From: Desulfomonile tiedjei
GTDB lineage: Bacteria > Desulfobacterota > Desulfomonilia > Desulfomonilales > Desulfomonilaceae
Direction: 5' to 3'
NCBI GenBank assembly: GCA_016218715.1
Contig: JACRDG010000099.1
Coordinates: 21,880-85,879 of the forward strand
DNA length: 64,000 nt
Part shown: positions 1 to 64,000 of the stretch, piece after piece
Layout: each line of letters opens with the position of its first letter
Numbering within the stretch: the first letter of the stretch is position 1
Notes under the pieces: generated by a model
What the model was told of the DNA's origin: nothing
The model's input: the letters and a program-made list of their open reading frames with translations, nothing else
Databases searched by the model: none
Translations under genes and position numbers: made by a program

Positions 1-200
1 GTGCCGCGATTGAAGAGAAAGGCTGGAAAGTGGAACTGGGCGAAATCACGATGATTCCCCAGAACACTATCAAGCTCGAAGGCAAGAAAGCAGAACAGAT
101 GCTCAAGATGATGGATGCTCTCGACGACAATGATGATCTTCAGACCGTCTATGCTAACTTCGATATCTCGGAAGAGGAGATGATGAAAGCCTCCGCGTAA
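1..200 (+). CDS. YebC/PmpR-family regulator, C-terminal fragment
   Basis: An open frame enters from the left edge (first full codon at base 3) and ends at TAA 198-200, giving the last 65 residues. They include [16 protein letters not shown] followed by a [18 protein letters not shown] stretch, the characteristic C-terminal end of the YebC family, DNA-binding regulators or translation factors of about 250 residues. In many bacteria yebC lies just upstream of ruvC, as here: ruvC starts 40 bases downstream. The N-terminal three quarters are outside the window, so completeness cannot be judged. Confidence 0.9.
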
Positions 201-240
201 CCGCGAGCAGCTCCATCAAACCCGAACGGATGCTTTACTA

Positions 241-726
241 ATGCTGATTGTAGGAGTCGACCCCGGAAGCAACGCCACCGGCTTTGGAATCATAAGAAAA
301 GAAGGCACTCGCTCCGTGCATGTTGCCAGCGGAGTGATCCGTGCTTCCACTGCAGACAGTCATCCAAAGAGGCTGCACCGGATCTATCGCAAGCTGGACG
401 AGGTCCTGCAGCGCCACCAGCCCCAGGTGATGGTGGTGGAATCGCTCTTTCACGGCAACAACAGCCAGAGTCTTATGAAACTCAGTCAGGTGCGCGGCGT
501 GGTGTTGCTCGCCGGCGAAATGCACGGGCTGGATATCTTCGAATATGCTCCGATGGAGATCAAGGCGGGACTGACGGGCTACGGGAGGGCGGAAAAGGAC
601 CAAATGGTCTTCATGGTCGGCCGAATTCTCTGCCTGCCCGATCTGAAATCCCCTGACGAGGCTGACGCACTGGCCATGGCGCTCTATCATTCCCATCGCT
701 GTTTGCCCGAGAGGTGCGCTCTGTGA
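241..726 (+). CDS. ruvC: Crossover junction endodeoxyribonuclease RuvC
   Basis: 161 residues, close to the usual RuvC length. RuvC is the Holliday-junction resolvase that cuts the four-way junction after RuvAB branch migration. The four acidic catalytic residues of the RNase-H-like fold can be placed: D7 in VGVDPG, E67 in VVESLF, and D139/D142 in SPDEADALA. The ATG at 241 directly begins the conserved first strand MLIVGVDPGS, so no earlier start is needed. The stop codon overlaps the next gene by four bases (GTGA), typical of a translationally coupled ruvCA operon following yebC. An antisense ORF of similar length (238-735) is a shadow. Confidence 0.96.
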   Translation: MLIVGVDPGSNATGFGIIRKEGTRSVHVASGVIRASTADSHPKRLHRIYRKLDEVLQRHQPQVMVVESLFHGNNSQSLMKLSQVRGVVLLAGEMHGLDIFEYAPMEIKAGLTGYGRAEKDQMVFMVGRILCLPDLKSPDEADALAMALYHSHRCLPERCAL

Positions 727-1319
727 TTGCCTCACTGCGCGGTAAGGTCATTTTCCGAGGGATCAACCGACTGGTTCTAGAAGCCCAAGGGGTGGGGTAC
801 GACGTTGCGGTGACGCTGACCACCGCGGAATCATTGCCTCCTGACGGAGAGGTCTTCCTGCACGTCCACACCGCCATGAGAGAAAACGCCCTGGAACTGT
901 ACGGATTCATGACGCCGGAAGAGAAGGCGCTCTTTGAATTATTGATCACCGTGGCAGGCGTGGGACCCAGAACTTCTCTGATGGTGCTCTCCAGCATCTC
1001 CCCGGATGGTTTTCGGCAGGCGGTGCTGGATCGAGACATCCGACAATTGACAGCTATACCGGGAATCGGCAAGAAATCCGCGGAGCGCATTATTCTGGAA
1101 CTTCGCGAGAAGATCGAAAAGCTCTCGATGAAAGACGGCTATTCCCTGACCAAGGCCGCTGGCCCTTCACTTCATCAGGACCTGATTTCGTCACTCATCA
1201 ACCTGGGTTACACGCCGCGCTCGGCGGAGGCGGCCGCGAGGCAGGTCCTCGGAGCCGGCGGCCCTGACGTCACCCTTTCCGAAGCCGTGCGCATGGCGCT
1301 AAAGGATCTGGCAAAATAG
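723..1319 (+). CDS. ruvA: Holliday junction DNA helicase subunit RuvA
   Basis: 198 residues. RuvA binds Holliday junctions and recruits the RuvB motor. The ORF track begins at GTG 714, but family members start with a short Met-Ile-x-x-Leu-Arg-Gly strand; GTG 723 gives exactly that (M-I-A-S-L-R-G-K) and overlaps the ruvC stop as GTGA, so I place the start there. Visible parts are the N-terminal OB fold, two helix-hairpin-helix motifs (VAGVGPRTSLMVLSS and AIPGIGKKSAERII) and a C-terminal three-helix domain (LGYTPRSAEAAARQVL) that contacts RuvB. No ruvB follows; the next gene is unrelated, so ruvB must lie elsewhere. Confidence 0.96.
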   Translation: MIASLRGKVIFRGINRLVLEAQGVGYDVAVTLTTAESLPPDGEVFLHVHTAMRENALELYGFMTPEEKALFELLITVAGVGPRTSLMVLSSISPDGFRQAVLDRDIRQLTAIPGIGKKSAERIILELREKIEKLSMKDGYSLTKAAGPSLHQDLISSLINLGYTPRSAEAAARQVLGAGGPDVTLSEAVRMALKDLAK

Positions 1320-1443
1320 TCTTCTGATGCCTATTCGCCGAGAGAGAGGTAACGTTGGGAAACCATCTTGACGGCGATTCTGACGACAATACCCTTCCAA
1401 AGCCGGACTCTCTCGAATCCATTTTTTTGAAGGAGGTCGTAAC

Positions 1444-2784
1444 ATGAGGTTTGTCATCATCGGAGGCGACGCAGCGGGGATGAGCGCCGCATCTCGGGCC
1501 AAGCGCAATGACCCGGATTTGGAAGTGGTGGTGTTGGAACGATCCAAGGATGTGTCGTATTCCGCATGTGGCATGCCGTACAATATTGCAGATCCGGGCC
1601 GTGACATGGACGATCTTGTCGTTCGTCATGCGGAGGTTTTCAGGGACAAACAAGGGATTGACATGCGTCTGGGGCATACGGCCGAACGGATCGACCGGGG
1701 GAATAAGAAAGTCGTGGGACGGCTGGCTGAGGGCGGAAGCTTCGATCTCCCGTACGACAGGTTGCTCATAGCCACCGGAGCCAACCCGGTGGTGCCGGAT
1801 GTTCCTGGTAAAGACCTCGACGGAGTGCTCGTCCTCAAATCGCTCGCAGATGGACGCAAGCTGAAGAATTACCTCGCGAACCATCACGTCAGCAACGCGT
1901 TGATCGTCGGAATGGGCTACATAGGGATGGAAATGGCCGAAGCCTTCCACGAACGCAAAGTAGCGGTGGAGATGTGCGACATCCTACCCAGGCCTCTCCC
2001 CTGGATGCCGGAGGAAATGGCCGAGGCAGTCCGCCGGGAACTCGAAGACAAGGGCGTTCAACTCCACTTCGGCGCGCGGGTGACGAGCATCGAACCGCAA
2101 GGCGACCGCAAGGTCGTACGGATGGGTGACCGCGAGGCGGTGGTCGACGTGGTGCTCATGGCTGTCGGGGTCGCTCCGGCATCGGGGCTGGCAGCGGACG
2201 CGGGGCTGGCCCTCGGACCGTCCAAATCGATCGCGGTGGACCGATCGCTCCGCACGACGGACCCGGACATATTTGCCGCGGGCGATTGCGCCGATGCGTT
2301 TCATGTCGTGACGGACCAGAGGGTCTGGATTCCCCTGGCGCTCAGAGCAAACCGGGCCGGTTGGGCCGTCGGAGACAACGTAACGGGAAAGAGCGTCGAA
2401 CTGGACGGCGTTGCCGGAAGTGCGGTCTTCAAGGTCCTCGATCTCGAGGTGGCTCGCTCGGGTTTGAGTGAAGCGGAAGCCACGGATGCGGGATTCGAAC
2501 CCGTCTCCACGACGATCCGCTCCCGATCGAGGGCGCACGGTCACCCGGGAAATCAGACGATTTACGTGCACCTTGTGGCGGACAAAAGAAATGGTAAACT
2601 GCTTGGAGGGAGCATGGTCGGCAAGGAAGGCGCGGCCCATAGAATTGATGCTGTTGCCGTGGCTCTGCACGCCGGCATGACAGTGCGGGAGTTCTTCCAG
2701 TGCGATTTGGCGTACGCACCGCCGTTCTCGCCGGTATGGGACCCGCTGCTCACCGGAGCAAACCAGCTCCTGAAACGACTGTGA
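1444..2784 (+). CDS. FAD-dependent pyridine nucleotide-disulfide oxidoreductase, CoA-disulfide reductase/NADH oxidase type
   Basis: 446 residues, the usual length of the single-cysteine branch (CoA-disulfide reductase, Nox, NADH-dependent persulfide reductase) of the flavoprotein disulfide reductases. The N-terminal FAD motif is IIGGDAAGMSAASRAKR; the redox cysteine is C42 in SYSACGMPYNI, the single-Cys signature of this branch. An NAD(P)H-binding GMGYIGMEMAEA motif lies near residue 155, and a second FAD contact TTDPDIFAAGDCAD near 270. There is no C-terminal rhodanese or SirA domain. The start has a strong ribosome site (aaggaggtcgtaac-ATG). Role by family: reducing CoA disulfide, persulfide or O2 with NAD(P)H in the cytoplasm. 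The physiological substrate cannot be read from sequence. Confidence 0.85.
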   Translation: MRFVIIGGDAAGMSAASRAKRNDPDLEVVVLERSKDVSYSACGMPYNIADPGRDMDDLVVRHAEVFRDKQGIDMRLGHTAERIDRGNKKVVGRLAEGGSFDLPYDRLLIATGANPVVPDVPGKDLDGVLVLKSLADGRKLKNYLANHHVSNALIVGMGYIGMEMAEAFHERKVAVEMCDILPRPLPWMPEEMAEAVRRELEDKGVQLHFGARVTSIEPQGDRKVVRMGDREAVVDVVLMAVGVAPASGLAADAGLALGPSKSIAVDRSLRTTDPDIFAAGDCADAFHVVTDQRVWIPLALRANRAGWAVGDNVTGKSVELDGVAGSAVFKVLDLEVARSGLSEAEATDAGFEPVSTTIRSRSRAHGHPGNQTIYVHLVADKRNGKLLGGSMVGKEGAAHRIDAVAVALHAGMTVREFFQCDLAYAPPFSPVWDPLLTGANQLLKRL

Positions 2785-2898
2785 AGACTGATTGCCGACA
2801 GGCAACCGTTTGCCGCGACAAACCCGATCCGCAGGAGATGAGGCGAGGGAGGGCTTGCCGGGAAAATCTGTTCCAGCCGGCCCGAACACCCGGCAGGT

Positions 2899-3705
2899 GT
2901 GCGAGAAATGGCTGACCCACATAGGGAACGCAAGTCTTCGCGAGACCGGCGCTACCGGGTCGTCTCTCCTTTTTTCGGGCTGTTGCCATTGGACTTTCTC
3001 GTGACCGGAGAAGAGCATCCGTGTCCGTACCTCCCCTCCCTTCAGGCCAGAGAAGAACTCTTCGCGGCCGCGGATCTCCACGCGGAGCTGTACCACGACC
3101 TCATGGACCTTGGCTTCCGCAGGGCAGGAACGATTTTCTATCGGCCCGTTTGCCGTAGCTGCGCGGAATGTCGGCCGCTCAGAGTCCCAGTCTCGGAATT
3201 CAGGCCGACCAAATCCCAGCGGCGTGTCCTCGCGAAAAACCAGGATACGGAAGTCGTTGTGAGGGCTCCCCGGTTCACGCAGGAGAAATTCAGAATCTAC
3301 TCCGACTATCTGAGGACACACCACGGTAGCGCGGAAGCGACGACACCGGAGGAGTTCCAGCGCTCGTTGTACACATCGCCGGTGGCTACGTTGGAGTTCG
3401 AGTATCGCATCCGAGGGCGCCTCGTGGCCGCGTCGATCGCGGACGTGTCGTCGAGGTCGCTCTCCAGTGTGTACGTGTATTACGACGTCGGTGTCGATTC
3501 CAGGAGCATGGGAACGTTTTCCGCAATGAGAGAGATCCTCTTCTGCGCGGAGCACGGCATTCCTTTCTACTATCTCGGGTTCCACGTGGCCGACTGTCCG
3601 GCCATGAGCTATAAAGCACGCTTCAGACCCAATGAAATCCTCTCGCCGGATCTCAACTGGATTCGGCAGTCGCTCCCCGCTCGCCCTCCGGCAGTCTCCG
3701 CTTGA
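2899..3705 (+). CDS. bpt: Bacterial aminoacyl-tRNA-protein transferase (leucyl/arginyl type, Bpt/Ate1 family)
   Basis: 268 residues. The family transfers Leu from tRNA to proteins with N-terminal Asp or Glu, creating a bacterial N-degron that ClpS-ClpAP recognises. Typical elements are present: HPCPYLPSLQ near the N-terminus, the cysteine-rich RPVCRSCAECRPLRVPV, and the C-terminal GNAT-like YYLGFHVADCPAMSYKARF block. Compared with family members it carries a short extra N-terminus (MREMADPHRERKSSRDRR), so a start slightly downstream is possible. The next gene, a ClpX-like unfoldase, starts 129 bases downstream on the same strand, which suggests that tagging and unfolding may be linked here. 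Confidence 0.88.
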   Translation: MREMADPHRERKSSRDRRYRVVSPFFGLLPLDFLVTGEEHPCPYLPSLQAREELFAAADLHAELYHDLMDLGFRRAGTIFYRPVCRSCAECRPLRVPVSEFRPTKSQRRVLAKNQDTEVVVRAPRFTQEKFRIYSDYLRTHHGSAEATTPEEFQRSLYTSPVATLEFEYRIRGRLVAASIADVSSRSLSSVYVYYDVGVDSRSMGTFSAMREILFCAEHGIPFYYLGFHVADCPAMSYKARFRPNEILSPDLNWIRQSLPARPPAVSA

Positions 3706-3834
3706 TATCACTTTACTCGCCGAAACCTATGAAGGACCGGGATTGACGCAGACCGGCGGAGGACTTATATTTGTTTTCGAGACAAGTGATCCAGTGCAGA
3801 GTTGTCGCACGTGGAGAGGGAAAGGCTGATAGCC

Positions 3835-5628
3835 ATGCAAGAAGATGATACCACCAAGGCCACCAATCTCCCGGATCCCAAAGAGATCGAGAGAGAGATA
3901 AACGAGTTCCTGGCCAACAAGTACGGAAACAGGATCAGGGTCATGGGAACCCAGATCGGCCCGTGGCCCGGAACCGAGGAATCAGGAACGGGTGAGACGG
4001 TTCTCGGCGACCGGACTACGTCGTCGATCCGCTTCGCTATGAAGCCTGCGGAATTGCACGAGTATCTGGACCGTTTCGTCATTCGCCAGGATTCAGCCAA
4101 GGAGATTCTCGCCACCAAGATATGTACCCATTTCAATCGCATTCGCCACTACCAGCAGAAGGGTGAGCCAGATGAGCGCGAAGGGATCGGAAGGATCAAG
4201 AGCAACATCATCCTCATCGGCCCTACCGGAGTCGGCAAGACGTATTTGATCAAACTGATCGCCAAGAAGATCGGCGTCCCCTTTGTCAAGGGAGATGCGA
4301 CGAAATTCAGTGAGACCGGATACGTGGGTGGCGATGTGGAAGATCTGGTCCGAGATCTGGTGCAAGCTGCTGACGGAGACATAGATCAAGCGAAGTACGG
4401 AATCATTTACATCGACGAAATCGATAAGATCGCGTCATCCGGAAACATCATCGGCCTCGATGTCTCCCGCACGGGAGTCCAGCGGAACCTCCTCAAACCC
4501 ATGGAGGAAACCGAGGTAGATTTGAAGGTGGCTCACGATCCGGTTTCCCTGATGGAGGCTGCTGCCCACTTCCAGAAAACCGGGAAGAGATTGAAACGAA
4601 CTATCAATACCCGTGACATACTCTTTATCGTTTCGGGTGCGTTCGACGGACTCGACGAAATCATATCCAAGAGGATTTCCCGGAAAGGGCTCGGGTTCGA
4701 GGCCGTCCTGAAACAAAAGGAATATCGCAGTGATGTGCTTCGGGAGGTGAAGTCCGAGGATCTGATCGAGTTCGGGTTCGAATCCGAATTCGTCGGCCGC
4801 CTGCCGGTCATTGCAGTACTTGATGATCTTGACGTTGACGACCTGTACAAGATCTTGAAAAACGAGTACTCTTCCGTGGTGACCGCCAAGAAACAGGACT
4901 TCAAATCGTACGGCATAGACATTCGCTTTACCAACGAGGCGCTCAGGAGGATCGCCGAACAGGCCAGCCTCGAAAAGACCGGGGCACGTGCGCTGGTGAG
5001 CTGTATGGAGCGGCTTCTCGTCAGCTTCGAGCGGGTGCTCCCATCCTCGGAAGTGAACCGATTCACCGTCACTGATGAACTGGTGGAGAACCCGAGAGGT
5101 TATCTCCAGGAAATGCTTGCAGATGAAAACCATCCGGCCCGCGGCTCGATCTTTGACGCTGTCGACACCGCCGAGAGGGTGGAGCGGTTGGCGGAACTCG
5201 ATGCACGGTGCGGCGAGTTCCGGAAGCACTACGGAGACGTCCTCTGCGGAGCCGCGCTCGAAGCCGTCGTCGATGCCGCTATCAAGGAAGGGGTCTCCTC
5301 GGAGACCATGTACCAGAAATACCTCAAGCTTCAGAACGAGGTGCACGCTTTTGAGGAAGAGTTCTTCCGCCTTTACGGCTTGAAGATCCGATTCTCAATG
5401 GACGCCCTCCACGAGTTGGTCCGGTTGGTGCTCACCGGCTCCGAAGAGGCGCTCATTGTGTGCAGAAAGATCTTTCAGAACTACCACCATGGGCTGAAAC
5501 TCGTCATGGAACGCTCGGGCGACAAGGAATTTACCATTCCGAAAGAGGCCGTCAAGAATCCCGAACGATTCCTGAACGACATGATTCAGAAGACGTACAG
5601 CCACCCTGACGCAGAAGCCGCGAGCTGA
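3835..5628 (+). CDS. ClpX-like AAA+ unfoldase without zinc-binding domain and with duplicated C-terminal lid domain
   Basis: The ORF track starts at TTG 3802; ATG 3835, preceded by gagagggaaagg, is a better start (597 residues). Residues 70-105 match the ClpX pre-AAA helix (AELHEYLDRFVIRQDSAKE). Walker A is GPTGVGKT (129-136), the pore loop GYVG (162-165), Walker B IIYIDEID (190-197), and sensor 2 KTGARA (R385). GLGF (285-288) sits where ClpX has its ClpP-docking IGF loop. The Cys4 zinc domain of ClpX is absent, replaced by about 65 unrelated residues. After the first lid (about 358-428) there is a helical linker and a second lid-like copy (about 513-584: LYGLKIRFSMDALHEL...FLNDMI), in which the sensor-2 GAR has become GSEEA. 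Likely an ATP-driven unfoldase paralogous to ClpX. Confidence 0.85.
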   Translation: MQEDDTTKATNLPDPKEIEREINEFLANKYGNRIRVMGTQIGPWPGTEESGTGETVLGDRTTSSIRFAMKPAELHEYLDRFVIRQDSAKEILATKICTHFNRIRHYQQKGEPDEREGIGRIKSNIILIGPTGVGKTYLIKLIAKKIGVPFVKGDATKFSETGYVGGDVEDLVRDLVQAADGDIDQAKYGIIYIDEIDKIASSGNIIGLDVSRTGVQRNLLKPMEETEVDLKVAHDPVSLMEAAAHFQKTGKRLKRTINTRDILFIVSGAFDGLDEIISKRISRKGLGFEAVLKQKEYRSDVLREVKSEDLIEFGFESEFVGRLPVIAVLDDLDVDDLYKILKNEYSSVVTAKKQDFKSYGIDIRFTNEALRRIAEQASLEKTGARALVSCMERLLVSFERVLPSSEVNRFTVTDELVENPRGYLQEMLADENHPARGSIFDAVDTAERVERLAELDARCGEFRKHYGDVLCGAALEAVVDAAIKEGVSSETMYQKYLKLQNEVHAFEEEFFRLYGLKIRFSMDALHELVRLVLTGSEEALIVCRKIFQNYHHGLKLVMERSGDKEFTIPKEAVKNPERFLNDMIQKTYSHPDAEAAS

Positions 5629-5673
5629 TCCCAGCCAACCGACTTCTGCCCCTGACCCTCGCCTGACATCAAC

Positions 5674-5712
5674 GGCTCCTCTTCTCTCTCCCGAAGGAGA
5701 GGGAAGGGGAGC
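5674..5712 (+). terminator. Hairpin downstream of the ClpX-like gene
   Basis: ggctcctcttctctctcc-cgaa-ggagagggaaggggagcc folds as a long stem with a small internal mismatch and a CGAA loop, 45 bases after the stop. No T-run follows, so it may act as a 3'-end-stabilising structure or weak terminator. Confidence 0.4.
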
Positions 5713-5916
5713 CTGCCATTGTCACCTGCATACATGATTGCGCTGGCAAACGAGGAATCCCGATGCCCTCAGGTTACACCCTGGGCCAGAGGGAGAGAAA
5801 GATCGCGGGCAAGATGCCGCCGTAGCGGAGGAGACCAGCCAGGAGAAGCCCTTGGTAGGCTCCTCGAATATTACCGGTTATAAAGCGAATGGTATGGGTG
5901 AGATATCGTATTCCCA

Positions 5917-5950
5917 ACAAAAAGAGGCCCGTCTCTCGCGACGGACCCCT
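5917..5950 (-). terminator. Rho-independent terminator of the Gln/Pro-rich gene
   Basis: Read on the minus strand, ggtccgtc-gcgaga-gacgggcc forms an 8-pair stem (with G-U pairs) followed by TCTTTTTG. It lies 30 bases beyond the stop of the minus-strand gene 5979-7394. The remainder of the 5629-5978 gap shows no convincing gene. Confidence 0.65.
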
Positions 5951-5978
5951 TCACATCTTCAAGTCTGAATCAGATCGC

Positions 5979-7394
5979 CTATGGCTCGCCTATGCTGCTC
6001 CTGCCTCTCCCCTGGTCCATGAGTGCTCGCGGAGACGGACCAACGTTGCCCGGAGAAGAGAAGATCTCTTTCAGCGTATTCCAGAATCCTCCGCCACTCT
6101 CTCCTTCTTGTTGCTGAGGCTGTTGGACCTGGAGCGGTGTCGACTGGCCCGGCTGGGTCTGTTGCGGAATGATGAGAGGCGGCCGCTGCTGACCCTGTTG
6201 CTGCGGGTATGCGCCTTGAGGCTGCATGTACGGCTGCTGTGCCTGACCGGCGGGCTGGGGGTACTGCTGCGGCTGGCCGGGGCCCTGGACCGGATATCCG
6301 CCACCCTGGCCGCTTTCCCGCGATACGCCCAAAAGTTCATAGTAGCGTGCCTGAGCGTCCTTGAGTCTTTCGTAGGCCTCGGCTGTGGCCTTCTGCTGGT
6401 ATTCCTTCTGAAGCTCCTGCTGCCGGGCCTCCTGTTCCATCATCTTCTGCTGGGCTCCCGTCATTGCTTGCTGGGCCTGTTGTAGCTCCTGGAGAGCGGC
6501 TTGCTGTTGCGCTGCGAGGCCTGCTGCTCTCTGCCGGGCCACTGCGCGTTCGTACGCCTTCTCTTGCGCCTGGCGTACTTCAGGATCCTGGCTGTAAGCC
6601 GGCTGGCCCTGAGCAGCCTGAGCCGCCTGGGGAGCTTGGCCGTAACCCTGCGGATAGTTCGCGTACTGACCTGCCGGATAAGCTCCAGCTTGCTGCTGTT
6701 GCGGGTAAGCCTGCGGCTGATACCCAGGTTGCTGATACCCCTGAGGGCTGGGCTGCTGGTAAGCCTGCGGCTGCTGGTAAGCTTGCGGCTGCTGGTAAGC
6801 CTGGGGCTGCTGATAAGCTTGCTGCTGCTGGTAATCCGCGGCTTTTTGCTTTGCGCTCAATCGCCGTTTCTTCTTGGGCGTGGGCTGCTGGGGCTGTTCC
6901 ATCTGTTGCGGAACTCCGCCCTGTGCATAACCGGCAGGAGCCTGGGGCTGCTGATACTGTTGCTGATACTGTTGTGGGGAAGCTTGCTGATATTGCTGTT
7001 GATAGGGCTGCTGATACGGTTGCTGATACCCCTGGGGCGCCTGTTGAGCCCCGTAATCGTACATGCTCCCGGCCTGAGTCGCCGCGGCTTCGGGAGAGGT
7101 GGCAGCGCTGGAGCCCGAGGCCGGATAATAGCTCGTGACCGGGGCTGATCCGGGGTAGTTCCCGGTTATGGAGTAGTAACCGCCTTCCCGCTGAAGATTG
7201 TCGAGGTAGTTGTGCCAATACGGATAGTACACGGGCGGCTGACTTGGATCGAAGCTACCGGAGGGGGTTTGCATGAAGGTGGAAGAGTCGCCCCCGTAAT
7301 ATCCTGGCCCGCCCGCTCCCTGGCCCAGGGCAGGCACGACCGAGAGCAGCAGGCTCAAGATAGCGCCCGTAAGGAGCATCCATTTTTTTCCCAT
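5979..7394 (-). CDS. Exported glutamine/proline/tyrosine-rich repeat protein
   Basis: The ORF opens at 7472, but the ATG at 7394 has an aaaggaga ribosome site and begins a clear Sec signal peptide (MGKKWMLLTGAILSLLLSVVPALGQ), giving 471 residues. The mature protein is low complexity: QQPYQQPYQQQYQQ runs and tandem units of the PQAYQQ type (a 15-base DNA repeat around 6750-6830), a basic stretch TPKKKRRLSAKQK, then an Ala/Gln/Glu heptad-like region (about 280-360) likely to be coiled coil, and a Gln/Pro-rich tail. No catalytic domain is visible. Length may vary between strains because of the tandem repeats. Probably an extracytoplasmic structural or adhesive protein; function unknown. Confidence 0.7.
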   Translation of the reverse strand: MGKKWMLLTGAILSLLLSVVPALGQGAGGPGYYGGDSSTFMQTPSGSFDPSQPPVYYPYWHNYLDNLQREGGYYSITGNYPGSAPVTSYYPASGSSAATSPEAAATQAGSMYDYGAQQAPQGYQQPYQQPYQQQYQQASPQQYQQQYQQPQAPAGYAQGGVPQQMEQPQQPTPKKKRRLSAKQKAADYQQQQAYQQPQAYQQPQAYQQPQAYQQPSPQGYQQPGYQPQAYPQQQQAGAYPAGQYANYPQGYGQAPQAAQAAQGQPAYSQDPEVRQAQEKAYERAVARQRAAGLAAQQQAALQELQQAQQAMTGAQQKMMEQEARQQELQKEYQQKATAEAYERLKDAQARYYELLGVSRESGQGGGYPVQGPGQPQQYPQPAGQAQQPYMQPQGAYPQQQGQQRPPLIIPQQTQPGQSTPLQVQQPQQQEGESGGGFWNTLKEIFSSPGNVGPSPRALMDQGRGRSSIGEP

Positions 7395-7624
7395 CACTAT
7401 TCTCCTTTCGGCGAATGCAGTCCGGTAGGGGTTCCGAAGCCATGCAATCCCGAGGCAATCACCTTTGAACAAACCCGCGAAATCACGCGAACCAACCAGA
7501 GTAACACAGGTATATTATACCTTCTTTGGCCAAAAAAGCAAAGCCCAAAAAGCCGGTTCCAGCCGAAATTATACAATGTCAGATACATACGAAAGGCTCA
7601 ACCGTTGGAGGCGAGCATAGCCGG

Positions 7625-7885
7625 CTACTTCACTATTTTCAGACGGGTTTTCGATTTCTTCGGTGGCTCGGGAGGCCTGGAGCCCTTCACCTTTTCGTTG
7701 AATATCTTATTTTTCACACGTACGGAATTGATCATGAAATACACCACGGTCGCCCGTTCCCAGTCGCGAGTGGGAGAGAACTCTGACACCTTCTTCAAGT
7801 ATTTCTCCTGCAACTGTACCAGCGAAGCCTCATCCAGATCGAGGACGCGATCGGCCAGCCCCAGTAGTACTTCCTCAATTCCCAC
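7625..7885 (-). CDS. Small hypothetical protein (86 aa)
   Basis: GTG start at 7885 with a GAGGG ribosome site about five bases upstream; ends with a basic tail EPPKKSKTRLKIVK. The sequence (MGIEEVLLGLADRVLDLDEASLVQLQEKYLKK...) is charged, helical-looking and has no cysteine, signal peptide or membrane segment. It contains RDWERATVVYFMINSVRVKNKIFNEK. I do not recognise the family. The overlapping plus-strand ORF 7212-7919 runs antisense through the signal-peptide region of the neighbouring gene and looks non-coding. The 230 bases between this gene and 7394 hold nothing I can identify. Confidence 0.55.
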   Translation of the reverse strand: MGIEEVLLGLADRVLDLDEASLVQLQEKYLKKVSEFSPTRDWERATVVYFMINSVRVKNKIFNEKVKGSRPPEPPKKSKTRLKIVK

Positions 7886-8070
7886 TGTACCCTCGCAACG
7901 CTATTTCCACTCAGCTTAGGGCTTTTGCTTTCCCAGGTCAAGGGTCGAATGCTGCCCGGGCTCATTCGCCGGCGACTGGCGCGAGATTACCTTGAAAAGA
8001 AGCCATGACGGAGAGCCTTAACTCCCGCGGAGCGTTGGTGTAAAGGAGACGGATCGTCCCCAGGCTCACT

Positions 8071-8595
8071 TCAGCAAGCCGCAGAGGACTTGGCCGCTTT
8101 CACCCCAGCGTCCATTGCCCGCAGATTCATGGTTCGGACCTGTTCTCGCGGATCGCCCGCGAGCCTGGACCGGAGTTCTTCCACGGAGATGGGAAAACCT
8201 CCCACCATCGTGGCGAAGGCGAGGAGAACCACGTTCTCCAATTGCGTACGGCCCAAATCACGGGCGAGGCCGGCTGCATCGCAACGGAACACACGCGGCT
8301 CCGCCGGCAACGGCGAATTCTCCACGAGAATGCCGTCCGGTGTCAAGTAATGGGCGTTGTTTGGGGTCTCGGCCGATTCCAGCGAAACGAGAAAACCCGC
8401 CTGGCCCGGTCTTACCAGGGGCGAATAAAAGGGGCCGATTCTCACGTGACTATTGATCGAACCGCCGCGGACCGCCATTCCGTGAGTTTCCGAGGTAATG
8501 ACGCGGAGCCCTTTGCTCGTGGCTATCTCGCCGATGAGTTTGGTCAGGAACACGATTCCCTGGCCGCCTCTGCCGCACAAAATCAGTTCCACCAT
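8071..8595 (-). CDS. iorB: Indolepyruvate:ferredoxin oxidoreductase, beta subunit
   Basis: 174 residues matching the gamma-type domain of 2-oxoacid:ferredoxin oxidoreductases: LCGRGGQGIVFLTKLIGEIA at the N-terminus, the SETHGMAVRGGSINSHVRIG block, and a C-terminal helical part. With IorA it oxidatively decarboxylates aryl pyruvates (from Trp, Phe, Tyr) to aryl-acetyl-CoA while reducing ferredoxin, in the cytoplasm; the reverse reaction is also possible in syntrophs. Its ATG lies three bases after the iorA stop, so the two are co-translated. Confidence 0.9.
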   Translation of the reverse strand: MVELILCGRGGQGIVFLTKLIGEIATSKGLRVITSETHGMAVRGGSINSHVRIGPFYSPLVRPGQAGFLVSLESAETPNNAHYLTPDGILVENSPLPAEPRVFRCDAAGLARDLGRTQLENVVLLAFATMVGGFPISVEELRSRLAGDPREQVRTMNLRAMDAGVKAAKSSAAC

Positions 8596-8598
8596 GGA

Positions 8599-10425
8599 TC
8601 ATGCACCTGTAGCCTTGATGGCCTGTGATGGGCATACCTGGACGCAGAAGCCGCAGCCGGCGCAGATGTCTGCATCGATTTCAATCTTCTTTTCCGCCTT
8701 CTCGTACCTGAACGCCGGGCATTCGAGGTCCCGGATACAGCTCATGCAGAGGTCGCAGTTCTCATCTACCTGGAATCTGGTCGACGGCATGGTCACGTTC
8801 CGCATCCGAACGCACGGCCGTCGCGCGATCACCACCGAAACGCCTCCGGCTTCGTCAAAGCTGTGCCGGCGTGCCTTCTCGAGGGCACCCCGCATGGACT
8901 CGTGATCGTATGGGTCGACTACCTCGAGGGATTCGACACCGGTGCCGCGGACCAGTCTTTCCATGTCAATGGGTACCGCGGGAGAGCCATCGGCTAGTTG
9001 GTCGCTGGCAGGGGTCGGTTGGCCTCCGGTCATGGCGGTGATATTGTTGTCCATAATGACCAGCACCATCGGAGTCCTGGTGTGGACCGCGTTGATCAGC
9101 GCGGGGACGCCGGCGTGGTAGAAGGTCGAATCTCCGATGGTGGCCACCACCCTGGTATCTCTTTCGGAGGACCCGCCTCGGGCCAGGCCGCCGGCCATGC
9201 CCACCGAAGACCCCATACACAGGCACGTATCCACCGCGCCCATGTTGATCCCGAGGGTGTAACAGCCGATGTCACCGGAATAGATGGCGCGATCGAACAC
9301 CTTTCGGATTGCGTAGAAGGCCGGACGGTGCGGACAACCGGGGCAAAGCGAGGGGCGCCTGGCCTTGATCGTCGGCGCATCCCTCGCCGGCCGGTCAGCG
9401 CCCACTACGTTCAGGATGATATCTTCCACGAGCTCCGGAACAAGCTCGCCCTGCTCGGGGACGGTACCGGAAAGCCTGCCCAGCACCTTGCGCCTGTCAC
9501 GAAGCTGGAGTTCCAGCACCGGGTACGTCTCTTCTACCACGAGGGTACGGTCATAGCGGTCCGCGATCTGCTGCAATGCTTCGGCATGGGCAGGAAACGG
9601 AAGATCGACCTTGTACACGTCTACCCCGGCCAATGCGCCGTTGGCCGTGACCACGTCCCGGACGTGAGACGACACCGACCCGGACGTCACAACCGCGGTT
9701 GCTCCACGCGAATCGCCGCAGATGAGCACCGGCCTCGCTGCCGGTTCTTCTTCTCGCATCTTGGCGAGCTTCTCGTTGAGTTGCCGGTGAAGCACGAGCC
9801 TGAACCGAGGGATCGCGGCCCAACGGGTCCAGTCTTTCTTAAACGGTCCCACGTCGGCTGGAGCCCGGGGAGTCGTGATGGCGACGTTTTGCCGAGCGTG
9901 GCACACCCGAAGGCACGGTCTCAGCAGTACGGGAACTTCGTACTTCTCCGACAGCTCGAAAGCCTGCATGACCATCTCGCGGGCCTCGGCCGGAGTCCCG
10001 GGGTCCAGTACCGGCACCTTGGCGAACCAGCCGAAGAAGCGACTGTCCTGCTCGGTCTGACTAGAATGGGGGCCGGGATCGTCTGCCACGACAACCACGA
10101 GTCCCCCGCGAACCCCGAGGTAGGCCGCGCTCAGGAACGGGTCCGAGGCCACGTTCAATCCCACCATCTTCATGATAGCCACGGATCGGGCCCCTGAGAG
10201 CGACGCCCCGTACGCAATCTCGAAAGCCACCTTTTCGTTGATCGACCACTCGAGATAGATTGGATGGTTTAGTTCACGCTTCCAACGGACCAGGGATTCG
10301 AGCACTTCCGAAGAGGGAGTACCCGGGTAGGCAGCTGCCAGGGTGCAGCCGGATTCGATAATCCCCCGTCCGATGGCTTCGTTCCCCATGAGGAACCTGA
10401 CATCGGCACCGGTTGGCTTGTTCAT
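8599..10425 (-). CDS. iorA: Indolepyruvate:ferredoxin oxidoreductase, alpha subunit
   Basis: Start chosen at ATG 10425 (MNKPTGADVRFLMGNEAIGRG), 608 residues; the ORF extends upstream to 10494 but those residues do not look like the family. The order is a pyrimidine-binding domain (GNEAIGRGIIESGCTLAAAYPGTPSSE), a transketolase C-like middle domain, a thiamine-diphosphate domain (GDIGCYTLGI, then TIGDSTFYHAGVPALINAV), and a C-terminal 2[4Fe-4S] ferredoxin region with CDLCMSCIRDLEC and CAGCGFCVQVCP. In the first cluster motif the spacing before the fourth Cys is one residue longer than in a classical ferredoxin. The iorAB arrangement is compact and has no adjacent ligase gene. Confidence 0.92.
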   Translation of the reverse strand: MNKPTGADVRFLMGNEAIGRGIIESGCTLAAAYPGTPSSEVLESLVRWKRELNHPIYLEWSINEKVAFEIAYGASLSGARSVAIMKMVGLNVASDPFLSAAYLGVRGGLVVVVADDPGPHSSQTEQDSRFFGWFAKVPVLDPGTPAEAREMVMQAFELSEKYEVPVLLRPCLRVCHARQNVAITTPRAPADVGPFKKDWTRWAAIPRFRLVLHRQLNEKLAKMREEEPAARPVLICGDSRGATAVVTSGSVSSHVRDVVTANGALAGVDVYKVDLPFPAHAEALQQIADRYDRTLVVEETYPVLELQLRDRRKVLGRLSGTVPEQGELVPELVEDIILNVVGADRPARDAPTIKARRPSLCPGCPHRPAFYAIRKVFDRAIYSGDIGCYTLGINMGAVDTCLCMGSSVGMAGGLARGGSSERDTRVVATIGDSTFYHAGVPALINAVHTRTPMVLVIMDNNITAMTGGQPTPASDQLADGSPAVPIDMERLVRGTGVESLEVVDPYDHESMRGALEKARRHSFDEAGGVSVVIARRPCVRMRNVTMPSTRFQVDENCDLCMSCIRDLECPAFRYEKAEKKIEIDADICAGCGFCVQVCPSQAIKATGA

Positions 10426-10490
10426 GGCTTTCTTGTACTCCAGTAGCCAAGAACTGTCAACCGGGGAATCCCCCGAAGACCCGCTTCCGG

Positions 10491-10964
10491 TCAACGCGAA
10501 GGCTGCGGAGCGAGATCACCGTGCATGGCCGTTCCCGATGCGGATTGCCTGCCGCTCCTCGCTTCGACCAGGCTCAACCAGAGCGAAGCGGCAATTCCCC
10601 AGACGAGGTTGAAGCCAACTACGAACAGAGGGGTCAGCGGACCCAGTTCAGCGCCCAGCATTCCTTTTCCCGCCTGGATCGGGAACACCACAAAGAGTTG
10701 AACCAGAGTGGGCGCAATACTGTAAACCGCTCCGCGCAACACCGGGGAACCCGGCAGGAATCCCAATAGGAACAGCCAACCCCACAATCCGCCCCAGACG
10801 ATGCGCGGATAGAGCCACTGCACGGTCAGTGCAGGAGCGATCTTCACGTCGAACAATGCGGTGATACCGAACGCACCGAATATCCAGATCGCGAGGCCGT
10901 TCAGCAGGCCGCCGAGACTGCCCGCAGCAAAGGTCACGGAAAGCTTCGCCAGTAATTCCTTCAT
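10491..10964 (-). CDS. Small multi-pass membrane protein, unknown function
   Basis: 157 residues with four hydrophobic segments (about 10-35, 50-72, 77-95 and 110-133) and a polar C-terminal tail. The start has a good ribosome site (gggaggagc type, read on the minus strand). GSLGGLLNGLAIWIFGAFGIT and YPRIVWGGLWGWLFLLG are glycine-rich helices. It lies directly upstream of iorA on the same strand with a 65-base gap, so it may be co-transcribed, although no functional link to IorAB is evident. I do not recognise a named family. Confidence 0.65.
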   Translation of the reverse strand: MKELLAKLSVTFAAGSLGGLLNGLAIWIFGAFGITALFDVKIAPALTVQWLYPRIVWGGLWGWLFLLGFLPGSPVLRGAVYSIAPTLVQLFVVFPIQAGKGMLGAELGPLTPLFVVGFNLVWGIAASLWLSLVEARSGRQSASGTAMHGDLAPQPSR

Positions 10965-11124
10965 GCTCCCTCCCGTTCAATACAGACGTCTCCCTGTCTC
11001 ACCGCGGCGGATACGTGCTGCGGACAGAGAGGTCTCGAAGGAAACACCTTCTTATTAGAATTAGATGCAGGACAGGGCGGGAAGAGTCACCGCTGCCGGA
11101 AAGACCCGGCACGGTCGGTCGTGT

Positions 11125-11925
11125 TCACGCGCCGGGGGTTTTACCGGCCGTTCCTCTCACAGCCAGCGTCGGCTCGCGGAAAAGAGCGAACCTTAGCCAT
11201 CGGAAGGCAAATTCAAGCAGCGCCGTGTCGTCGTTCCTGAGGGCTACCACAACGGGTCCTTCAACGTCAAACCGTTGCAGGAAGGGGCTGTTGAAGATAA
11301 AATCGCGGAATTTCTCCGTGTTGTAACAGGCCATGAAGAACATCTGCAAATGCTTCTCTTCCAGCGGCACCGCGCGGCCGCGGCTTTTCAATACGTAGAG
11401 TTCCATCAGCAGATCGTTGAGCCGGTTGTACTCCTCGAGGCCCTGATCGGAAAGCCACTCCCGCACCGTCCATAGCCTCGTCTCCTCAAACCCTCTGCAG
11501 TGAGCTTCTCTGACCGTGAAATAGAACTCCCTGTGGCTCCCGTCCATGGGATGCGAGGTGGAAGCCCTGCCGAGGGGATAGATGCGGCACGCGGCAGGCC
11601 GATCCTCATAGAGGGAACACCCCCGGGGTGTGACAAAGGGGCATTTTCTCTCCCCCTCCGCTTCCATTTGAAGCAGCACCTCAGGAAGTCCGTGCACGGT
11701 CCTCCAGCGCACGATCGCGTACGTATCGAGGAATTCGGCTGATGTGATGGCCAGCCGCTTCTTCAGGCGCAAACAATCGTACGGTGTGAGCATCAGCTCG
11801 AGTTTGGCGCAGCATTCCGTGAAACACGGCACATGGGGGCCGCATGCGAACTGGAACGTGTCGTCCGCGGAGAGTCGGCGATCCATATCGACCGCGGCGT
11901 TGGGGGGTGTTTGTTGTCGCTCCAT
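11125..11925 (-). CDS. YkgJ-family cysteine-cluster protein
   Basis: 266 residues. The N-terminal half has the zinc- or iron-binding-type cysteine pattern of the YkgJ/CxxCxxCC group: FACGPHVPCFTECCAKLELMLT and, about 70 residues on, RKCPFVTPRGCSLYEDRPAACRIYPLGR. The C-terminal 120 residues are specific to this subgroup, with no recognisable domain. The start has AGGAG five bases before the ATG. gmhB lies 37 bases upstream on the same strand. The family's biochemical role is generally unassigned; metal or cluster binding is an inference from the cysteines. Confidence 0.8.
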   Translation of the reverse strand: MERQQTPPNAAVDMDRRLSADDTFQFACGPHVPCFTECCAKLELMLTPYDCLRLKKRLAITSAEFLDTYAIVRWRTVHGLPEVLLQMEAEGERKCPFVTPRGCSLYEDRPAACRIYPLGRASTSHPMDGSHREFYFTVREAHCRGFEETRLWTVREWLSDQGLEEYNRLNDLLMELYVLKSRGRAVPLEEKHLQMFFMACYNTEKFRDFIFNSPFLQRFDVEGPVVVALRNDDTALLEFAFRWLRFALFREPTLAVRGTAGKTPGA

Positions 11926-11962
11926 TTAGGCTCCTGTGTATTGCAGCGAGTGATCGATAAGT

Positions 11963-12556
11963 TCAGCGATCTCCGGACTCCGCGGAATGCCCCTCCCCTG
12001 AGGCCGCGGTGATTCTTTCGAGGTACACGGCGAAATCCAGGAGGCTGCGGAAGACCAGATGAGCGTTTCCGTCCTCCTCCTCGGTGATGCGAACCGCGCG
12101 AACACCGGCGTTTCGGCCTGCCTCGACGTCAGCGGGCGAATCTCCAACCATGTACGAACGGCTCACATCGCAATCAAGCTCTTCGACTGCCCTGAGGATC
12201 ATCCCCGGCTTGGGTTTCCGACAGTCACAGGACGGGTCTCCTTCGTCGTGAGGGCAGTGGTACACGCGGTCCACCGCGATGCCGTTCCTGAACAGCACCT
12301 CGGCCATATGATCGTGAACTCTGGCCAGGTCTTCCTCTGTCATGAAGCCCCGCGCGATGCCCCTCTGGTTCGTGATGACCACAAGGAGGTACTCCAATTT
12401 CTTGAGAATCGCGAGCGCTTCGACTGCTCCCGGAATCAGTTCGAACTGCGACGGACCGCTCACATAGTGGTTTTCAGGGAGTTTGACGTTGATCACACCG
12501 TCTCGATCCAGGAAGATCGCGGCGCATGATCCGGTCGAGACCTCAGGGTAGTCCAT
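11963..12556 (-). CDS. gmhB: D-glycero-D-manno-heptose-1,7-bisphosphate 7-phosphatase
   Basis: 197 residues of the HAD superfamily histidinol-phosphatase/GmhB group. Motif I is FLDRDGVIN, motif II VITNQRGIARG, and the zinc loop CPHDEGDPSCDCRKPKPGM is the GmhB hallmark; motif IV is MVGDSPADVEAGRNAG. It removes the 7-phosphate during ADP-heptose synthesis for the LPS inner core, in line with waaF later in the window. Cytoplasmic. The C-terminus (about 25 residues after LERITAASG) is poorly conserved. Confidence 0.88.
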   Translation of the reverse strand: MDYPEVSTGSCAAIFLDRDGVINVKLPENHYVSGPSQFELIPGAVEALAILKKLEYLLVVITNQRGIARGFMTEEDLARVHDHMAEVLFRNGIAVDRVYHCPHDEGDPSCDCRKPKPGMILRAVEELDCDVSRSYMVGDSPADVEAGRNAGVRAVRITEEEDGNAHLVFRSLLDFAVYLERITAASGEGHSAESGDR

Positions 12557-12948
12557 GCTCGTACTTTCAAGAGGGATTAGCCGCGCGGATCGTACGCTTA
12601 CACCGGCGCAAATCCGGAGGACTCATCATAAATGCCCTGCAGGATAAGGTCAAGCGGGGGCGCCCGATCGATCGCTTCCAGAGGTCCGAATGAAATGCGA
12701 TTAGTCTGCCATGAAAATATAGTCAGTGATAGCAATAAGTTGTATGTCATAAATAAGCCGGTGAATCAGGAGAGATCCGATCGGAGGGCGGTACCGGGCA
12801 CTCACCCTGGTTGTTTTCACAGGGTTTTCGCGACGCCAAGAACGGCATTCTTGGAAAAGACCTCATGACAAGCAAATATGAAAACAACGGTATTATACAT
12901 AGTTAACCATCTGTCATGAAAAAGATTCAACATTTTCTCAGAAATCAC

Positions 12949-12976
12949 TTGACATATAATTCCCGCTGAATAATTA
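12949..12976 (+). promoter_or_regulatory. Sigma-70-like promoter for the first beta-barrel gene
   Basis: TTGACA (12949-12954), a 16-base spacer and TAATTA (12971-12976), 39 bases before the GTG start. It sits in an AT-rich pocket that ends the 12557-13014 gap, the rest of which (12557-12940) shows no gene I can support. The upstream region of the paralogous gene at 38825 carries a TTGACA at the same distance from its start. Confidence 0.5.
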
Positions 12977-13014
12977 CAGCATCCCAGGACATTCAGTGAA
13001 GGAGGGAGGGTACC

Positions 13015-14175
13015 GTGATAAAGAAGCCCTTGAATGTATTGGTTTGTCTAGCTATTCTGTTGACACTGACCTCTGCGTCCGCTCTGTGGGGTTATAACGG
13101 GACAGGTCTGCCTTCAGGCACGGCTATTCAGGGAGACTCGCTCTCTGTCGATCCTGCCGCGAAGACCGTTCCACAGGTCCGTCCCTATGGAGGGACTACC
13201 GTATCGAGCCCCGCGGTTTCAGGAACTTCATCCGGATCACGTCATCGAACCAAGAGCACCGGGAGCCGTTACAGCTCCAACCCCCAAGGTTATGGCACAG
13301 GCACGTCCCGGCAGTATGCCAGCCTCGATCAAGGCTACGCCCCCGGAAACCCGGCGTCGCAAGGCATGTCCGGGCCGTTCGCACCGTGCGGAATCTCGTA
13401 CGGGTCTTCTCCGTGCGCTCCACTGGTCCTGCCGCGGGTGGGCCCCAAGCAGTTCCAGTTGGACGCGAAACTCTGGTATGCCACGCTGAACGCCAGCACC
13501 GTCCTCTGGGGGACCATACCGGGTGGTTTCGTCGCAACCGAGCTGAATCTGCATGACGACCTGGGTTTGAGCAAACAGCAGTACATTCCCGAGTTCGAGG
13601 GGCGCTTTCAGCTTCGTTGCAACTGGGGGGTGCGCATGTCGTACATGCCTATCCAGTACAAAGACACCACCAGGACCACGCTACCATTCTATTTCGGAAA
13701 CCTTATTTACGCCGCGTTCGTACCCATCGAGACGGAGTGGAACAGGAACATCTGGCGTGCCGAGCTGATCTACGACTGGTTTCAGGCACCACACGCGGTG
13801 GCCAGCATCTTCTGCGGGTACAGCCTGTACGACGACAAACTGACTGTGCGACAGCCCTTGCTCTTCCAGAGCCGTACGCGGTCCCAGGGCTTCGGACTCG
13901 TCAGGAGTGGCGCGATGCTCGACCGCGTCATCAGCAAGGTGGGCTGTGGGGGGGCTGTGGCTTCCGTCCACTGTGAGGGCGCGCTCCACTACCTGGAAGG
14001 ATACGTCGGGTACGACGTGTACGGCACGGGGAGAGTGTCCGTGCCGATGGGTTGCGGCCGGTTCGGGTACCTGGAAGCAGGGTGGAGATTCATGGTCCTG
14101 GAGCGAAGCTACCCCACCAATGTGGATAGAACCAACATGGACGGCGTGATCGGAGCAGTGGGCCTGGTATTTTAG
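13015..14175 (+). CDS. Exported outer-membrane beta-barrel candidate, paralogue 1
   Basis: 386 residues from a GTG start with a very strong ribosome site (gaaggagggagggtacc). A signal peptide (MIKKPLNVLVCLAILLTLTSASALWG) is followed by about 110 residues of Ser/Gly/Thr-rich linker, then a domain of alternating aromatic/hydrophobic strands (FQLDAKLWYATLNAS, FEGRFQLRCNWGVRMSYMP, WRAELIYDWFQAP, GRFGYLEAGWRFMVLE) ending in a C-terminal phenylalanine (GAVGLVF), as in Omp barrels. The barrel part shares layout and strand motifs with the protein at 38825-39856. Two or three Cys pairs (CGISYGSSPC, CGGAVASVHC) could form disulfides. No family name recognised; a passive or structural outer-membrane role is inferred. 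Confidence 0.72.
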   Translation: MIKKPLNVLVCLAILLTLTSASALWGYNGTGLPSGTAIQGDSLSVDPAAKTVPQVRPYGGTTVSSPAVSGTSSGSRHRTKSTGSRYSSNPQGYGTGTSRQYASLDQGYAPGNPASQGMSGPFAPCGISYGSSPCAPLVLPRVGPKQFQLDAKLWYATLNASTVLWGTIPGGFVATELNLHDDLGLSKQQYIPEFEGRFQLRCNWGVRMSYMPIQYKDTTRTTLPFYFGNLIYAAFVPIETEWNRNIWRAELIYDWFQAPHAVASIFCGYSLYDDKLTVRQPLLFQSRTRSQGFGLVRSGAMLDRVISKVGCGGAVASVHCEGALHYLEGYVGYDVYGTGRVSVPMGCGRFGYLEAGWRFMVLERSYPTNVDRTNMDGVIGAVGLVF

Positions 14176-14369
14176 CACGAATGGCTCTACGTGAGTCCTA
14201 CTGGGTTGGTCAAGGAGTGTGAACGACGATCGACGGGGGAGCAAGTCGCAGACCCGGGTTCTCGGGGTGTTTCAGCGGGCGCTTCCCTTCAAAGGTTGAA
14301 TGTCCATCCAGGGTGCCGTGAGGAGAAGAACTCCACGAGAACCCGAAACTACTGCGACAATGCCCCGGC

Positions 14370-14396
14370 AAGCCCGACCAGTGCACTGGCGGGCTT
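14370..14396 (+). terminator. Hairpin between the barrel gene and rplM
   Basis: AAGCCCG-a-CCAGTGCACTGG-CGGGCTT: two stacked perfect stems with a one-base bulge, then GTTATTT. It lies about 195 bases after the barrel stop and 60 bases before the rplM promoter. The remaining 14176-14455 stretch shows no gene. Confidence 0.5.
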
Positions 14397-14455
14397 GTTA
14401 TTTGGGCAGCAATCGCGGTAGGGTAGGGGTGTCCAGGATTGTCCGCGGGATTCGC

Positions 14456-14484
14456 TTGACACACGCGCGGACCGGTGGTAAAAA
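14456..14484 (+). promoter_or_regulatory. Promoter of rplM-rpsI
   Basis: TTGACA (14456-14461), a 17-base spacer and TAAAAA (14479-14484), 30 bases before the rplM ATG. A good match to the housekeeping consensus, at the expected place for a highly expressed ribosomal operon. Confidence 0.6.
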
Positions 14485-14514
14485 CTATGGTTTACACGTT
14501 TGAAGAGGTTTGCC

Positions 14515-14946
14515 ATGAAGACCTGGGTTCCCAAGAAGGATGATGTAGTCGAGAAGAAATGGTTCGTGATCGACGCCAAGGATAAGGTCCTGGGACGGGT
14601 TGCCGTCGAAGCCGCACGGATGCTCCGGGGAAAGAACAAGCCCCAGTTTACCCCGTACGCGGATGCCGGGGACTTCGTCGTGGTGATCAATGCGGCCAAG
14701 GTTCGTCTGACGGGGAAGAAGCTCGAGCAGAAAATGTACTACCGCTACAGTGGCTACCAGGGCGGCCTCAAGGTCACCCAGGCCTCGACGCTGCTCAAGG
14801 CGAAACCGGAACGCCTGTTCTGGCTGGCGGTGAGAGGTATGCTCCCCAAGAATACCCTCGGCCGAGCACAACTCAAGAAGCTGAAGGTGTACGCGGGCGA
14901 TACCCATCCCCATGCAGCACAGAAGCCGGAAGCCTATCAGTTATAG
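14515..14946 (+). CDS. rplM: 50S ribosomal protein L13
   Basis: 143 residues. The ORF opens at TTG 14500, but ATG 14515 (gaagaggtttgcc-ATG) gives the family-type start [28 protein letters not shown]. Conserved blocks follow: the [32 protein letters not shown] segment and the C-terminal [23 protein letters not shown]13 is an early-assembling large-subunit protein. It is followed 15 bases later by rpsI, the universal bacterial pairing. Confidence 0.98.
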
Positions 14947-14961
14947 TCCTGGAGTAACGAC

Positions 14962-15354
14962 ATGAGTGACGATCAGTATTACGCGACCGGTAAAAGAAAG
15001 AATGCGGTAGCCAGGGTTTGGCTCAAGCCGGGGAGCGGCAACATCGTGGTCAACGAGCGCGGCCTGGACGAATACTTCCGCCGTCAGACATCCAGAATGG
15101 TCATCATGCAGCCGTTCGAGTTGACCCAAACCGTCGGCCGCTTCGATGTGATGGTCGTCGTACACGGCGGTGGCCTGTCCGGCCAGGCTGGAGCGGTGAA
15201 GCACGGCATCAGCAGGGCATTGCTCGGGGCGAGCACGTCGCACCGGCCGGTGCTCAAGGCCGCAGGCTTCCTCACCCGGGATTCTCGGGTCAAAGAGCGG
15301 AAAAAATACGGGAAGCGCGGCGCCAGAGCGAGCTTCCAGTTCTCCAAACGTTAA
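14962..15354 (+). CDS. rpsI: 30S ribosomal protein S9
   Basis: 130 residues with the S9 hallmarks: an N-terminal [19 protein letters not shown], the central [22 protein letters not shown], and the basic C-terminal tail [25 protein letters not shown] whose final Lys-Arg reaches the P-site tRNA. A TGGAG ribosome site precedes the ATG. Second gene of the rplM-rpsI operon; the convergent sirtuin gene ends only 15 bases downstream. Confidence 0.98.
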
Positions 15355-15369
15355 TACTACGCCGGCAGG

Positions 15370-16161
15370 TCACCGGGCGTCCACTTCACCTTGCAGCAAA
15401 CGGTGCTGTTTCATCAGGGCGTCCATGACCTCTCCTGCCTTCCCCTTGAGAACGACATCCATGTACTGGTCGTAGGGCGTGGCGTCGAGGTTCGCCAGAA
15501 TAAGCGAAGCTCCGCCGCGTTTCGCGTCCAGTGGCAGAAAACACGCCGGCTGAACCACAAGTGAAGACCCGATCGTGATGAAGAGGTCGCACGCGCGTGC
15601 GTGGACGAAGGCCTCTTGCAGGACATCCGCGGGGAGGGATTGTCCGAAGGCTATAGTCGCGCACTTGAGCGGTCCCCCGCAGTGCGGGCAGTGAGGCACC
15701 TCGATCCCCTCTCGATCCATCATGTCCGTTATCTCTTCCCGGGGCCACCTGGCATTGCAGTCCAGGCAGGTCACTTCTCTCACCGTCCCGTGAAGTTCGT
15801 AGATCTTGTCAGGGGAATTTCCGGCCTTAAGGTGGAGGCCGTCGATGTTCTGGGTGATGAGCGCGAGCAGTCGGCCGGTCTTCTCGATCTCCACCACTGC
15901 TTGGTGTGCAGCGTTCGGCATCGCGTCCCGCATGGGAGGATATCGGGCGCGGTCGTATTCCCAGTAGAGTTTGCGATATCGCTCGTGAGAGCGGAACTTC
16001 TGATACGTCAGGTCGTCAGGATTGTATTGGCTCCAGATCCCCCCCGGAGATCGAAAGTCCGGTATCCCCGACTCGGTCGATATGCCCGCACCCGTAAAGA
16101 CGACGATTCTCCTCGCGTCGCGAAGCATACGGGCTGCGGTTTTCAGCGCGTCCGTGTCCAT
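15370..16161 (-). CDS. NAD-dependent protein deacylase (sirtuin)
   Basis: 263 residues from ATG 16161 (caggagcctcac-ATG); the ORF extends upstream without a better start. Sirtuin motifs are all visible: VVFTGAGISTESGIPDFRSPGGIWSQY, TQNIDGLH with the catalytic His in YELHGTV, and a four-cysteine zinc site (CLDC ... CPHCGG plus the following Cys). The enzyme removes acyl groups from lysines using NAD+. The class-III YxxR desuccinylase residues are not evident in the expected segment, so general deacetylase or deacylase activity is the safest call. cobB is the usual bacterial name for relatives; I leave the symbol open. Confidence 0.9.
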   Translation of the reverse strand: MDTDALKTAARMLRDARRIVVFTGAGISTESGIPDFRSPGGIWSQYNPDDLTYQKFRSHERYRKLYWEYDRARYPPMRDAMPNAAHQAVVEIEKTGRLLALITQNIDGLHLKAGNSPDKIYELHGTVREVTCLDCNARWPREEITDMMDREGIEVPHCPHCGGPLKCATIAFGQSLPADVLQEAFVHARACDLFITIGSSLVVQPACFLPLDAKRGGASLILANLDATPYDQYMDVVLKGKAGEVMDALMKQHRLLQGEVDAR

Positions 16162-16300
16162 GTGAGGCTCCTGACCGGGGAGTACCCGCTGATTACCCCT
16201 CTGCGCGTGGGGAGGACTAGGTACAGGTTTTCGCAAATACGGTCACGTATTCCCGTGGGACGCGGTCTCCGTTCATCGCCCCGGCATCACTGGCTGGATT

Positions 16301-16361
16301 GGTGGGACAGGCATCTTTTGCCTGTCATTTCTCTCTGGACAGGCAAGATGCCCGTCCCACC
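16301..16361. repeat. Long inverted repeat, probably a dispersed palindromic element
   Basis: ggtgggacaggcatctt-ttgcctgtc and its complement gacaggcaagatgcccgtcccacc face each other across 11 bases. The arms are near perfect over about 24 bases. It lies in the 16162-16465 gap, otherwise without a gene. Such elements usually occur in many copies per genome; only this pair is inside the window. Confidence 0.7.
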
Positions 16362-16465
16362 GTGCTCCCCGAAATGCGTGACCGAACTTGCGAAAAGATG
16401 CATACGTGACGGTCGCCCCAGTTGCCTCCCGAGCCGGAATCCGTCTCAACGTGAACACGGAACGT

Positions 16466-16741
16466 TCATCGTTTCTCTGGCTGATTGTCCTTGCGCCGGG
16501 GTGGAATCTTGCACTTGTCAAGCTTTCTCATGGCATTCTTGACGGACACGATTTTGTCGAGTATCTCCGTCAAGCCGTCAAAGGTTATCTCCTTCGACTC
16601 CGGAAGCTTTCGGGTTGCGTACTCGTGGTATTCCTGCCTGAGCCGCACCAGTTCCCGGGTCATCTCTCCGCAACTTTTCGCGTGGGTGATCCAGGGAACG
16701 CTCAGTACCAAGAACAACGCGGTAAACGCGATCTTCATCAT
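16466..16741 (-). CDS. Small exported protein (91 aa) next to the TPR-CHAT gene
   Basis: A signal peptide (MMKIAFTALFLVLSVPWITHAKS) precedes about 70 highly charged, helix-prone residues (CGEMTRELVRLRQEYHEYATRKLPESKEITFDGL...) ending KCKIPPRRKDNQPEKR. The two cysteines of the mature part are near its ends and could form a disulfide. It lies 125 bases downstream of the TPR-CHAT stop on the same strand, so co-transcription is possible. Family not recognised. Its plus-strand counterparts are shadows. Confidence 0.65.
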   Translation of the reverse strand: MMKIAFTALFLVLSVPWITHAKSCGEMTRELVRLRQEYHEYATRKLPESKEITFDGLTEILDKIVSVKNAMRKLDKCKIPPRRKDNQPEKR

Positions 16742-16866
16742 GGGGACCCTGCAAGTCGCTTTGGCTTTGCCGCGGGAGTGCGATCGGTCCGGTCAGGCCT
16801 TTTCCGCCCCCGTTCCCAGGGGTGGGAGGTGGAGGCCGCCTCCGTGTTGCGGCAGGCACCACGATA

Positions 16867-19800
16867 TCACATGCTGAGCAGTTTGCGCCAGGCAGATACG
16901 CCCTGGAAGCGCATGCGCTGCTGATCCGGTTTGAGATGCGACGGAGGGAACGCCACGGTCCATTCTCCCATGAGAACGAACGGGGCCCAATAGAACGGAT
17001 GGCTCGTCGCCGGGTTTGACAGGAGCGCAAGCTTCGCGCGGCGGAGTGCTTCGGTTTTGCTCCCATCGCTGAGATTGCGGTACATGTCGATGAAGAGCTT
17101 CGCAGTGCTGTCGTCGTTTACCTGCCAAAGGCTCAGCACCACCGAGTCGGTCCCTGCAAAGAGAAAGGCCCGAGATAATGCGAGGATGCCGTCGCCTTCC
17201 GCGGTGTACGGAGAGCCGCCGGTGAGGCATGAGGAGAGAACCACCAGATCCGAATTGAGCTTGAGCCCGAATACTTCACCGAGTTGGAGAAACCCGTCAT
17301 TCTCTCGGTCTCCGAATAGAGAGAAGAGGATGGCCGGCTGCTGCTGGAATTTGCCGGAGCCTGAAACCAGGACTCCGTGGGTGGCCAGGTGGATGTAGCT
17401 GTAGCGGCTCAAGTCAGCTTTCTTGAAGAGCGACTCGGTGGCTTGATCGCCGAAGTAGACCTGGGTGGGGCCTCCCATGAGTTTGGCGATTTCCGAGATC
17501 TCGCGCCGCGCGCCCGGCAATGAGCGAAGCTCGGCGGTGCGCGACGGACGAGTGGTGTGCGTGACCGTGGTCAGGAGGCGATCCGCACCGGGATTAGGCT
17601 CTTTGGTCTTGGTCGGATCGGTATACAGAGCGTCTCCGAAGGCCGCAAGACTCCACCCGGGCTCTTTCTCATGTTTTCTTGCGCGCACGTTGGAGAGAAC
17701 GGACGCGGAGGGGGCATAAGAGAACGCATAGTTCTCCACGAGGTACGTGGGACGGTCGCTGGCCGACCAGAACCGTTTTCCCGCGTGACTCTTCGAACTG
17801 ACGAGTATTTCAAAGGGCAGGGAGGCCAGAGGTCCGTGTGGAACTACCACCACCGCTTTCTTCGCGGCAAGAAAATATTCTACAGGTGCGATGAGCCTTG
17901 AATATAGGCGATGCGCGACTGAAGGATCCCAGTTCGAAGGAGTGTCCGAGCGATGCAGCGGTTTGATAAGGGTTTCGATATCTCGTTCCATCTCCTTGCT
18001 CGGGTACTGAATGGAATGCGCGTGGAAGCGGTTCTTGTCGATGGCGAACAGATAGGTGCGCGCCCTTGTCACCATGTAGACCAGGATCGCCTCTTCCGGA
18101 CGGATCACGTCTTTCTGGAGCTGGTGAACGGAAATGGGTTTGGGGAAGCGTAGGTCCGCATAGGACGGGTACTCCTTCGTGAGTCGATCCTTGAGTTTTC
18201 TGAACGCGTCTTCCTTGAGTCGGCGTTCGTCGAGGATCTTCTTGACCTGAGCCTGGTCGGGATGGACCCGGGAGAGTTCGGCGGCCAGCCGCGAGTGGAG
18301 CTTCCGAAGACCGAGCTTGAGACTCTTCTCTTTAATGAGCAGCTCTTTGGGCAGGTCTGAGAAGGCGCTCACGTTAATCTTGGCAAGAACGTTCTCGAAC
18401 TCGGCCGCCTTAAGTTTCTCCACGATGCGCAGCGCCTGGGCGTCGTACGCGCCCTCGGGGTCTTTCCGAGCCAGTCGCATCATCACTCTCAGAGTAGTCT
18501 CGAACAGAGAATTCTTGCCGCCAAAGATGAAGTCATCCTCGTCCAACTCTTCAACGATGTCGGCTTCCATAGCTTCCAGAATCGTTATGGCCTTGCGATA
18601 CGATTCCAGCGCTTCGCCAAGGCTGTTCTTTTCCTCGAGCGCCCTGCCCATGATGAAGTAGGCTTTCCAGAGCATGCTCCTGTCTTCGGAGTTCTGAGAA
18701 ATGACGAACGCGCGCTTCAAATCCGCGACCGCTGCGTCGAAACCGCCGAGGATAGACGTCACGAGCGCCATCTGGAGAAGGTTCTCGTTTACGCCTCGCC
18801 GGTCTCCGATTTTGGTCCGGATCTCACTCGCTTCTCTGTAGCTGTCCAGCGCGACCCGCGGGCGGCCCAGCACCTGATACAGGGTCCCCATGCGCGTGAG
18901 CACGCGAGCCTCGGTTCGTTCGTCTTTGGTGTCCCTCGTGATCGCGAGCGCCTGCTGGTGGCGCTTGAGCGCAGCCTCCGGGTCGCCCAGCTTGCTCAGG
19001 ATGTCCCCCAGGCGGATCAATTCGCTCTTCTGCTTCTCGAGGTCGCGCAGCTCGGTGTTGAGCCGCAACGCGTCCTCGAAGAAATCCTTGGCCTTGGCAT
19101 AATCTTCGGTCATGTAGTAGACGTTGGCGATCCGGTCGTCGATCTTGGCCAGGTCACTGTAATTTCCATGGGTCTGACAAGAGGTAAGGGCTTTGTGATA
19201 ATGCTCCAAGGCCCGTTCGAAATCCCGGAAGCCTTCGTAGATTTCCCCGAGGTAATAGTGGAGATCGGTCGATTGCGATGCCGGCAGACCGAGTTCGGAC
19301 AGGAGCTTGAGGGCCTTATGGAGGTTCGGCAACGCGGTTTCATAGTCTTCCGTCTTGACCTGAACCACCGCGATGCCGCTCAGAGCCCAGAGTTCTCCTT
19401 GCCGATCCCCTTGCTGTCTCATTTCCGTGAGGGTTTCCTGCAGGAGAGCCAAAGCCTTTGCGTATTCCCCTGCGTCTTCCAGTACGGTAGCCATTTTCAA
19501 TCGTATGGAGGACAGTGCCCGCCCTTCGTTCAAGCTTCGAGCGAGACTCATCGCCTTCTTCAGCGACGACAGTGCTCCGCTCGCGTTCCCTTTGGCTCGT
19601 TCCAGCATGGCCTGTTCTGTAAGAATGGCCATCTCTCCAGCCTGGTTGTTGATGCGCTTGTTCATCTTCGCGGCTTCGTCCAGGGAGGTGGTCGCGTTTT
19701 TCAAGTCTCCCTTTGCCAGGTAGACCCGTCCCATGCTGGTCAGGTTGGTTGCCGCACCCCGGGAATCCTGGATCTGGCGCTGAATCGCCAGAGCGGCGCT

Positions 19801-21954
19801 GAACTTTTCCAGGGCCGTGGCCTGCGCCCCGCGAGCGGCCTCAGCGTTACCCAGATTCGTAAGAATGTCGGCTTCTCCCTTTCGGTCCGACAGATCGCGA
19901 TAAATGGCCAGAGCCTGATCGAGATGCTGCACACCGTCCACGATGCGGTTCCTGTGCCGAAGGACGTTGCCGGTATTGGCGAGGTTCGCCGCGTGCCCTC
20001 TACGGTCCCCGATCCCCTTGGCCAGGTCGAGCGCTTTGTTGAAGTATTCGAGCGCCTTGTCGTGGTCGCCGACGTGCTTATAGTAGACACCCAAAGCTGT
20101 CAAATCCCGCCCTTCGCCGAACCGGTCGGACAACGCCCGATGGCTTTCCAGCGCCTGCAGAAAAGCCTTTTCAGCCAGATCCCTGCGCCCCTGCATTTCA
20201 TAGGCGAGCCCGCTTAGATGGTCACAGTCGGCCATGGACCGGCGGTCGTTCAGCTCACCGAACTCGGCACGGGCGTCCTTCGCGTCCTGGAGTGCCCGCT
20301 CCGAATTGTCCCGGGAGAGACGGAAGCGCGCGAGAGCCAGCCGAACCGCGGCTCGGGAGCGACGATCCACACCGGCCTTCACGTCCTCGACCGCTTCCTT
20401 GAGCAGCTTCGCTGCGGTTTCCGGATCCCCGGTGCTGCCGTGCATCTCCGCCAGCAGAGCGCGCGTCAGTGCAGCCTGGTTGCGATCGTGGACCCTCTTG
20501 GACACTGCGAGGGATGCATCCGCATATTCCAGTGCCTTATGGACGTATCCCTGGCGGAAATAGACCTCACCGATCTGACGAAGCGCGGCAGCCTCACCGC
20601 CCTGAACCGACAAACTCCGGAACTCGTGCAGGGCCTTGCCAGCCAGCGCCAGTGCAGACTCGAACTTGGCCCGATCCGCCTCCAGGCCCGCCAGCCTGAG
20701 GCGAACGCGCGCGACCATGATGGCGTCCCCGGCTTCCTCATACAGCCTCAGCGCGGCGTTGAGGCTGTTGGTGGCCTGGGCCGCCTTGCCTTCGGCTGCC
20801 AGGGCCATTCCACTGACGAGCAACGGCAACGCGCTGTTCCCCGCGTGTGGTTCGCCGAGGAGCGCCTTCCCTTCATCCAGGGACTTCCGGCTCGCAGCCA
20901 GATCTCCCTGGAGTTGGTCGATGTATGCAAGTCGAAAGAGGGTTTCCCCTACCTCTTTTGCACTATTGGCATCGCGATAGAGTTTCAACGCCTTCGTGAA
21001 ATTGGCCTTCGCAGCCGAATAGTCCGATCGGGACAAATGGGTCTCGCCGACGAGCAGATTTATCCGGGCGGATTCTGTCTGGTTGGAATCCTTGGCGAGA
21101 AACGTCAGGGCACGGTTGAGCGCGGCGAGCGCCTCGCCGTGCTTGTGGAGCCGGAGCAGGCAGGTCGCCATGTTCTCCAGGAGCTTCGGTTTTTCCGCTG
21201 CCTCTGATTCTGGGAGCAGCTTCAGAGCCTCATCGAAGGATTTTATTGCTGCCGGATAGTCGGCCATGGCCATCTGGATGCGGCCTGTCAGCAGGTAGTC
21301 GAGACTTCGGGCTCTGGCGTTTTTGAGGGTCTTGTTCAGGTCGATGGCGCGGTTCAGGTATTCCAGGGCCTCTTTGTCCTTGCGGAGCTGGTGGGAGACA
21401 CGCGCCAGAGCCGAAAGCACCACTGCCGATGCCTTCTGATCCTTGGCTGCCGTGAGCTTTTCCAACGCCACTTTGTATGCCTCGAACGCTAGGGTGTGAT
21501 CTCCATTCTTCTCAAGCTCTGCCGCGCGATTCAGCATCGAAGCGAGGTCTTCCACCGGTCGCTTCTCCGGGGCCGGCTCCGCTGTCGAGCTTGGCTGTGC
21601 TTGAATGGTGGAGGGGTCTTCTTTCTGCACTTCAACCGTCGGACCTTGCTCGGGCGGAGTCTGCGCCGAACTGGGTTCAGGCTCGGGGCTCGGCGCAGGT
21701 GCCTCAGGGACTGGCTCGGGAGCACGCGCCGGACGAGACCAAGGCTTGACGGGAGCATCGTGCAGCCTCCTGGGCCCGGGCGCCTCTCCCCCGCCCATGA
21801 GGGCTTCAATGCGTGTTCCGCCGAAAACCTCCGTGTCATCGGGTTCCGCGAGAACTCGTTCCGGGTAGACAGCGCCGGCCACCAGCAGGCACGCGCACGC
21901 CGCCGCAGTGGCAAAATCTACGTATCTGAACCTTTGTTGGAAGAATCGAATCAT
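16867..21954 (-). CDS. Exported giant TPR-CHAT protein (caspase-like peptidase candidate)
   Basis: The ORF runs from 22059, but ATG 21954 with a gaagga site starts a signal peptide (MIRFFQQRF...LLVAGAVYPERVLA), giving 1695 residues. After a Pro/Glu-rich linker (about 50-140) come roughly 25 tetratricopeptide-like units up to about residue 1170 (for example DHDKALEYFNKALDLAKGIGDRRG, RDFERALEHYHKALTSC). The C-terminus is a CHAT domain (about 1330-1660): the putative catalytic His is H1526 in HLATHG, the Cys is C1576 in VLSSCLTG, and the domain closes with YWAPFVLMGEW. CHAT domains are clan CD cysteine peptidases, relatives of separase and the TPR-CHAT partner of type III-E CRISPR effectors. No CRISPR gene is near. 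The signal peptide places it outside the cytoplasm, where it may be a peptidase controlled by TPR-bound partners. Confidence 0.88.
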   Translation of the reverse strand: MIRFFQQRFRYVDFATAAACACLLVAGAVYPERVLAEPDDTEVFGGTRIEALMGGGEAPGPRRLHDAPVKPWSRPARAPEPVPEAPAPSPEPEPSSAQTPPEQGPTVEVQKEDPSTIQAQPSSTAEPAPEKRPVEDLASMLNRAAELEKNGDHTLAFEAYKVALEKLTAAKDQKASAVVLSALARVSHQLRKDKEALEYLNRAIDLNKTLKNARARSLDYLLTGRIQMAMADYPAAIKSFDEALKLLPESEAAEKPKLLENMATCLLRLHKHGEALAALNRALTFLAKDSNQTESARINLLVGETHLSRSDYSAAKANFTKALKLYRDANSAKEVGETLFRLAYIDQLQGDLAASRKSLDEGKALLGEPHAGNSALPLLVSGMALAAEGKAAQATNSLNAALRLYEEAGDAIMVARVRLRLAGLEADRAKFESALALAGKALHEFRSLSVQGGEAAALRQIGEVYFRQGYVHKALEYADASLAVSKRVHDRNQAALTRALLAEMHGSTGDPETAAKLLKEAVEDVKAGVDRRSRAAVRLALARFRLSRDNSERALQDAKDARAEFGELNDRRSMADCDHLSGLAYEMQGRRDLAEKAFLQALESHRALSDRFGEGRDLTALGVYYKHVGDHDKALEYFNKALDLAKGIGDRRGHAANLANTGNVLRHRNRIVDGVQHLDQALAIYRDLSDRKGEADILTNLGNAEAARGAQATALEKFSAALAIQRQIQDSRGAATNLTSMGRVYLAKGDLKNATTSLDEAAKMNKRINNQAGEMAILTEQAMLERAKGNASGALSSLKKAMSLARSLNEGRALSSIRLKMATVLEDAGEYAKALALLQETLTEMRQQGDRQGELWALSGIAVVQVKTEDYETALPNLHKALKLLSELGLPASQSTDLHYYLGEIYEGFRDFERALEHYHKALTSCQTHGNYSDLAKIDDRIANVYYMTEDYAKAKDFFEDALRLNTELRDLEKQKSELIRLGDILSKLGDPEAALKRHQQALAITRDTKDERTEARVLTRMGTLYQVLGRPRVALDSYREASEIRTKIGDRRGVNENLLQMALVTSILGGFDAAVADLKRAFVISQNSEDRSMLWKAYFIMGRALEEKNSLGEALESYRKAITILEAMEADIVEELDEDDFIFGGKNSLFETTLRVMMRLARKDPEGAYDAQALRIVEKLKAAEFENVLAKINVSAFSDLPKELLIKEKSLKLGLRKLHSRLAAELSRVHPDQAQVKKILDERRLKEDAFRKLKDRLTKEYPSYADLRFPKPISVHQLQKDVIRPEEAILVYMVTRARTYLFAIDKNRFHAHSIQYPSKEMERDIETLIKPLHRSDTPSNWDPSVAHRLYSRLIAPVEYFLAAKKAVVVVPHGPLASLPFEILVSSKSHAGKRFWSASDRPTYLVENYAFSYAPSASVLSNVRARKHEKEPGWSLAAFGDALYTDPTKTKEPNPGADRLLTTVTHTTRPSRTAELRSLPGARREISEIAKLMGGPTQVYFGDQATESLFKKADLSRYSYIHLATHGVLVSGSGKFQQQPAILFSLFGDRENDGFLQLGEVFGLKLNSDLVVLSSCLTGGSPYTAEGDGILALSRAFLFAGTDSVVLSLWQVNDDSTAKLFIDMYRNLSDGSKTEALRRAKLALLSNPATSHPFYWAPFVLMGEWTVAFPPSHLKPDQQRMRFQGVSAWRKLLSM

Positions 21955-22055
21955 GTTTCCTTCGCTTTCGCAGTGATCGGCAGCCGTTTGGAAGCGGTCA
22001 ACCGGCAACGCCCGCCCCGGATGAACCGACAGGCGAAGCAGCCGCGCGAGTGCCG

Positions 22056-22922
22056 TCACCCTGCTGAAAAGCCATTAGTTTCTTTCTTCGTGCCCGGCGA
22101 CCGGTTTGTTCCAGCCCTCTGGCCGCGCAGGAAAAGCAGTAGCGAAATCCCACCGACAATCATGCACAGGCAGAGGATCTGCCCCATGGTGAGCCCTTCA
22201 AACACGAACCCGAGCTGCGGGTCGGGCTCGCGAACCAGCTCGATAAGAAAGCGGAAGATACCGTACCCGATCAGGAAGACGCCAAGAAGCTGCCCGTGAA
22301 TGCGGAGTCGGCGTCTGAGCGACCAAAGAATCAAAAAGAGGATGAGACCCTCGAACAGCGACTCGTACAACTGCGACGGATGACGGGGCAGAGGGCCGCC
22401 CAGCGGGAAAACGATCCCCCATGGTGCCGTGGTCACTCGGCCGAAGAGCTCTCCATTGATGAAGTTTCCGAGCCTCCCCAGCATGAGGCCGGGAGTCGCT
22501 GCGAGCGCACCGATGTCGGCCAGCTCCAGGAAGCTCGCATGGTGGCGACGAGCAAACAGAAACCCTAATACCACCATGCCGATAAGCCCACCGTGAAAGC
22601 TCATCCCGCCGTTCCATACGGCTAGAATTTCCCAGGGCGCGGAGACATACACGCTCAGGTTGTAGAAGAGCACGTACCCCAATCGGCCGCCGATGAGCAC
22701 GCCGAGGATCAACTGAAAGAGAAAGTCTTCGGCACCCTCGGGAGGGATCGGTCCCTGCTTGCGGCGGAGTTCCGATCGTATGATCAGGTAGGCCAGGGCG
22801 AAACCGGCCAGGTACATGACCCCGTACCACCTCACTTCGAGGGGAGGCGTATGGAACCACCCCAAATCCAGTGAGCCTATATGAATCAGGACCGGATCGA
22901 TGAACGGGTAATGCACCGTCAT
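22056..22922 (-). CDS. lgt: Prolipoprotein diacylglyceryl transferase
   Basis: 288 residues from ATG 22922 (gagagg site); the ORF's longer N-terminus is non-homologous. Lgt transfers diacylglycerol from phosphatidylglycerol to the lipobox Cys of prolipoproteins in the inner membrane. The family signature GGLIG followed by the LGRLGNFINGELFGRVTTAPWG loop is clear, with seven hydrophobic segments and the conserved HPSQLYES motif. It lies 101 bases upstream of the TPR-CHAT gene on the same strand. The last 20 residues (GTNRSPGTKKETNGFSAG) are a variable tail. Confidence 0.95.
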   Translation of the reverse strand: MTVHYPFIDPVLIHIGSLDLGWFHTPPLEVRWYGVMYLAGFALAYLIIRSELRRKQGPIPPEGAEDFLFQLILGVLIGGRLGYVLFYNLSVYVSAPWEILAVWNGGMSFHGGLIGMVVLGFLFARRHHASFLELADIGALAATPGLMLGRLGNFINGELFGRVTTAPWGIVFPLGGPLPRHPSQLYESLFEGLILFLILWSLRRRLRIHGQLLGVFLIGYGIFRFLIELVREPDPQLGFVFEGLTMGQILCLCMIVGGISLLLFLRGQRAGTNRSPGTKKETNGFSAG

Positions 22923-23016
22923 GCTGGGGCCTCTCTCATGCCGTGGCCCACACCCCTGGGTGTTGCCTGCCGGTCGAGGCAACCGAGAATCCGTTTTCCC
23001 ATGCTCCGCGGCCCAT

Positions 23017-23213
23017 GAGGCTGTTGCGTAACGCAATGCTTTCCCGACATCGTGGCACGATGGTGTCGATTGCCGCAGTGACTCGTCAATGCCGTCACCT
23101 GAAAAGCTAAGTATGTAAGCATCATAGGAGCTTCCCAACCGAAGCCGGGTGTCCACTTATCCGCTGATGTGCCATCATTTCTCCGATGCGCGGGGTTAAG
23201 CGGCAGGCTCCTA
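23017..23213. repeat. ~197-bp dispersed element, copy 1
   Basis: Begins gaggctgttgcgtaacgcaatgctttcc and ends ggcaggctcctag. The first 28 bases match copy 2 (from 40921) at 27 positions, and further blocks are shared (cacctgaaaag, tataggagc/cataggagc, gtgcc-tcat-tctccg, the terminal ggctcc). Ends are imperfect inverted repeats (TGAGGCTGTTGCG / TAGGAGCCTGCCGC). The right end, read on the minus strand, is the TAG stop of the methyltransferase gene. The lgt-to-methyltransferase gap holds little else. Confidence 0.75.
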
Positions 23214-24035
23214 GTCATCGGTCGTTCCCAAGCCGGCGTTCACTGGTCCTCTTTCGTCGGCAATCCGCATCATGTTGCTTATCTTACGAAAGATGCCGCG
23301 GACGATCTTCACGTCCCGATCGTCCATGGCTGCGCTATTAAAGATACGCCGGACGTCGCGCATCATCCGCAACGGGTTGGCGGGGTCCAGAAATCCTGCC
23401 CGAATGAGAACGCTTTCGATGTGTTGATACATGTCCTCACGCGCCTCGACGGACGCAGGGATCAACTTCTTGGCCTGAAAGTGAACCGGCACGGACGCGG
23501 CCTTGAAGATCTCGTACGCGATGACCGCCGCGGCATGCGCCACGTTCATGGACGCAAACTCCTCGTTGGTCGGAATAATCAGGTGATGGGTGCAGAGCTT
23601 CATCTGTTCGTTGGTGAGCCCTCTCGATTCTCGTCCGAATACGCACGCCACGGGGCCCGCGAGGGCGCTCTCCAGCAACTCGGGGATCACCTCCGTGGGA
23701 GCGCGAGCCGCGACCCGTTTCCCTCCGAGTCTCCCGGACGTGCCTACCGACATCACCGTGTGCCCGAGCGCTTCCTCGAGGGTTTCGCAGAAGCGAGCCC
23801 TTTCGACGATGTCGTAGGCGCCGGAGGCCCGAGAAAACGCCTCAGTTTCGGGTCCACAATCGGTTGAAGAAACGAGAGTAAGATTCTGCAAGCCCATATT
23901 TTTCATGACACGCGCGACCGCTCCAATGTTCCCGGCATGTGTGATCCCGACCATGACAAACTGCACGTTCTCCAGTGCCTCCACCCATTGGGAGTGGATT
24001 CTGAACCCTCTCTGGATGCGTCTGGACGGCCTCAT
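23211..24035 (-). CDS. SpoU-family (TrmJ-like) RNA 2'-O-methyltransferase
   Basis: 274 residues from ATG 24035; longer starts exist (to 24218), so the N-terminus is uncertain. Conserved SPOUT motifs are motif 1 THAGNIGAVARVMKNMGLQNL, motif 2 ACVFGRESRGLTNEQMKLC and motif 3 IPTNEEFASMNVAHAAAVIAYEIF, which form the trefoil-knot SAM site. The 70-residue C-terminal extension (VEAREDMYQHIESVLIRAGFLDP...RIFNSAAMDDRDVKIVRGI) is TrmJ-like, pointing to Nm32 modification of tRNA. The stop codon TAG lies exactly at the end of a dispersed repeat, so the C-terminal GPVNAGLGTTDD may be shaped by that insertion. Confidence 0.87.
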   Translation of the reverse strand: MRPSRRIQRGFRIHSQWVEALENVQFVMVGITHAGNIGAVARVMKNMGLQNLTLVSSTDCGPETEAFSRASGAYDIVERARFCETLEEALGHTVMSVGTSGRLGGKRVAARAPTEVIPELLESALAGPVACVFGRESRGLTNEQMKLCTHHLIIPTNEEFASMNVAHAAAVIAYEIFKAASVPVHFQAKKLIPASVEAREDMYQHIESVLIRAGFLDPANPLRMMRDVRRIFNSAAMDDRDVKIVRGIFRKISNMMRIADERGPVNAGLGTTDD

Positions 24036-24301
24036 TGCAACGGGGGCGCCTTCCGTGAAATCCAAGCGATTACCGGCAGCCGCGTCACTACACTGACGGC
24101 TCACGCTGGAGTTGTCTCCAAAATAGTTAAACGGTATCAGCATGTTAACGGTAATACCCGCGGCGCGCAAGCCGTGGGGGCTACGCGGCACCGTAGTATC
24201 CTCATGTCCTATTGTCAAGGGATATCAAATGAAAGGAATTGCTTCTTAGTGCAGAGGATGAAAAGGAGGTTTCGATGGTTGCGCAAGCCTATTTGCTTTC
24301 A

Positions 24302-24357
24302 AAGGAGTAATCTGGGGAGAACCTCTTTGAACAAAGGTTTCTGCCCAGTTACTCCTT
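24302..24357. terminator. Long hairpin between the methyltransferase and rubrerythrin genes (GGGG-AAC family, copy 1)
   Basis: aaggagtaa and ttactcctt form a perfect 9-base outer stem around CTGGGgagAACCTcTTTG-aa-CAAAGGTTtctgCCCAG. It is 17 bases beyond the rubrerythrin stop (minus strand). No T-run on either side. The core resembles hairpins at 26908 and 52106. The rest of the 24036-24373 gap contains no gene. Confidence 0.55.
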
Positions 24358-24373
24358 GGAGTGCGCTCTGGTC

Positions 24374-24871
24374 TCAGTCGATTTTCTTGAAGGATGAGCC
24401 CTTGGCCTGGCAGATTGGGCACCGTTCCGGCGCTTCATGCTCGACTGTGTACCCACACAGCGGACACACGTAATATGAGTATTGCTCTTGAGCAGATCCT
24501 AGACTGTCGAGCAGCACTTTGTACAGCTCCGCGTGGACCTTCTCGACTTCATTGGCGTACTCGAAGGTACGGAGGGCCTGCTTGTTTTCTTCGGCTTTGG
24601 CAGCCTCGATCATCTCCGGATACATGTGCTCGAACTCATGGGTCTCGCCCGCGATGGCTACTTCGAGATTCTCTTTCGTGGTCTTTATCCCCTTCAAGGC
24701 CTTCAGATGGTTGTGCGCGTGAATCGTCTCCGCCTCCGCGGCTGCCCGGAACAGTCTGGCAACCTGAGGATGCCCTTCCTGATCTGCCTTGACCGCGAAA
24801 GCAAGATACTTGCGGTTGGCTTGCGATTCTCCGGCAAATGCTTCCTTTAAGAATTCTTCAGACTTGGACAT
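24374..24871 (-). CDS. Rubrerythrin
   Basis: 165 residues from ATG 24871 (gaggttca-ATG with an aaaggggagg site); the seven residues upstream in the ORF are dropped. Two Glu-rich helical motifs of the ferritin-like diiron domain are present (EAFAGESQANRKY with AAEAETIHAHNH; AIAGETHEFEHMY with ANEVEKVHAELY). The C-terminal rubredoxin-like site is CPLCGYTVEHEAPERCPICQAKG (two CxxC). Rubrerythrin reduces hydrogen peroxide in anaerobes, using electrons passed through the Fe(Cys)4 site. It is transcribed alone. Confidence 0.95.
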   Translation of the reverse strand: MSKSEEFLKEAFAGESQANRKYLAFAVKADQEGHPQVARLFRAAAEAETIHAHNHLKALKGIKTTKENLEVAIAGETHEFEHMYPEMIEAAKAEENKQALRTFEYANEVEKVHAELYKVLLDSLGSAQEQYSYYVCPLCGYTVEHEAPERCPICQAKGSSFKKID

Positions 24872-25062
24872 TGAACCTCCCCTTTCTCTCATTGGAGTGA
24901 TCTGCGGCAGCGACTGCGGTAAACGGCAGGGCTGGGTGCGTCAGAAATCGGTCATCAGGGCAATGGCCGGGATGCAGAACCGAACCGCCCGATGCCGCAG
25001 CGTTTGCCCGAATTTCTGTGACGTCCGCTATAGAAGGCCTCATCGCTTCTTGTTTGGCAGCC

Positions 25063-25218
25063 TCACCCGGAGGCCATGGATACCCCGATCACCGTGCCGA
25101 TCACAACGGCTACCACGGGGTTGCACCAGAGCGCTCAGCCGACCCCCGCATTGGAACTGATCAGATAGAGACCAAATCCTGCAGCCGCGCCGACGATTGC
25201 GCCGATCAATGCTTTCAT
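25063..25218 (-). CDS. Candidate small membrane selenoprotein with in-frame UGA (51 codons)
   Basis: Start ATG 25218 has an ideal GGGAGG site five bases upstream. The first 27 codons read MKALIGAIVGAAAGFGLYLI...AGVG, a transmembrane helix. Codon 28 is TGA (25135-25137). The frame then continues ALWCNPVVAVVIGTVIGVSMASG, a second hydrophobic helix, to a TGA at 25063-25065. Read through, this is a two-helix hairpin with U-A-L-W-C-N-P in the loop, the place where small two-helix membrane proteins of anaerobes carry a Cys-x-x-x-Cys-(x)-Pro pair. A hairpin can be drawn just after the UGA (UCUGGUGCAAC / GUUGUGAUCGG, loop of 12 with GUGGU), in the range expected for a bacterial SECIS, but it has several G-U pairs. 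The alternative is a 27-residue peptide or a decayed gene. Confidence 0.6.
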
Positions 25219-25568
25219 CATTGCCTCCCTCGATTTGACGAAACCGCCGGCTTTTGGTGACCGGATCGCGTACAACCAGTAGAGGACCATGCTGGGCAGT
25301 CCCCCTGGCTGCGCTGGAAAGACCGTGGCTTCCGCAGCGGGGTTTCCGGTACGTTTCGCCATTCCTCACCGAGGCAGTTCGCTTCAGTCATTCTATCAAG
25401 ATGGACATGGGGCCGCAATATGGTGGACCGCTTTGAAAACTGAGACAGAGTTGTAATGACTTGAACGTTCCCCGACCCTATTATATGACCGGAGGCCGGG
25501 GCGCTTCAGCCGAGACACGGATGGCTGCGCAGGAGTCAGTGCAAAGGGGCTGCTGGGAGTGAAGGAAC
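25219..25568. other. Gap upstream of the candidate selenoprotein and the O-methyltransferase
   Basis: About 350 bases between divergent genes. ORFs listed here (for example 25135-25362 minus) are merely upstream extensions of the selenoprotein frame without a ribosome site. I see no RNA gene and no convincing promoter pair. Confidence 0.5.
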
Positions 25569-26564
25569 ATGAACGACAAATGGACGAGAGACAAACTGCT
25601 CGAACTGGGCGGCGGGTTTCGGATCTGCCGAATTTTCCTGAGTGCCGTGGAATTGGACCTGTTTTCCAAGCTCCGCCAAACCCCCAGGACCGTCGATGCC
25701 CTCGCCGTGGATGAAGGATGGGACCCCCGCGGCCTCCGAATCCTTATGGATGCGCTGGTGTCGCAGGGGCTGCTGTCCAAGGACAGTCACGGTGAATACG
25801 CCGTACCGGAGGCCCTGGCCGAGTGGCTCACCGGGGACGGGGAGGAGACGATCCTTCCCATGACGTTGCATCAAAGCCACCTCTGGAGCAGCTGGTCGCG
25901 GCTCACGGAGATTGTTCGCACCGGGATGAACCCCAAAATCGTGCCTGAAAAGAAGCGGTCGCGCGAGGAGCTGGAAAGCTTCATCGGTGCCATGCACGTG
26001 GTCGGTCGCGCCATGGCGGCAAAGATCGCGGACTCAGTCGACCTGTCACCGTTCACGCGTATGCTGGATGTGGGAGGAGGATCGGGAACCTACCTGATCG
26101 CCTTCCTCACGAAAGCCCCCCACTTGACGGGAACGCTGTTCGATATTCCCGACGTGGTGGAACTGGCCAAAAAACGCTTGACCGAAAGCGGGTTCATCGA
26201 CCGTGTCGAGCTGAAGGTCGGTGATTACAACAAAGACCCGCTGCCCCGCGGCCACGACCTCGCTTTGCTCTCCGCGGTGATTCATATCAACTCTCGGGAG
26301 CAGAACAAGGTCCTCTACGCCAATGTGTTCAACAGCCTCGACCCGGGAGGCACGATCCTCATCCGGGACCACATTATGGATGCAACGCGCACGGTCCCGC
26401 CGGATGGAGCGATCTTTGCGGTGAACATGCTCACGGCAACGAGCGAAGGAGACACGTACCCGTTTGACGAGATCAAGGAAGACCTTGAATCGGTCGGCTT
26501 CCGGGATGTGCGATCGATCCGAGACGGCGGGCATATGGATCAGCTCGTCGCCGCGGTGAGGTGA
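25569..26564 (+). CDS. SAM-dependent O-methyltransferase-like protein with dimerisation domain
   Basis: 331 residues of the plant-COMT/bacterial small-molecule methyltransferase type. The N-terminal winged-helix dimerisation domain (about 1-90) includes RICRIFLSAVELDLFSKL and RGLRILMDALVSQGLLSK. The Rossmann SAM domain has motif I MLDVGGGSGTYLIAF, then TLFDIPDVVELAKKRL and VKLKVGDYNKDPLP-like motif II. The usual catalytic His region reads LSAVIHINSREQNKVLYANVF. Substrate unknown; relatives act on tetrapyrroles, quinones or polyketides, and no biosynthetic cluster surrounds it. A gaaggaac site precedes the ATG. Confidence 0.82.
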   Translation: MNDKWTRDKLLELGGGFRICRIFLSAVELDLFSKLRQTPRTVDALAVDEGWDPRGLRILMDALVSQGLLSKDSHGEYAVPEALAEWLTGDGEETILPMTLHQSHLWSSWSRLTEIVRTGMNPKIVPEKKRSREELESFIGAMHVVGRAMAAKIADSVDLSPFTRMLDVGGGSGTYLIAFLTKAPHLTGTLFDIPDVVELAKKRLTESGFIDRVELKVGDYNKDPLPRGHDLALLSAVIHINSREQNKVLYANVFNSLDPGGTILIRDHIMDATRTVPPDGAIFAVNMLTATSEGDTYPFDEIKEDLESVGFRDVRSIRDGGHMDQLVAAVR

Positions 26565-26746
26565 AAGAGCCTCATGGGAAGGTGTACTCCGAGGCAGTCG
26601 CATCGGTGCTAACCAAAACAAGGGTAAGCTCCCGGCTAGATGGGGAGACTCCCAAGGGTTTGCCCGTGGGCGGAGGTAGCGACCGGTGTTGTGAGAAAGC
26701 ACCAGCTCCGAATCCATTACTTTTGGAAAGTCCCATCCGCCCGTCT

Positions 26747-26817
26747 CGTCACCCCGGCGGAGGCCGGGGTCCAGAAGATGTGTGAAAGCCTGGATTCCGG
26801 CCTTCGCCGGAATGACG
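26747..26817. repeat. Inverted pair of 28-bp REP-like palindromes
   Basis: cgtcaccccggcggaggccggggtccag (26747-26774) and, inverted, ctggattccggccttcgccggaatgacg (26790-26817). Each unit is itself palindromic around CCGGC-GCCGG. This resembles the widespread CGTCATTCCGGCGAAGGCCGGAATCCAG dispersed element. It lies in the gene-free 26565-26967 gap. Confidence 0.75.
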
Positions 26818-26907
26818 GACGGAGGAACGGCCGAGTTTCAAGTTAACGCCTATGCTCCCATGGGGAGAAGGGACCCTCAAACCGACTCGCAATCCAAAGA
26901 GTGAATT

Positions 26908-26952
26908 TGGGGAGGAACCCTTTTCTCAAAGGTTCTCCCCAGATTTTTTTTT
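26908..26952 (+). terminator. Rho-independent terminator (GGGG-AAC family, copy 2)
   Basis: TGGGGAGgaACC-cttttctcaaa-GGTTCTCCCCA followed by AGA and nine T residues: a textbook terminator for plus-strand transcription from the O-methyltransferase side, just before the convergent cytochrome gene's stop. The stem core matches the hairpins at 24302 and 52106. Confidence 0.8.
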
Positions 26953-26967
26953 GAACGCGAACCGGTC

Positions 26968-28368
26968 CTAAAGTGCTCGCATAAACGCGACCAGGTCTTT
27001 CTTTTCTTGAGCGGTCAGCTTGAGCTGCTGAATCATGTTGAAGAACTCTACCGTATCCTCCAGGGTCAACAAGCGACCGTCGTGAAGATACGGGGGCGAG
27101 TCCTTGATGCCTCTGAGCGGAAACGTCTTGATCGGCCCGTCAGCGGAAGCCATTCTCCCATTGATCATGCGAGGCTTATAGAAGCGCTCCGTTCTGAGGT
27201 TGTGCATGAGGTTGTCGGTGTAATAGGGAGCTGGATGACATACCGCGCATTTGGCTTTACCGAAGAAGATTGCCTCCCCTTTCATCTCGGACTCGGTCGC
27301 CTTCTTCGGATCGAGCCTGCCATAGATATCCAACTTGGGGGCTGGCGGAAAATCGAAGAGTTCTTGAACTTCCGCCATGAAGTGAACCTGACTCCCCCGT
27401 TCCAGGATGTTCACCCCCTTCTTGGTGGCTATGACGGGGTCTCCGTCGAAATAGGCGGCCCGTTGTTCAAATTCCGTGAAATCCTCAACGCTCTTCAAAG
27501 CTCGTTGGGAACCGAACAGCCGCTGGATGTTCACTCCCCTCAGCGGAGGCGTATCGAGGCGGTGCCGGAATTCCTGCGGTCGGATATCCCCCACGAGGTG
27601 CGTTGCGCCATTGGTGTGCCCGTTCACGTGACAATCGAAGCAGGTGACCCCTCGGCTGGGCTTGGCCGAACGTCGGTCGTCCGTTTGATTGAATTGCTGC
27701 TGCGGAAAAGGGGTCACAAGCAGGCGAAGCCCTTCGAGCTGCTTCGGGTTCAGGATACCGTTGAAAAGCTCGAAGAAGTTCTCGATGGTCACGAGTTTGC
27801 CCTGTGAGACATCTCCGAGATCGGGGCGCGTTGTGAGGTAGATGGGAGGCGGGAATTCAGGCAGCAGATGCTCCGGTAGGTCGAATTCCAGGTCGAACCG
27901 CGTCAGATCCCGTGCTTCCTGCTTCTTGATCTCGTCGATGTGCTTCTTGGGGAAGAGCATCCCCCCTTCAGGATGATTGGGATGGGGAAGGGGGAAGAGC
28001 CCTGCAGGGAAGACATCCTTCTCCTTGATTTCTTCCGGAGTCATCTCCGCAAGCTTTTCCCAGGTCATTTCGGCGGGGAGCTTGATCCTGACCCCCTCCT
28101 GGACCGGCTTGCCGCGGGACATGGTGGCGTCTCTTGCCGGGTGATCGCCGAGGTCGTACCGCGAGTTGAGGAGGTCCATGTGTCGTTTCATGATCTCCGG
28201 TTTTGCCGCGGTCATACGTTTCATGATGGAGTCGAAGGGTTCCGTGATCACTACGGGAGAATAGCTCGATTTCTGCGAGGCCGTCTCAGCGAAGGCCAGG
28301 GCCAAAGCCATCAGCAGCGAGCAGACGATTATCCAGGTCAAAAAAGATAGTCTTCCCGTGGTCTTCAT
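26968..28368 (-). CDS. Exported di-haem c-type cytochrome, MauG/cytochrome c peroxidase-like
   Basis: 466 residues. A signal peptide (MKTTGRLSFLTWIIVCSLLMALALAFAE) routes it to the periplasm. Two c-haem sites, CFDCH (about residue 240) and CAVCH (about 380), are 140 residues apart, as in the CCP/MauG superfamily. The C-terminal stretch YYTDNLMHNLRTERFYKPR...TFPLRGIKDSPPYLHDGRLLTLEDTVEFFN is the typical second-haem-domain ending. The first 200 residues are unlike classical CcpA, so it is a divergent member; peroxidase or electron-transfer activity is inferred. The ATG follows a gaaggaggaa site. Confidence 0.82.
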   Translation of the reverse strand: MKTTGRLSFLTWIIVCSLLMALALAFAETASQKSSYSPVVITEPFDSIMKRMTAAKPEIMKRHMDLLNSRYDLGDHPARDATMSRGKPVQEGVRIKLPAEMTWEKLAEMTPEEIKEKDVFPAGLFPLPHPNHPEGGMLFPKKHIDEIKKQEARDLTRFDLEFDLPEHLLPEFPPPIYLTTRPDLGDVSQGKLVTIENFFELFNGILNPKQLEGLRLLVTPFPQQQFNQTDDRRSAKPSRGVTCFDCHVNGHTNGATHLVGDIRPQEFRHRLDTPPLRGVNIQRLFGSQRALKSVEDFTEFEQRAAYFDGDPVIATKKGVNILERGSQVHFMAEVQELFDFPPAPKLDIYGRLDPKKATESEMKGEAIFFGKAKCAVCHPAPYYTDNLMHNLRTERFYKPRMINGRMASADGPIKTFPLRGIKDSPPYLHDGRLLTLEDTVEFFNMIQQLKLTAQEKKDLVAFMRAL

Positions 28369-28830
28369 TCGTCAGATTCCTCCTTCTTTCAATTTCATCG
28401 GAGACGGTAGAAGGTCAGGGGGCAATCCCGTCCGGTCACTCTCACATCCCACCACTCAGCCTCCGCTGGGACGGTCATGGATGCGGGAATCGTTCAGCTG
28501 CAGCGCCCACATTCGCCAGCTGTTTTCTTCCCCTCGGTGATGCCGCGCTGCCGCGAAAGATCTGCGCGCCGGCATCGGTTGTTGACTCGCGTTAACCTGG
28601 TCTTTCCACTGCTGCTCCCCCCACTTGCCTCGGTCTATTTGAATGGAGCGTCGAACTGCCACGAGCATCGGTTTGTTGACGTCATGACAGGGTCCCCGGG
28701 GAACATTCAAGTACAATCATAGCAGTTAGAGGGGAGTCAGGGAAGCGGTGGGACGATGCGCGGTAGCGGCCGAGGGTGAACTCGCATCCGTTCGGGCTGC
28801 GCAGGCTGGCTCAGGGGGCTGGGTTCCGCG
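28369..28830. other. Gene-free gap of about 460 bp
   Basis: Only short overlapping ORFs on both strands with no ribosome sites or recognisable products (28456-28716, 28477-28722, 28776-29036). No clear hairpin with a T-run. It should carry the promoter of the minus-strand cytochrome gene, which I cannot place with confidence. Confidence 0.4.
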
Positions 28831-29100
28831 CTAGAACATCTCGTCCGATTCGTCCGGATCGTCCGATACGTGCCCTCGGGTGTAGAGGGTCTTGTAGCGC
28901 TCCTCCAATTCGGGAAGGTCGAAACAGCCGCTACATTCCTGACCTTCTTCAGGTACAGCCGCTTCTATCCTCACTTCGAGGCCCAGTGACTCGTACACTT
29001 CCTTCATCTCGGACAGGCGAGGCTCTTCCGCGGTGAAGCGTCGTTCCCATCCTTCTTGAGTGAGTTTCTTGTGCCGTTCCCTCATCTGTTCACGGTCCAT
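28831..29100 (-). CDS. Small acidic protein with CxxC (89 aa), unknown
   Basis: ATG 29100 with a GAGGGG site; the ORF's first eight residues (to 29124) are optional. The sequence starts with a charged helix (MDREQMRERHKKLTQEGWERRFTAEEP) and contains LGLEVRIEAAVPEEGQECSGCFDL, ending in a very acidic tail DDPDESDEMF. The ECSGCF motif could hold a metal with a partner or act as a redox pair. It lies 89 bases downstream of the LPS kinase gene on the same strand. Family not recognised. Confidence 0.6.
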   Translation of the reverse strand: MDREQMRERHKKLTQEGWERRFTAEEPRLSEMKEVYESLGLEVRIEAAVPEEGQECSGCFDLPELEERYKTLYTRGHVSDDPDESDEMF

Positions 29101-29189
29101 CACAAGCCCCTCGGATGACTGCATCCCCTATCCAGACTGTTCCGGCATCGCTCTTGGGTAACTTCTCGTATGGAGACGAGGGCGCGGTA

Positions 29190-30095
29190 TTACCGCTCCC
29201 ATTGCTCCTTGACATCCCCGTCGAAGCCCACGTACAGGATTTCCTTTCCTCGTGCTGCGGCCAGGACAGCGCGGGCCGTATTCCGCCTCTCCTCAGGGGT
29301 CAACCCCATGTGCAAGGCGTACTCACCGAGGAATCGGAGCCGGTCGGTGGCTCGCAGCGCTAAAGGAGTAGACAAGAAAATCTGGAGCAGGTTCTTGATC
29401 CGTTTCCGCTCCGGAACCTCCCAGTACTCGCGGACCGCGTCATAATCCAGGAGAAAGAACCGGGGCATGTGCGGTTCGAGATTGGCTTGAGCGCAGGCTC
29501 GCGGGTTCTGATGCTCTCCAGACTCCCGCGGTAATGCATCCCGAGAAATGAGAATGTTGCAGGTCTTCAGGTCCGAGTGAAAGATCCCCGCCGCGTGCAT
29601 GCATCCGATAAACCGCCCGAACAGGACCGTGAATTCTCTTTTCTCGGAAATGGGCCAGTTGTCGCGTTCTCTGCCCAGGATGTACCGGTCCATCTCCGTG
29701 GCATGCGGGATGACTTCCATCACAACCCATTCCGACCGCGTCAGGCCCGCCCGTTTCTCTCTGACGTAAGCCAGGGGCGCTGCGGCTCCGACACGGGCGT
29801 CGGTGAGTCGCCATCCGTTTCGGTACGTTCGCCATCCTTGAGTCGGTCGGAATAAACCCTTTATCGCGTGACGCCACCCTCGCCAGCGGAACTCCTTGAC
29901 GCAGACCGTCGGAAAGCCGGCGATCTCCACAAGCGTTACCGCACTCTCCGGGCTGTCTTTCATGACCGACCCGGATTTGACGGCGAGCTGGCGGCCATGC
30001 TCCTCAATGCACGACCGGACAAAATCAGGCAGGAGGTCGTCCTGCGCGTCGAGAATCCGCGTGGCTGTCGGATGAATTTTCAGGGACAGGCTCAA
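29190..30095 (-). CDS. Lipopolysaccharide kinase (Kdo/WaaP/InaA family)
   Basis: 301 residues of the eukaryotic-like kinase fold used on LPS core sugars. The catalytic loop is HSDLKTCNILI and the metal-binding Asp is in FFLLDYDAVREY; an N-terminal VCVKEFRWRG supplies the ATP-binding Lys. It probably phosphorylates a Kdo or heptose of the core. The only start in the correct region is TTG 30095, overlapping a gggag site too closely, so the exact start is uncertain. It follows the glycosyltransferase gene by four bases, so the two are coupled. Confidence 0.8.
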   Translation of the reverse strand: MSLSLKIHPTATRILDAQDDLLPDFVRSCIEEHGRQLAVKSGSVMKDSPESAVTLVEIAGFPTVCVKEFRWRGWRHAIKGLFRPTQGWRTYRNGWRLTDARVGAAAPLAYVREKRAGLTRSEWVVMEVIPHATEMDRYILGRERDNWPISEKREFTVLFGRFIGCMHAAGIFHSDLKTCNILISRDALPRESGEHQNPRACAQANLEPHMPRFFLLDYDAVREYWEVPERKRIKNLLQIFLSTPLALRATDRLRFLGEYALHMGLTPEERRNTARAVLAAARGKEILYVGFDGDVKEQWER

Positions 30096-30099
30096 CTCC

Positions 30100-30996
30100 C
30101 TATCCGTTCGTCCGGTTGAGAATACCGCAGGCGTGCATGATCCTGTATTTGAGGTAATAGCGCCAGCTTCTCAGACGCAGGGGGGTCCTGCGGACCGAAC
30201 TGCGGAACCACTTCAGGGCTTCCGTGAGATCTCCGGCCTTGACATGGGCACGGCCGAAGGAGATGTCGTGATCGGACATAGTCCGAAGAAAAACCGGGCG
30301 CGGGATACGCTCGGGGTCGTAGTTCTTCATGAGGATATCGTACGTATCGGTCCGAACGCCGATCCGATTGTGGCTCGTGTTGGACTCATAGAAGCGGATG
30401 AACACGAGCGGCTGGTCATAATAAGCGATGGGATACGCGGCAGCGATCTTGAGCCAGACGTCGAATTCGTCTGCAAAGCGATAAGAGGGCGGAAAGCCCT
30501 TAATCTCCTCAAACACCTCTTTTCGGATCATGACGGAAGACGTGTGGATGAAACTCTCCGCGAACTCCTTGACGAGAAGGTCCCCCTTGATCCACGCCGC
30601 ACGCCGCGGACGTCCATGGTGCTTTCCCAATCGCACGTGGCGAGTCGCCACCAATCCCACGTCCGCGTTTGCCGCGACGAATTTCGCCTGAACCTCGAGT
30701 TTCTCGGGCGCCCAGAGATCGTCATGATCCAGAAACGCGAACCATCGGCCGCGCGCTATGGCCGCCCCGTTGTTCCTGGAGGTCGCGATGCCCTGGTTTT
30801 CCTGTTCCAGCACCCGGAGATCGGTCTGCGCCGCGAGCCATTCGGTGGTACCGTCACCGGAGCCGTCGTTCACCACAATAATCTCGAAATCTCGAAAGGT
30901 CTGTTGCCGCACAGACGCTACCGTCTCCTTCAACAGCTCCAATCGGTTGAAGGTGGGAATAATCACACTGACGAACGGCGGCTTATCTGAAGGCAT
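30100..30996 (-). CDS. Family 2 glycosyltransferase
   Basis: 298 residues, GT-A fold. The N-terminal SVIIPTFNRLELLKETVASVRQQTFRDFEIIVVNDGSGDGT and the metal-binding DHDD in WFAFLDHDDLWAPEKLEVQ are diagnostic. The C-terminal 90 residues contain a TPR-like SFGRAHVKAGDLTEALKWFRSSV segment. Probably adds a sugar to LPS core or O-antigen, judged from the LPS kinase directly downstream and waaF upstream. ATG 30996 has only a weak ribosome site. Confidence 0.88.
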   Translation of the reverse strand: MPSDKPPFVSVIIPTFNRLELLKETVASVRQQTFRDFEIIVVNDGSGDGTTEWLAAQTDLRVLEQENQGIATSRNNGAAIARGRWFAFLDHDDLWAPEKLEVQAKFVAANADVGLVATRHVRLGKHHGRPRRAAWIKGDLLVKEFAESFIHTSSVMIRKEVFEEIKGFPPSYRFADEFDVWLKIAAAYPIAYYDQPLVFIRFYESNTSHNRIGVRTDTYDILMKNYDPERIPRPVFLRTMSDHDISFGRAHVKAGDLTEALKWFRSSVRRTPLRLRSWRYYLKYRIMHACGILNRTNG

Positions 30997-31055
30997 GTGA
31001 AACCGGTTTCAAGACCTCGGAAGCGGTTCAAGCAGTGCAGGAGGCTACTTCTTGA

Positions 31056-31088
31056 GAGAAGGCGCTTCGCGTGTGACGAAGCCTTCTC
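31056..31088. terminator. Hairpin between waaF and the glycosyltransferase gene
   Basis: gagaaggcgcttcg-cgtgtg-acgaagccttctc: a strong stem with a one-base asymmetry. No T-run on either strand, so it is a weak terminator or RNA-stability element. A second small stem (cctttcc...ggaaagg) follows. Confidence 0.4.
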
Positions 31089-31139
31089 GCCGTTGCCCTT
31101 TCCCCCACACGCGGAAAGGGTTCAGCGAGATAGGAGTCC

Positions 31140-32252
31140 CTACAGAGAAGCCCGGCGATGACCTGCTTGCAGGCGGTTCGCTGCTAGTAGCTCTTCCGCC
31201 TTCTCCAACACCGCTTCAGGGGTGATGCTTCTCATACAGGGATGGTCGGGCAGCGGGCAGCGGTAGTGACGGCATGGCGCGCACGTCGCGGTCCCTTGAA
31301 TGATGGCCGCCTGCGGCCCGTACGGCGCGGTGGCCCCCGGCACGGTCGGACCGAACACGGTCAAGACTCGGGACGACGCTGCCACCGCGAGATGGGCGCT
31401 CCCCGTGTCGTTGGAAATGACCATTTCCCCGAGTCTCATTACCGCCATCGAGACCATCATGTCTGCCTTTCCCGCGAGGTTCACCGCTCCGGCGAGGCTC
31501 ATGCCGGAAATGATGTCCGTCACGAGATCTCGCTCGGCCGGAGCTCCCAAAAAAACGACCGAGGCTTTGAGTCGCTCCATGAGGAGGTCCGCCAATCGAG
31601 AAAAGTAATCCTTGGGCCACCTCTTCGCTTCGGAGTTCACAGAGCCGGGACACAGACAGAGAACAGGACGCGTCACGTCCGCCCCTTCGGAAAGGAGGAG
31701 TTCCCGTGCGCGCTGGAGACTACTTTCTCCGAGAGAAACCGAGCAGTCCGGCGCGTCCGAGGCCGAATGGCCGTCCAAGCCGAAACGCTTAGCAACGAAG
31801 TCCGTGATGGCAAGATAGTAGAAGACCTGATGTTTAAGTCGGATCTCATGAGTGAGCGGAACCTTGACGTTCAGCAACGGCCCGCGCAGGTCGGTCGGGT
31901 AACCGAGTCGCACCGGGATCCCAGCCAACCATGCCGTCAATGCGCTCTCGAAGGCGTTCTGGAAGAGAACGGCCATGTCGAACTTCAGGCCGGCAAGTCT
32001 CCGGCTCATGACCACGGGTCGCCTCAGGACGCCTCCGCGATCGCGGTCGAAGATGATGACCTCATCGGGGACCTCTGTGGCTCGGAGGAGGGGTTCCAAA
32101 CCCGGAGCGGCCCAGATACAAATCTCCGATGACGGGAAGATTCTCCTGAGTTCCCTTAGAGCCGGGACGCTCATCACCGTGTCGCCGACCCAGTTGGTCC
32201 CACGAACCACGATGCGAGAGGGAATGGGAGGCCGCCCGAGCCCGCGTTTCAT
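31140..32252 (-). CDS. waaF: Lipopolysaccharide heptosyltransferase II-type GT9
   Basis: 370 residues of GT-B glycosyltransferase family 9. The N-terminal VVRGTNWVGDTVMSVPALRELRRIFP is the WaaF signature, and the C-terminal domain has CPGSVNSEAKRWPKDYFSRLADLL, then ISNDTGSAHLAVAASSRVLTVFGPT. The CAPCRHYRCPLPDHPCM segment is typical of WaaF near the end. It transfers L-glycero-D-manno-heptose to the LPS inner core at the cytoplasmic membrane face. Trm112-like gene 53 bases upstream may be in the same transcript. Confidence 0.9.
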   Translation of the reverse strand: MKRGLGRPPIPSRIVVRGTNWVGDTVMSVPALRELRRIFPSSEICIWAAPGLEPLLRATEVPDEVIIFDRDRGGVLRRPVVMSRRLAGLKFDMAVLFQNAFESALTAWLAGIPVRLGYPTDLRGPLLNVKVPLTHEIRLKHQVFYYLAITDFVAKRFGLDGHSASDAPDCSVSLGESSLQRARELLLSEGADVTRPVLCLCPGSVNSEAKRWPKDYFSRLADLLMERLKASVVFLGAPAERDLVTDIISGMSLAGAVNLAGKADMMVSMAVMRLGEMVISNDTGSAHLAVAASSRVLTVFGPTVPGATAPYGPQAAIIQGTATCAPCRHYRCPLPDHPCMRSITPEAVLEKAEELLAANRLQAGHRRASL

Positions 32253-32305
32253 GTTACCGTCGTCCCTGCAAGTCTTTGTACCATGCCACGTCGCGGAGAC
32301 CGTTC

Positions 32306-32494
32306 CTAAGAGCCGGCTTCGGTCTTGTCCAACGGGATTGCCTCATCGATGAGCATAATCGGGATATCGTCTTTGATGAGGTACTTCAAATGGCACGCGT
32401 GGCAGATCAGGCCATCGCTGTTATCGGTGAGGACCAGGTCTCCCTTGCATTTAGGGCAGACGAGAATTTCCAACAACTTCTGGTTTACAGCCAT
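32306..32494 (-). CDS. Trm112-family small zinc protein (YcaR-like)
   Basis: 62 residues: MAVNQKLLEILVCPKCKGDLVLTDNSDGLICHACHLKYLIKDDIPIMLIDEA. Two CxxC-type knuckles (CPKC, CHAC) and the IPIMLxDEA ending define the family. In bacteria it is often encoded beside LPS genes (lpxK/kdsB or, as here, waaF). In eukaryotes Trm112 activates methyltransferases; the bacterial role is unsettled. AGGTGA ribosome site before the ATG. Confidence 0.92.
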   Translation of the reverse strand: MAVNQKLLEILVCPKCKGDLVLTDNSDGLICHACHLKYLIKDDIPIMLIDEAIPLDKTEAGS

Positions 32495-32664
32495 AGGTCA
32501 CCTTGCAACGTCAACCTTTACCCGGCCTGCCCCGGAGTCCGACCTCTCCGGCATCGACGCTCCGAAACAACCACTCCCGGACACTTCCCGGTCGTACGGT
32601 TTATATAACGAGCCGGCAAAAGGCGCAAGGTCTCCCGCGATTTTCAATGCGCCGCACAGTACCA

Positions 32665-34569
32665 TTATGACGCGGGTTCGGATAATTCGTCTCCGGTGCG
32701 GTCTACACCGTACCCACCAAGGGCCATGACCCTGGACTTGAACGAGGCACCGCGCATGACATCGAGCAAAGTCAGTATCTTCTGGTCCGCGAGGTATTCT
32801 TCCGGGATGACCAGATCGTATTCCTCAGTCGCGACGGGGATGAAATCCAGACCGAGCGCTCTCGCCGCGGACAGCACTCCCATCCCCGCATCCGCGACGC
32901 CGGACAGGACCGCGACCGCCACCGAAGTATGTGTGTACTCCTCCATGCGGTAGCCTTTGATGCCCGAGGGGTCCAGGCTCGCGCGATCGAGATGGTAGTC
33001 CAGGAGCACCCTGGTTCCGGCACCTGCCTGACGGTTGATGAAGGTCACGTCGTCTCGCAGCAGATCCTCGAAGGTGGTGATTCCCTTGGGATTGCCTTTG
33101 CGAACGATGAAGCCTTGCTCTCGGGTTACTCCACGAAAGAGCTTCACCGGTATGTCCGGAATATACTTCCGGATGTAAGACCAGTTGTACACACCGGTTT
33201 CCAGGTCCAGCAGGTGAGAGGTGGCAAGATGAGCGCTGCGGCTCTTTAGAGCCATGAGCCCGCCAAGGCTCCCCACGTGGCTGGACGAAAGGAAGACGTT
33301 GTACGGAATGAGTTCGTCAGCCAAGACATCCAGCGTGAGATCGTGGCTCCCGATAATCACGACCGTCCGCTCGATCTGGGGAGCAGGCCTGAGCAGCTCA
33401 ACCGAAACGGCCGCAGCCTGTTCGATCCCCTCGCTGCTCGCGGGGATACGAATGATGCCGTCCGCCCTGGTGAGCGTTGTGATAGAACCGGCGCCCCTCG
33501 GTAATGGAGCGGCAACCACCCGTTCCCCCACTTTGCCGAGCTTCACCCGGAAAAACTCCTCACGGCCGAGCTTGGAAGTGACCTTCCTCGCAGTATGCGC
33601 CACGATGGATGGTCTGCGGTCCTGGGAGACCCCGAGCATGGTTTCCAGCACGGGCACACCGAAGACCTCGAAGGAGAGCACTGCTGAAACGGGAAACCCA
33701 GGATTACCCATGACCGGTTTCCCTTCCACCATGCCCAGGATGGTGGGTTTGCCGGGCATCATGGCCACACCGTGGACGAACACTTCGCCGAGTTCCCTGA
33801 TGGCGGCAGCGGTGAAATCTTCGCTCCCTGCGGAAGACCCCGCGTTGATAACTATCAGATGCGCATCGGAGCGGACGCCCTCCAGGATCGTCTGCTTCAC
33901 TACCTCAAATTGATCCTGAACAATGGAGTGCCGAACGGGTATCCCGCCCGCAGCTTCGACGATTCCGGCGAGAATGACAGTGTTGTACTCGACTATTTTG
34001 CCCGGCTCCGGTTCGCCGTGGACAAGGATCTCCGGAGCTACCAATTCGGACCCGGTCGGGATGAGGAGGACGCGCGGCTTCTCCTTGACCTCCACCGAGA
34101 GAACGCCCCCGGCCAGCAAGGCACCCATTTCGTACGCCGTGATGTGATGATGGCCCGGCAGAATCATCTCGGACGCGACGAAATCTTCGCCGACCCGCCG
34201 CACGTTTTGCCACGGGACTACTCCCTGTTCGATCTCGAAATTCTCGTCGTCCTGGAAATTTACGTTTTCGATTATGACGACAGCGTCGGTAGCCGGCGGC
34301 ATGGGGCGACCGGTATTCACCGGCCATGCCTCGCGGCCGATCCTCAAGGTAATCGGCGAATCCGGCCCGGCCCCGAAGGTGCGCTCCGCCTGGACCGCAA
34401 ACCCGTCCATGGCAGCAGCGTGGAAACTGGGTGAGGAAAGCCGCGCGTGTACCGGCGCGGCAGTGACGCGGCCCAATGCGTCCGTCACCGGGATACGTTC
34501 AGACCCGGGAAAGACGCTCCTGTTCAGACGCGCCAAGAAGATGGCCAGCGCTTCCGCCGGCGGCTTCAT
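32665..34569 (-). CDS. MoeA-like molybdopterin protein fused to a PBP-like domain
   Basis: 634 residues from ATG 34569 (MKPPAEALAIFLARLNRSVFPGSERIPVTDALGRVTAAPV). The MoeA part (1 to about 400) shows FHAAAMDGFAV, PTGSEL, VINAGSSAGSEDFT and NPGFPVSAVLSFEVF, a variant of the usual GLPGNPVSA. The C-terminal 220 residues are a PBP-like (LysR-substrate/molybdate-binding type) domain starting SHDLTLDVLADELI, with GSLGGLMALKSRSAHLATSHLLD and RQAGAGTRVLLDYHLD. MoeA inserts molybdenum or tungsten into molybdopterin; the extra domain may sense or deliver metal oxyanion or cofactor. The start overlaps the end of the upstream moeA by 71 bases. Confidence 0.88.
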   Translation of the reverse strand: MKPPAEALAIFLARLNRSVFPGSERIPVTDALGRVTAAPVHARLSSPSFHAAAMDGFAVQAERTFGAGPDSPITLRIGREAWPVNTGRPMPPATDAVVIIENVNFQDDENFEIEQGVVPWQNVRRVGEDFVASEMILPGHHHITAYEMGALLAGGVLSVEVKEKPRVLLIPTGSELVAPEILVHGEPEPGKIVEYNTVILAGIVEAAGGIPVRHSIVQDQFEVVKQTILEGVRSDAHLIVINAGSSAGSEDFTAAAIRELGEVFVHGVAMMPGKPTILGMVEGKPVMGNPGFPVSAVLSFEVFGVPVLETMLGVSQDRRPSIVAHTARKVTSKLGREEFFRVKLGKVGERVVAAPLPRGAGSITTLTRADGIIRIPASSEGIEQAAAVSVELLRPAPQIERTVVIIGSHDLTLDVLADELIPYNVFLSSSHVGSLGGLMALKSRSAHLATSHLLDLETGVYNWSYIRKYIPDIPVKLFRGVTREQGFIVRKGNPKGITTFEDLLRDDVTFINRQAGAGTRVLLDYHLDRASLDPSGIKGYRMEEYTHTSVAVAVLSGVADAGMGVLSAARALGLDFIPVATEEYDLVIPEEYLADQKILTLLDVMRGASFKSRVMALGGYGVDRTGDELSEPAS

Positions 34570-35848
34570 GTCGAGATAGATGTTCCTCCTCAATGCTCTC
34601 CTCCAGCCACGGGGCAAACAGATTTACCGTAACCTCGTCACCTTTGTACAGTCCTTCGCAATCCGGTGCTATCCGAACGAATCCGTGGGCCCGCACCATG
34701 GACGAGATCATCCCGGACTTGCCGGGCACCGGCACGGCCATAACGAGGTCGCCGCTCTTCTGCAACCGCACGCGGACAAAGTCGGTCCTCCCTTCCCGCG
34801 AAGGGCAATTCCGGCTCAGCACAGCCCTGAACGTCGCATGCAAATAGGGTCTTCGTTGGGCCTCTCCCTCGAGTCGGCGCATGAGCGGCACGACAAATTG
34901 TTCGAAACAGACCATCGCGGAGACAGGATGGCCGGGAAGCCCCACCACAGGATGATGTCCCATCCGACCCAGGATGAGCGGCTTTCCGGGAGAGACGGAA
35001 ACCCCATGCACGAGGATTTCCGCATCCTTGTATCTTTGAATGGCCTCGATGACGTGATCTCGGCTCCCCATTGAACTGCCTCCCGAGACAACCACCACGT
35101 CCGATTCACGCATCGCCTTCTCCAGCAAGGAGGCAAGAGCGTTGAGCCGATCCGGCGCGATCCCCATCCAGACCGGTGTCCCGTGGGCTTCTCGGATCAT
35201 GGCGGACAGGGAGTGGCGGTTGACATCCCGCACGCAGCCCGGGGGAGGTTCCTGTTCGATGGGAACTATCTCGTCCCCGGAACTGATCAGCGCGACACGC
35301 GGCCTGCGATATACCTTGACGGACCCGCGTCCCATCGCGGCCAACAGACCGAGGTCCTGGGGAAGCAGGCGATGTCCGCCGGAGAGGAGGGTCTCTCCAC
35401 TCTTGAAGTCCTCTCCCTTGCGTACGACGTTCTCGTAGGGTGCCACCGCCTTACAGATCTCGACCGTATTTTCGTCCAGCTCCTCGGTCTGCTCGATCAT
35501 CACCACGGCATCGGCACCGGCGGGGAGCGCGCCGCCAGTCCAGATGCGGATTGCTTCTCCTCGCTTGAGCTTGAGACTGTGGATTTCACCCATGGAGATC
35601 TCACCGACGACGCGAAGCAGGCCGGGAGAGGTCTCGGTGGCGCCAAAGGTGTCTGACGATCGCACCGCGACTCCGTCCATGGTGGACCGATGGAACGACG
35701 GCAGGTCGTGTCGGGCCTTTACAGGTTCGGCGAGAACCCGGAAGAGCGCTTCGTCAAGGGGGGTCTCTTCGACGTCCAGAGGACCGAAGCCGGTGAGAAC
35801 TGCCCGAGCCTCGTGGGGAGAGAGCACCCGGAGAAAGGGTTTCAACAT
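34499..35848 (-). CDS. moeA: Molybdopterin molybdenumtransferase MoeA
   Basis: 449 residues. The ORF track runs on to 36952, but the N-terminal third is antisense to the MFS gene; ATG 35848 (AGGA site) gives the family start MLKPFLRVLSPHEARAVL. Conserved motifs: PSFHRSTMDGVAVRS, RIWTGGALPAGADAVVMIEQTE, ALISSGDEIV, VVVSGGSSMGSRDH and HPVVGLPGHPVSAMVCFEQF. It catalyses metal insertion into adenylylated molybdopterin. With the fused paralogue directly downstream it forms a two-MoeA operon, a layout also known from archaea and deltaproteobacteria. The tail after APWLEESIEEE is variable. Confidence 0.93.
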   Translation of the reverse strand: MLKPFLRVLSPHEARAVLTGFGPLDVEETPLDEALFRVLAEPVKARHDLPSFHRSTMDGVAVRSSDTFGATETSPGLLRVVGEISMGEIHSLKLKRGEAIRIWTGGALPAGADAVVMIEQTEELDENTVEICKAVAPYENVVRKGEDFKSGETLLSGGHRLLPQDLGLLAAMGRGSVKVYRRPRVALISSGDEIVPIEQEPPPGCVRDVNRHSLSAMIREAHGTPVWMGIAPDRLNALASLLEKAMRESDVVVVSGGSSMGSRDHVIEAIQRYKDAEILVHGVSVSPGKPLILGRMGHHPVVGLPGHPVSAMVCFEQFVVPLMRRLEGEAQRRPYLHATFRAVLSRNCPSREGRTDFVRVRLQKSGDLVMAVPVPGKSGMISSMVRAHGFVRIAPDCEGLYKGDEVTVNLFAPWLEESIEEEHLSRHEAAGGSAGHLLGASEQERLSRV

Positions 35849-36058
35849 GGCGCGTCCTGTTTGATCCTGGCCAAAAGGGGATGATTGTGACAGCCAACTA
35901 TACCAACAAGAGGTACCTGTGTCAAAAATGTCTGAACTCTCTCCCGTCCGCGTTGTGCGAAGTTCCGGGAGATTTTTCAGCAAGGATACACTCCGATCTG
36001 GTATGCTAGCGGCCTGACACAATGTCTTGTCTTTCCCCCATTCCAGTGGAACGATGTC

Positions 36059-37363
36059 ATGGATGACAGCTCGCGCGGTAAGGTGCTGACGTATCGGTGG
36101 CTGATCTTCTGGGTCATGGCCATCGCGTACATCTTTGTATACTTCCACCGGCTCTGCCCTGCCGTCGTCGCGGTCGATTTGCAACAGGCCTTCTCCGCGA
36201 CCGGCGGCTTCATGGGTATTCTTGCGTCGGCCTACTTCTATCCGTACGCGCTCATGCAGTTCCCCGCGGGATTGCTTTCCGACTCCCTGGGCCCGCGCCT
36301 GAGCGTCAGCATCTTCCTCGCCGTCGCAGCCGCCGGGAGTATCATCTTCGGATTGTCCCCCAACGGAGAGGTTGCCGTGGCCGCGCGAGTCCTGGTGGGA
36401 CTCGGAGTGTCCATGGTCTTTATCCCGATCATGAAGATCCTCTCCCAGTGGTTCCGCGTTCGGGAGTTCGCGTTCATGGTCGCGTGCGTGACCACCATGG
36501 GAGGCGTTGGAGCCTTGACCGCGGCGACGCCCCTCGCGCTCATGACAGGCTGGTTGGGGTGGCGCGTGTCCTTTGAAATCATCGGCGCGGCGACGGCTGT
36601 GATGGCGGTGCTCGTCTGGTTCTTCGTGAGAAACCGTCCTGAAGACGTCGGCTGGCCCTCCATATCGGAAATAGATCACCTGGGGCCCGGGATGTCCGCG
36701 CCTCCAGTGGTCATCCCTCTCTGGGAAGGGGCACGTCGCGTCGTCACCGAGAAGTATTTCTGGCCCATTGCCATCTGGTTCTTTTTCCTCGTGGGGATCT
36801 TTTTCGGCTTTGGCGCACTCTGGGCAGGCCCGTATCTGATCCAAGTGTACGGGATGTCCCGGGCGGAAGCGGGGAACGTTCTCAACATGATCGCGGTCGG
36901 CCTGATCGTCGGGAGCCCGCTCGTGAGCGTACTGTCGGACAAGGTCTTTCATAGCCGGAAAAAGGTGCTCGTGCTCGCGTCGATCTGCGTGAATCTCGAA
37001 CTCCTCTTCTTGAACTTCTTCCCCAGCGGATTGCCGCAGCCGGTCATTTACGTATTCTTCTTTGTGTTTTGCGTCTGCTCGTCAGCTATTGTAGTGATCG
37101 GATTCACCACCACCAAGGAGTTGTTTCCCGTGGAAATCGCCGGGACATCGGTCGGCACGGTGAATCTCTTCCCGTTTCTGGGCGGCGCGATCATGCAACC
37201 ACTCCTCGGCTGGATTCTGGAACAATACCCCAAGACTGCGTCCGGAGCTTATTCTCTTCAAGGGTACCAGGCGTTGCTCGTGACGCTCTTCGCCGCGTCG
37301 CTCATCGCGACGGCAAGCACCTTCTTCATGAAAGAAACCTTCCCCGGCCTGGGGAAGCGGTAG
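36059..37363 (+). CDS. Major facilitator superfamily permease
   Basis: 434 residues with about 12 hydrophobic segments. The N-terminal half has the MFS motif-A-like QFPAGLLSDSLGPRLSVS between helices 2 and 3, and GLGVSMVFIPIMKILSQWFRVREF further on. The C-terminal half ends MKETFPGLGKR. The N-terminal RWLIFWVMAIAYIFVYFHRLCPAVVAVDL resembles the anion/organophosphate:cation symporter and NNP groups. Substrate not predictable. It is divergent from moeA (210-base shared promoter region), so molybdate-related transport is possible but unproven. Confidence 0.85.
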   Translation: MDDSSRGKVLTYRWLIFWVMAIAYIFVYFHRLCPAVVAVDLQQAFSATGGFMGILASAYFYPYALMQFPAGLLSDSLGPRLSVSIFLAVAAAGSIIFGLSPNGEVAVAARVLVGLGVSMVFIPIMKILSQWFRVREFAFMVACVTTMGGVGALTAATPLALMTGWLGWRVSFEIIGAATAVMAVLVWFFVRNRPEDVGWPSISEIDHLGPGMSAPPVVIPLWEGARRVVTEKYFWPIAIWFFFLVGIFFGFGALWAGPYLIQVYGMSRAEAGNVLNMIAVGLIVGSPLVSVLSDKVFHSRKKVLVLASICVNLELLFLNFFPSGLPQPVIYVFFFVFCVCSSAIVVIGFTTTKELFPVEIAGTSVGTVNLFPFLGGAIMQPLLGWILEQYPKTASGAYSLQGYQALLVTLFAASLIATASTFFMKETFPGLGKR

Positions 37364-37369
37364 GGCGTT

Positions 37370-38275
37370 TTGCAAGCGGGCCGCGGGGACAACCCGTCGA
37401 AGATCCTGGTCGTCCGTCCGGGTGCACTTGGCGACACCATCCTGACCTTGCCTCTCGTCGAATCGATCCGCCACGATTATCCCCATGCGCGAATAACCCT
37501 CCTCGGCAACCGAACGTACCGGGATATCCTCCCTTCAGCGATTGAACTGATCCCGTTCGATGGGCCGGAGTGGCTGTGGCTCTTCTCATCCGACGAACAA
37601 GCCGTGCCGGCCCATGCCCCGCGTTTCGACCGCGCGTACGTGATCCTCCAACACCCGGAACAAGTAGCCGGAAACCTCCGCCGAGCGGGAACACCACACA
37701 TATGCACGGCCTCGCCTGCACCCGAAGGCGCCTCTCACCTCGTGGCCCAAATCCATCTCGCACTGGGATTCCCGGTCCCGCCCCGGCGACCGTCTCTCCT
37801 GCATCTCGCGCAACCTGGGAAGCATGATCTGATCTGGATGCACCCCGGGAGCGGCAGCGCGACCAAATGCCTCCCCCTGGATCTCATGATCCGCGTCGTA
37901 GAAACCCTGCAACGGCGAACCGGCTATCGCCTGGCAATGACCCTGGGCGAGGACGACGCCTTCCTCACCGCTTCGGATCAGTGGTCCCACCTTACAGGGC
38001 TTCCCGGGCTCGAAATCTTCCACAGCCGCGCCCTCGCTGATATCGCGGCCAACCTGGCAGGGGCCGCTATCTACGTGGGGAACGATTCCGGGATCAGTCA
38101 CTTTGCCGCGGGGCTAGGTGTGCGGTCCCTGGTCTTCTTCGTCACCACCGATCCCGTGGGATGGTCCCCTTGGGTCCCGGCCGAGCAGCTCTGCTCGGCC
38201 GATCTGCGCGGCGACGATCGCGACGTCACGATCATCCCCACCGTCATCGAAGACATCCTACAGCGAGTCGTCTGA
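37370..38275 (+). CDS. Family 9 glycosyltransferase (heptosyltransferase-like)
   Basis: 301 residues from TTG 37370, six bases after the MFS stop; the first recognisable strand is KILVVRPGALGDTILTLPLVESIRHDYPHARITLLG, so the start may be a few codons off. The C-terminal domain has IWMHPGSGSATKCLPLDLMIRVVETL and VGNDSGISHFAAGLGVRSLVFF, both GT9 features. Shorter than WaaF/WaaC (about 340), with a reduced linker. Probably acts on LPS core heptoses or a related glycan. Tight spacing suggests co-transcription with the MFS gene. Confidence 0.82.
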   Translation: MQAGRGDNPSKILVVRPGALGDTILTLPLVESIRHDYPHARITLLGNRTYRDILPSAIELIPFDGPEWLWLFSSDEQAVPAHAPRFDRAYVILQHPEQVAGNLRRAGTPHICTASPAPEGASHLVAQIHLALGFPVPPRRPSLLHLAQPGKHDLIWMHPGSGSATKCLPLDLMIRVVETLQRRTGYRLAMTLGEDDAFLTASDQWSHLTGLPGLEIFHSRALADIAANLAGAAIYVGNDSGISHFAAGLGVRSLVFFVTTDPVGWSPWVPAEQLCSADLRGDDRDVTIIPTVIEDILQRVV

Positions 38276-38824
38276 TACACCGCGCGATCGGCGAGGCATT
38301 CCCACTCTCCTATCCGAGTCCACCGCAAGACGAAGGACAGGGGAGCAAGGGCGAGGCCTGCCACGATCAGCCGTCAGCAGGTTCCTTGAATGTCACCAGT
38401 TTCGAGCTCATGGGTCCGAAAGCCAAGCGCGTCCAGGAGCCGCGAAACCGCGGTATCGTGCCAGGGGGAAGGAGTGCCGGCTCCGGGGTGCAGATGTGGG
38501 GGGGAGCGCTCGAACGCCTGTTGGGAAGCGGCTCTTTCGTGCCAGCTGCTTCACTGGATCGTTGCGCACGGGGGGTGAAGCGGTCGGTTTGGGAGGGGAT
38601 GGCGGGGCGAGGGCGCGCGTACGTTAAAAAGGTAAGATAATGCTGGTATAATAAGATGTTACATAGATTCACTAAAGTCACATCTTGGAAACCGAGACTT
38701 CAGTTTCATGTCAATTCTAGCTTTTTTTATTAACTCACCAATTATTTGCCATTTTTTTCTTGACAAATTCAAACTGCGCTGAGAAGGTCAGTAGTAACGA
38801 AACGTTGTCTCTTGGAGGGAGGGT
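38276..38824. other. Gap upstream of the second barrel gene
   Basis: The first 360 bases are GC-rich with overlapping ORFs (38118-38627, 38161-38640) that look like run-on frames of the GT9 gene region. The last 180 bases are AT-rich and hold a TTGACA at 38760-38765, 65 bases before the start, matching the leader layout of the paralogue at 13015. No good -10 box is seen at the standard spacing. Confidence 0.45.
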
Positions 38825-39856
38825 ATGTACTCAAGAACAACCTTTATGGTAGTGGTATGCCTAGTTTTTCTTGGAGTCGTGTTTCTAACGAATGCACCGG
38901 CCTGGGAAATCAGACAGGCTGCCTTTGTCGATCCACAACAACAGCAACAACAACCTGCGCCCCCCGCTGCACCTCAGACGAAACCTGTCACAAAGGTGAA
39001 GCAGAAAACAATCGTCAAGTGTCGTCCCCTTGCAGGCTTCGCAGGGGCTTACGATCCAGCCCTGAGGTACGTTGGAGTCTATGACTGCCTGCTTCCTGTG
39101 GAGCGACCACAGGGTGGTTGGGAATTCAGCGCGGAGTTACTTTTCGCCCGCACCAAGGGCACGGTCCGCAACACGCAGGGAGCGACCTACTATGGTACCA
39201 CCGGCTTGGCCGACGTCGACCTGAATTCGGACATGGGAGTCCCGGACCACAATCTGGTTCCAACCTTCATGGCTCGCTATCGGTTCAGGCCCAGCTGGTC
39301 CCTGAGGTACTCCATCATGCCGATGGTCACCGAGGAAACCTCTGCGCTCCAAAACAGCTTCACTTTCGGAACTCAGATTGGCATGGGCTACGGCCAGCAG
39401 ACGAAGGTCAAATGGGAGCGTCAGTACCACCGACTCGGGCTCGTCTACGACACGATACGAACCCCCCGCGCCCGCTTGAGCGTCTTCGGTGACTACGTGA
39501 GGCTGAACGAGAGGGTCGCACTTGCCGGCGGATACGGAGGATACGGCAACTCGGGTGCGCTGGACAACGATCTGAATATGGCCATGGCCGGGGTCGAGTT
39601 CGAGCGGTGCCTCAAGACGACCCGCACCTATAACACGCTCTCTCTTGAGTGCAAAGCCGGCGTAGCCTTCGGCGACCTGGCTGTCGGCTCAGATCTGAGC
39701 ACCGGCCTCAAGTACAGTCTGCCGCTGGGTGATGGCCGCTGGGGCTTTGTCAAGGGTGGCTATCGATACGTGAACTACAACAAGAAGTACAGCGAAGCGA
39801 AACTGATGAACACTACCCTGGAAGGCGGCTTCGTCCAGATGGGCTTCGTCTTCTGA
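38825..39856 (+). CDS. Exported outer-membrane beta-barrel candidate, paralogue 2
   Basis: 343 residues with a ggagggagggt ribosome site. The signal peptide (MYSRTTFMVVVCLVFLGVVFLTNAPAWE) is followed by a Gln/Pro-rich linker (DPQQQQQQPAPPAAPQ), then alternating-strand barrel segments: WEFSAELLFARTKGTVRN, MARYRFRPSWSLRYSIMPM, WERQYHRLGLVYDTIRTPRARLSVFGDYV, GRWGFVKGGYRYVNYNKKY, ending GGFVQMGFVF with a terminal Phe. Alignable by eye with the protein at 13015-14175 over the whole barrel. The leader sequences and ribosome sites are also alike. Function unknown; it is monocistronic. Confidence 0.75.
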   Translation: MYSRTTFMVVVCLVFLGVVFLTNAPAWEIRQAAFVDPQQQQQQPAPPAAPQTKPVTKVKQKTIVKCRPLAGFAGAYDPALRYVGVYDCLLPVERPQGGWEFSAELLFARTKGTVRNTQGATYYGTTGLADVDLNSDMGVPDHNLVPTFMARYRFRPSWSLRYSIMPMVTEETSALQNSFTFGTQIGMGYGQQTKVKWERQYHRLGLVYDTIRTPRARLSVFGDYVRLNERVALAGGYGGYGNSGALDNDLNMAMAGVEFERCLKTTRTYNTLSLECKAGVAFGDLAVGSDLSTGLKYSLPLGDGRWGFVKGGYRYVNYNKKYSEAKLMNTTLEGGFVQMGFVF

Positions 39857-39866
39857 TCCAATCTCG

Positions 39867-40002
39867 GCCGGGGTCGGTCTGCGGCCCCGGCGATCTCTCG
39901 CACGTCCCACTTCACCACTTGAAACAATCAGTTTGAGCCCGATCGTTCTTCGGCTGTTTCCTCCCAGCTCAATAGCAGCCCTCCGGTCGGGCTCTCTTTT
40001 TT
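39867..40002 (+). terminator. Tandem terminator hairpins after the second barrel gene
   Basis: GCCGGGG-tcggtctgcgg-CCCCGGC at 39867-39891, then a second stem GAGCCCGA (39935-39942) with TCGGGCTC (39987-39994) followed by TCTTTTTT. The second is a typical rho-independent signal with a long apical region. Confidence 0.6.
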
Positions 40003-40131
40003 CCTTCGGCAGAAGAGGGACGCATCCAATCTTGACCAGCCTTCGCTGACAGTCTTGATATTCTCGCTTGGAGATGCCAGATTATGTAAAGATGGTGCGA
40101 AGATATTTCCCTCCGAGGAAGCCGGAATAGT

Positions 40132-40920
40132 ATGACCCTGCATGCGCGCGTGTTGCAGTGCATTCTTGAAGAGCCCGGTACGTCGAAGCAACGGCTCTGT
40201 CGGCGGTTTGACTTAAACCGCTATCGCCTGAGGCGCGTATTCCAGAAGATAGACGAAGGGCTCTCCGGTCGCAGCCTGGTTCAGGACGACCTGAACGGGG
40301 TCTGGATCGTCGCGATGGACCCTGAGAAGTGCGCCGGCACCATCTGGCTGGGAGGCGACGAGGGGGGGTATGTCCAGTGTTCCGGGCCGCGAGAATTCGC
40401 AGATGGGCGATGCTATGATCACTCCGGATGGGAAAATCCCGAAATGATCGCGTTCGAGCGCCGGTTGAGGTGGGTAGCGGGTCCCTGTGAGGCTTCTGCA
40501 CGCGTCCTGGCTCAATTGACCATGACGGTGCTGGAAGATCTGGCCGAGACCCTCTCCGCTGTGAACCCGGTGACTTTCAGGCAACTCCAGGAGAAGAAGC
40601 GGCTGGCCGGGATGCTTCGTAGTGCTATGGCGTTTGTTCGGTGGAAGCAGCGGGCGAGACCGAGCGCTTCGGGGTCTTGGATACCTCCGGAGTTTGCGGA
40701 GCGGCTTCGGCGTTCTTCAGGCAATACCTTCGAATTCGCAGTGAAACAACATTTCTTGGTCCTGGAGGTCACCTCCGACGCGGGCAGGGATGAGGTCGTC
40801 AAGGCCTGGCGCAAGCTGGCGCGGCGCTATCACCCGGATGCCGAGGGCGGAGACGAGGAGAGGATGAAACTCATCAATCTAGCCAAGGACAGAATATTCC
40901 TTATAAGAGGGTGGGATTAG
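40132..40920 (+). CDS. J-domain protein with N-terminal winged-helix-like region
   Basis: 262 residues. The C-terminal 60 form a J domain: FLVLEVTSDAGRDEVVKAWRKLARRYHPDAEGGDEERMKLINLAKDRIF with the HPD motif. The N-terminal 60 (MTLHARVLQCILEEPGTSKQRLCRRFDLNRYRLRRVFQKIDEG) look like a helix-turn-helix. The middle part (IWLGGDEGGYVQCSGPREFADGRCYDH) has no recognisable domain. Such proteins may recruit DnaK to a specific client or DNA site; the combination is unusual. Its TAG stop abuts the dispersed element, and the product ends IRGWD at that junction. Confidence 0.72.
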   Translation: MTLHARVLQCILEEPGTSKQRLCRRFDLNRYRLRRVFQKIDEGLSGRSLVQDDLNGVWIVAMDPEKCAGTIWLGGDEGGYVQCSGPREFADGRCYDHSGWENPEMIAFERRLRWVAGPCEASARVLAQLTMTVLEDLAETLSAVNPVTFRQLQEKKRLAGMLRSAMAFVRWKQRARPSASGSWIPPEFAERLRRSSGNTFEFAVKQHFLVLEVTSDAGRDEVVKAWRKLARRYHPDAEGGDEERMKLINLAKDRIFLIRGWD

Positions 40921-41116
40921 GAGGCTGTTGCGTGACGCAATGCTTTCCAGGAGCGGCAGTACGATAGTGTCGTATGCGGCAGAGCGTCTTCAATTCCGCC
41001 ACCTGAAAAGTGTAGTATGTCAGTCTTATAGGAGCCGCCCGACCCAGGCCGGCGCGGCGCGGTTATGCTCTGGAGTGCCGTCATCTCTCCGGGGCATGGG
41101 CTTAGGCGAGGCTCCC
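40918..41116. repeat. ~197-bp dispersed element, copy 2
   Basis: TAG-GAGGCTGTTGCGTGACGCAATGCTTTCC through gcatgggcttaggcgaggctcc. Same orientation as copy 1 at 23017. Begins immediately after (or with) the TAG stop of the J-domain gene; the other end is about 40 bases from the terminator of the Cys-rich protein. Interior identity is lower than at the left end. Confidence 0.75.
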
Positions 41117-41151
41117 AGGCCCTGTCGCTTCAGCCGAGGAGCGGGGCAAAA

Positions 41152-41193
41152 TAAAAAGGACGACTGCCCGTGCGTACACGAGCCGAGTCGTCC
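41152..41193 (-). terminator. Rho-independent terminator of the CPPPMCGP-repeat gene
   Basis: Minus-strand reading: GGACGACT-(20-base loop)-AGTCGTCC followed by TTTTTATTTT. A perfect 8-base stem, 40 bases beyond the stop of the gene at 41233-41832. Confidence 0.75.
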
Positions 41194-41232
41194 CTTGGAT
41201 TCGCGTGAACCGTTCGCGACCTGGCCTGCAGC

Positions 41233-41832
41233 TTACCAGTAATTTCCGAAAATACCTTCGCTCTGGTCGGCAAACAGTTTGGTCTTCACCGAACTCTTCT
41301 TGGCCATCGGTTTGAAGTGGCGTGGAGCGCCTTTCCCCATGCCCATGCTCGTAGGCGGCGGCATGGCTCCCATCCCGTAGCCCACTGGGGCGCCGTATCC
41401 CGGTCCGCACATAGGCGGCGGGCAGACTGGGGGAGCACACGGAGCCGGTCCGCACATAGGCGGCGGGCACGCGGGCGGCCGACATGCTTTGGGCCGACAG
41501 ATCTCCGTTACAACGCAATCGACCAGCCTAAAGGGGAGCGCAACTGCACCGGCAACCAGCCTGACAGTCCCAGTGAGAATCATCTTCAAGGGATTCATCT
41601 CACACGTTCGAGGCGGCGGGCACGGTGGCGGGCAAGCCGCAGGTCCGCACATGGGGGGCGGACACGGGGCTGGTCCACACATGGGTGGCGGGCACATGCT
41701 CGGTCCGCACATGGGCGGCGGACAAACAGGGCGGCACGGCCCCCCCGCGAGGACTTGCGTTACTCCGAGAGCCAGCAGCAGCCCGATCGCAACGAGTGTG
41801 CGAACGAAGAACCTCCTCAATACTCGATTCAT
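41233..41832 (-). CDS. Exported CPPPMCGP-repeat protein
   Basis: 199 residues. A signal peptide (MNRVLRRFFVRTLVAIGLLLALGVTQVLA) leads to a mature protein with 18 cysteines arranged in C-P-P-P-M-C-G-P units: four-plus units before, and two after, a central hydrophobic segment (EMNPLKMILTGTVRLVAGAVALPFRLVDCVV). The C-terminal 60 residues are Gly/Met/Lys-rich (GYGMGAMPPPTSMGMGKGAPRHFKPMAKKSS). Every C-x4-C pair is flanked by prolines, so the repeats may bind soft metals (Cu, Hg) or form a disulfide-braced shell. Homology not recognised. A clean terminator follows. Confidence 0.72.
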   Translation of the reverse strand: MNRVLRRFFVRTLVAIGLLLALGVTQVLAGGPCRPVCPPPMCGPSMCPPPMCGPAPCPPPMCGPAACPPPCPPPRTCEMNPLKMILTGTVRLVAGAVALPFRLVDCVVTEICRPKACRPPACPPPMCGPAPCAPPVCPPPMCGPGYGAPVGYGMGAMPPPTSMGMGKGAPRHFKPMAKKSSVKTKLFADQSEGIFGNYW

Positions 41833-42001
41833 GAGAATACCCCTTCAGCCGGAAAAACTTCCGCAATTACAAGGTTTCTTTGCTTTCACCTGATTGTACT
41901 TTCGCCGTATGGCGCGGAGCATAGCAAAGTGGCCCTGACGATGTCAACCAAATAGCGCTCTCCAGCGTAAGATCAGTGGGTTGAGTGAAGGATTGAACGC
42001 T

Positions 42002-43402
42002 TCACGGGTTATCTTCGTCCCAAATCACGTCGACGTCTCTCGAATCACTCGGCTTCTCTGCCTCGGATTCATCCTCCGGACGCCGCGGAAATCCGATCCT
42101 TCCGCACCCGAAATCAGGCGATCGCGCCTCACCCAAGTCCTGGACGATCATCTGGTTCACGGCGTCACTCTTGGAGACCCATTCCTGGACCATCACAGGA
42201 ACAATCGCCTCATGGTTCGCGTCGAACGTGATTTTGCCTCTCGGGCCGTCGATCTCGATTCCCCTGATGAAATCGACGATCTTGTCCGAGTCGGTCTCCT
42301 GTGGGATCTGTTGTGCGACCCGGAGAATGGCCTGGGCCATGTCGTAACCTTCGGCAGCTCTGCTCGCGTCGGCCACGTCAACCTGCAGTTTGGCTTTGAT
42401 GGCAGCGACGAAATCCCGGGGGTTGCGAAAACTCGTCAACGTCTTGATCCCTGCCCACCCTGTCGTGGCGTCCGTGACGATCAGCGGAAACGCTGTAAGG
42501 GATTCGGGACCGATCACCGGCTGCTTGATCGCGGGTTTTGCTTCACGGAGCGCTTTGAGAAAAGCAGCCGCACTGTCCCTCCTGAAAGAGGCGAAGATGA
42601 AATCAGGTTCAGCTTTGACCGCTGCCTCGAGAACGGCTTCGATCTCCTTGGCCTCCGGAGACGCCATCCTCCGGTCGAGGAACGTCCCGCCGGCCCTTTC
42701 GAACCCGAGCGCAAAAAAATCGGCTTCCTCGTTCCCCTCCGGGTCGTCGTCCCCCATAATAAATACCTTCTTGCCGACGTTTCGCAGTGCCCAGGGGGCT
42801 AGCGGCTGAGCGGCTTGATAGGAGTTCGGTCGGACCCTGAACGCGGTGGGCACGCACACGTCTCCTGCCACGAAACGCACGCAGGGATTGGTCACAAAAA
42901 GGATCGGCTTAGCACCGGCAAGGCCGTGGATGGTCTTGACGGAGCCTTCAAGTGAGGGGGGGGCTACGAGGAACGAAACCTTGAGGTTGACAACGAGTTC
43001 AGCCACCGCTTCGAGGGTCTGTGCGTCGTCGGGACCGGGGTCTTTCTTGTGAACCTCTACCCGCGATGCCTCCGAACCCTTCTCCTTGAGACACAGCTCA
43101 AAGCCGGCGAACATGGACTTGCCCTCGGCGGCCGAGGGTCCTGTCTCCGGGAGGATGATCCCGACCTTAAGCGGGCCGCTCTGCTCAGCATGCACGGGAT
43201 GTGGACCGGCAAGGAGAACCGTGGCCGATGCCGCGGAATAGATGAGAAAATCGCGACGCGAAATTCCAGAGGCCTGATGCCGCAAGACGGGCTCGGTTGG
43301 ACTCCCCGGCGTGCGGCCGATGGCCGGAACCGATGCTCGGCTGCCTCCAAAGGGTTTGCTCTCTTTTTCGCGGCCAGATGTGCCGGACGACATAACTCCC
43401 AT
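42002..43402 (-). CDS. Branched-chain amino-acid-type ABC substrate-binding protein (Tat-exported)
   Basis: 466 residues from ATG 43402 (ggggaaagg site); the ORF's first 48 residues are non-coding extension. A long N-region leads to a twin-arginine signal, SRRDFLIYSAASATVLLAGPHPVHA. The mature part is a type I periplasmic-binding fold (PF13458 type): GPLKVGIILPETGPSAAEGKSMFAGFELCLKE at the start. Relatives bind amino acids, amides or aromatic acids. No permease or ATPase genes are adjacent, so it may work with a distant transporter or as a sensor. The C-terminal 40 residues are acidic and disordered. Confidence 0.83.
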   Translation of the reverse strand: MGVMSSGTSGREKESKPFGGSRASVPAIGRTPGSPTEPVLRHQASGISRRDFLIYSAASATVLLAGPHPVHAEQSGPLKVGIILPETGPSAAEGKSMFAGFELCLKEKGSEASRVEVHKKDPGPDDAQTLEAVAELVVNLKVSFLVAPPSLEGSVKTIHGLAGAKPILFVTNPCVRFVAGDVCVPTAFRVRPNSYQAAQPLAPWALRNVGKKVFIMGDDDPEGNEEADFFALGFERAGGTFLDRRMASPEAKEIEAVLEAAVKAEPDFIFASFRRDSAAAFLKALREAKPAIKQPVIGPESLTAFPLIVTDATTGWAGIKTLTSFRNPRDFVAAIKAKLQVDVADASRAAEGYDMAQAILRVAQQIPQETDSDKIVDFIRGIEIDGPRGKITFDANHEAIVPVMVQEWVSKSDAVNQMIVQDLGEARSPDFGCGRIGFPRRPEDESEAEKPSDSRDVDVIWDEDNP

Positions 43403-43510
43403 GTGCCCCTTTCCCCGCTGTGGTTGCGGCCGACCGATCATTTGCCGTTGATCCGGGATTTTCCGCAAGAATCCTACCCCAAACCCGCGGGTGTGTAAAG
43501 AAAACGGTAA

Positions 43511-43561
43511 CCGTTCACCAGGATAGGGCCAACCGGTTGGAATCACGATGGGTGAGGTTAC
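43511..43561. repeat. ~50-bp palindrome-cored repeat, copy A
   Basis: ccgttcaccaggatagggccaaccggttgg-aatcacgatgggtgaggttac. Contains the perfect 12-base palindrome CCAACCGGTTGG. About 80 percent identical to copy B at 62548-62598. Located between two minus-strand genes. Confidence 0.65.
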
Positions 43562-43603
43562 GAGAAGACTGAAGTCCGCTCTGCGTGTCGTAGAGCGAAT
43601 GCG

Positions 43604-44212
43604 TCAAGGAGTCTCTGAAGAGGGGATAGGCTGCGACGAATGGGGCCCGGGAGGTGGCATCGGACGCCCAAACCCCGGCGGTGCAGGAAGCGGAGGCAGA
43701 TCCGGAACGGTCTTCTTCAGGGTTACGAAGCCCGATGCAATCGCATCGATGAGGTCCTTGTTCTTTTCGCGAAAATCCCGCACTTCCTGAAATGACTTGT
43801 CCAGGTCTTTCAGTACCTCTCGAGAACCTTCGGCAAGCCCTTTGCTCAACGGTGCGACCACGTTCTTGGAAACGTCCTTTCCTGTCTCGTACATCTTCTC
43901 CGGGACCTCGGAGCGATTGGCGTCCTTCAGGATCGCTTCCAGCTGGCCTTTGATGGCTCCCTTCGCTATAGGGTAGAACTTCCTGGACAATTCCTCCGAG
44001 TTCTTCTCAAGGTTTTCGTCCGGCGTGTTCCGGAGAGTCTCTTTGAGTTTGTCTCCTGCCGCGGAGGCGGCACCCTGGACGAACGGAGAAGCGGCTTCCA
44101 CTGCGTCTTTTCCCTGTGAAGCGGTCAGGTGTGCGGCTAGAAGCGCATACGCGCCGTACATGGCAAAGGCGACCACAACGCCTGCTCCCAGGTACTTCAA
44201 GACGCTTCTCAT
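43604..44212 (-). CDS. Membrane-anchored helical protein with Pro-rich tail, unknown
   Basis: 202 residues with an AGGAGA ribosome site. A single N-terminal transmembrane helix (YLGAGVVVAFAMYGAYALLAAHL) is followed by about 140 charged, helix-rich residues (periodic, possibly coiled coil: KLKETLRNTPDENLEKNSEELSRK, GLAEGSREVLKDLDKSFQEVRDFREKNKDL) and a Pro-rich C-terminus (PDLPPLPAPPGFGRPMPPPGPHSS). The bulk should be periplasmic. No catalytic motif or cysteine. Family not recognised. Confidence 0.65.
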   Translation of the reverse strand: MRSVLKYLGAGVVVAFAMYGAYALLAAHLTASQGKDAVEAASPFVQGAASAAGDKLKETLRNTPDENLEKNSEELSRKFYPIAKGAIKGQLEAILKDANRSEVPEKMYETGKDVSKNVVAPLSKGLAEGSREVLKDLDKSFQEVRDFREKNKDLIDAIASGFVTLKKTVPDLPPLPAPPGFGRPMPPPGPHSSQPIPSSETP

Positions 44213-44285
44213 GATCCTGTCTCCTGGTCAGGTCCTCCGGGTCCGGGGACCCGAAGGACCACTCTCAGCGATTCAGGTGCCCCGA

Positions 44286-44654
44286 TCAGGGCATCGGCCG
44301 GCCCCAGGAATACGTAGCCGGGTAGTTCGGGCTGGTCGCCTTGGTTACGGACTTACGTATGGGCCGTTGTGCCATGGGCCGCTGTGCCATGGGCGGCGGC
44401 GCCGGATAACACACAGGAGGAGGACATTCCGCCCTGACTGCTACCACCTTGCAGGAAGGGGGTATGAAGGAGTCCTGCGAGCACTTCACCATAGCGTTCT
44501 CGCACGCATGGCCGGGGGTAGGGCCGACGCCCTGGTAGATGGCCCCTCTGAAATTCTGGGCTGTTGCGACGAACATCGGTGCGGCGTAACACAGCGATGC
44601 CATGAGCGCCACGAGCACTAGGCCGGCAAAAGTAACGGTTAACTTCCCACTCAT
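44286..44654 (-). CDS. Small exported Cys/Pro protein (122 aa)
   Basis: ATG 44654 with a GGAGGT site; the upstream seven residues of the ORF are excluded. Signal peptide MSGKLTVTFAGLVLVALMASLCYA, then APMFVATAQNFRGAIYQGVG...HACENAMVKCSQDSFIPPSCKVVAVRAECPPPVCYPAPPP. Five mature cysteines, including a CPPPVC motif that echoes the CPPPMC units of the protein at 41233. The N-terminal half resembles DUF4189-like small secreted proteins in having alternate Cys spacing, but I cannot assign it. The tail has MAQRPMAQRPIRK direct repeats. Confidence 0.65.
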   Translation of the reverse strand: MSGKLTVTFAGLVLVALMASLCYAAPMFVATAQNFRGAIYQGVGPTPGHACENAMVKCSQDSFIPPSCKVVAVRAECPPPVCYPAPPPMAQRPMAQRPIRKSVTKATSPNYPATYSWGRPMP

Positions 44655-44832
44655 CTGATACCTCCGAGCATCCAACTACAGGTGCCAATTAAAGTTGATA
44701 TTTGTTTTTTTGACAAAGGCCGGGACAAAAAGTTCCTCACAAGGCCTCTTCCTATTGCCGCACGGTCCGCAGTAGGCTTTCATACTTGGCCATGTGCGCG
44801 AGACCGTGAAATTGCCCTCCTCCGCACAGGGT

Positions 44833-46119
44833 TTACTCCGGTGGCTTGAACGACGGTTGTCCCGTTGCTTCCAGGACACTATTCCACAACTTCCCGTGGA
44901 GGTCCACCTGCCTGCGCGAACTCACCACGAGGTCCACTGGGATATAGACAAATTCTTCGTTCCACATGCCCACGACCATGTTGGTCTTCCCTGCCATGCC
45001 CGCGTGGACCGCGTTTTGTGCAAGAAATCCGCAAAAAATGGAATCGTTGGCGGTTGCCGGGACAGAGCGGATCAGGTAACTCGGGTCGAGGTACTTGAGA
45101 TTCAGTTCCACCCCCTGAGACTTGAAGTGCTGGGTGATCCTGTCCTTGAGGTACAACCCGATGTCCCCCAGTTTGAGATTGCCGGATTCGTCGCATCCTT
45201 CAATGCAGCAGTATTCCTGGCCCGCACCTTCTGCAACGACGATGACCGCGTGTTTCCGCTCCGACAGACGCTTTTCCAGGAACGCCAGGAGACCGTGAGG
45301 CCCTTCGATATCGAATGCCGCTTCGGGAATCAAAATGATGTTCGCATCCCTCTTGGCGAGCGCTGCAGTGGCCGCTATGAAACCCGAATGCCGCCCCATG
45401 AGCTTGACCAGACCGACCCCGTTGGGCGCGCCCGTGGCTTCCACATGAGCTGCGCTGATGGCCTGAGTGGCCACACTGACCGCGGTGTTGAATCCGAAAG
45501 AACGAGACATGAGATTGATGTCGTTGTCGATCGTTTTCGGGACACCGATGACGCTGATCCGCTCTCCTCGATTGCGGATCTCTTGGGTAATCCTCGATAC
45601 CGCCCGGAATGTGCCGTCCCCACCGATGGCAAAGAGAATCCCTATGTTCATACGTTCCAGCGCGTCCACGATCTCGCCGATGTCCTGCGGCCCCCGGGAA
45701 GAGGAGAGTATCGTCCCGCCCACCTCATTGATCTCGGCCACCGCTTCCGGGTTCAATTCCATCACCGGATGGCCGTAGCTGGGGATGAATCCCTGGAGGC
45801 CGTACATGATTCCCAGGATATTCTTCACCCCGTACCCGTGATGCAGGGTCAGCACGATCGACCGGATCACGTTGTTGAGCCCTGGACAGAGTCCTCCACA
45901 GGTCACCAGGGCGCATTTCAACTTCCTGGGATCGAAGTAGATATTCCTGCGGGGCCCCGCCTTCACAAACGAAACGGGCACGATCCCTTCGGCCATCTGC
46001 TGCTGGAGACTCTCCACCGAGATATCCATCAGGACTCGGCTGGAGTCTTCCACAAACTGGACCGACTTCAGGGGAGAGTCGATGCGAGGGTCACCCAGCG
46101 ATTCCAGTGTAGTATCCAT
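44833..46119 (-). CDS. 6-phosphofructokinase, ATP-type residue at the phosphate-donor site
   Basis: 428 residues from ATG 46119, of the long PFK group. Motifs are VTCGGLCPGLNNVIRSIV, the donor-site IGGDGTFRAVSRI, PKTIDNDINL and GLVKLMGRHSGFIA. Gly after GGD (rather than Asp, as in PPi enzymes) together with Lys in PKTIDND is the combination seen in ATP-using group X and trypanosomal enzymes, so ATP is the likely donor. It phosphorylates fructose 6-phosphate in glycolysis. It is monocistronic and preceded by a plausible promoter at 46196-46224. The N-terminal 55 residues are an extension beyond the catalytic core. Confidence 0.88.
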   Translation of the reverse strand: MDTTLESLGDPRIDSPLKSVQFVEDSSRVLMDISVESLQQQMAEGIVPVSFVKAGPRRNIYFDPRKLKCALVTCGGLCPGLNNVIRSIVLTLHHGYGVKNILGIMYGLQGFIPSYGHPVMELNPEAVAEINEVGGTILSSSRGPQDIGEIVDALERMNIGILFAIGGDGTFRAVSRITQEIRNRGERISVIGVPKTIDNDINLMSRSFGFNTAVSVATQAISAAHVEATGAPNGVGLVKLMGRHSGFIAATAALAKRDANIILIPEAAFDIEGPHGLLAFLEKRLSERKHAVIVVAEGAGQEYCCIEGCDESGNLKLGDIGLYLKDRITQHFKSQGVELNLKYLDPSYLIRSVPATANDSIFCGFLAQNAVHAGMAGKTNMVVGMWNEEFVYIPVDLVVSSRRQVDLHGKLWNSVLEATGQPSFKPPE

Positions 46120-46195
46120 TCGTAACGATACCCCTTGCAGACAGCAGGTCTGCCGGAGACGTTCATTATTGCCAAAAATGCCAATGGAATGAGCC

Positions 46196-46224
46196 AGCAT
46201 ACCTCATGCGAGGAAAAAACACAA
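46196..46224 (-). promoter_or_regulatory. Promoter candidate for the phosphofructokinase gene
   Basis: Minus strand: TTGTGT (46224-46219), 17-base spacer, TATGCT (46201-46196), about 75 bases before the ATG, within an AT-rich stretch. The 46202-46407 remainder shows no gene. Confidence 0.4.
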
Positions 46225-46407
46225 TAAAAAAAACTCATTAGAGCGAAGGCTCCGCGAATGGCCGCGCACGAGCCGTTCAGTGCCAGGGACAATCGGGTAA
46301 CTTTTAGTCTAGACGGATTCGCGGTCAAAAAGTGAATTTCTTAATCCGCTGAGACGACACATAGGATGAGGGGCGGCCATGTTCCCTACTCTGAGCGCGA
46401 AATCGTT

Positions 46408-47481
46408 TCATACATTGAATCGGAACAACACGATGTCGCCGTCCTTCACCTGGTAATCACGACCCTCGAGCCGGACCTTGCCGGCCTTGTGAAGCGCAGC
46501 CACGCTGCCCGCTCCCTTGAGATCCTGAAAAGAGAAGACCTCGGCTCGTATGAAACCGCGTTCCATGTCGGAATGCACGGTCCCTGCAGCCTTGACTGCA
46601 GTGAGACCTTTCCTGAGCGGCCAGGCTCTCACGTCCGGGTCACCGACCGTAAAGAATACGATGAGCTGCAGCAGTTCAAACGATGTGCGGATGATTCTGT
46701 CCTTGGCCCCTTCGTCCAGGTCGAGTTCCTGTAAGAATTCGCGAGCGTCTTCCTCATCCAGCCTGGCGATTTCTGCCTCAGCATCCGCGTACAACCAGTC
46801 GACGCAGACATTGAGTTGCCCTTGGACCTGCTTTCGGATCTCCTCCATGGCCTCACGTATTTCCGAGCGGCTCTTCTCCTCACCCGCGTCCAGGAGGATC
46901 AGCTCGGGTTTTGCCGAGAGAAACGCGAAGCCTTTCAATCGTTCCGCGTTCGTAAGGTCCGGATCGGCTCGCAACGGTGTGGCAGCTTCCAGGAGGGCAC
47001 GGGCCTGTCGCAACAGTGTCACCTCCTCCTGAAGCTCCTTTTTCCCGCGAAGAATGTCCTTTTCGACTCGTTCGAGCCGTTTTTCAACCATTGCCAGGTC
47101 CGAGAGAATCATCTCTTCTTCGGCAGTCCTGAAGTCAATCAAGGGCTGCGCAGGGCCCAAGGACGGTGAGTCAAAAAACCTGACGCAATGGATCAACGCA
47201 TCGAGTGGCCGGATGTGGGCAAGGACCTGGTCCCCAATGGAGGTGCCGGGTTTTCCTTCACCGGAGATCCCGGCGATATCGAGGAACTCCACGTATACCG
47301 GGGTAAACTTCTTGGGCTTCTGGTACGCGACCAGGAAATCGAGCCTCTCATCCGCGACCTTGACCACCCCGTGGCCGGGTTCCTGATGTCCGCGTCGCTC
47401 ACTCGATTCGATTCCACCGGTGAGTGCCCTGAATACCGTGCTTTTCCCACTTCCCGGGAGACCGATGATTCCCAGCTTCAC
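46408..47481 (-). CDS. YchF-like P-loop protein with divergent nucleotide motifs
   Basis: 357 residues from a GTG start with a GAGGG site. Overall order matches YchF/Ola1: an N-terminal P-loop (GLPGSGKSTVFRALTGG), G3-like EFLDIAG, a coiled-coil insertion (about 130-165), and the C-terminal TGS/DUF933 domain (ELLQLIVFFTVGDPDVRAWPLRKGLTAVKAAGTVHSDMERGFIRAEV...YQVKDGDIVLFRFNV). Two deviations: the P-loop is GSGKST rather than the family's NVGKST, and the G4 position reads LILLDAGEE rather than Asn-x-x-Glu. Base specificity may therefore differ. Presumed ribosome-associated NTPase. Confidence 0.85.
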   Translation of the reverse strand: MKLGIIGLPGSGKSTVFRALTGGIESSERRGHQEPGHGVVKVADERLDFLVAYQKPKKFTPVYVEFLDIAGISGEGKPGTSIGDQVLAHIRPLDALIHCVRFFDSPSLGPAQPLIDFRTAEEEMILSDLAMVEKRLERVEKDILRGKKELQEEVTLLRQARALLEAATPLRADPDLTNAERLKGFAFLSAKPELILLDAGEEKSRSEIREAMEEIRKQVQGQLNVCVDWLYADAEAEIARLDEEDAREFLQELDLDEGAKDRIIRTSFELLQLIVFFTVGDPDVRAWPLRKGLTAVKAAGTVHSDMERGFIRAEVFSFQDLKGAGSVAALHKAGKVRLEGRDYQVKDGDIVLFRFNV

Positions 47482-47794
47482 TAGATCCCTCTTTTTCCAT
47501 ATTCCGAGGCGGCCGCACGCGAATTACCCCGCGCCAAGGGCTCTTCCCGGCTTCGAGGGGAGAAACAGTTTCACACAATCGTGCGACCACGAGAAACAGC
47601 GGGGAGTCTACCATAGCCAACTGCAAAACGGAATGGGCCAGGGGAATGAGGGAATGACCCGTCGGTTACGCGACCCGCGTACCCGAAAGGCCGTCAGGAG
47701 TGCTTGCAGATCTTGTCGTGAAGGGATGCCTGCTCGACGAACTCACCCGGAGTCTGTGAGCAGGCTTCTCAGGGCGAGCGTATCCCGTCTCATG
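47482..47794. other. Gene-free gap of about 310 bp
   Basis: Between the anti-sigma stop and the YchF-like start, both minus strand. Only short ORFs that are extensions of neighbouring frames. I see no strong hairpin with a T-run. Confidence 0.4.
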
Positions 47795-48688
47795 TCATGG
47801 TTTGGTGACGATGCGAATGCGGATCATCACACTCGGGCCGGACCCACTTGACGACACCGAAGGATCCGGGTTCGAAACCGGCCCCACCTCGACCGCGCCA
47901 TGATTGATCAGTTCGGTCGTCAGATTCGGCCATGCGTTGGGCGGTATCGCCACCTGGAGAACGGTTTCCCCCACATTGGCCGCTGTCTGCTCGTCTACCA
48001 GCCTCCCCCGAAGGTTCGGCAGGACCCGCTTCAGAGACTCGACCGCACGGTCCATACTTGCACTCTCTACCACCAGATTGTCCGCACCGATCGCTGAAAC
48101 GGCCTCCGCGCGCGGAGCCGAAGTTCTCATGTGATAATCCGGGGAGATTGATTTCGATGTCGGGAGTGATGCGGTGGTAAAAGCGGCGGAGGGGGTGGAA
48201 GGTGAGGCGGCGTAAGGTCGGGCTATCATGCGGTTTGAATTCGCCGTCTCCGGCGATGCCGCGTCCCGGCCGGGTGCCGCTCCTCCCGGCGTCTGGATAA
48301 GCTCGGTCGCAGCGACTCCGGCAGGTACTGGCGTCGGCGCGTACTGGTACACCGCGAACGCGACCGCGACAACGAACGTCAGGGCCGTCACTCCTACCGG
48401 CAGCGGGAGATGAGGGAACGTGGTGAACAGGTTTCGGAAGGAGTCCAGGAGGGACTCGGAAAAGGACGGGGCATGCAATCGGGCATGAAGCTGTTCGAGA
48501 AAGTCGTCAGGAGGCTGCATTCGTTCCAGGTCGCTCAGGGCCTGTACGGTGATCCCGTACCATTTGAAGTCTTCCCTGCAGCCGGGACAGTTATGGAGAT
48601 GCCTCATCGCGGTGCTCTCCATCGTTCCGTCCAGTTGCGTATCGTGAAGTTCCACAAACAGATCGGCGATTCGGTCACATTCCTTCAT
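47795..48688 (-). CDS. Anti-sigma factor with zf-HC2 domain and single membrane helix
   Basis: 297 residues. The N-terminal zinc-finger is the ZAS type: HLHNCPGCREDF with an upstream His. A transmembrane helix (LPVGVTALTFVVAVAFAVYQYAP, about 92-114) puts the C-terminal 180 residues in the periplasm, where a folded region near the end (VESASMDRAVESLKRVLPNLRGRLVDEQT...VLQVAIPPNAWPNLTTELI) may be a sensor domain. Its ATG overlaps the sigma factor's stop as ATGA, so the two are coupled. It should hold the ECF sigma factor inactive until an envelope signal. Confidence 0.87.
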   Translation of the reverse strand: MKECDRIADLFVELHDTQLDGTMESTAMRHLHNCPGCREDFKWYGITVQALSDLERMQPPDDFLEQLHARLHAPSFSESLLDSFRNLFTTFPHLPLPVGVTALTFVVAVAFAVYQYAPTPVPAGVAATELIQTPGGAAPGRDAASPETANSNRMIARPYAASPSTPSAAFTTASLPTSKSISPDYHMRTSAPRAEAVSAIGADNLVVESASMDRAVESLKRVLPNLRGRLVDEQTAANVGETVLQVAIPPNAWPNLTTELINHGAVEVGPVSNPDPSVSSSGSGPSVMIRIRIVTKP

Positions 48689-49287
48689 GACAGGGCCTTC
48701 TTGAGTTTTTCTTTTACGACCATCCGCGCTCGGTGCAAGCGCGATTTTGTAGTCCCTTCCGGGAGATTTAGCATTTGGGCGATTTCCTCATAGGAAAAAC
48801 CTTCGATGTCTCTCAGGATGACGATCTCCTTGTGATCGGGCTCGAGATCGTCGATGGCATCCTGAACGATCTTCTGTATTTGCTTGCCTGCCAGTATGGT
48901 CTCCGGATTTGTCGAGTAGTCAGCGACGGGGCGTTGGGAGATGTCTCGTTCGTCGTCTTCGTCGCTTCCGCCACGGTTGGCGAAGTAACCTCGCCGTTTA
49001 AGATATTTGAATCTGTTCTTTCCCCGGTTGGTCGCTATCTGGAACAGCCAGGTCGAGAACTTGGCGTCTCCGCGAAATTTCTTGAGATTCTTGTACGCGG
49101 CCGTAAAGATCTCCTGGGCCAGGTCGTTAGCCTCCTCAGGGTCCCCTACGAATCGGTAGGCAAGGTTGTATATCTTCTTATAGTACTTTTCAACCAGTAC
49201 ATCAAAAGCGTCGCGGCTGCCTTTGATGCACTTCTCCACCGCCTCCCTGTCCTCATCACTCTCCGGTCGGGTGGACGAGAACATCAT
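48685..49287 (-). CDS. ECF-family RNA polymerase sigma factor
   Basis: 200 residues taken from ATG 49287 (MMFSSTRPESDEDREAVEKCI); the ORF opens at 49464 but the extra residues are not sigma-like. Region 2 is DAFDVLVEKYYKKIYNLAYRFVGDPEEANDLAQEIFTAAYKNL...FSTWLFQIATNRGKNRF and region 4 DDLEPDHKEIVILRDIEGFSYEEIAQMLNLPEGTTKSRLHRAR, the RpoE-like layout. Followed by its anti-sigma gene with a four-base overlap. A candidate ECF-type promoter (GGAAACT...GTCTGA) directly upstream suggests auto-regulation. Confidence 0.93.
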   Translation of the reverse strand: MMFSSTRPESDEDREAVEKCIKGSRDAFDVLVEKYYKKIYNLAYRFVGDPEEANDLAQEIFTAAYKNLKKFRGDAKFSTWLFQIATNRGKNRFKYLKRRGYFANRGGSDEDDERDISQRPVADYSTNPETILAGKQIQKIVQDAIDDLEPDHKEIVILRDIEGFSYEEIAQMLNLPEGTTKSRLHRARMVVKEKLKKALS

Positions 49288-49301
49288 CAAGCTCACGAAA
49301 T

Positions 49302-49330
49302 TCAGACACAAAGGTTGCAAAATAGTTTCC
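49302..49330 (-). promoter_or_regulatory. ECF-type promoter candidate for the sigma/anti-sigma operon
   Basis: Minus strand: GGAAACT (49330-49324), 16-base spacer, GTCTGA (49307-49302). This resembles the RpoE consensus GGAACTT-N15/16-GTCTAA. It would give a leader of under ten bases to ATG 49287, which is short, so either the start is later or the match is fortuitous. The rest of 49331-49809 shows no gene. Confidence 0.3.
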
Positions 49331-49809
49331 GCAAAGATGAACACGTGATAATTTTTTCTCCATGGCAGATCATTCCGAAAATACTTGATGATCGTTGCCG
49401 AAGTCAAGAAATAAGCTCTGATGGCCCCTGTTACGGAGCAACTCACGGGTCTGGAAGGGCACAACGAGCACGAGAGAGGCTAGAAAACGGTTGTCGATGC
49501 GGTATTCGACCGCAGTCGGTACCGAGGCTGCACCCTTGACATCCTTTTCTCGAAAACGATATGGGTGAAAATCACCGGTCGAGATTCCAAACAACAGCAG
49601 CCCGAGAGGATTGGGACAGAATTCCGTTGCGCGGAGCTGTTGAATGAGTATGCTTGGTCGGGTACCACTGACGAGATCGCAGGGAAAAGATCGCTCGATC
49701 CCTCTATGCGTAGGCGAACGGGAGCGCGGTTATCTCTGCCTGACTCGAACCCCGATGAAACCCCGCAGCGGACTGCGGTAATGAAAATTTCCCGGCATGG
49801 AGGAGATTC

Positions 49810-50991
49810 ATGAACCTGTCCAGGAGGGTTATCGAAACCCCCCCGTACCTGTTCCACCTGATCGACGCGAAACGCAAGGCCGCACAGGAAAAAGGTATTG
49901 ATGTAATTTCACTGGGGATCGGCGATCCGGATCGTCCAACCCCCGGGTTTGTCCTGGACCTCATGGACCAGGAGATGCGCGACCCGCGCAATCACGTGTA
50001 CCCCAGCTACAAAGGCGAGCCCGACTTCTGCACCCTGGTTGCGGAATGGTTTTCCGACCGCTTCGGCGTGACCCTCGACCCGGAAGCCGAGATCATGGCC
50101 ACTATCGGCGCCAAAGACGCTGTATCCCATCTCCCGTTCGCATTTCTCGATCCTGGAGACCTCGGGCTTGCCACCGATCCCGGATATCCGGTCTACCAGA
50201 CTGCCATCCGGTTCGCTGGCGCCGAGGTAGTTCATATCCCGCTCTTCGAGCAACGAGGATTTCTCCCCGACCTGGATGCCATCGATCCGAAAGTCGCGGA
50301 CAAGGCCAAAATTATCTTCGTGAACTACCCGAACAACCCGACCTCCGCGGTGGCCGACGAAGGCTTCTTCCAGAAGCTCGTCGCGTTCGCGAGGCGGCAC
50401 CATCTCGTGATACTTTCCGACAACGCCTATTCGGAGGTATACTTTGAAGAGGAAGACCGGCCGATCAGCATCATGAAGATCGACGGCGCTAAAGAGACCG
50501 CGGTGGAAATACACTCCTTTTCCAAGACCTTTAACATGACCGGATGGCGCATCGGCTTCGTCACCGGAGGAAAGGAACTCATCAACGCGTTTCTGACCCT
50601 GAAATCCAATTTCGATTCCGGGGTTTTTATGGCCGTCCAGCGAGCTGCTGCCAGGGCATTGAAGCATCCGGACGCGGCAGGTTTCCACCAGCAGCGTACC
50701 GCGCTCTTCAAAGAAAGACGGGATCGAATAGCCCGAAGTCTCAAGGACGCGGGCTTCAGATTTCAGCTTCCTCGGGCGAGCTACTACTTCTGGGTGCGCA
50801 TTCCTGACTCGTACGCCTCGGCCGTGGCTTTCGCCGCGGACCTCCTGGAGAAAGCTGGACTGGTCGTAACTCCGGGAGTCGGGTACGGCCCCAGTGGTGA
50901 AGGGTGGTTCAGGATTTCCATGACCACCCCGGATCATAGGATAGACGAGGCAATGGAGCGCCTTGAGAAATTTGTAAAGGAACAGCTATGA
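49810..50991 (+). CDS. dapL: LL-diaminopimelate aminotransferase (DapL type)
   Basis: 393 residues, fold-type I PLP aminotransferase. The N-terminus IETPPYLFHLIDAKRKAAQEKGIDVISLGIGDPDRPTP and the PLP-lysine motif HSFSKTFNMTGWRIGFVTG fit DapL better than alanine or aspartate aminotransferases. NYPNNPTSA and SDNAYSEVYFEEE carry the PLP-contact Asn, Asp and Tyr. DapL converts tetrahydrodipicolinate directly to LL-diaminopimelate for lysine and peptidoglycan, a shortcut common in deltaproteobacteria and other anaerobes. ATG with ggaggag site; overlaps carA by four bases. Confidence 0.9.
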   Translation: MNLSRRVIETPPYLFHLIDAKRKAAQEKGIDVISLGIGDPDRPTPGFVLDLMDQEMRDPRNHVYPSYKGEPDFCTLVAEWFSDRFGVTLDPEAEIMATIGAKDAVSHLPFAFLDPGDLGLATDPGYPVYQTAIRFAGAEVVHIPLFEQRGFLPDLDAIDPKVADKAKIIFVNYPNNPTSAVADEGFFQKLVAFARRHHLVILSDNAYSEVYFEEEDRPISIMKIDGAKETAVEIHSFSKTFNMTGWRIGFVTGGKELINAFLTLKSNFDSGVFMAVQRAAARALKHPDAAGFHQQRTALFKERRDRIARSLKDAGFRFQLPRASYYFWVRIPDSYASAVAFAADLLEKAGLVVTPGVGYGPSGEGWFRISMTTPDHRIDEAMERLEKFVKEQL

Positions 50992-52097
50992 AAGCGTCTC
51001 TCGTTCTTGCCGACGGCACGATGTTTCGCGGGACGGCCTTCGGCGCGGCCGGCGAAAAGGTCGGCGAAGTAGTGTTCAATACTGCTATAACCGGGTATCA
51101 GGAAATACTCACCGACCCGTCTTACCGCGGCCAGATCGTTACCATGACCTACCCCCATATCGGGAACACCGGCGTCAACTTCGAGGACGACGAGTCGGTG
51201 AGTCCCTTCCTGGCAGGGTTTGTCGTGAAGGAGTACTGCCCCCACCCGAGCAACTGGCGCAAGAAAACGGATCTTGAGGAGTTCCTGCGCATGCATGGGA
51301 TCATCGGGATACAGGGGATCGATACGCGCAAGCTCACGCGAAATCTCAGGGAGACCGGCGCCAAGAAAGGGATCATCTCGACCGAGGACCACGACTACGA
51401 AAGCCTCATGAGCAAGGTCCGAGACTTCCCCGATATCGAGGGGCTCGACCTGGTCAAGGAAGTGACCTGTTCTGAACCCTATGACTGGGATGAAGGGTCC
51501 TGGAGCTGGAATGCACAGCCGAGCAAGCCGGAACCAAAGTTCCGGGTTGCAGCCTATGACTTCGGAATCAAGCAGAACATCGTGCGCCTTCTGGTCGACG
51601 CGGGGGCCAAGGTACGGGTATTCCCCGCCTTCACCTCTGCGGAAGAGATTCTCGCATTCGACCCGGACGGGGTTTTCCTGTCAAATGGGCCCGGAGATCC
51701 CGAAGGGGTGCCGTACGCGATCGAGAGCGTCCGAAATCTCATAGGTAAGAAACCGATCTTCGGCATCTGTCTCGGGCACCAGATTCTTGGTCTCGCGTTG
51801 GGCGGCAGGACCTACAAGCTGACCTTCGGCCATCACGGAGCCAACCATCCGGTCAGGAGAATCGAAACCGGCCATGTGGAGATCACCTCGCAGAATCATA
51901 ACTTCGCCGTGGCGGCCGAGTCCGTCAGCTCCGAATGCGACATTACCCACGTCAATCTGAACGACCAGACGGTCGAAGGAATGGTCCACAGGAAATACCC
52001 CGTCTTTTCGATTCAATACCATCCAGAGGCCTCTCCGGGACCCCACGATTCACGGTATCTCTTCGAGCAATTCAAGAGACTGATCGATGAACAGTGA
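50988..52097 (+). CDS. carA: Carbamoyl-phosphate synthase small (glutaminase) subunit
   Basis: 369 residues. The N-terminal half has LADGTMFRGTAFGAAGEKVGEVVFNTAITGYQEILTDPSY; the C-terminal class I glutamine amidotransferase has the nucleophile Cys in FGICLGHQILGLALGG and the His/Glu pair in SIQYHPEASPGPHDS. It hydrolyses glutamine and channels ammonia to CarB. ATG overlaps the dapL stop (ATGA), so the two are co-translated, an unusual pairing. carB does not follow; a strong terminator hairpin closes the unit, so carB is elsewhere. Confidence 0.95.
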   Translation: MKASLVLADGTMFRGTAFGAAGEKVGEVVFNTAITGYQEILTDPSYRGQIVTMTYPHIGNTGVNFEDDESVSPFLAGFVVKEYCPHPSNWRKKTDLEEFLRMHGIIGIQGIDTRKLTRNLRETGAKKGIISTEDHDYESLMSKVRDFPDIEGLDLVKEVTCSEPYDWDEGSWSWNAQPSKPEPKFRVAAYDFGIKQNIVRLLVDAGAKVRVFPAFTSAEEILAFDPDGVFLSNGPGDPEGVPYAIESVRNLIGKKPIFGICLGHQILGLALGGRTYKLTFGHHGANHPVRRIETGHVEITSQNHNFAVAAESVSSECDITHVNLNDQTVEGMVHRKYPVFSIQYHPEASPGPHDSRYLFEQFKRLIDEQ

Positions 52098-52105
52098 TCA
52101 CGCCA

Positions 52106-52197
52106 CCCCCAAGCCGCTTTGAAAGAGGTAATTTGGGGGGAAACTTCTTTGCACAAAGAAGTTCCCCCCGATATTCTTCTTTCAATGCGGCTTGGGG
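52106..52197. terminator. Large bidirectional hairpin between carA and the D,D-carboxypeptidase gene (GGGG-AAC family, copy 3)
   Basis: Outer stem CCCCAAGCCGC-tTTGAAAGA with its complement TCTTTCAAtGCGGCTTGGGG, inner stem GGGGGGAAACTTCTTTG-ca-CAAAGAAGTTcCCCCC. It fills the whole space between the convergent carA and dac genes; the final T of the outer stem abuts the dac stop. The inner core resembles the hairpins at 24302 and 26908. Confidence 0.75.
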
Positions 52198-53445
52198 TTA
52201 GAACTTCTTGCCGGCGGCCCAGCGGTAGATGTTTTCTGCAGCTTTGAAGTGGCGGCGGGTGTTGAGGACCACGACCAGTTGATCCTTTGCGTCGTCCTTG
52301 AAGTGGGCGACGATGCATCGGCCGGCCATGTTGGTGAAGCCGGTCTTGGCACCGACGATGGGAAGGTTCCCGTAGAGGAGCTTGATGTTGGATGCGAGAC
52401 GGTACTTCCGGGGGATATCGTTACGCGTCGTTACCGTACAGGTCTTCGTGCTGGTGATCTCGCTGATGAGGGGATAATTAAACGCGTGACGGGCGATCAG
52501 GGCCACGTCCTTGGCCGACGCGACATTGGGTTTGGTCGCTTCGAGGGCTTTGCCGTCTCTCCTGCCCAGGATGACCTTCATGTCCAGCCCACTCGGGGTA
52601 AAGAGCGCAGTCGAGGACGCGCCGAGACTGGTTGCCTTTCGGTTCATGGCCTTCAAGAAAGCCGCGCGGCCCCCTTTGGGGTACGCACACGCGAGTGCTT
52701 CCGCACAATCGTTACCCGATTCCATGAGCATGCCGTGCAGCAGGTCGTTCACCGTGAACAGATCGCGGGGTCGAATGCCTACCTTGTGGGGCGGGACTTC
52801 AACGATATCCTCGGGCACTTCCACGATCTGATCGAGTTTCATCTCATCGAGAACCACCATCGCGGTAAGCAGTTTCGTGATGCTTGCGATGGGGAGCGGC
52901 TCGGAAATGTTCTTGGCCAGAATCACCTTGTCTGCCGCGCAGTCGAGACAGTACATCGCCTTGGCCGGGATATTGGGGCCTGACGCGGCAGGCTTGCCCT
53001 TGGCTTCGGCAGCGGGGGGCTTCGGCATCGATCTCTTGGCTGCCAGCGCGCTGCCAGTGCCGCGCGGGGGGGCCGAGGGCCTCTCGTGCCGATCCACGGG
53101 AAGCGCAGCCTTCATGCTTGCCAGCAAAGGCCTGGGTTTCAAGGAGGAAACCTCGGTCTCCGCACGGGCAGCGCCTCTCCGAACTTGCGCGGTGGACCCT
53201 TCGCCTGCGTGGGGCGATTCGACAGCCCGAGCCACGGCCGGCCTGGGAGTAGCATTCTTGTTCTTTGTCACAACCGACACTTTCGGTTGGCGCTGCAGTG
53301 TGTCGTACTGAGGCTTGCCGATGCGAGCGGCAATATCCTGGACAGAGCCCGACCAGCGGGCAGGCTCGAAGGCCGCGGCATAAGACGGGGCAAAGATCAA
53401 GATCGCCAGGATTGCCGGTATAGTCCGATAAAACACAGACTTCAC
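52198..53445 (-). CDS. Exported D-alanyl-D-alanine carboxypeptidase/endopeptidase (PBP5/7-like)
   Basis: 415 residues from a GTG start. Signal peptide (VFYRTIPAILAILIFAPSYAAAFE), a 130-residue Ala/Pro/Lys-rich linker, then an S11 serine peptidase domain with SITK (S-x-x-K), SGN (S-x-N) and KTGFT (K-T-G), in order and at normal spacing. Ends shortly after the catalytic domain, lacking the PBP5 C-terminal beta domain and amphipathic anchor, so it resembles PBP7. It trims peptidoglycan peptides in the periplasm. The basic linker may help it reach the wall. Confidence 0.9.
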   Translation of the reverse strand: MKSVFYRTIPAILAILIFAPSYAAAFEPARWSGSVQDIAARIGKPQYDTLQRQPKVSVVTKNKNATPRPAVARAVESPHAGEGSTAQVRRGAARAETEVSSLKPRPLLASMKAALPVDRHERPSAPPRGTGSALAAKRSMPKPPAAEAKGKPAASGPNIPAKAMYCLDCAADKVILAKNISEPLPIASITKLLTAMVVLDEMKLDQIVEVPEDIVEVPPHKVGIRPRDLFTVNDLLHGMLMESGNDCAEALACAYPKGGRAAFLKAMNRKATSLGASSTALFTPSGLDMKVILGRRDGKALEATKPNVASAKDVALIARHAFNYPLISEITSTKTCTVTTRNDIPRKYRLASNIKLLYGNLPIVGAKTGFTNMAGRCIVAHFKDDAKDQLVVVLNTRRHFKAAENIYRWAAGKKF

Positions 53446-53603
53446 TCCGGTTCAGGGTGGCCCGGTGGGTGGGGCCCGAAAAACTATTACTTCAGAAAAG
53501 CTTCATGATCCAAACAAATTAATCGGATGATCTGAACATTAGCGTGATCATCCGAACAACATACGAAAAAATATACGTTAAATCACCATCTGTCAACAGA
53601 AAC

Positions 53604-54443
53604 TTAGAGTGATCCGTTGAATCGCGTCGGGGTCACTCCCTGGAAGCAGTCCGGTTCCGGAGAGAAGTCTTTTTCGATCAACGCGTACGCGCTGTGGTTG
53701 TGAATCGACTCGAAGGTCTCGGCTTCAATACGGTACCACGGGAAGTTGTTCTTCTCCCGGAGGCGAGACAGAGCCGAACGAACCACGTCTTCCACGAACA
53801 TCGGGTTGTCGTATGCCTTTTCGGTCACGAACTTCTCGTCGGGTCTCTTGAGAAGCGAGTACACTTCCGAGCTGACCGAAGACTCGACGATTTCGATAAT
53901 CTCTTCGATCCAGAAGAACTTCTTGAATCTGAGTTGTACCCGAACGAGCCCCCGTTGGTTGTGTGCGCCGTATTCGGAGATTTCCTTGGAGCACGGGCAT
54001 ACGGTGGTCACCGGGACCTCCACCCCCACGATGAGATCGAAACGGTCTGCCAAGGCCCCTCTCATGAAACATGTGTACGACATGAGCCCCGGCGTGCCGG
54101 TGACTGGCGCCATCTTATCTATGAAATAGGGGAATTCCACGTTCATGTGTGCGCTTTGGGCTTGCAGCTTGCCTTTGGTCTTCTCGAGGATCTCCTGAAA
54201 TTTTTCCATGGAGATCTCACCTCGGAACTCGTTCAAGACCTCAATGAAGCGACTCATGTGAGTCCCTTTGAACAGATGCGGGAGGCTTACAAAGAGGTCG
54301 AAGAGGCCGACGGTATGCTGGTACCCTTTCTGGCGGTCCTTGACCCGGATCGGATAGCGCAAGCCCTTTACTCCGACCTTGTCGATAGGAATCTGGCGGG
54401 TGTCCGGGGAGCTTTGAATGTCGGGAATGAGAATCCTGTCCAA
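53604..54443 (-). CDS. folE2: GTP cyclohydrolase FolE2 (type IB)
   Basis: 279 residues from TTG 54443 with a GGAG site seven bases upstream (DRILIPDIQSSPDTRQIPIDKVGVKGLRYPI at the start). The active-site blocks are VPVTTVCPCSKEISEYGAHNQRG and FVEDVVRSALSRL; C-terminal ESIHNHSAYAL completes the T-fold. It makes 7,8-dihydroneopterin triphosphate, the first step to folate and, with QueD, to queuosine. Unlike FolE1 it works with metals other than Zn. queD lies 125 bases upstream on the same strand. Confidence 0.93.
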   Translation of the reverse strand: MDRILIPDIQSSPDTRQIPIDKVGVKGLRYPIRVKDRQKGYQHTVGLFDLFVSLPHLFKGTHMSRFIEVLNEFRGEISMEKFQEILEKTKGKLQAQSAHMNVEFPYFIDKMAPVTGTPGLMSYTCFMRGALADRFDLIVGVEVPVTTVCPCSKEISEYGAHNQRGLVRVQLRFKKFFWIEEIIEIVESSVSSEVYSLLKRPDEKFVTEKAYDNPMFVEDVVRSALSRLREKNNFPWYRIEAETFESIHNHSAYALIEKDFSPEPDCFQGVTPTRFNGSL

Positions 54444-54568
54444 TGAATATCTCCGTTGGGCGCGTACGTCAGTTTCAGGATCGAGGAGGCCCCACCCTGG
54501 CGCGGTTACCCGGGCGGTGGAGATCCTGCGGTCACGGGCCGGCGCGGTGCCTGATCACCTCTGGTCGC

Positions 54569-54940
54569 TCAGTCTCGCATGAACGTCGCGCGGGACGTCT
54601 CCGATTCCCAGACCGAGATGCTGTGGAGCATCCCTGCCCGTGTTCCCATTCGACGCGCGATTTCTTCAAAGATGTGTGCTGCAACATTTTCTGCGGATGG
54701 TTCGATTTTGTCAAACGGGGGCTGATCGTTAAGGAACCGATGATCGAGGCGGTCAAGGACTTCACCGCTGATTTCTTTTAGTTCTATGAAATCTATCACC
54801 ATGCCGCCTTTTCCGGGAGAGTGCGCTCGGACCGCGACATGGACCCGGTAGTTGTGACCGTGAAGTTGCTCGCACTTCCCCTTATACTCCCTGAGACGGT
54901 GTGCGGCAGAGAAATGTGCGATAATCTCTATTTCATACAT
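54569..54940 (-). CDS. queD: 6-carboxy-5,6,7,8-tetrahydropterin synthase QueD
   Basis: 123 residues, T-fold. Metal-binding histidines are in FSAAHRL and EQLHGHNYRVH, and the catalytic Cys is in KGKCEQLHGH, separating QueD from PTPS-III. The C-terminal VWESETSRATF is typical. It converts dihydroneopterin triphosphate to the queuosine/preQ0 precursor. A perfect aggagg site precedes the ATG. Other que genes are not in the window. Confidence 0.94.
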   Translation of the reverse strand: MYEIEIIAHFSAAHRLREYKGKCEQLHGHNYRVHVAVRAHSPGKGGMVIDFIELKEISGEVLDRLDHRFLNDQPPFDKIEPSAENVAAHIFEEIARRMGTRAGMLHSISVWESETSRATFMRD

Positions 54941-55037
54941 ACCTGGACCTCCTGTGGTGAGGCGAGGCGTTACTCATACAAAACTTTATCATATGCGCTG
55001 AACTTCTCGATTCTGTCAAGGAAATTCCAAAAAGACA

Positions 55038-55066
55038 TTGACAATGTCTCTCAGATAGCGCTATAT
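55038..55066 (+). promoter_or_regulatory. Promoter of the HtrA-like protease gene
   Basis: TTGACA (55038-55043), 17-base spacer, CTATAT (55061-55066), about 75 bases before the ATG. A good housekeeping match in the divergent queD/protease region. Confidence 0.5.
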
Positions 55067-55141
55067 CCTCTTTCGTCTGTACGGAACACCGCGTCCGCCT
55101 CTCTTGGCAACGCGCCGGAACCCGTTTGAAGGAGTTCTTGA

Positions 55142-56155
55142 ATGACGGCTCTCCGACTGCGCATGCTCGTGACGAGCTTCTGTCTGATTCCTGGCATATT
55201 GGCTCTGTCTGCGGTCGTCTCTGCTCAAGAACCGGCCCTCCGCAGAGCCGCAACCTCTCCCGTGGCGCCTACGATCAAAGATTACCGCACCGCGCCCGGA
55301 GAAGGCAAGACGGATCGGGCAGGCAAGAGCAGGATAGGCCTCTCACCGATTCCGTACCGGCCGGAGGCTGCAGAAAGCGCGGCGAAGGACTCGTCACTGC
55401 GCCGGGCACAGTTCCCGGATCTTCGGGATTTGGTCAAGAAAGTGAATCGATCGGTCGTCTCGATCCGTATGCTGGACGGCAATTCGAAGTTTTCGATCGG
55501 AGGCCTCGGGTTTCCGGGAGATTCGGCTGGAAAAGCGATGGGCTACGGTTCGGGCTTCCTGATCTCCCGGGACGGGCACATTGTGACCAACGAGCATGTG
55601 CTCCGGAACGGGACGCGTGTGGAAGTGGAAGTGCTCGGAGGAGAGAAGTTTGCCGCGCGGATACTGTTCAAGGACAAGAAGAACGATCTCGCCCTTCTCA
55701 AGATAGATGCCACGGACCTCCAGCCCGTCACTCTGGGCGATTCAGAGAACGTCGATCTGGGAGAATGGGTCGTGGGAATAGGCAATCCGTACGGAATCGG
55801 CCAGTCCGTCATGATAGGGATTGTCAGTGCGCAGAAAAGACAGATTCCCGGATCGGGTTATCCACCGCTGATCCAGATCGATGCTGCGATGAATCTGGGC
55901 AATTCCGGCGGGCCGTTGTTCAATTTGGACGGCGAAGTGATCGGCGTCAACACAATCCTGCTCTGGAAGAGCCAAGGAATAGGGTTTGCCACTCCGATCA
56001 ACATAGCGAAAGAATTTCTGCACAGTAGGCAACAGGCATGGATGAAGGCAGCCGCGGCCTCGACGCAAGGCGTCATCGGGCCGGCTGAGGATCAACCTCG
56101 GGGGAGACCCGATTTCTTCAACCCCCTGGATCCTCCGTGGAGATCCGAACCCTGA
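55142..56155 (+). CDS. Exported trypsin-like serine protease, HtrA-related, without PDZ domain
   Basis: 337 residues. Signal peptide (MTALRLRMLVTSFCLIPGILALSAVVSAQ), a 70-residue basic linker, then a chymotrypsin fold with H152 in VTNEHVL, D182 in NDLALLKID and S255 in LGNSGGPL. The sequence ends about 75 residues after the Ser, in a Pro-rich tail (DFFNPLDPPWRSEP), so the PDZ domains of DegP/DegS are absent. Without PDZ it cannot be gated in the usual way; it may be constitutive or act on local clients. gaaggag ribosome site. Monocistronic. Confidence 0.88.
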   Translation: MTALRLRMLVTSFCLIPGILALSAVVSAQEPALRRAATSPVAPTIKDYRTAPGEGKTDRAGKSRIGLSPIPYRPEAAESAAKDSSLRRAQFPDLRDLVKKVNRSVVSIRMLDGNSKFSIGGLGFPGDSAGKAMGYGSGFLISRDGHIVTNEHVLRNGTRVEVEVLGGEKFAARILFKDKKNDLALLKIDATDLQPVTLGDSENVDLGEWVVGIGNPYGIGQSVMIGIVSAQKRQIPGSGYPPLIQIDAAMNLGNSGGPLFNLDGEVIGVNTILLWKSQGIGFATPINIAKEFLHSRQQAWMKAAAASTQGVIGPAEDQPRGRPDFFNPLDPPWRSEP

Positions 56156-56341
56156 AGCCAACCATCAGAGCCGCCAACGGCAGCGAACCATAAAGATGCC
56201 CCGGCGCCCTCACTTCATCCCTCTGCCAAAGCGAGCCCCTCAGGGCCGGGCCATCCAATCGGATATCATTATCTTAGCAACTGCGAACCCGGAAAGGCGC
56301 CGCGACGCCGACCGGTGGTCGAATTTCCCGAGTGTGGGTAC

Positions 56342-57763
56342 ATGATGCGTAGCAAGAAACCATCCGAAAAAACGAAAGCACTGAGAGAAAGACTGCTCAG
56401 AGAGCCGGTAAGGACCTGGGATACGCTGACCGAGGCGGAAAAGAACGAGGTGCAGGCGTACTCCCGGGATTACCTGGCATTCCTCAATCGGAACCGTACC
56501 GAGAGGAAGGCGGTCGAGTCATTCGTGAATCTGGCTTCGAGAAAGGGATTCCGAAACTTGGACGGTGGCAGGACAAAACCGTCCCGGGTGTTTCAGTTGT
56601 TCCGCGGCAAGGTGCTCGCAGTCGCGGTCGTGGGATCGCGGCCTCTTACCGAGGGGATGAGGCTCATCGCGTCACACGTGGACAGCCCGAGACTGGACCT
56701 CAAGCCGAACCCTCTGTACGAGGATACCGGTCTGGCCCTTCTCAAGAGTCATTATTACGGAGGGGTCAAGAAGTATCACTGGGTTGCGCGGTCGTTGGCT
56801 CTCTGCGGCGTGGTGGTTCGCAAGGACGGGGTGCCCGTGGAGGTGGAGGTCGGCCTTGCGCCTGAGGATCCCATTCTCACTATACCCGATCTTCTCCCCC
56901 ATCTCTCGCGCAAGCAGATGGAGCAGAAAGCCTCGGAATTCTTGCCCGGCGAAAACCTCAATCTTATCGTCGGGTCGACGCCGTACCCGGACAAGGAGAC
57001 GGAAGACCGGGTGAAGCTGGCTGTTCTGGAACTCCTGGAAAAGAAATACGGCATCATCGAGGAGGACTTCGTTTCAGCAGAGATTCAGGTGGTGCCGGCG
57101 GAATCTGCCCGAGAAGCGGGCCTGGACCGAAGTCTTCTCGCCGGGTACGGCCAGGACGATCGTGTCTGTGCGTACACGTCCTTTACCGCAATGCTCGAAT
57201 CGACCCGCCCCAAGCACACCGCGGTCGCGATCTTCTACGATAAGGAAGAGATCGGAAGCGAAGGCAATACCGGGGCTCAATCCCGTTTCCTTGAGATGTT
57301 CCTCACGATGCTCATGGAGAAGTCGGGGCTCGAACCGTCTCCCACGAATCTGCACAGGGTCTTCTTCAACGGCAAGGCTCTGTCCGCGGACGTAACTGCG
57401 GCGATAGATCCCACGTACCCGGAAGTGTACGAGAAACGCAACAATGCGCGCTTGGGCTATGGGATCAATGTTACCAAATATACCGGTCACGGGGGCAAGT
57501 ACCTCGCATCGGATGCCAATGCCGAGTATGCAGGGTGGGTCCGCAAGCTCTTCAACGATTCCGGGATTGCTTGGCAGGCGGCCGCATCGGGGAAAGTGGA
57601 CGAGGGCGGAGGCGGCACGGTGGCAAAGTTCCTCGCGAAGAGCGGCATGGAGATTATTGACTGCGGGCCTCCGTTGCTGGGGATGCACTCGCCGCTGGAA
57701 CTGAGTGCCAAGGACGACGTCTGGATGTGTCACCGAGCGTACAAAGCCTTCCTGAACAGTTGA
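56342..57763 (+). CDS. M18-family aminopeptidase (ApeB-like)
   Basis: 473 residues from ATG 56342. Co-catalytic metal ligands of the M18 fold are visible: His in IASHVDSPRLDLKPNPL, then DKEEIGSEGNTGAQSRF (Glu/Asp ligands), ALSADVTAAIDPTYPEVYEKRN and the closing LLGMHSPLELSAKDDVWMC. These dodecameric zinc/cobalt enzymes remove N-terminal acidic or neutral residues in the cytoplasm. Length is that of the bacterial probable M18 aminopeptidase 1 group. A start three bases downstream (56345) is equally possible; the GTG at 56315 is not supported. Confidence 0.9.
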   Translation: MMRSKKPSEKTKALRERLLREPVRTWDTLTEAEKNEVQAYSRDYLAFLNRNRTERKAVESFVNLASRKGFRNLDGGRTKPSRVFQLFRGKVLAVAVVGSRPLTEGMRLIASHVDSPRLDLKPNPLYEDTGLALLKSHYYGGVKKYHWVARSLALCGVVVRKDGVPVEVEVGLAPEDPILTIPDLLPHLSRKQMEQKASEFLPGENLNLIVGSTPYPDKETEDRVKLAVLELLEKKYGIIEEDFVSAEIQVVPAESAREAGLDRSLLAGYGQDDRVCAYTSFTAMLESTRPKHTAVAIFYDKEEIGSEGNTGAQSRFLEMFLTMLMEKSGLEPSPTNLHRVFFNGKALSADVTAAIDPTYPEVYEKRNNARLGYGINVTKYTGHGGKYLASDANAEYAGWVRKLFNDSGIAWQAAASGKVDEGGGGTVAKFLAKSGMEIIDCGPPLLGMHSPLELSAKDDVWMCHRAYKAFLNS

Positions 57764-58610
57764 CGCGCCACTTGCCGTCTTCATGAATCCCCCGTCGGTG
57801 GGTCGGAGGTCCCGACTGCTCGTACCGCCGATCGACAGAGCTCGGGTATCATACTGACCCGCGAATCAAAAAGTGGTACTGCCGATGGGCGCTCCTGGGA
57901 GGTCTCCGGAGCCTAGTCAGGCTGTGCCGTTCGTAGCGGAGGAGACCTCCCACGAAAAATCCTTGGCGCGCCCTCGCACATTACTTGTTTAAAAGCGAAT
58001 TGGTATCAGCGTTTCAGTCTGCAGTTTCCTGGAGGCTGATTTCTCTACAGTCCCGACCGCGGCATCGTCAGAAAAAAGCTCACACCTGTCCCTTCCCTGT
58101 GATAAATTATAAATGCGGTGGATTAGCGCCGCGAGACGACAAGAGGGGGGTCTAGCGGAAAGACGCGACGGGAGCTGGTTTCTCGAATGATAGTTGCTGC
58201 GCATAGCCTAGCTCCTCTTGGATGAAACCCAGAAAACAAACTGACCGTCCTGGTATGCCGAGGCGACGGGAGGAACCGGAAGTGCCCATTATCACACAGC
58301 CTTCCGGAAAAGGATCGCACCGATCCGGTCGGGTGCGCCGCGCGCAAAACCCGGTAAGGCCGGCTGCCTGTTCCGCTGGCTCAACTGCGGCAAATCATCT
58401 GGCCGGCATGACCTTTTTAGGCGCGTCTGCAACCCGCGAGGGCACTTTACGACCAACGACGGAGCGAACCGGTTGGAAACCGTCGTTGGCAAACCGTATG
58501 GAAAGCGCAGCGAAATCGGCTTGAAACGCTGCAGCCACTTCAGGCACCTCAACGCCCGCAACATCCGATCTTCGAAAGACCAACCGCAGGGGCCAGAGGG
58601 GGGAGCTATC
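57764..58610. other. Long intergenic region with two strong inverted repeats
   Basis: No supported gene in about 850 bases. It contains GGGAGGTCTCC (57897-57907) facing GGAGACCTCCC (57941-57951), a perfect 11-base inverted repeat, and CCAACGACGG (58453-58462) facing CCGTCGTTGG (58480-58489), a perfect 10-base stem around agcgaaccggttggaaa. The second lies 120 bases before the kinase start and could be in its leader. A 100-codon plus ORF (58222-58524) lacks a ribosome site and is basic and unstructured; I do not call it. Confidence 0.5.
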
Positions 58611-60263
58611 ATGACACGCAAGCAGGTCCTCGTGGTAGATGACGAGTCGGCAAACAGGGAACTGATAGAAGCCCTGCTGGACCCACTCGGATGGGATTCC
58701 GTCTTAGCCGAGGACGGGGTCAGTGCCCTGGAAAAACTCAATCCTCAGATCGACGTGATCCTCCTCGACATCATCATGCCCGGGCTCGATGGTTTTGAGG
58801 TGGCACGGCAGATTCGGGAGCACCCGCAATGCGGGGACACGCCGATCATCATGGTGACCAGTCTCACCAGGAGGGAGGATCGTCTGCGCGCGGTCGAGGT
58901 GGGCGCCAATGATTTCATCAGCAAGCCCATTGATCGGGTGGAGTTGCAGACGAGAATCGGGTCCCTGCTCAAGATGAAAGAGGCTCAGGATGCCATAAAA
59001 CTCCACCGAGCCGAACTCGAGATCACCGTGGGAAAGCGCACGGCCTCCTTGCTGGAGAGTGAAAGGCGATACAAACGCCTCTACCAGGAATCCAAGAAGC
59101 GGGAGGCACTGTACCGCTCCTTCGTGAATGCTTCTGCTGATGCGGTGGTAGTGTATGACATCGAAGGACGGGTTCAGCATGTCAGTCCTTCGTTCACGCG
59201 CATGTTCGGGTGGTCTCTGGAGGAGCTTGAGGGGAGGCGGGTCCCCTATGTTCCGGAAGATCAGAGGGAAGCCACTATGGAACTCGTCAACCGCGTGCTC
59301 TTGGGAAACACCCCGATCAGCAGCCTCGAGACCCAACGACACGCCAAGGACGGGACGATGCTGGATGTAAGCGTCAGCGCAGCTCGCTTTAACGATCACA
59401 ACGGCAATGCTTCCGGTATCGTGACCATCATTCGGGATATCAGTGCGTTCAAGGCGATTGAACGTGCCAGAAGACGGGCGGTCCACCATCTGTCACACGA
59501 ATTGGTCACGCCGCTTGCCGTGATCAAGACTTCGGTTCGAAATCTCGCGGGATGGCAATTGACCCCCGAGGAGCGGGAAACGAATTTCAATCGGATTCAG
59601 CGTAACCTGCGGCGCCTTAAGGACATTCAGGAAATTGTCCAGGACATGGTCGCACCCCAGGAGTATCAGCCGACCACTTTTCATCTCGCTTCCGCGTTCA
59701 GGGAAATCGTCGAGGACCTGCGCGTCCAGAGTTCCCACAGGGAGGTGAATCTGGATTTGCTCGTGGATGACTCCGGCGAGGTCGAGATCATAGATCCGAG
59801 GGTCTTTGGCCTGGTCCTGCGCGGGTTGGTCAAGAACGCGATCGAGAACACGCCGGATGAGGGGCGAATCGTCCTTTCTTGCGAGAGAACCGCGGAGGGG
59901 ATGATGCTCACGGTGGCCGACCAAGGAATCGGGGTGAGTCCGGCCGATCGGGAGTTCATTTTCAACGCCTTTCACCACACGCAAGCCACCGAAGGCTACT
60001 CGACCAAGAACCCGTTTGATTTCAACGCAGGCGGCAAAGGTCTGGAACTCATGCGGCTGAAGATACTCTCCGAGAGCGGTTTTTTCGCCATTTCTTTCCG
60101 GAGTCGGCGGTGCCGGTGTGTGGCAGAGAATGGTTCCATTTGTCCGGGTCGCATATCCCGCTGTCGGCAGGTCCGCGATGCCCAAGAGTGCGCCGCGTCA
60201 GGAGGGACCACGTTTTCGGTGCGTTTTTTCGAGTCTCCGCAGCCATACAAGGGGCTTCCTTGA
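58611..60263 (+). CDS. Response regulator-PAS-histidine kinase with a five-Cys insertion in the ATPase domain
   Basis: 550 residues from ATG 58611 (ggggggagc site). Receiver domain 1-120 with D53 (LLDIIMPG) and K105 (ISKPID); coiled coil 125-165; PAS domain about 165-280 (YRSFVNASADAVVVYDIEGRVQHVS); HisKA H-box VHHLSHELVTP with H296; HATPase with N-box LVKNAIENTP (N409) and G-box ADQGIGVSP. Between GKGLELMRLK (475-484) and the final GGTTFSVRF (531-539) lies FAISFRSRRCRCVAENGSICPGRISRCRQVRDAQECAAS, with cysteines at 501, 503, 511, 518 and 527. That spacing suggests a bound metal or Fe-S cluster, or thiol sensing, close to the ATP lid. No dedicated output regulator is adjacent. Confidence 0.85.
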   Translation: MTRKQVLVVDDESANRELIEALLDPLGWDSVLAEDGVSALEKLNPQIDVILLDIIMPGLDGFEVARQIREHPQCGDTPIIMVTSLTRREDRLRAVEVGANDFISKPIDRVELQTRIGSLLKMKEAQDAIKLHRAELEITVGKRTASLLESERRYKRLYQESKKREALYRSFVNASADAVVVYDIEGRVQHVSPSFTRMFGWSLEELEGRRVPYVPEDQREATMELVNRVLLGNTPISSLETQRHAKDGTMLDVSVSAARFNDHNGNASGIVTIIRDISAFKAIERARRRAVHHLSHELVTPLAVIKTSVRNLAGWQLTPEERETNFNRIQRNLRRLKDIQEIVQDMVAPQEYQPTTFHLASAFREIVEDLRVQSSHREVNLDLLVDDSGEVEIIDPRVFGLVLRGLVKNAIENTPDEGRIVLSCERTAEGMMLTVADQGIGVSPADREFIFNAFHHTQATEGYSTKNPFDFNAGGKGLELMRLKILSESGFFAISFRSRRCRCVAENGSICPGRISRCRQVRDAQECAASGGTTFSVRFFESPQPYKGLP

Positions 60264-60873
60264 TCTCTGTCGCTGGCCCTCCGCAATGGTAACAAATAGG
60301 AGGGCGGACGCAACGCGCGGGCGAGAGACGAGTTCACGTGAGTGAACCCAAGTATTTCTCCTAAGCTCGCAAAGTTTTCGGTCGTCCTAAAATATGATAA
60401 GGCATATAACCTACACCTGGAGCTGACATAGCAGGCAATGGACTGGCCGATCAAAGCGACACTGATGGTCGAAAAAGAGGTTGCGCACGTGGGGAGAAAT
60501 ACTGTAAACTGAAAATGGGTCTGGAGGTCTACCGAAGATTCCCGGGAGGAGGGGCCGCTGTACCGTGCGAGAACCTCTCGCTGTCACTTGCTGGTGGATG
60601 GGGAGCTTGTTTCCGTACCGTGAAAGCGCCTTTTGACCCGGACCGGTGGGATGTTTCGGCTCATTTGAACGTGTCCTGACCCATACTTAAGCCTTTTCCA
60701 GATTTCCTGAAGGGCCCGTCACCCGCGTGGTAACGGCGGATTGCGGGCGCCAAGGGCCAAACTCGACCCGGCAAGCTCCAGGTATACCAGGCCGGGAACA
60801 CTGTGCTACAGGGTCTGCAAACCGTATGCGGGTAGTTCCGCAGACCCCAATCACGAGGCGGAGGTAGTCACAT
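60264..60873. other. Gap upstream of the thiolase gene, with an 8-bp inverted repeat
   Basis: About 610 bases without a supported gene. GGGTCTGC (60811-60818) faces GCAGACCC (60840-60847) across 21 bases, ending 26 bases before the thiolase ATG: a possible operator or leader hairpin for the thiolase/DUF35 pair. No clear -35/-10 or -24/-12 promoter found. Confidence 0.4.
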
Positions 60874-62049
60874 ATGGATCGCAACGTCTGCATTATAGGC
60901 GGGGGAATGTCGCAATGGGGGGTCAGAGACGGCAGCCAGAGAGACTTTTTCCAGGAGGCTGCCAGGGCACTGTATGACGACGTTCCGCAACTCAACCCCA
61001 AAGATATCGACGGCCTGTTGGTCGCGTCCGCCTACACGGAGCGCACCTCCTACCAGACCCATCTGGCGCCTCTGGTTGCGGAGTACGTGGGAATAAAACC
61101 GAGGAGCATCTGTGCACGCGTTGAACTTCTTTGCGCGAGCGGCAGTTCGGCGATCATTCTCGCGTTCGGCCTCATCAAGTCGGGGCAGGCTGACATCGTG
61201 ATGGTTGCCGGCGGAGAAAAACTCTACACCCCCCAAAAATGGGAGGTGTTTTACAGCGAACTGGCCTCGGTCGATCACGACTGGGACGGGCCGCAAGGTC
61301 TGGGGCTTCCGCCTCCCGTGTTCGCGATGGTGGCCAAACAGCACATGAAGCAGTACGGCACCAAGAAGGAACACCTTGCGACCATATCGGTCAAGAACCG
61401 CCGGAACTCGGCAAAGAACCCCAAGGCGCAGTTTCAGACACCCGTCACCATGGAAGAAGTCATGGCCGGCCGCATGATTGTGGCCCCCTTGACCCTGTAT
61501 GACTGCTGCCCCATCACCGACGGCGCGGCCGCAGTCGTGCTGGCCTCCGAGGAGAAGGCGAGGGACCTGACGGACAAGCCGCTGGTGTACCTGCGGGGAA
61601 CGGCCCAGGCGTCGTTGAACAACATGTCCGCGAACATGCCGAGCTGGACGACCTGGGAAGCTCTCAAGATTGCCGCTTCGGAAGCGTACCGCAAGGCGAA
61701 AGTCGAGCCGAAGGATGTCAACGTGGCCATGACGCACGACTGCTTCACCATCTCTGAAATCATCGAGATGGAAGATCTCGGCTTCTGCAAGAAGGGAGAA
61801 GGCGGTCCGTTCGTCGCTGAAGGGCAGAGCGACTTTGGCGGCCGGGTTCCGACCAATACCGACGGCGGACTCCTCGGCTGCGGGCACCCCTTCGGCGGTA
61901 CCGGAATACGGCAGGGGATCGAGGTGATGAGGCAGTTGCGGGGCGATGCCGTTCAGCAGGTGCCTGATGCGACCGTCGGGTTGACCCACAACCTGAGCGG
62001 GTTCATTGCCGCACATACGGTCCTGATCTACGGAAGGGAGGTAGCATGA
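60874..62049 (+). CDS. Thiolase-superfamily protein (SCP2/acetyl-CoA acetyltransferase type)
   Basis: 391 residues, gaggcggaggtag ribosome site. The nucleophilic Cys is C87 in VELLCASGSSAII; the second His/Cys region reads GGLLGCGHPFGGTGIRQGIEV near the C-terminus, and MTHDCFTISEIIEMEDLGF is typical of the archaeal/SCP-x branch. These non-decarboxylating thiolases work with a separate DUF35 subunit, encoded next here with an ATGA overlap. Likely role: thiolytic cleavage or condensation of an acyl-CoA, perhaps in the aromatic degradation pathway indicated by bamA. Similar pairs serve as benzoylsuccinyl-CoA thiolase (BbsAB); substrate not determinable from sequence. Confidence 0.87.
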   Translation: MDRNVCIIGGGMSQWGVRDGSQRDFFQEAARALYDDVPQLNPKDIDGLLVASAYTERTSYQTHLAPLVAEYVGIKPRSICARVELLCASGSSAIILAFGLIKSGQADIVMVAGGEKLYTPQKWEVFYSELASVDHDWDGPQGLGLPPPVFAMVAKQHMKQYGTKKEHLATISVKNRRNSAKNPKAQFQTPVTMEEVMAGRMIVAPLTLYDCCPITDGAAAVVLASEEKARDLTDKPLVYLRGTAQASLNNMSANMPSWTTWEALKIAASEAYRKAKVEPKDVNVAMTHDCFTISEIIEMEDLGFCKKGEGGPFVAEGQSDFGGRVPTNTDGGLLGCGHPFGGTGIRQGIEVMRQLRGDAVQQVPDATVGLTHNLSGFIAAHTVLIYGREVA

Positions 62050-62534
62050 CCACTCCGGGTATCTCCGTGCTCGACGGAAAATATATGGTCACCATGGACC
62101 TGTTCCCGCAACAGTCCAAAGAGTTCAACCAGGTGCATCCGTTTTACGCCTTCCTGCAAGAAGGTCGGCTCTGCACCACCCGGTGCAAAGACTGCGGCGC
62201 GGAGCCGTTCCCGCCGAGAGTTCTCTGCCCGGACTGCTACAGCACGAACATGGAGTGGGTCGACTGGCCTACCACAGGCACCGTGATCGACTTTACCGAA
62301 GAGGTAGTCGGTGTGCCGCTCGGTTTCGGCAAAGCCCCGCTGGTGCACGCGTTGGTGGACCTTCAGGGAAAGAAGACCTTTTTCGTGCGCATCATCAACT
62401 GCGCTGCCGGTGAACTGAAACCTGGGGACCAGGTCAAGCTTGCGGTGTTCGACGTCGATTCCGTGCCTCAGGAGGTCGGAAGGGACGTGGTAGAGATGCA
62501 GCGGGTCTTTTACGCGTTCGAGCCGGTCAAATAG
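62046..62534 (+). CDS. Zn-ribbon/OB-fold (DUF35) thiolase partner protein
   Basis: 162 residues. The rubredoxin-like zinc ribbon CTTRCKDCGAEPFPPRVLCPDCYS carries four metal cysteines (C-x2-C pairs), followed by an OB fold (TTGTVIDFTEEVVGVPLGFGKAPLVHALVDLQG...LKPGDQVKLAVFDVD). DUF35 proteins bind the CoA nucleotide and complete the active site of SCP2-type thiolases. Starts within the thiolase stop (ATGA), so a 1:1 complex is expected. An N-terminal extension of about 25 residues precedes the family core. Confidence 0.9.
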   Translation: MTTPGISVLDGKYMVTMDLFPQQSKEFNQVHPFYAFLQEGRLCTTRCKDCGAEPFPPRVLCPDCYSTNMEWVDWPTTGTVIDFTEEVVGVPLGFGKAPLVHALVDLQGKKTFFVRIINCAAGELKPGDQVKLAVFDVDSVPQEVGRDVVEMQRVFYAFEPVK

Positions 62535-62547
62535 AGCTGTTCAGTAT

Positions 62548-62598
62548 CCGTTCACCGGGATGGGCCCAACCGGCTGGAATCACGATGTGGGCCGTTAC
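62548..62598. repeat. ~50-bp palindrome-cored repeat, copy B
   Basis: ccgttcaccgggatgggcccaaccggctggaatcacgatgtgggccgttac, matching copy A at 43511. It is flanked by 8-base direct repeats CTGTTCAG (62537-62544 and 62600-62607), which could be a target-site duplication. Located in the 291-base gap between the DUF35 gene and bamA. Confidence 0.65.
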
Positions 62599-62825
62599 AC
62601 TGTTCAGCTATGGTGGAAGATTGAGTGTGTGGCGTTACGCCACATCCGTTCGTGGGGGCCGTGAGGGTCGGGCCATTGGAAGGGGAGGCCGCGACCCCCA
62701 GGCCCCGCGAGTGGACTAATCCCCCCTTTCATCGAAGAGTACTAACGACTTGCGGCATGCAGCTTCAACAGGGTCATGAACATCCTGGCAAGTCGGAGCA
62801 AGCCTTACCATTCAAGGAGGTCAAA

Positions 62826-63956
62826 ATGACGCTGGAGTGGCTACCTCGGGATAACAGCCATAAGGATCACATTCTCATGGGGAGCGAGCACTGGGGCACT
62901 GAGGCGCCGTGCACGGTCTATGAGAAGAAGCCGCTGGTCTCGCCGGACGGCAAGGAGATTGATGGACTGTACGTTGCCTGGATTCGTCTGAACAATCCCA
63001 AGCAGTACAATTCGTACACGACCGAGATGGTCAAAGGAGTGATTGCCGGGTTTTCCGCAGCCAGCCAGGATCGATCGGTCGTGGCTACGGTTTTCACCGG
63101 AACCGGTACCGATGCGTTTTGCACCGGGGGGAACACCAAGGAATATGCCGAATACTACTCTGCCAGGCCCCACGAGTACGGCGAGTACATGGACCTGTTC
63201 AACGGCATGGTGGATGCGATCCTCAATTGCAAGAAACCAGTGATCTGCCGCGTGAACGGGATGAGAGTCGCTGGCGGCCAGGAAATCGGTATGGCATGCG
63301 ACCTGGCTATATCCAGCGACCTGGCCATTTTCGGCCAGGCGGGTGCGAGGCACGGCTCCAGCCCGGATGGCGGCTCCACTGACTTCCTCCCCTGGTTCCT
63401 CTCCATGGAAGACGCCATGTGGAACTGCGTGAGCTGCGAAATGTGGAGTGCCTACAAGATGAAGGCCAAGAACCTCATCTCCAAGGTGGTCCCGGTCCTG
63501 AAGCAGGGAGACAAGTTCATCCGCAACCCGCAGATCATCACCGACACGTACGTCATGGACGGTGAGATCGTGTACGGCGAGTACAAGAGCGGGAGCGCGT
63601 TGAAAGAGGCGCGGGCGCTGGTCAAGGAGTTGCCGAAAGATTTCGAACTGCTTGACAAGGCGGTCAACGGAGTTGTATGGACCTTCGCGAACCTGTTCCC
63701 CGGCTGCCTTATCAAGGCTGTCGACGGGATCCGGGCAAAGAAGAAATTCTTCTGGGATCAGTCCAAACTCGCCAACCGCCACTGGCTGATGGCCAACATG
63801 GGTTACGAAGCTCTGCTCGGCTTCAACGCGTTCAATACCAAGAAGATCACCGGCAAGGATGTGATCGACTTCATCAAGTGGCGCCAGTTGATAGCTGCAG
63901 CGGAGCCCGCGAGCATGGAGAACTTTGCCGAAGTCCTCGGTAAACCGCAATCGTAG
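62826..63956 (+). CDS. bamA: 6-oxocyclohex-1-ene-1-carbonyl-CoA hydrolase (BamA/Oah)
   Basis: 376 residues, the length of BamA. The ORF opens at 62625, but ATG 62826 with an aaggagg site gives the family N-terminus MTLEWLPRDNSHKDHILMGSEHWGTEAPCTVYEKKP. Enoyl-CoA hydratase-fold features: YVAWIRLNNPKQYNSYTTEMVKGVI, FTGTGTDAFCTGGNTKEYAEYYSARPHEYGEYMDLFNGMVDAI and RVNGMRVAGGQEIGMACDLAIS. BamA opens the alicyclic ring in anaerobic benzoyl-CoA degradation, forming 3-hydroxypimelyl-CoA, and is the accepted marker of that pathway. The thiolase/DUF35 pair upstream on the same strand may belong to the same pathway. Confidence 0.95.
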   Translation: MTLEWLPRDNSHKDHILMGSEHWGTEAPCTVYEKKPLVSPDGKEIDGLYVAWIRLNNPKQYNSYTTEMVKGVIAGFSAASQDRSVVATVFTGTGTDAFCTGGNTKEYAEYYSARPHEYGEYMDLFNGMVDAILNCKKPVICRVNGMRVAGGQEIGMACDLAISSDLAIFGQAGARHGSSPDGGSTDFLPWFLSMEDAMWNCVSCEMWSAYKMKAKNLISKVVPVLKQGDKFIRNPQIITDTYVMDGEIVYGEYKSGSALKEARALVKELPKDFELLDKAVNGVVWTFANLFPGCLIKAVDGIRAKKKFFWDQSKLANRHWLMANMGYEALLGFNAFNTKKITGKDVIDFIKWRQLIAAAEPASMENFAEVLGKPQS

Positions 63957-64000
63957 CCGAATGGTGAACCGCACGTGCCATCCGTAGTACGTGTACCAAC

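Follow-up and report, generated by a model that had tools for sequence, protein, structure and literature searches.

A second lid domain in a widespread and apparently undescribed cousin of the ClpX unfoldase

The window analysed here, a stretch of 64,000 nucleotides from a Desulfomonile tiedjei contig, carries at positions 3835..5628 a gene whose product resembles ClpX in its core but not in its termini, which raises the question of whether this protein is a divergent ClpX or a separate kind of machine, and of what its additional C-terminal region would do. All coordinates refer to the forward strand unless indicated otherwise. The frame is open throughout from the ATG at 3835, preceded on its 5' side by the purine-rich stretch GGAGAGGGAAAGG, to the stop at 5628, and encodes a product of 597 aa (P0001), designated a two-lid ClpX-sister AAA+ unfoldase from its reading frame, model matches, orthologues and position in a tree. 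Within a sample of 40 relatives, each of the 17 further genomes from the window's family carried a full-length orthologue sharing 71-77% identity.

The only Pfam models over their cut-offs in the 597-aa protein were PF07724 (AAA_2) and a single PF10431 (ClpB_D2-small lid). Both ClpX models (NF003745 / TIGR00382) remained under their thresholds, with 321 bits against a cut-off of 359 and 297 bits against 371, as did the HslU model TIGR00390 with 168 bits against 362. The best relatives of solved structure were ClpX chains, and the AlphaFold2 (AF2) monomer model of the whole protein (pLDDT 78) was found by Foldseek to have a ClpX-like fold. Pfam and PDB matches identify a single AAA+ module of the ClpX/HslU type followed by a C-terminal small domain.

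The motifs of the motor were counted by regular expression in 84 members of the family and 69 ClpX proteins. The AAA+ large domain, delimited by Pfam and NCBIfam models and by PDB/Foldseek matches, spans residues 67-326 (4033..4812) and includes the Walker A motif GPTGVGKT (residues 129-136, 4219..4242; 83/84 members), the pore-1 loop GYVG (162-165, 4318..4329; 84/84), the Walker B motif IIYIDEIDK (190-198, 4402..4428; 84/84) and the arginine finger GR (321-322, 4795..4800; 83/84). An earlier note, made from the sequence alone, had described a ClpX-like core with GYVG and a sensor-2 arginine, and both of these are invariant across the 84 proteins. It had also placed a GLGF motif (285-288, 4687..4698) at the ClpP-docking position, where an IGF-type tripeptide is indeed present in 83 of 84 members, with G287 and F288 invariant in an alignment of 35 sequences.

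ClpX recognises substrates through its Cys4 domain and RKH loop, and contacts ClpP through the IGF loop. The Cys4 zinc-binding domain, which the earlier note took to be replaced, was found in none of the 84 family members compared with 67 of 69 ClpX proteins. Its place is occupied by a conserved N-terminal helix, PDPKEIEREINEFLANKYGNRIRVM (3868..3942), recognised in the alignment and modelled by AF2 as H15-33, which is followed by a low-confidence linker at residues ~37-66 (pLDDT is low over 30-63). The RKHP motif was likewise absent from all 84 members and present in 68 of 69 ClpX proteins. In nearly all members where the region could be measured, the 20 aa of the RKH-loop region of ClpX are replaced by a family-specific segment of ~31 aa (about residues 227-257, 4513..4605). 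As judged from these motifs, the family has retained the motor and the motif for ClpP docking, while both known ClpX recognition elements have been exchanged.

The C-terminal part begins with a regular small domain, lid 1 (residues 334-430, 4834..5124), supported by Pfam, hhalign, AF2 and motif counts, whose sensor-2 TGAR lies at 382-385; the GAR motif occurs at this site in 84/84 members. A second copy of the lid, as claimed in the earlier note, was located at residues 500-590 (lid 2, 5332..5604) by hhalign, HMM, AF2 and Foldseek. Comparison of the profile of residues 330-432 with that of 500-592 (34-35 members), a check of the kind that the note had proposed, gave a probability of 98.5% and an E-value of 2.7e-15 in register, pairing IDIRF with LKIRF and FTVTDELVENP with FTIPKEAVKNP. 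The best E-value among 100 column-shuffled control profiles was 0.013, and lid 2 is kept in members from several phyla; chance likeness of the two lids is ruled out by these controls and this conservation. An HMM of lid 2 alone recovered lid 1 in register in nearly all members, as well as the canonical ClpX lid, to which lid 2 aligned with a probability of 95.8% (E 7.4e-9). The nearest relative of lid 2 was the family's own lid 1 (E 2.8e-14), ahead of the lids of ClpX (E 7e-9) and HslU (E 3e-4, over 18 columns only), which fits the internal duplication that had been suggested.

The order of structural elements is the same in the AF2 models of lid 1 (E362-365 H367-380 H385-404 E409-412 H414-418 H420-429) and lid 2 (E517-520 H522-534 H539-546 H550-561 E565-568 H570-574 H576-589). 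A model of lid 2 alone (pLDDT 89) gave Foldseek top matches that were nearly all ClpX chains, with ~76 columns, TM ~0.55 and a probability of up to 0.96 but E > 0.2, so that the structural match is taken as supporting evidence only. Lid 2 has a conserved GLKL motif of its own (553-556), and no GAR was seen in it, in agreement with the proposed loss of the sensor-2 arginine. Having neither this arginine nor a large domain of its own, lid 2 is unfit for the usual ATP hydrolysis.

Between the two lids lies an insert of about 60 residues (434-497, 5134..5325), identified by hhalign and alignment as probably a degenerate third lid reduced to the N-terminal half. It matched the N-terminal half of lid 2 (93.9%, E 1.6e-7) and also lid 2 of the Verrucomicrobia proteins, which are without the insert (92.5%, E 4.9e-7); the best of 60 shuffled controls reached E 0.011. 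Given this match, the C-terminus here is probably of the form lid 1 - half lid - lid 2. The insert is present in the window's relatives, in Desulfobacterales-type members and on one Desantisbacteria contig. Members from Verrucomicrobiota, Latescibacterota and Spirochaetota do not have it; these proteins are mostly about 490-590 aa long, and by alignment their arrangement is probably lid 1 - lid 2.

The position of the protein relative to ClpX and HslU, a comparison also proposed in the note, was examined by maximum-likelihood phylogeny on 346 columns of the core, without lid 2, from 39 family members, 24 ClpX and 9 HslU proteins. Three separate clades were obtained, with SH-aLRT values of 92 for the family (XL), 99 for ClpX and 100 for HslU, and with the root on HslU the XL clade is sister to all sampled ClpX, the stems being of similar length (1.23 for XL, 1.5 for ClpX). 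The designation as a ClpX paralogue therefore holds as to kinship but not as to recent paralogy, the split being older.

Members of the family were detected in 187 of 395 sampled genomes of the window's phylum, belonging to 52 families, in 53 of 195 genomes of a Verrucomicrobiota sample, taken from the phylum of a Verrucomicrobiales genome, and in 36 of 198 of a Spirochaetota sample, taken likewise from that of a Spirochaetia genome, together with single contigs of Latescibacterota and Desantisbacteria; the sampled genomes of a second family in the window's own class were without it. No model in Pfam, NCBIfam, PHROGs or PADLOC names the family or covers the C-terminal module, and no description under another name was found in the literature searched, which left most subscription journals outside its scope, so that an earlier account is possible. 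The single PHROGs match, a family of unknown function (235 bits), is to the core and leaves the C-terminal part without a counterpart. An origin from phages or plasmids was rejected, as those collections match the ClpX-like core only and none covers 80% of the query; so was a defence system, for which PADLOC gave one weak match in the P-loop region (IetA, 20 bits). Four of the features tested place the protein outside ClpX, in a widespread, apparently undescribed cousin family. The earlier note had not noticed that the RKH loop is missing too, nor the half-lid insert, how broad and old the family is, or the linkage to heme genes described below.

The host genome also encodes a canonical ClpX on another contig, adjoining a trigger-factor-like ORF, clpP and a Lon-like ORF, as well as HslU, ClpB and one strong ClpP match; there was no ClpA match over the cut-off. 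As canonical clpX is kept beside clpP, and ClpP has a single strong match, the two-lid protein is to be seen as an extra machine and not as a replacement. True ClpX coexists with the family in several phyla, where checked.

Immediate neighbours in the window are an arginyl/leucyl-transferase gene of the Bpt/Ate type ~130 bp upstream (2899..3705), which 6 loci from the window's family have near the two-lid gene, and a convergent ORF (5979-7472, reverse strand). The latter encodes a long, repetitive protein rich in Q, P and Y whose N-terminus is signal-like; it has no NCBIfam match and recurs downstream of the unfoldase gene in many of that family's genomes. Besides Bpt, the host has a weak ClpS-like ORF (Pfam ClpS, 39 bits), but ClpB only and no ClpA match over the cut-off. 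A role together with Bpt in an N-degron route is suggestive but is kept as a side lead, since not all members of the window's family have Bpt next to the gene.

Elsewhere in the phylum the gene often stands first in the order unfoldase-ahbC-hemB-ahbD-ahbA, identified by curated models, in which ahbC, on the same strand as the unfoldase, opens the operon for siroheme-dependent heme synthesis (the downstream ahbC scored 764 bits on TIGR04546, cut-off 650). Among the matches listed, ahbC lies directly downstream in 59 of the 87 genomes in which both genes were located, covering 18 families; the adjacencies are not independent events, although the order is kept over many families, and the chance expectation, estimated from gene number, is about one in thousands per genome. 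Co-occurrence of the family with AhbC is moderate (127 genomes with both, 60 and 89 with one, 119 with neither; odds ratio 2.8, Fisher p 6e-7, uncorrected for kinship). The leading position in a row of heme genes in many relatives suggests a motor for few proteins. The linkage was not seen in the window's own genome, which has AhbC on a different contig, or in its family, whose heme genes are at other sites, and no shared heme or chaperone neighbour was found at the Verrucomicrobiota and Spirochaetota loci, so that a heme role cannot be the general function of the family.

Other downstream partners recur. A J-protein without zinc finger takes the place of ahbC in 10 loci, usually at a gap of a few bases, and a PpiD-like isomerase follows in two. 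In 8 loci (L155, L163, L167, L171, L179, L180, L183 and L186) the next gene encodes a small single-domain receiver, mostly preceding heme genes. All eight receivers have R, K, E or S in place of the phospho-acceptor Asp, which rules out a phospho-regulated receiver adaptor. A Lon-like protease (LonB-related, 158 bits, under the cut-off) is encoded two genes downstream in at least one locus (L148:9949-12507), and a similar-looking ORF was noted at L184:4780-7389. Directly after the unfoldase, L161 (8852-9070) and L175 encode a ~73-aa protein with no family match over cut-off, which in L161 has a CxxC...CxxC pattern and may act as a zinc module of its own. In 8 Verrucomicrobia loci, L245 among them, this position holds a ~421-aa ORF resembling a membrane protein.

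Taken together, it is on balance probable that these proteins form a separate class-2 Clp/Hsp100 family, sister to ClpX, of ClpP-competent unfoldases with re-tooled substrate selection. Such a protein would act as a ClpX-like ATP-driven ring, presumably hexameric although the models are of monomers, and would pull proteins through a pore lined by GYVG and pass them to ClpP via the [ILM]GF loops, a step predicted from a three-residue motif. In place of the Cys4 domain and RKH loop, the family has a short N-terminal helix, an extended loop and the lid-derived C-terminal module. The extra lid or lids may offer a docking site to adaptors or substrates, or else hold adjacent subunits together; docking could direct the machine to a small client set instead of ssrA-type tails. 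The view of lid 2 as an adaptor- or substrate-binding module, put forward in the earlier note, is reasonable, and a structural brace in the hexamer would be equally compatible with the sequences.

More weakly, clients in many relatives may include HemB, AhbC and AhbD, which would be remodelled or removed. Mitochondrial ClpX partially unfolds ALA synthase (ALAS) and thereby activates it (PMC7077987), which makes heme clients more plausible. That the unfoldase is dedicated to the siroheme-dependent heme pathway through lid-derived docking, in some cases aided by a degenerate receiver that serves as adaptor, is nevertheless a tentative and rather doubtful extension. The same ALAS precedent (PMC7077987) would suit a remodelling chaperone independent of ClpP, which refolds or activates clients such as heme enzymes without proteolysis and keeps the GF residues for some other reason. 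Indeed, clpP is not among the recurrent neighbours and the gene adjoins biosynthetic and chaperone genes, but conservation of [ILM]GF in 83/84 members over several phyla would be unexpected if ClpP docking had been lost, and this possibility is considered unlikely.

Less likely still is a general, additional quality-control unfoldase in which lid 2 braces the hexamer and neighbours share no more than expression timing. It would account for neighbours that vary by lineage (heme genes, J-protein, PpiD-type isomerase, Lon-like protease, Bpt) and for the Verrucomicrobiota and Spirochaetota, which have no common neighbour of such kind; against it, no member retains either of the ClpX recognition elements, which points to selective recognition, and the order with ahbC is tight in 18 families. 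That the protein is simply a diverged ClpX, with a C-terminal extension that either does not matter or is no lid, would agree with the 40-45% core identity to ClpX, but is scarcely credible, being refuted by the deep separate clade, the conservation of lid 2 across phyla and the lid homology over shuffled controls.

ClpX is commonly taken to be a single, universal family, and a sister family about as deep as ClpX itself is now set beside it. A lid duplicated for non-catalytic use, together with exchanged recognition parts, amounts to a natural experiment on substrate choice by Clp unfoldases, and the link to heme genes makes it testable whether unfoldases regulate tetrapyrrole synthesis outside mitochondria.

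Among known systems, ClpX is the best match in sequence and fold, sharing the AAA+ core, GYVG, GAR, arginine finger, IGF-type loop and first lid. The two-lid protein differs in being without the Cys4 domain and RKH loop, in its added lid 2 (joined, among the window's relatives, by the half lid), in scoring under both cut-offs and in forming its own clade beside a true ClpX in the genome. HslU shares the class-2 Clp/Hsl unfoldase core, but falls in a separate clade, and lid 2 is not HslU-like. CpdR and RssB are receiver-type adaptors of ClpXP, and the single-domain receivers (Pfam Response_reg) whose genes immediately follow that of the unfoldase in 8 loci recall them; without the phospho-acceptor Asp these are at most candidates for working alike. 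A parallel in working is mitochondrial ClpX with ALAS (PMC7077987), where a motor of ClpX type is connected with heme synthesis. The mitochondrial protein is ClpX proper, whereas in the two-lid family the connection is one of gene order with the later siroheme-route enzymes and HemB, in part of the family; if heme-dedicated, the two-lid unfoldase would independently parallel what mitochondrial ClpX does to ALA synthase.

Follow-up and report, generated by a model that had tools for sequence, protein, structure and literature searches.

The minus strand of the window, the whole 64,000-nt stretch of Desulfomonile tiedjei DNA analysed here, encodes a predicted exported TPR-CHAT protein of 1695 aa (16867-21954, stop codon included), identified from its open reading frame, Pfam matches and orthologue searches. 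We favor the view, to which we give about an even chance, that it is a housekeeping envelope protein specific to the Desulfomonilaceae, with partner binding or scaffolding as its shared function, and acting as a peptidase in most genera and as a pseudoprotease in one. Binding or scaffolding is proposed as the common function because the full protein persists in one genus whose CHAT domain is catalytically dead. Discussion of bacterial CHAT proteins has mainly centred on proteases of immunity or cell death in the cytoplasm. A housekeeping function in the envelope is suggested by a TPR-CHAT protein that is exported, present family-wide, vertically inherited and located in an lgt operon. The literature searched, of which subscription papers made up a small part, yielded no description of an orthologous group of exported TPR-CHATs in which one branch is a selected pseudoprotease.

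A reading of the DNA made from the letters alone (the sequence-only reading) had placed a 1695-residue open reading frame at 16867-21954, and both coordinates and length proved right, on the minus strand. The ATG at 21954, preceded by GAAGGAAAC, is preferred as the start codon because a start at the in-frame upstream GTG (22059) would run into the end of lgt and extend the protein by 35 residues that are not conserved. From the N-terminus, the protein is composed of a signal peptide, a Pro/Glu/Ala-rich linker, the TPRs, a helical bridge and the CHAT domain. The predicted Sec signal peptide (residues 1-36; 21847-21954, minus strand) reads MIRFFQQRFRYVDFATAAACACLLVAGAVYPERVLA, with cleavage expected after VLA and before EP. 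The orthologues start likewise: by inspection, all 13 complete ones have a hydrophobic N-terminus, and most an AxA-type site. The linker, recognized from its composition, covers residues 37-135 (21550-21846, minus strand). Near the mature N-terminus, 6 of the 7 complete dyad-intact orthologues share the motif xIExLMxGG (IEALMGGG, IESLMAG or IDALLSGG; residues 41-60, window positions 21775-21834, minus strand, just past the signal peptide). Among the complete orthologues compared, this motif is absent from genus g5, the pseudoprotease genus, and from L044; it may serve as a tether or act as an inhibitory peptide.

The N-terminal signals of the 13 complete orthologues support the earlier claim that the protein is exported, and would place it in the periplasm. 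In a sample of 20 stretches comprising paralogues of the same genome and distant relatives, almost every TPR-CHAT whose N-terminus could be read carries a Sec or lipoprotein signal, as judged by a crude rule plus inspection. Export therefore does not set this protein apart in its phylum, and was rejected as the novel feature. The contrast drawn by the sequence-only reading with the cytoplasmic Csx29 thus carries less weight than it first seems to, as export is the rule among the TPR-CHATs of this phylum and the window genome has eight CHAT matches.

An orthologue, whole or in fragments, was found in 15 of the 17 Desulfomonilaceae relatives searched, in genomes named Desulfomonile, Desulfomonilaceae, Syntrophaceae or Deltaproteobacteria. 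It is full-length, 1:1 and 45-63% identical in 12 of these 17 genomes, and fragmentary in G002, G009 and G010; the two family genomes without it are drafts (G001, 82% complete, and G017, 85%). The second family sampled from the class Desulfomonilia yielded no orthologue. When the C-terminal 552 aa were used as a query against 247 genomes sampled from the phylum, no equally close full-length match was retrieved outside the family, and the next-best matches showed 29-36% identity over the CHAT region, besides short stretches of 39-51%. Each genome has one giant orthologue (split across contigs in G002 and G009), and the other CHATs vary in number, with eight CHAT matches in the window genome and 2 to 19 in each family genome. 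CHAT copy number thus varies strongly within a single family: G004 has 19 matches and G007 has 16, mostly in open frames of about 900-1200 aa, while G005 and G011 have 2 each.

A second CHAT paralogue is also single-copy (L099:5139-7145, minus strand, on contig C67 of the window genome; relatives L129-L141). It has about 670 aa and a hydrophobic N-terminus, and is present, whole or fragmentary, in 16 of 16 Desulfomonilaceae genomes searched. The catalytic His and Cys are missing from every orthologue of it that covers the site. In all eight loci examined, it adjoins or overlaps a gene for an HD-domain hydrolase, named by eye from the sequence. Next comes rpsT on the opposite strand, followed in 6 of the 8 loci by a murJ-like gene (both again named by eye).

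Upstream of the giant TPR-CHAT gene, the order SpoU-lgt-TPR-CHAT is constant. The gene lgt, encoding prolipoprotein diacylglyceryl transferase (22056-23156, minus strand), lies directly upstream in all 13 complete orthologous loci, and a SpoU-family RNA methyltransferase gene (23211-24218, minus strand) precedes lgt in 12 of them; in the thirteenth, the contig ends too early. The TPR-CHAT gene starts within 119 nt of the end of lgt, and in L040 and L041 the two overlap by 4 nt (a gap of -4). The two genes probably share an operon kept throughout the family. Such an operon suggests that the protein works close to lipoprotein maturation or to the assembly of the envelope, and the sharing with lgt may be only positional.

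Downstream, the genes vary among genera. In the window, the next gene is a small exported ORF recognized by its sequence (16466-16741, minus strand; 91 aa, two Cys in the mature part). It belongs to a small exported family of about 90-100 aa, found in only some of the Desulfomonilaceae searched and usually right behind the TPR-CHAT gene: it lies beside it in six genomes and elsewhere in two, and no significant match was obtained in G001, G004, G005, G007 and G011. It was rejected as an obligate partner or substrate because of the two genomes in which it lies elsewhere and the five in which it is unmatched, and is a possible non-obligate partner of the TPR-CHAT. Elsewhere in the window, two adjacent MoeA-type genes (32665-34617 and 34499-36952, both minus strand) were observed, one of them with a fused C-terminal PBP-like substrate-binding domain.

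CHAT proteases act in Craspase immunity, and the protein could accordingly be read as a conflict or defence effector, that is, a death protease like the CHAT proteins of CRISPR type III-E. This is very improbable in view of its surroundings and inheritance. The neighbours scanned include no identified cas, gasdermin or defence genes, and window 10000-30000 shows no CRISPR-like repeats, in agreement with the earlier claim that the gene stands outside any CRISPR context. Moreover, the protein is apparently single-copy in each genome, vertically inherited and of constant synteny, and its sensor groove is conserved, which is the opposite of the fast, variable evolution of a defence sensor. PADLOC returned generic TPR-type matches and none specific to a defence system, hence no such identity was retained.

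The TPR solenoid covers residues 136-1128 (18571-21549, minus strand), as delimited by Pfam, the structural model and conservation. The TPR_12 profile matches at E=4e-83 in nine stretches. The AlphaFold2 model shows 14-15 repeats of about 40 aa across residues 551-1128, 13 repeats score strongly with a profile made from the protein's own repeats, and residues 136-550 leave space for about ten weaker ones. The earlier count of about 25 TPRs is plausible, with half of them firm (14-15 modelled, 13 strong by profile).

The groove was defined by the canonical TPR helix-A positions 2, 5, 6, 9 and 12, in the 40-aa register of the predicted solenoid. Among 13 orthologues, conservation reaches 0.81 in the groove and 0.83 in the core, versus 0.65 at other positions (p=8e-8), and 3 of 20000 random five-position sets attain the groove mean, although these p-values are optimistic because the positions, while following TPR convention, were chosen after the conservation profile had been viewed. 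The groove residues nevertheless differ between repeats, with 8.0 effective residues versus 3.4 in the core. Furthermore, dyad-intact and g5 orthologues share the majority residue at 76% of the sites in the groove and at 51% of the remaining sites. Such a pattern would be expected for a solenoid that holds a specific partner, presumably a protein.

A helical bridge, defined by alignment and the AlphaFold2 model, leads from the TPRs to the CHAT domain (residues 1129-1345; 17920-18570, minus strand) and adjoins the best-conserved stretch of the protein, residues 1081-1200. The CHAT domain itself (residues 1346-1664; 16963-17919, minus strand) is assigned by PF12770 (E=2e-61; 208 bits versus a curated cut-off of 24) and by Foldseek matches to Csx29/TPR-CHAT and separase. 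It contains HLATHG from residue 1522 and SSCLTG from residue 1574. The second His of HLATHG, H1526, and the Cys are invariant in 42 of 42 intact relatives, and H, V, I, F or A occurs at the position of the first His; H1526 is therefore taken as the catalytic His, since it is invariant in these paralogues while the first His varies. His1526 (codon 17377-17379, minus strand) and Cys1576 (codon 17227-17229, minus strand), both located by alignment, align with the catalytic residues of the Craspase TPR-CHAT (named in PMC9729208). The intact dyad attributed to the window copy by the sequence-only reading is thus confirmed, as is its choice of C1576, by the position of SSCLTG and the Craspase alignment.

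Asp1614, the His and the Cys are invariant in all 10 dyad-intact orthologues. Asp1614 was considered as the separase S1 Asp and dropped, as the residue described in the literature aligns four positions later. In the intact orthologues, the motif after the catalytic Cys is SSC[LFI][ST], versus the usual SAC[EQN]TG (SACxTGxG), a departure because of which activity could be weak even in intact members. In most genera, the CHAT domain is probably a gated cysteine peptidase, and the partner-gated peptidase proposed earlier is possible.

The sequence-only reading had held that loss of the His or Cys in most homologues would speak against it. The outcome is divided: both residues are kept in 10 of the 16 orthologues examined, and in genus g5 the His is replaced by Tyr in all six members examined, three of which also have Ile in place of the Cys. 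In a tree built without the dyad columns, a single His-to-Tyr change maps to the g5 stem (branch support 100/100) and a single Cys-to-Ile change is nested inside g5. Sequencing error is an unlikely cause, because six separate g5 genomes are concerned. Between g5 pairs, dN/dS (Nei-Gojobori) is 0.05-0.09 for CHAT, 0.05-0.06 for the bridge, 0.11-0.15 for the TPRs and 0.42-0.74 for the signal peptide and linker. The dyad-less CHAT domain is under strong purifying selection and is not decaying; consequently, peptidase activity cannot be the function shared by the whole orthologous group.

It could still be argued that proteolysis is the essential job, partner binding triggering the cleavage of envelope proteins by CHAT, and that g5 repurposed the protein. 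The invariance of the dyad and Asp1614 in 10 of 10 intact orthologues and the known allosteric activation of Csx29 (PMC10028731) are in its favor. However, we consider it rather unlikely given how strongly purifying selection acts on the dead CHAT in g5 and how well the groove is conserved there. In addition, the g5 genome G011 (97% complete) has just two CHAT matches, the dead TPR-CHAT and an orthologue of the universal pseudo-CHAT; since no active CHAT paralogue was detected there for the dead copy to regulate, the protein is unlikely to be merely a regulator of one in this genome.

Conversely, the protein could be a pure envelope scaffold or assembly factor in all genera, its dyad being a relic without physiological use. 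The divergent motif after the Cys, the natural dead lineage g5 and the second family-wide exported CHAT paralogue, dyad-less wherever the site is covered, would all fit. However, both dyad residues are invariant across the 10 divergent orthologues, and the active-site neighbours degenerate preferentially only where the His is lost. The intact set has 133 invariant CHAT columns, of which 17 are changed in at least five of the six g5 members; the changed columns are in excess near the active site (7/23 versus 10/110, p=0.011), including Asp1614 (to Glu or Gln) and Ser1616-Thr1617. The preferential loss of active-site columns in g5 implies that catalysis had constrained them before, and a scaffold-only role throughout the family appears quite improbable.

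Under the preferred reading, a binding protein that is also a peptidase in most genera, the TPR-CHAT would be expressed from the lgt operon, downstream of lgt, and exported through Sec. The flexible linker would carry the long solenoid, the concave groove of which would bind a specific, conserved protein partner, and the presence of this partner would be relayed from the solenoid through the conserved bridge to the C-terminal CHAT domain. In most genera, this domain would be an allosterically gated His/Cys peptidase that becomes active once the groove is filled, comparable to Csx29, which is gated by target binding (PMC10028731). A more far-reaching proposal, which we put forward tentatively and regard as doubtful in its entirety, is that a separase-like peptidase in an lgt-linked core envelope protein became a selected pseudoprotease in a single, stepwise conversion (first His, then Asp1614 and Cys) that left the groove fixed, and that, with the second, always-dead exported CHAT beside the HD hydrolase gene, it forms a new CHAT-based pathway of envelope sensing or assembly.

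The structural comparison with Csx29 and separase suggested at the outset places both among the best Foldseek matches of the predicted model. AlphaFold2 models of residues 1081-1695 and 520-1695 have mean pLDDT of 84.5 and 84.2 and pTM of 0.86 and 0.74, respectively. With the former against the PDB, Csx29/TPR-CHAT structures are matched with E down to 5.5e-13 (probability 1.00, whole-chain TM only 0.4-0.55), DdvA with E=2.4e-11, separase with E of 2.5e-9 to 4e-7 and gingipain R with E=3e-5. A profile of the CHAT part also retrieves the Craspase TPR-CHAT, DdvA and Csx29 by sequence.

Similar to the window protein, Csx29/TPR-CHAT has a TPR solenoid followed by a separase-like CHAT domain, in which the His and Cys align. 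However, Csx29 has 650-820 aa, is cytoplasmic and is bound to Cas7-11, whereas the window protein, 13% identical to it, has 1695 aa, a signal peptide and a place in an lgt operon, with no cas genes among the neighbours scanned to associate it with Craspase. DdvA of Myxococcus (PDB 8rot, 8rw5; 991 aa) is the closest solved membrane-tied relative; it is a membrane-linked protein that, like the window protein, has a C-terminal CHAT domain, and it keeps ATHG and AACEGG motifs. According to its PDB description, DdvA is a transmembrane anti-sigma factor, whereas the window protein starts with a signal peptide and a low-complexity linker in place of a cytoplasmic anti-sigma domain and transmembrane segment, and Pfam found no anti-sigma domain in it. 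In Anabaena, HetF combines CHAT and TPRs, is tied to the envelope, interacts with FtsI and is a putative protease that needs its active site (PMC8406250); compared by description, it differs in being cyanobacterial, in its transmembrane domain and in its domain order.

Eukaryotic separase shares with the window protein long helical repeats and a CHAT/caspase-fold protease domain, at 9-12% identity. Its specificity residue for P1 Arg, Asp2151, corresponds by alignment to Ala1618, hence Arg-P1 specificity is not predicted. Natural loss of a His/Cys dyad, including His to Tyr and with the fold thought to be retained, is also described for pseudo-orthocaspases (PMC6426788), although these belong to the p20/type I caspase family and have Cys to Ser, whereas here the domain is CHAT and the Cys becomes Ile. 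The dyad loss in g5 offers a natural experiment in which partner binding by a TPR-CHAT could be told apart from peptidase activity, an issue for most separase-like proteins. Neither a component of Craspase, as far as the stretch examined is concerned, nor a DdvA-type anti-sigma factor, and lacking the specificity Asp of separase in the alignment, the window protein is a TPR-CHAT by architecture and a member of the CHAT family.
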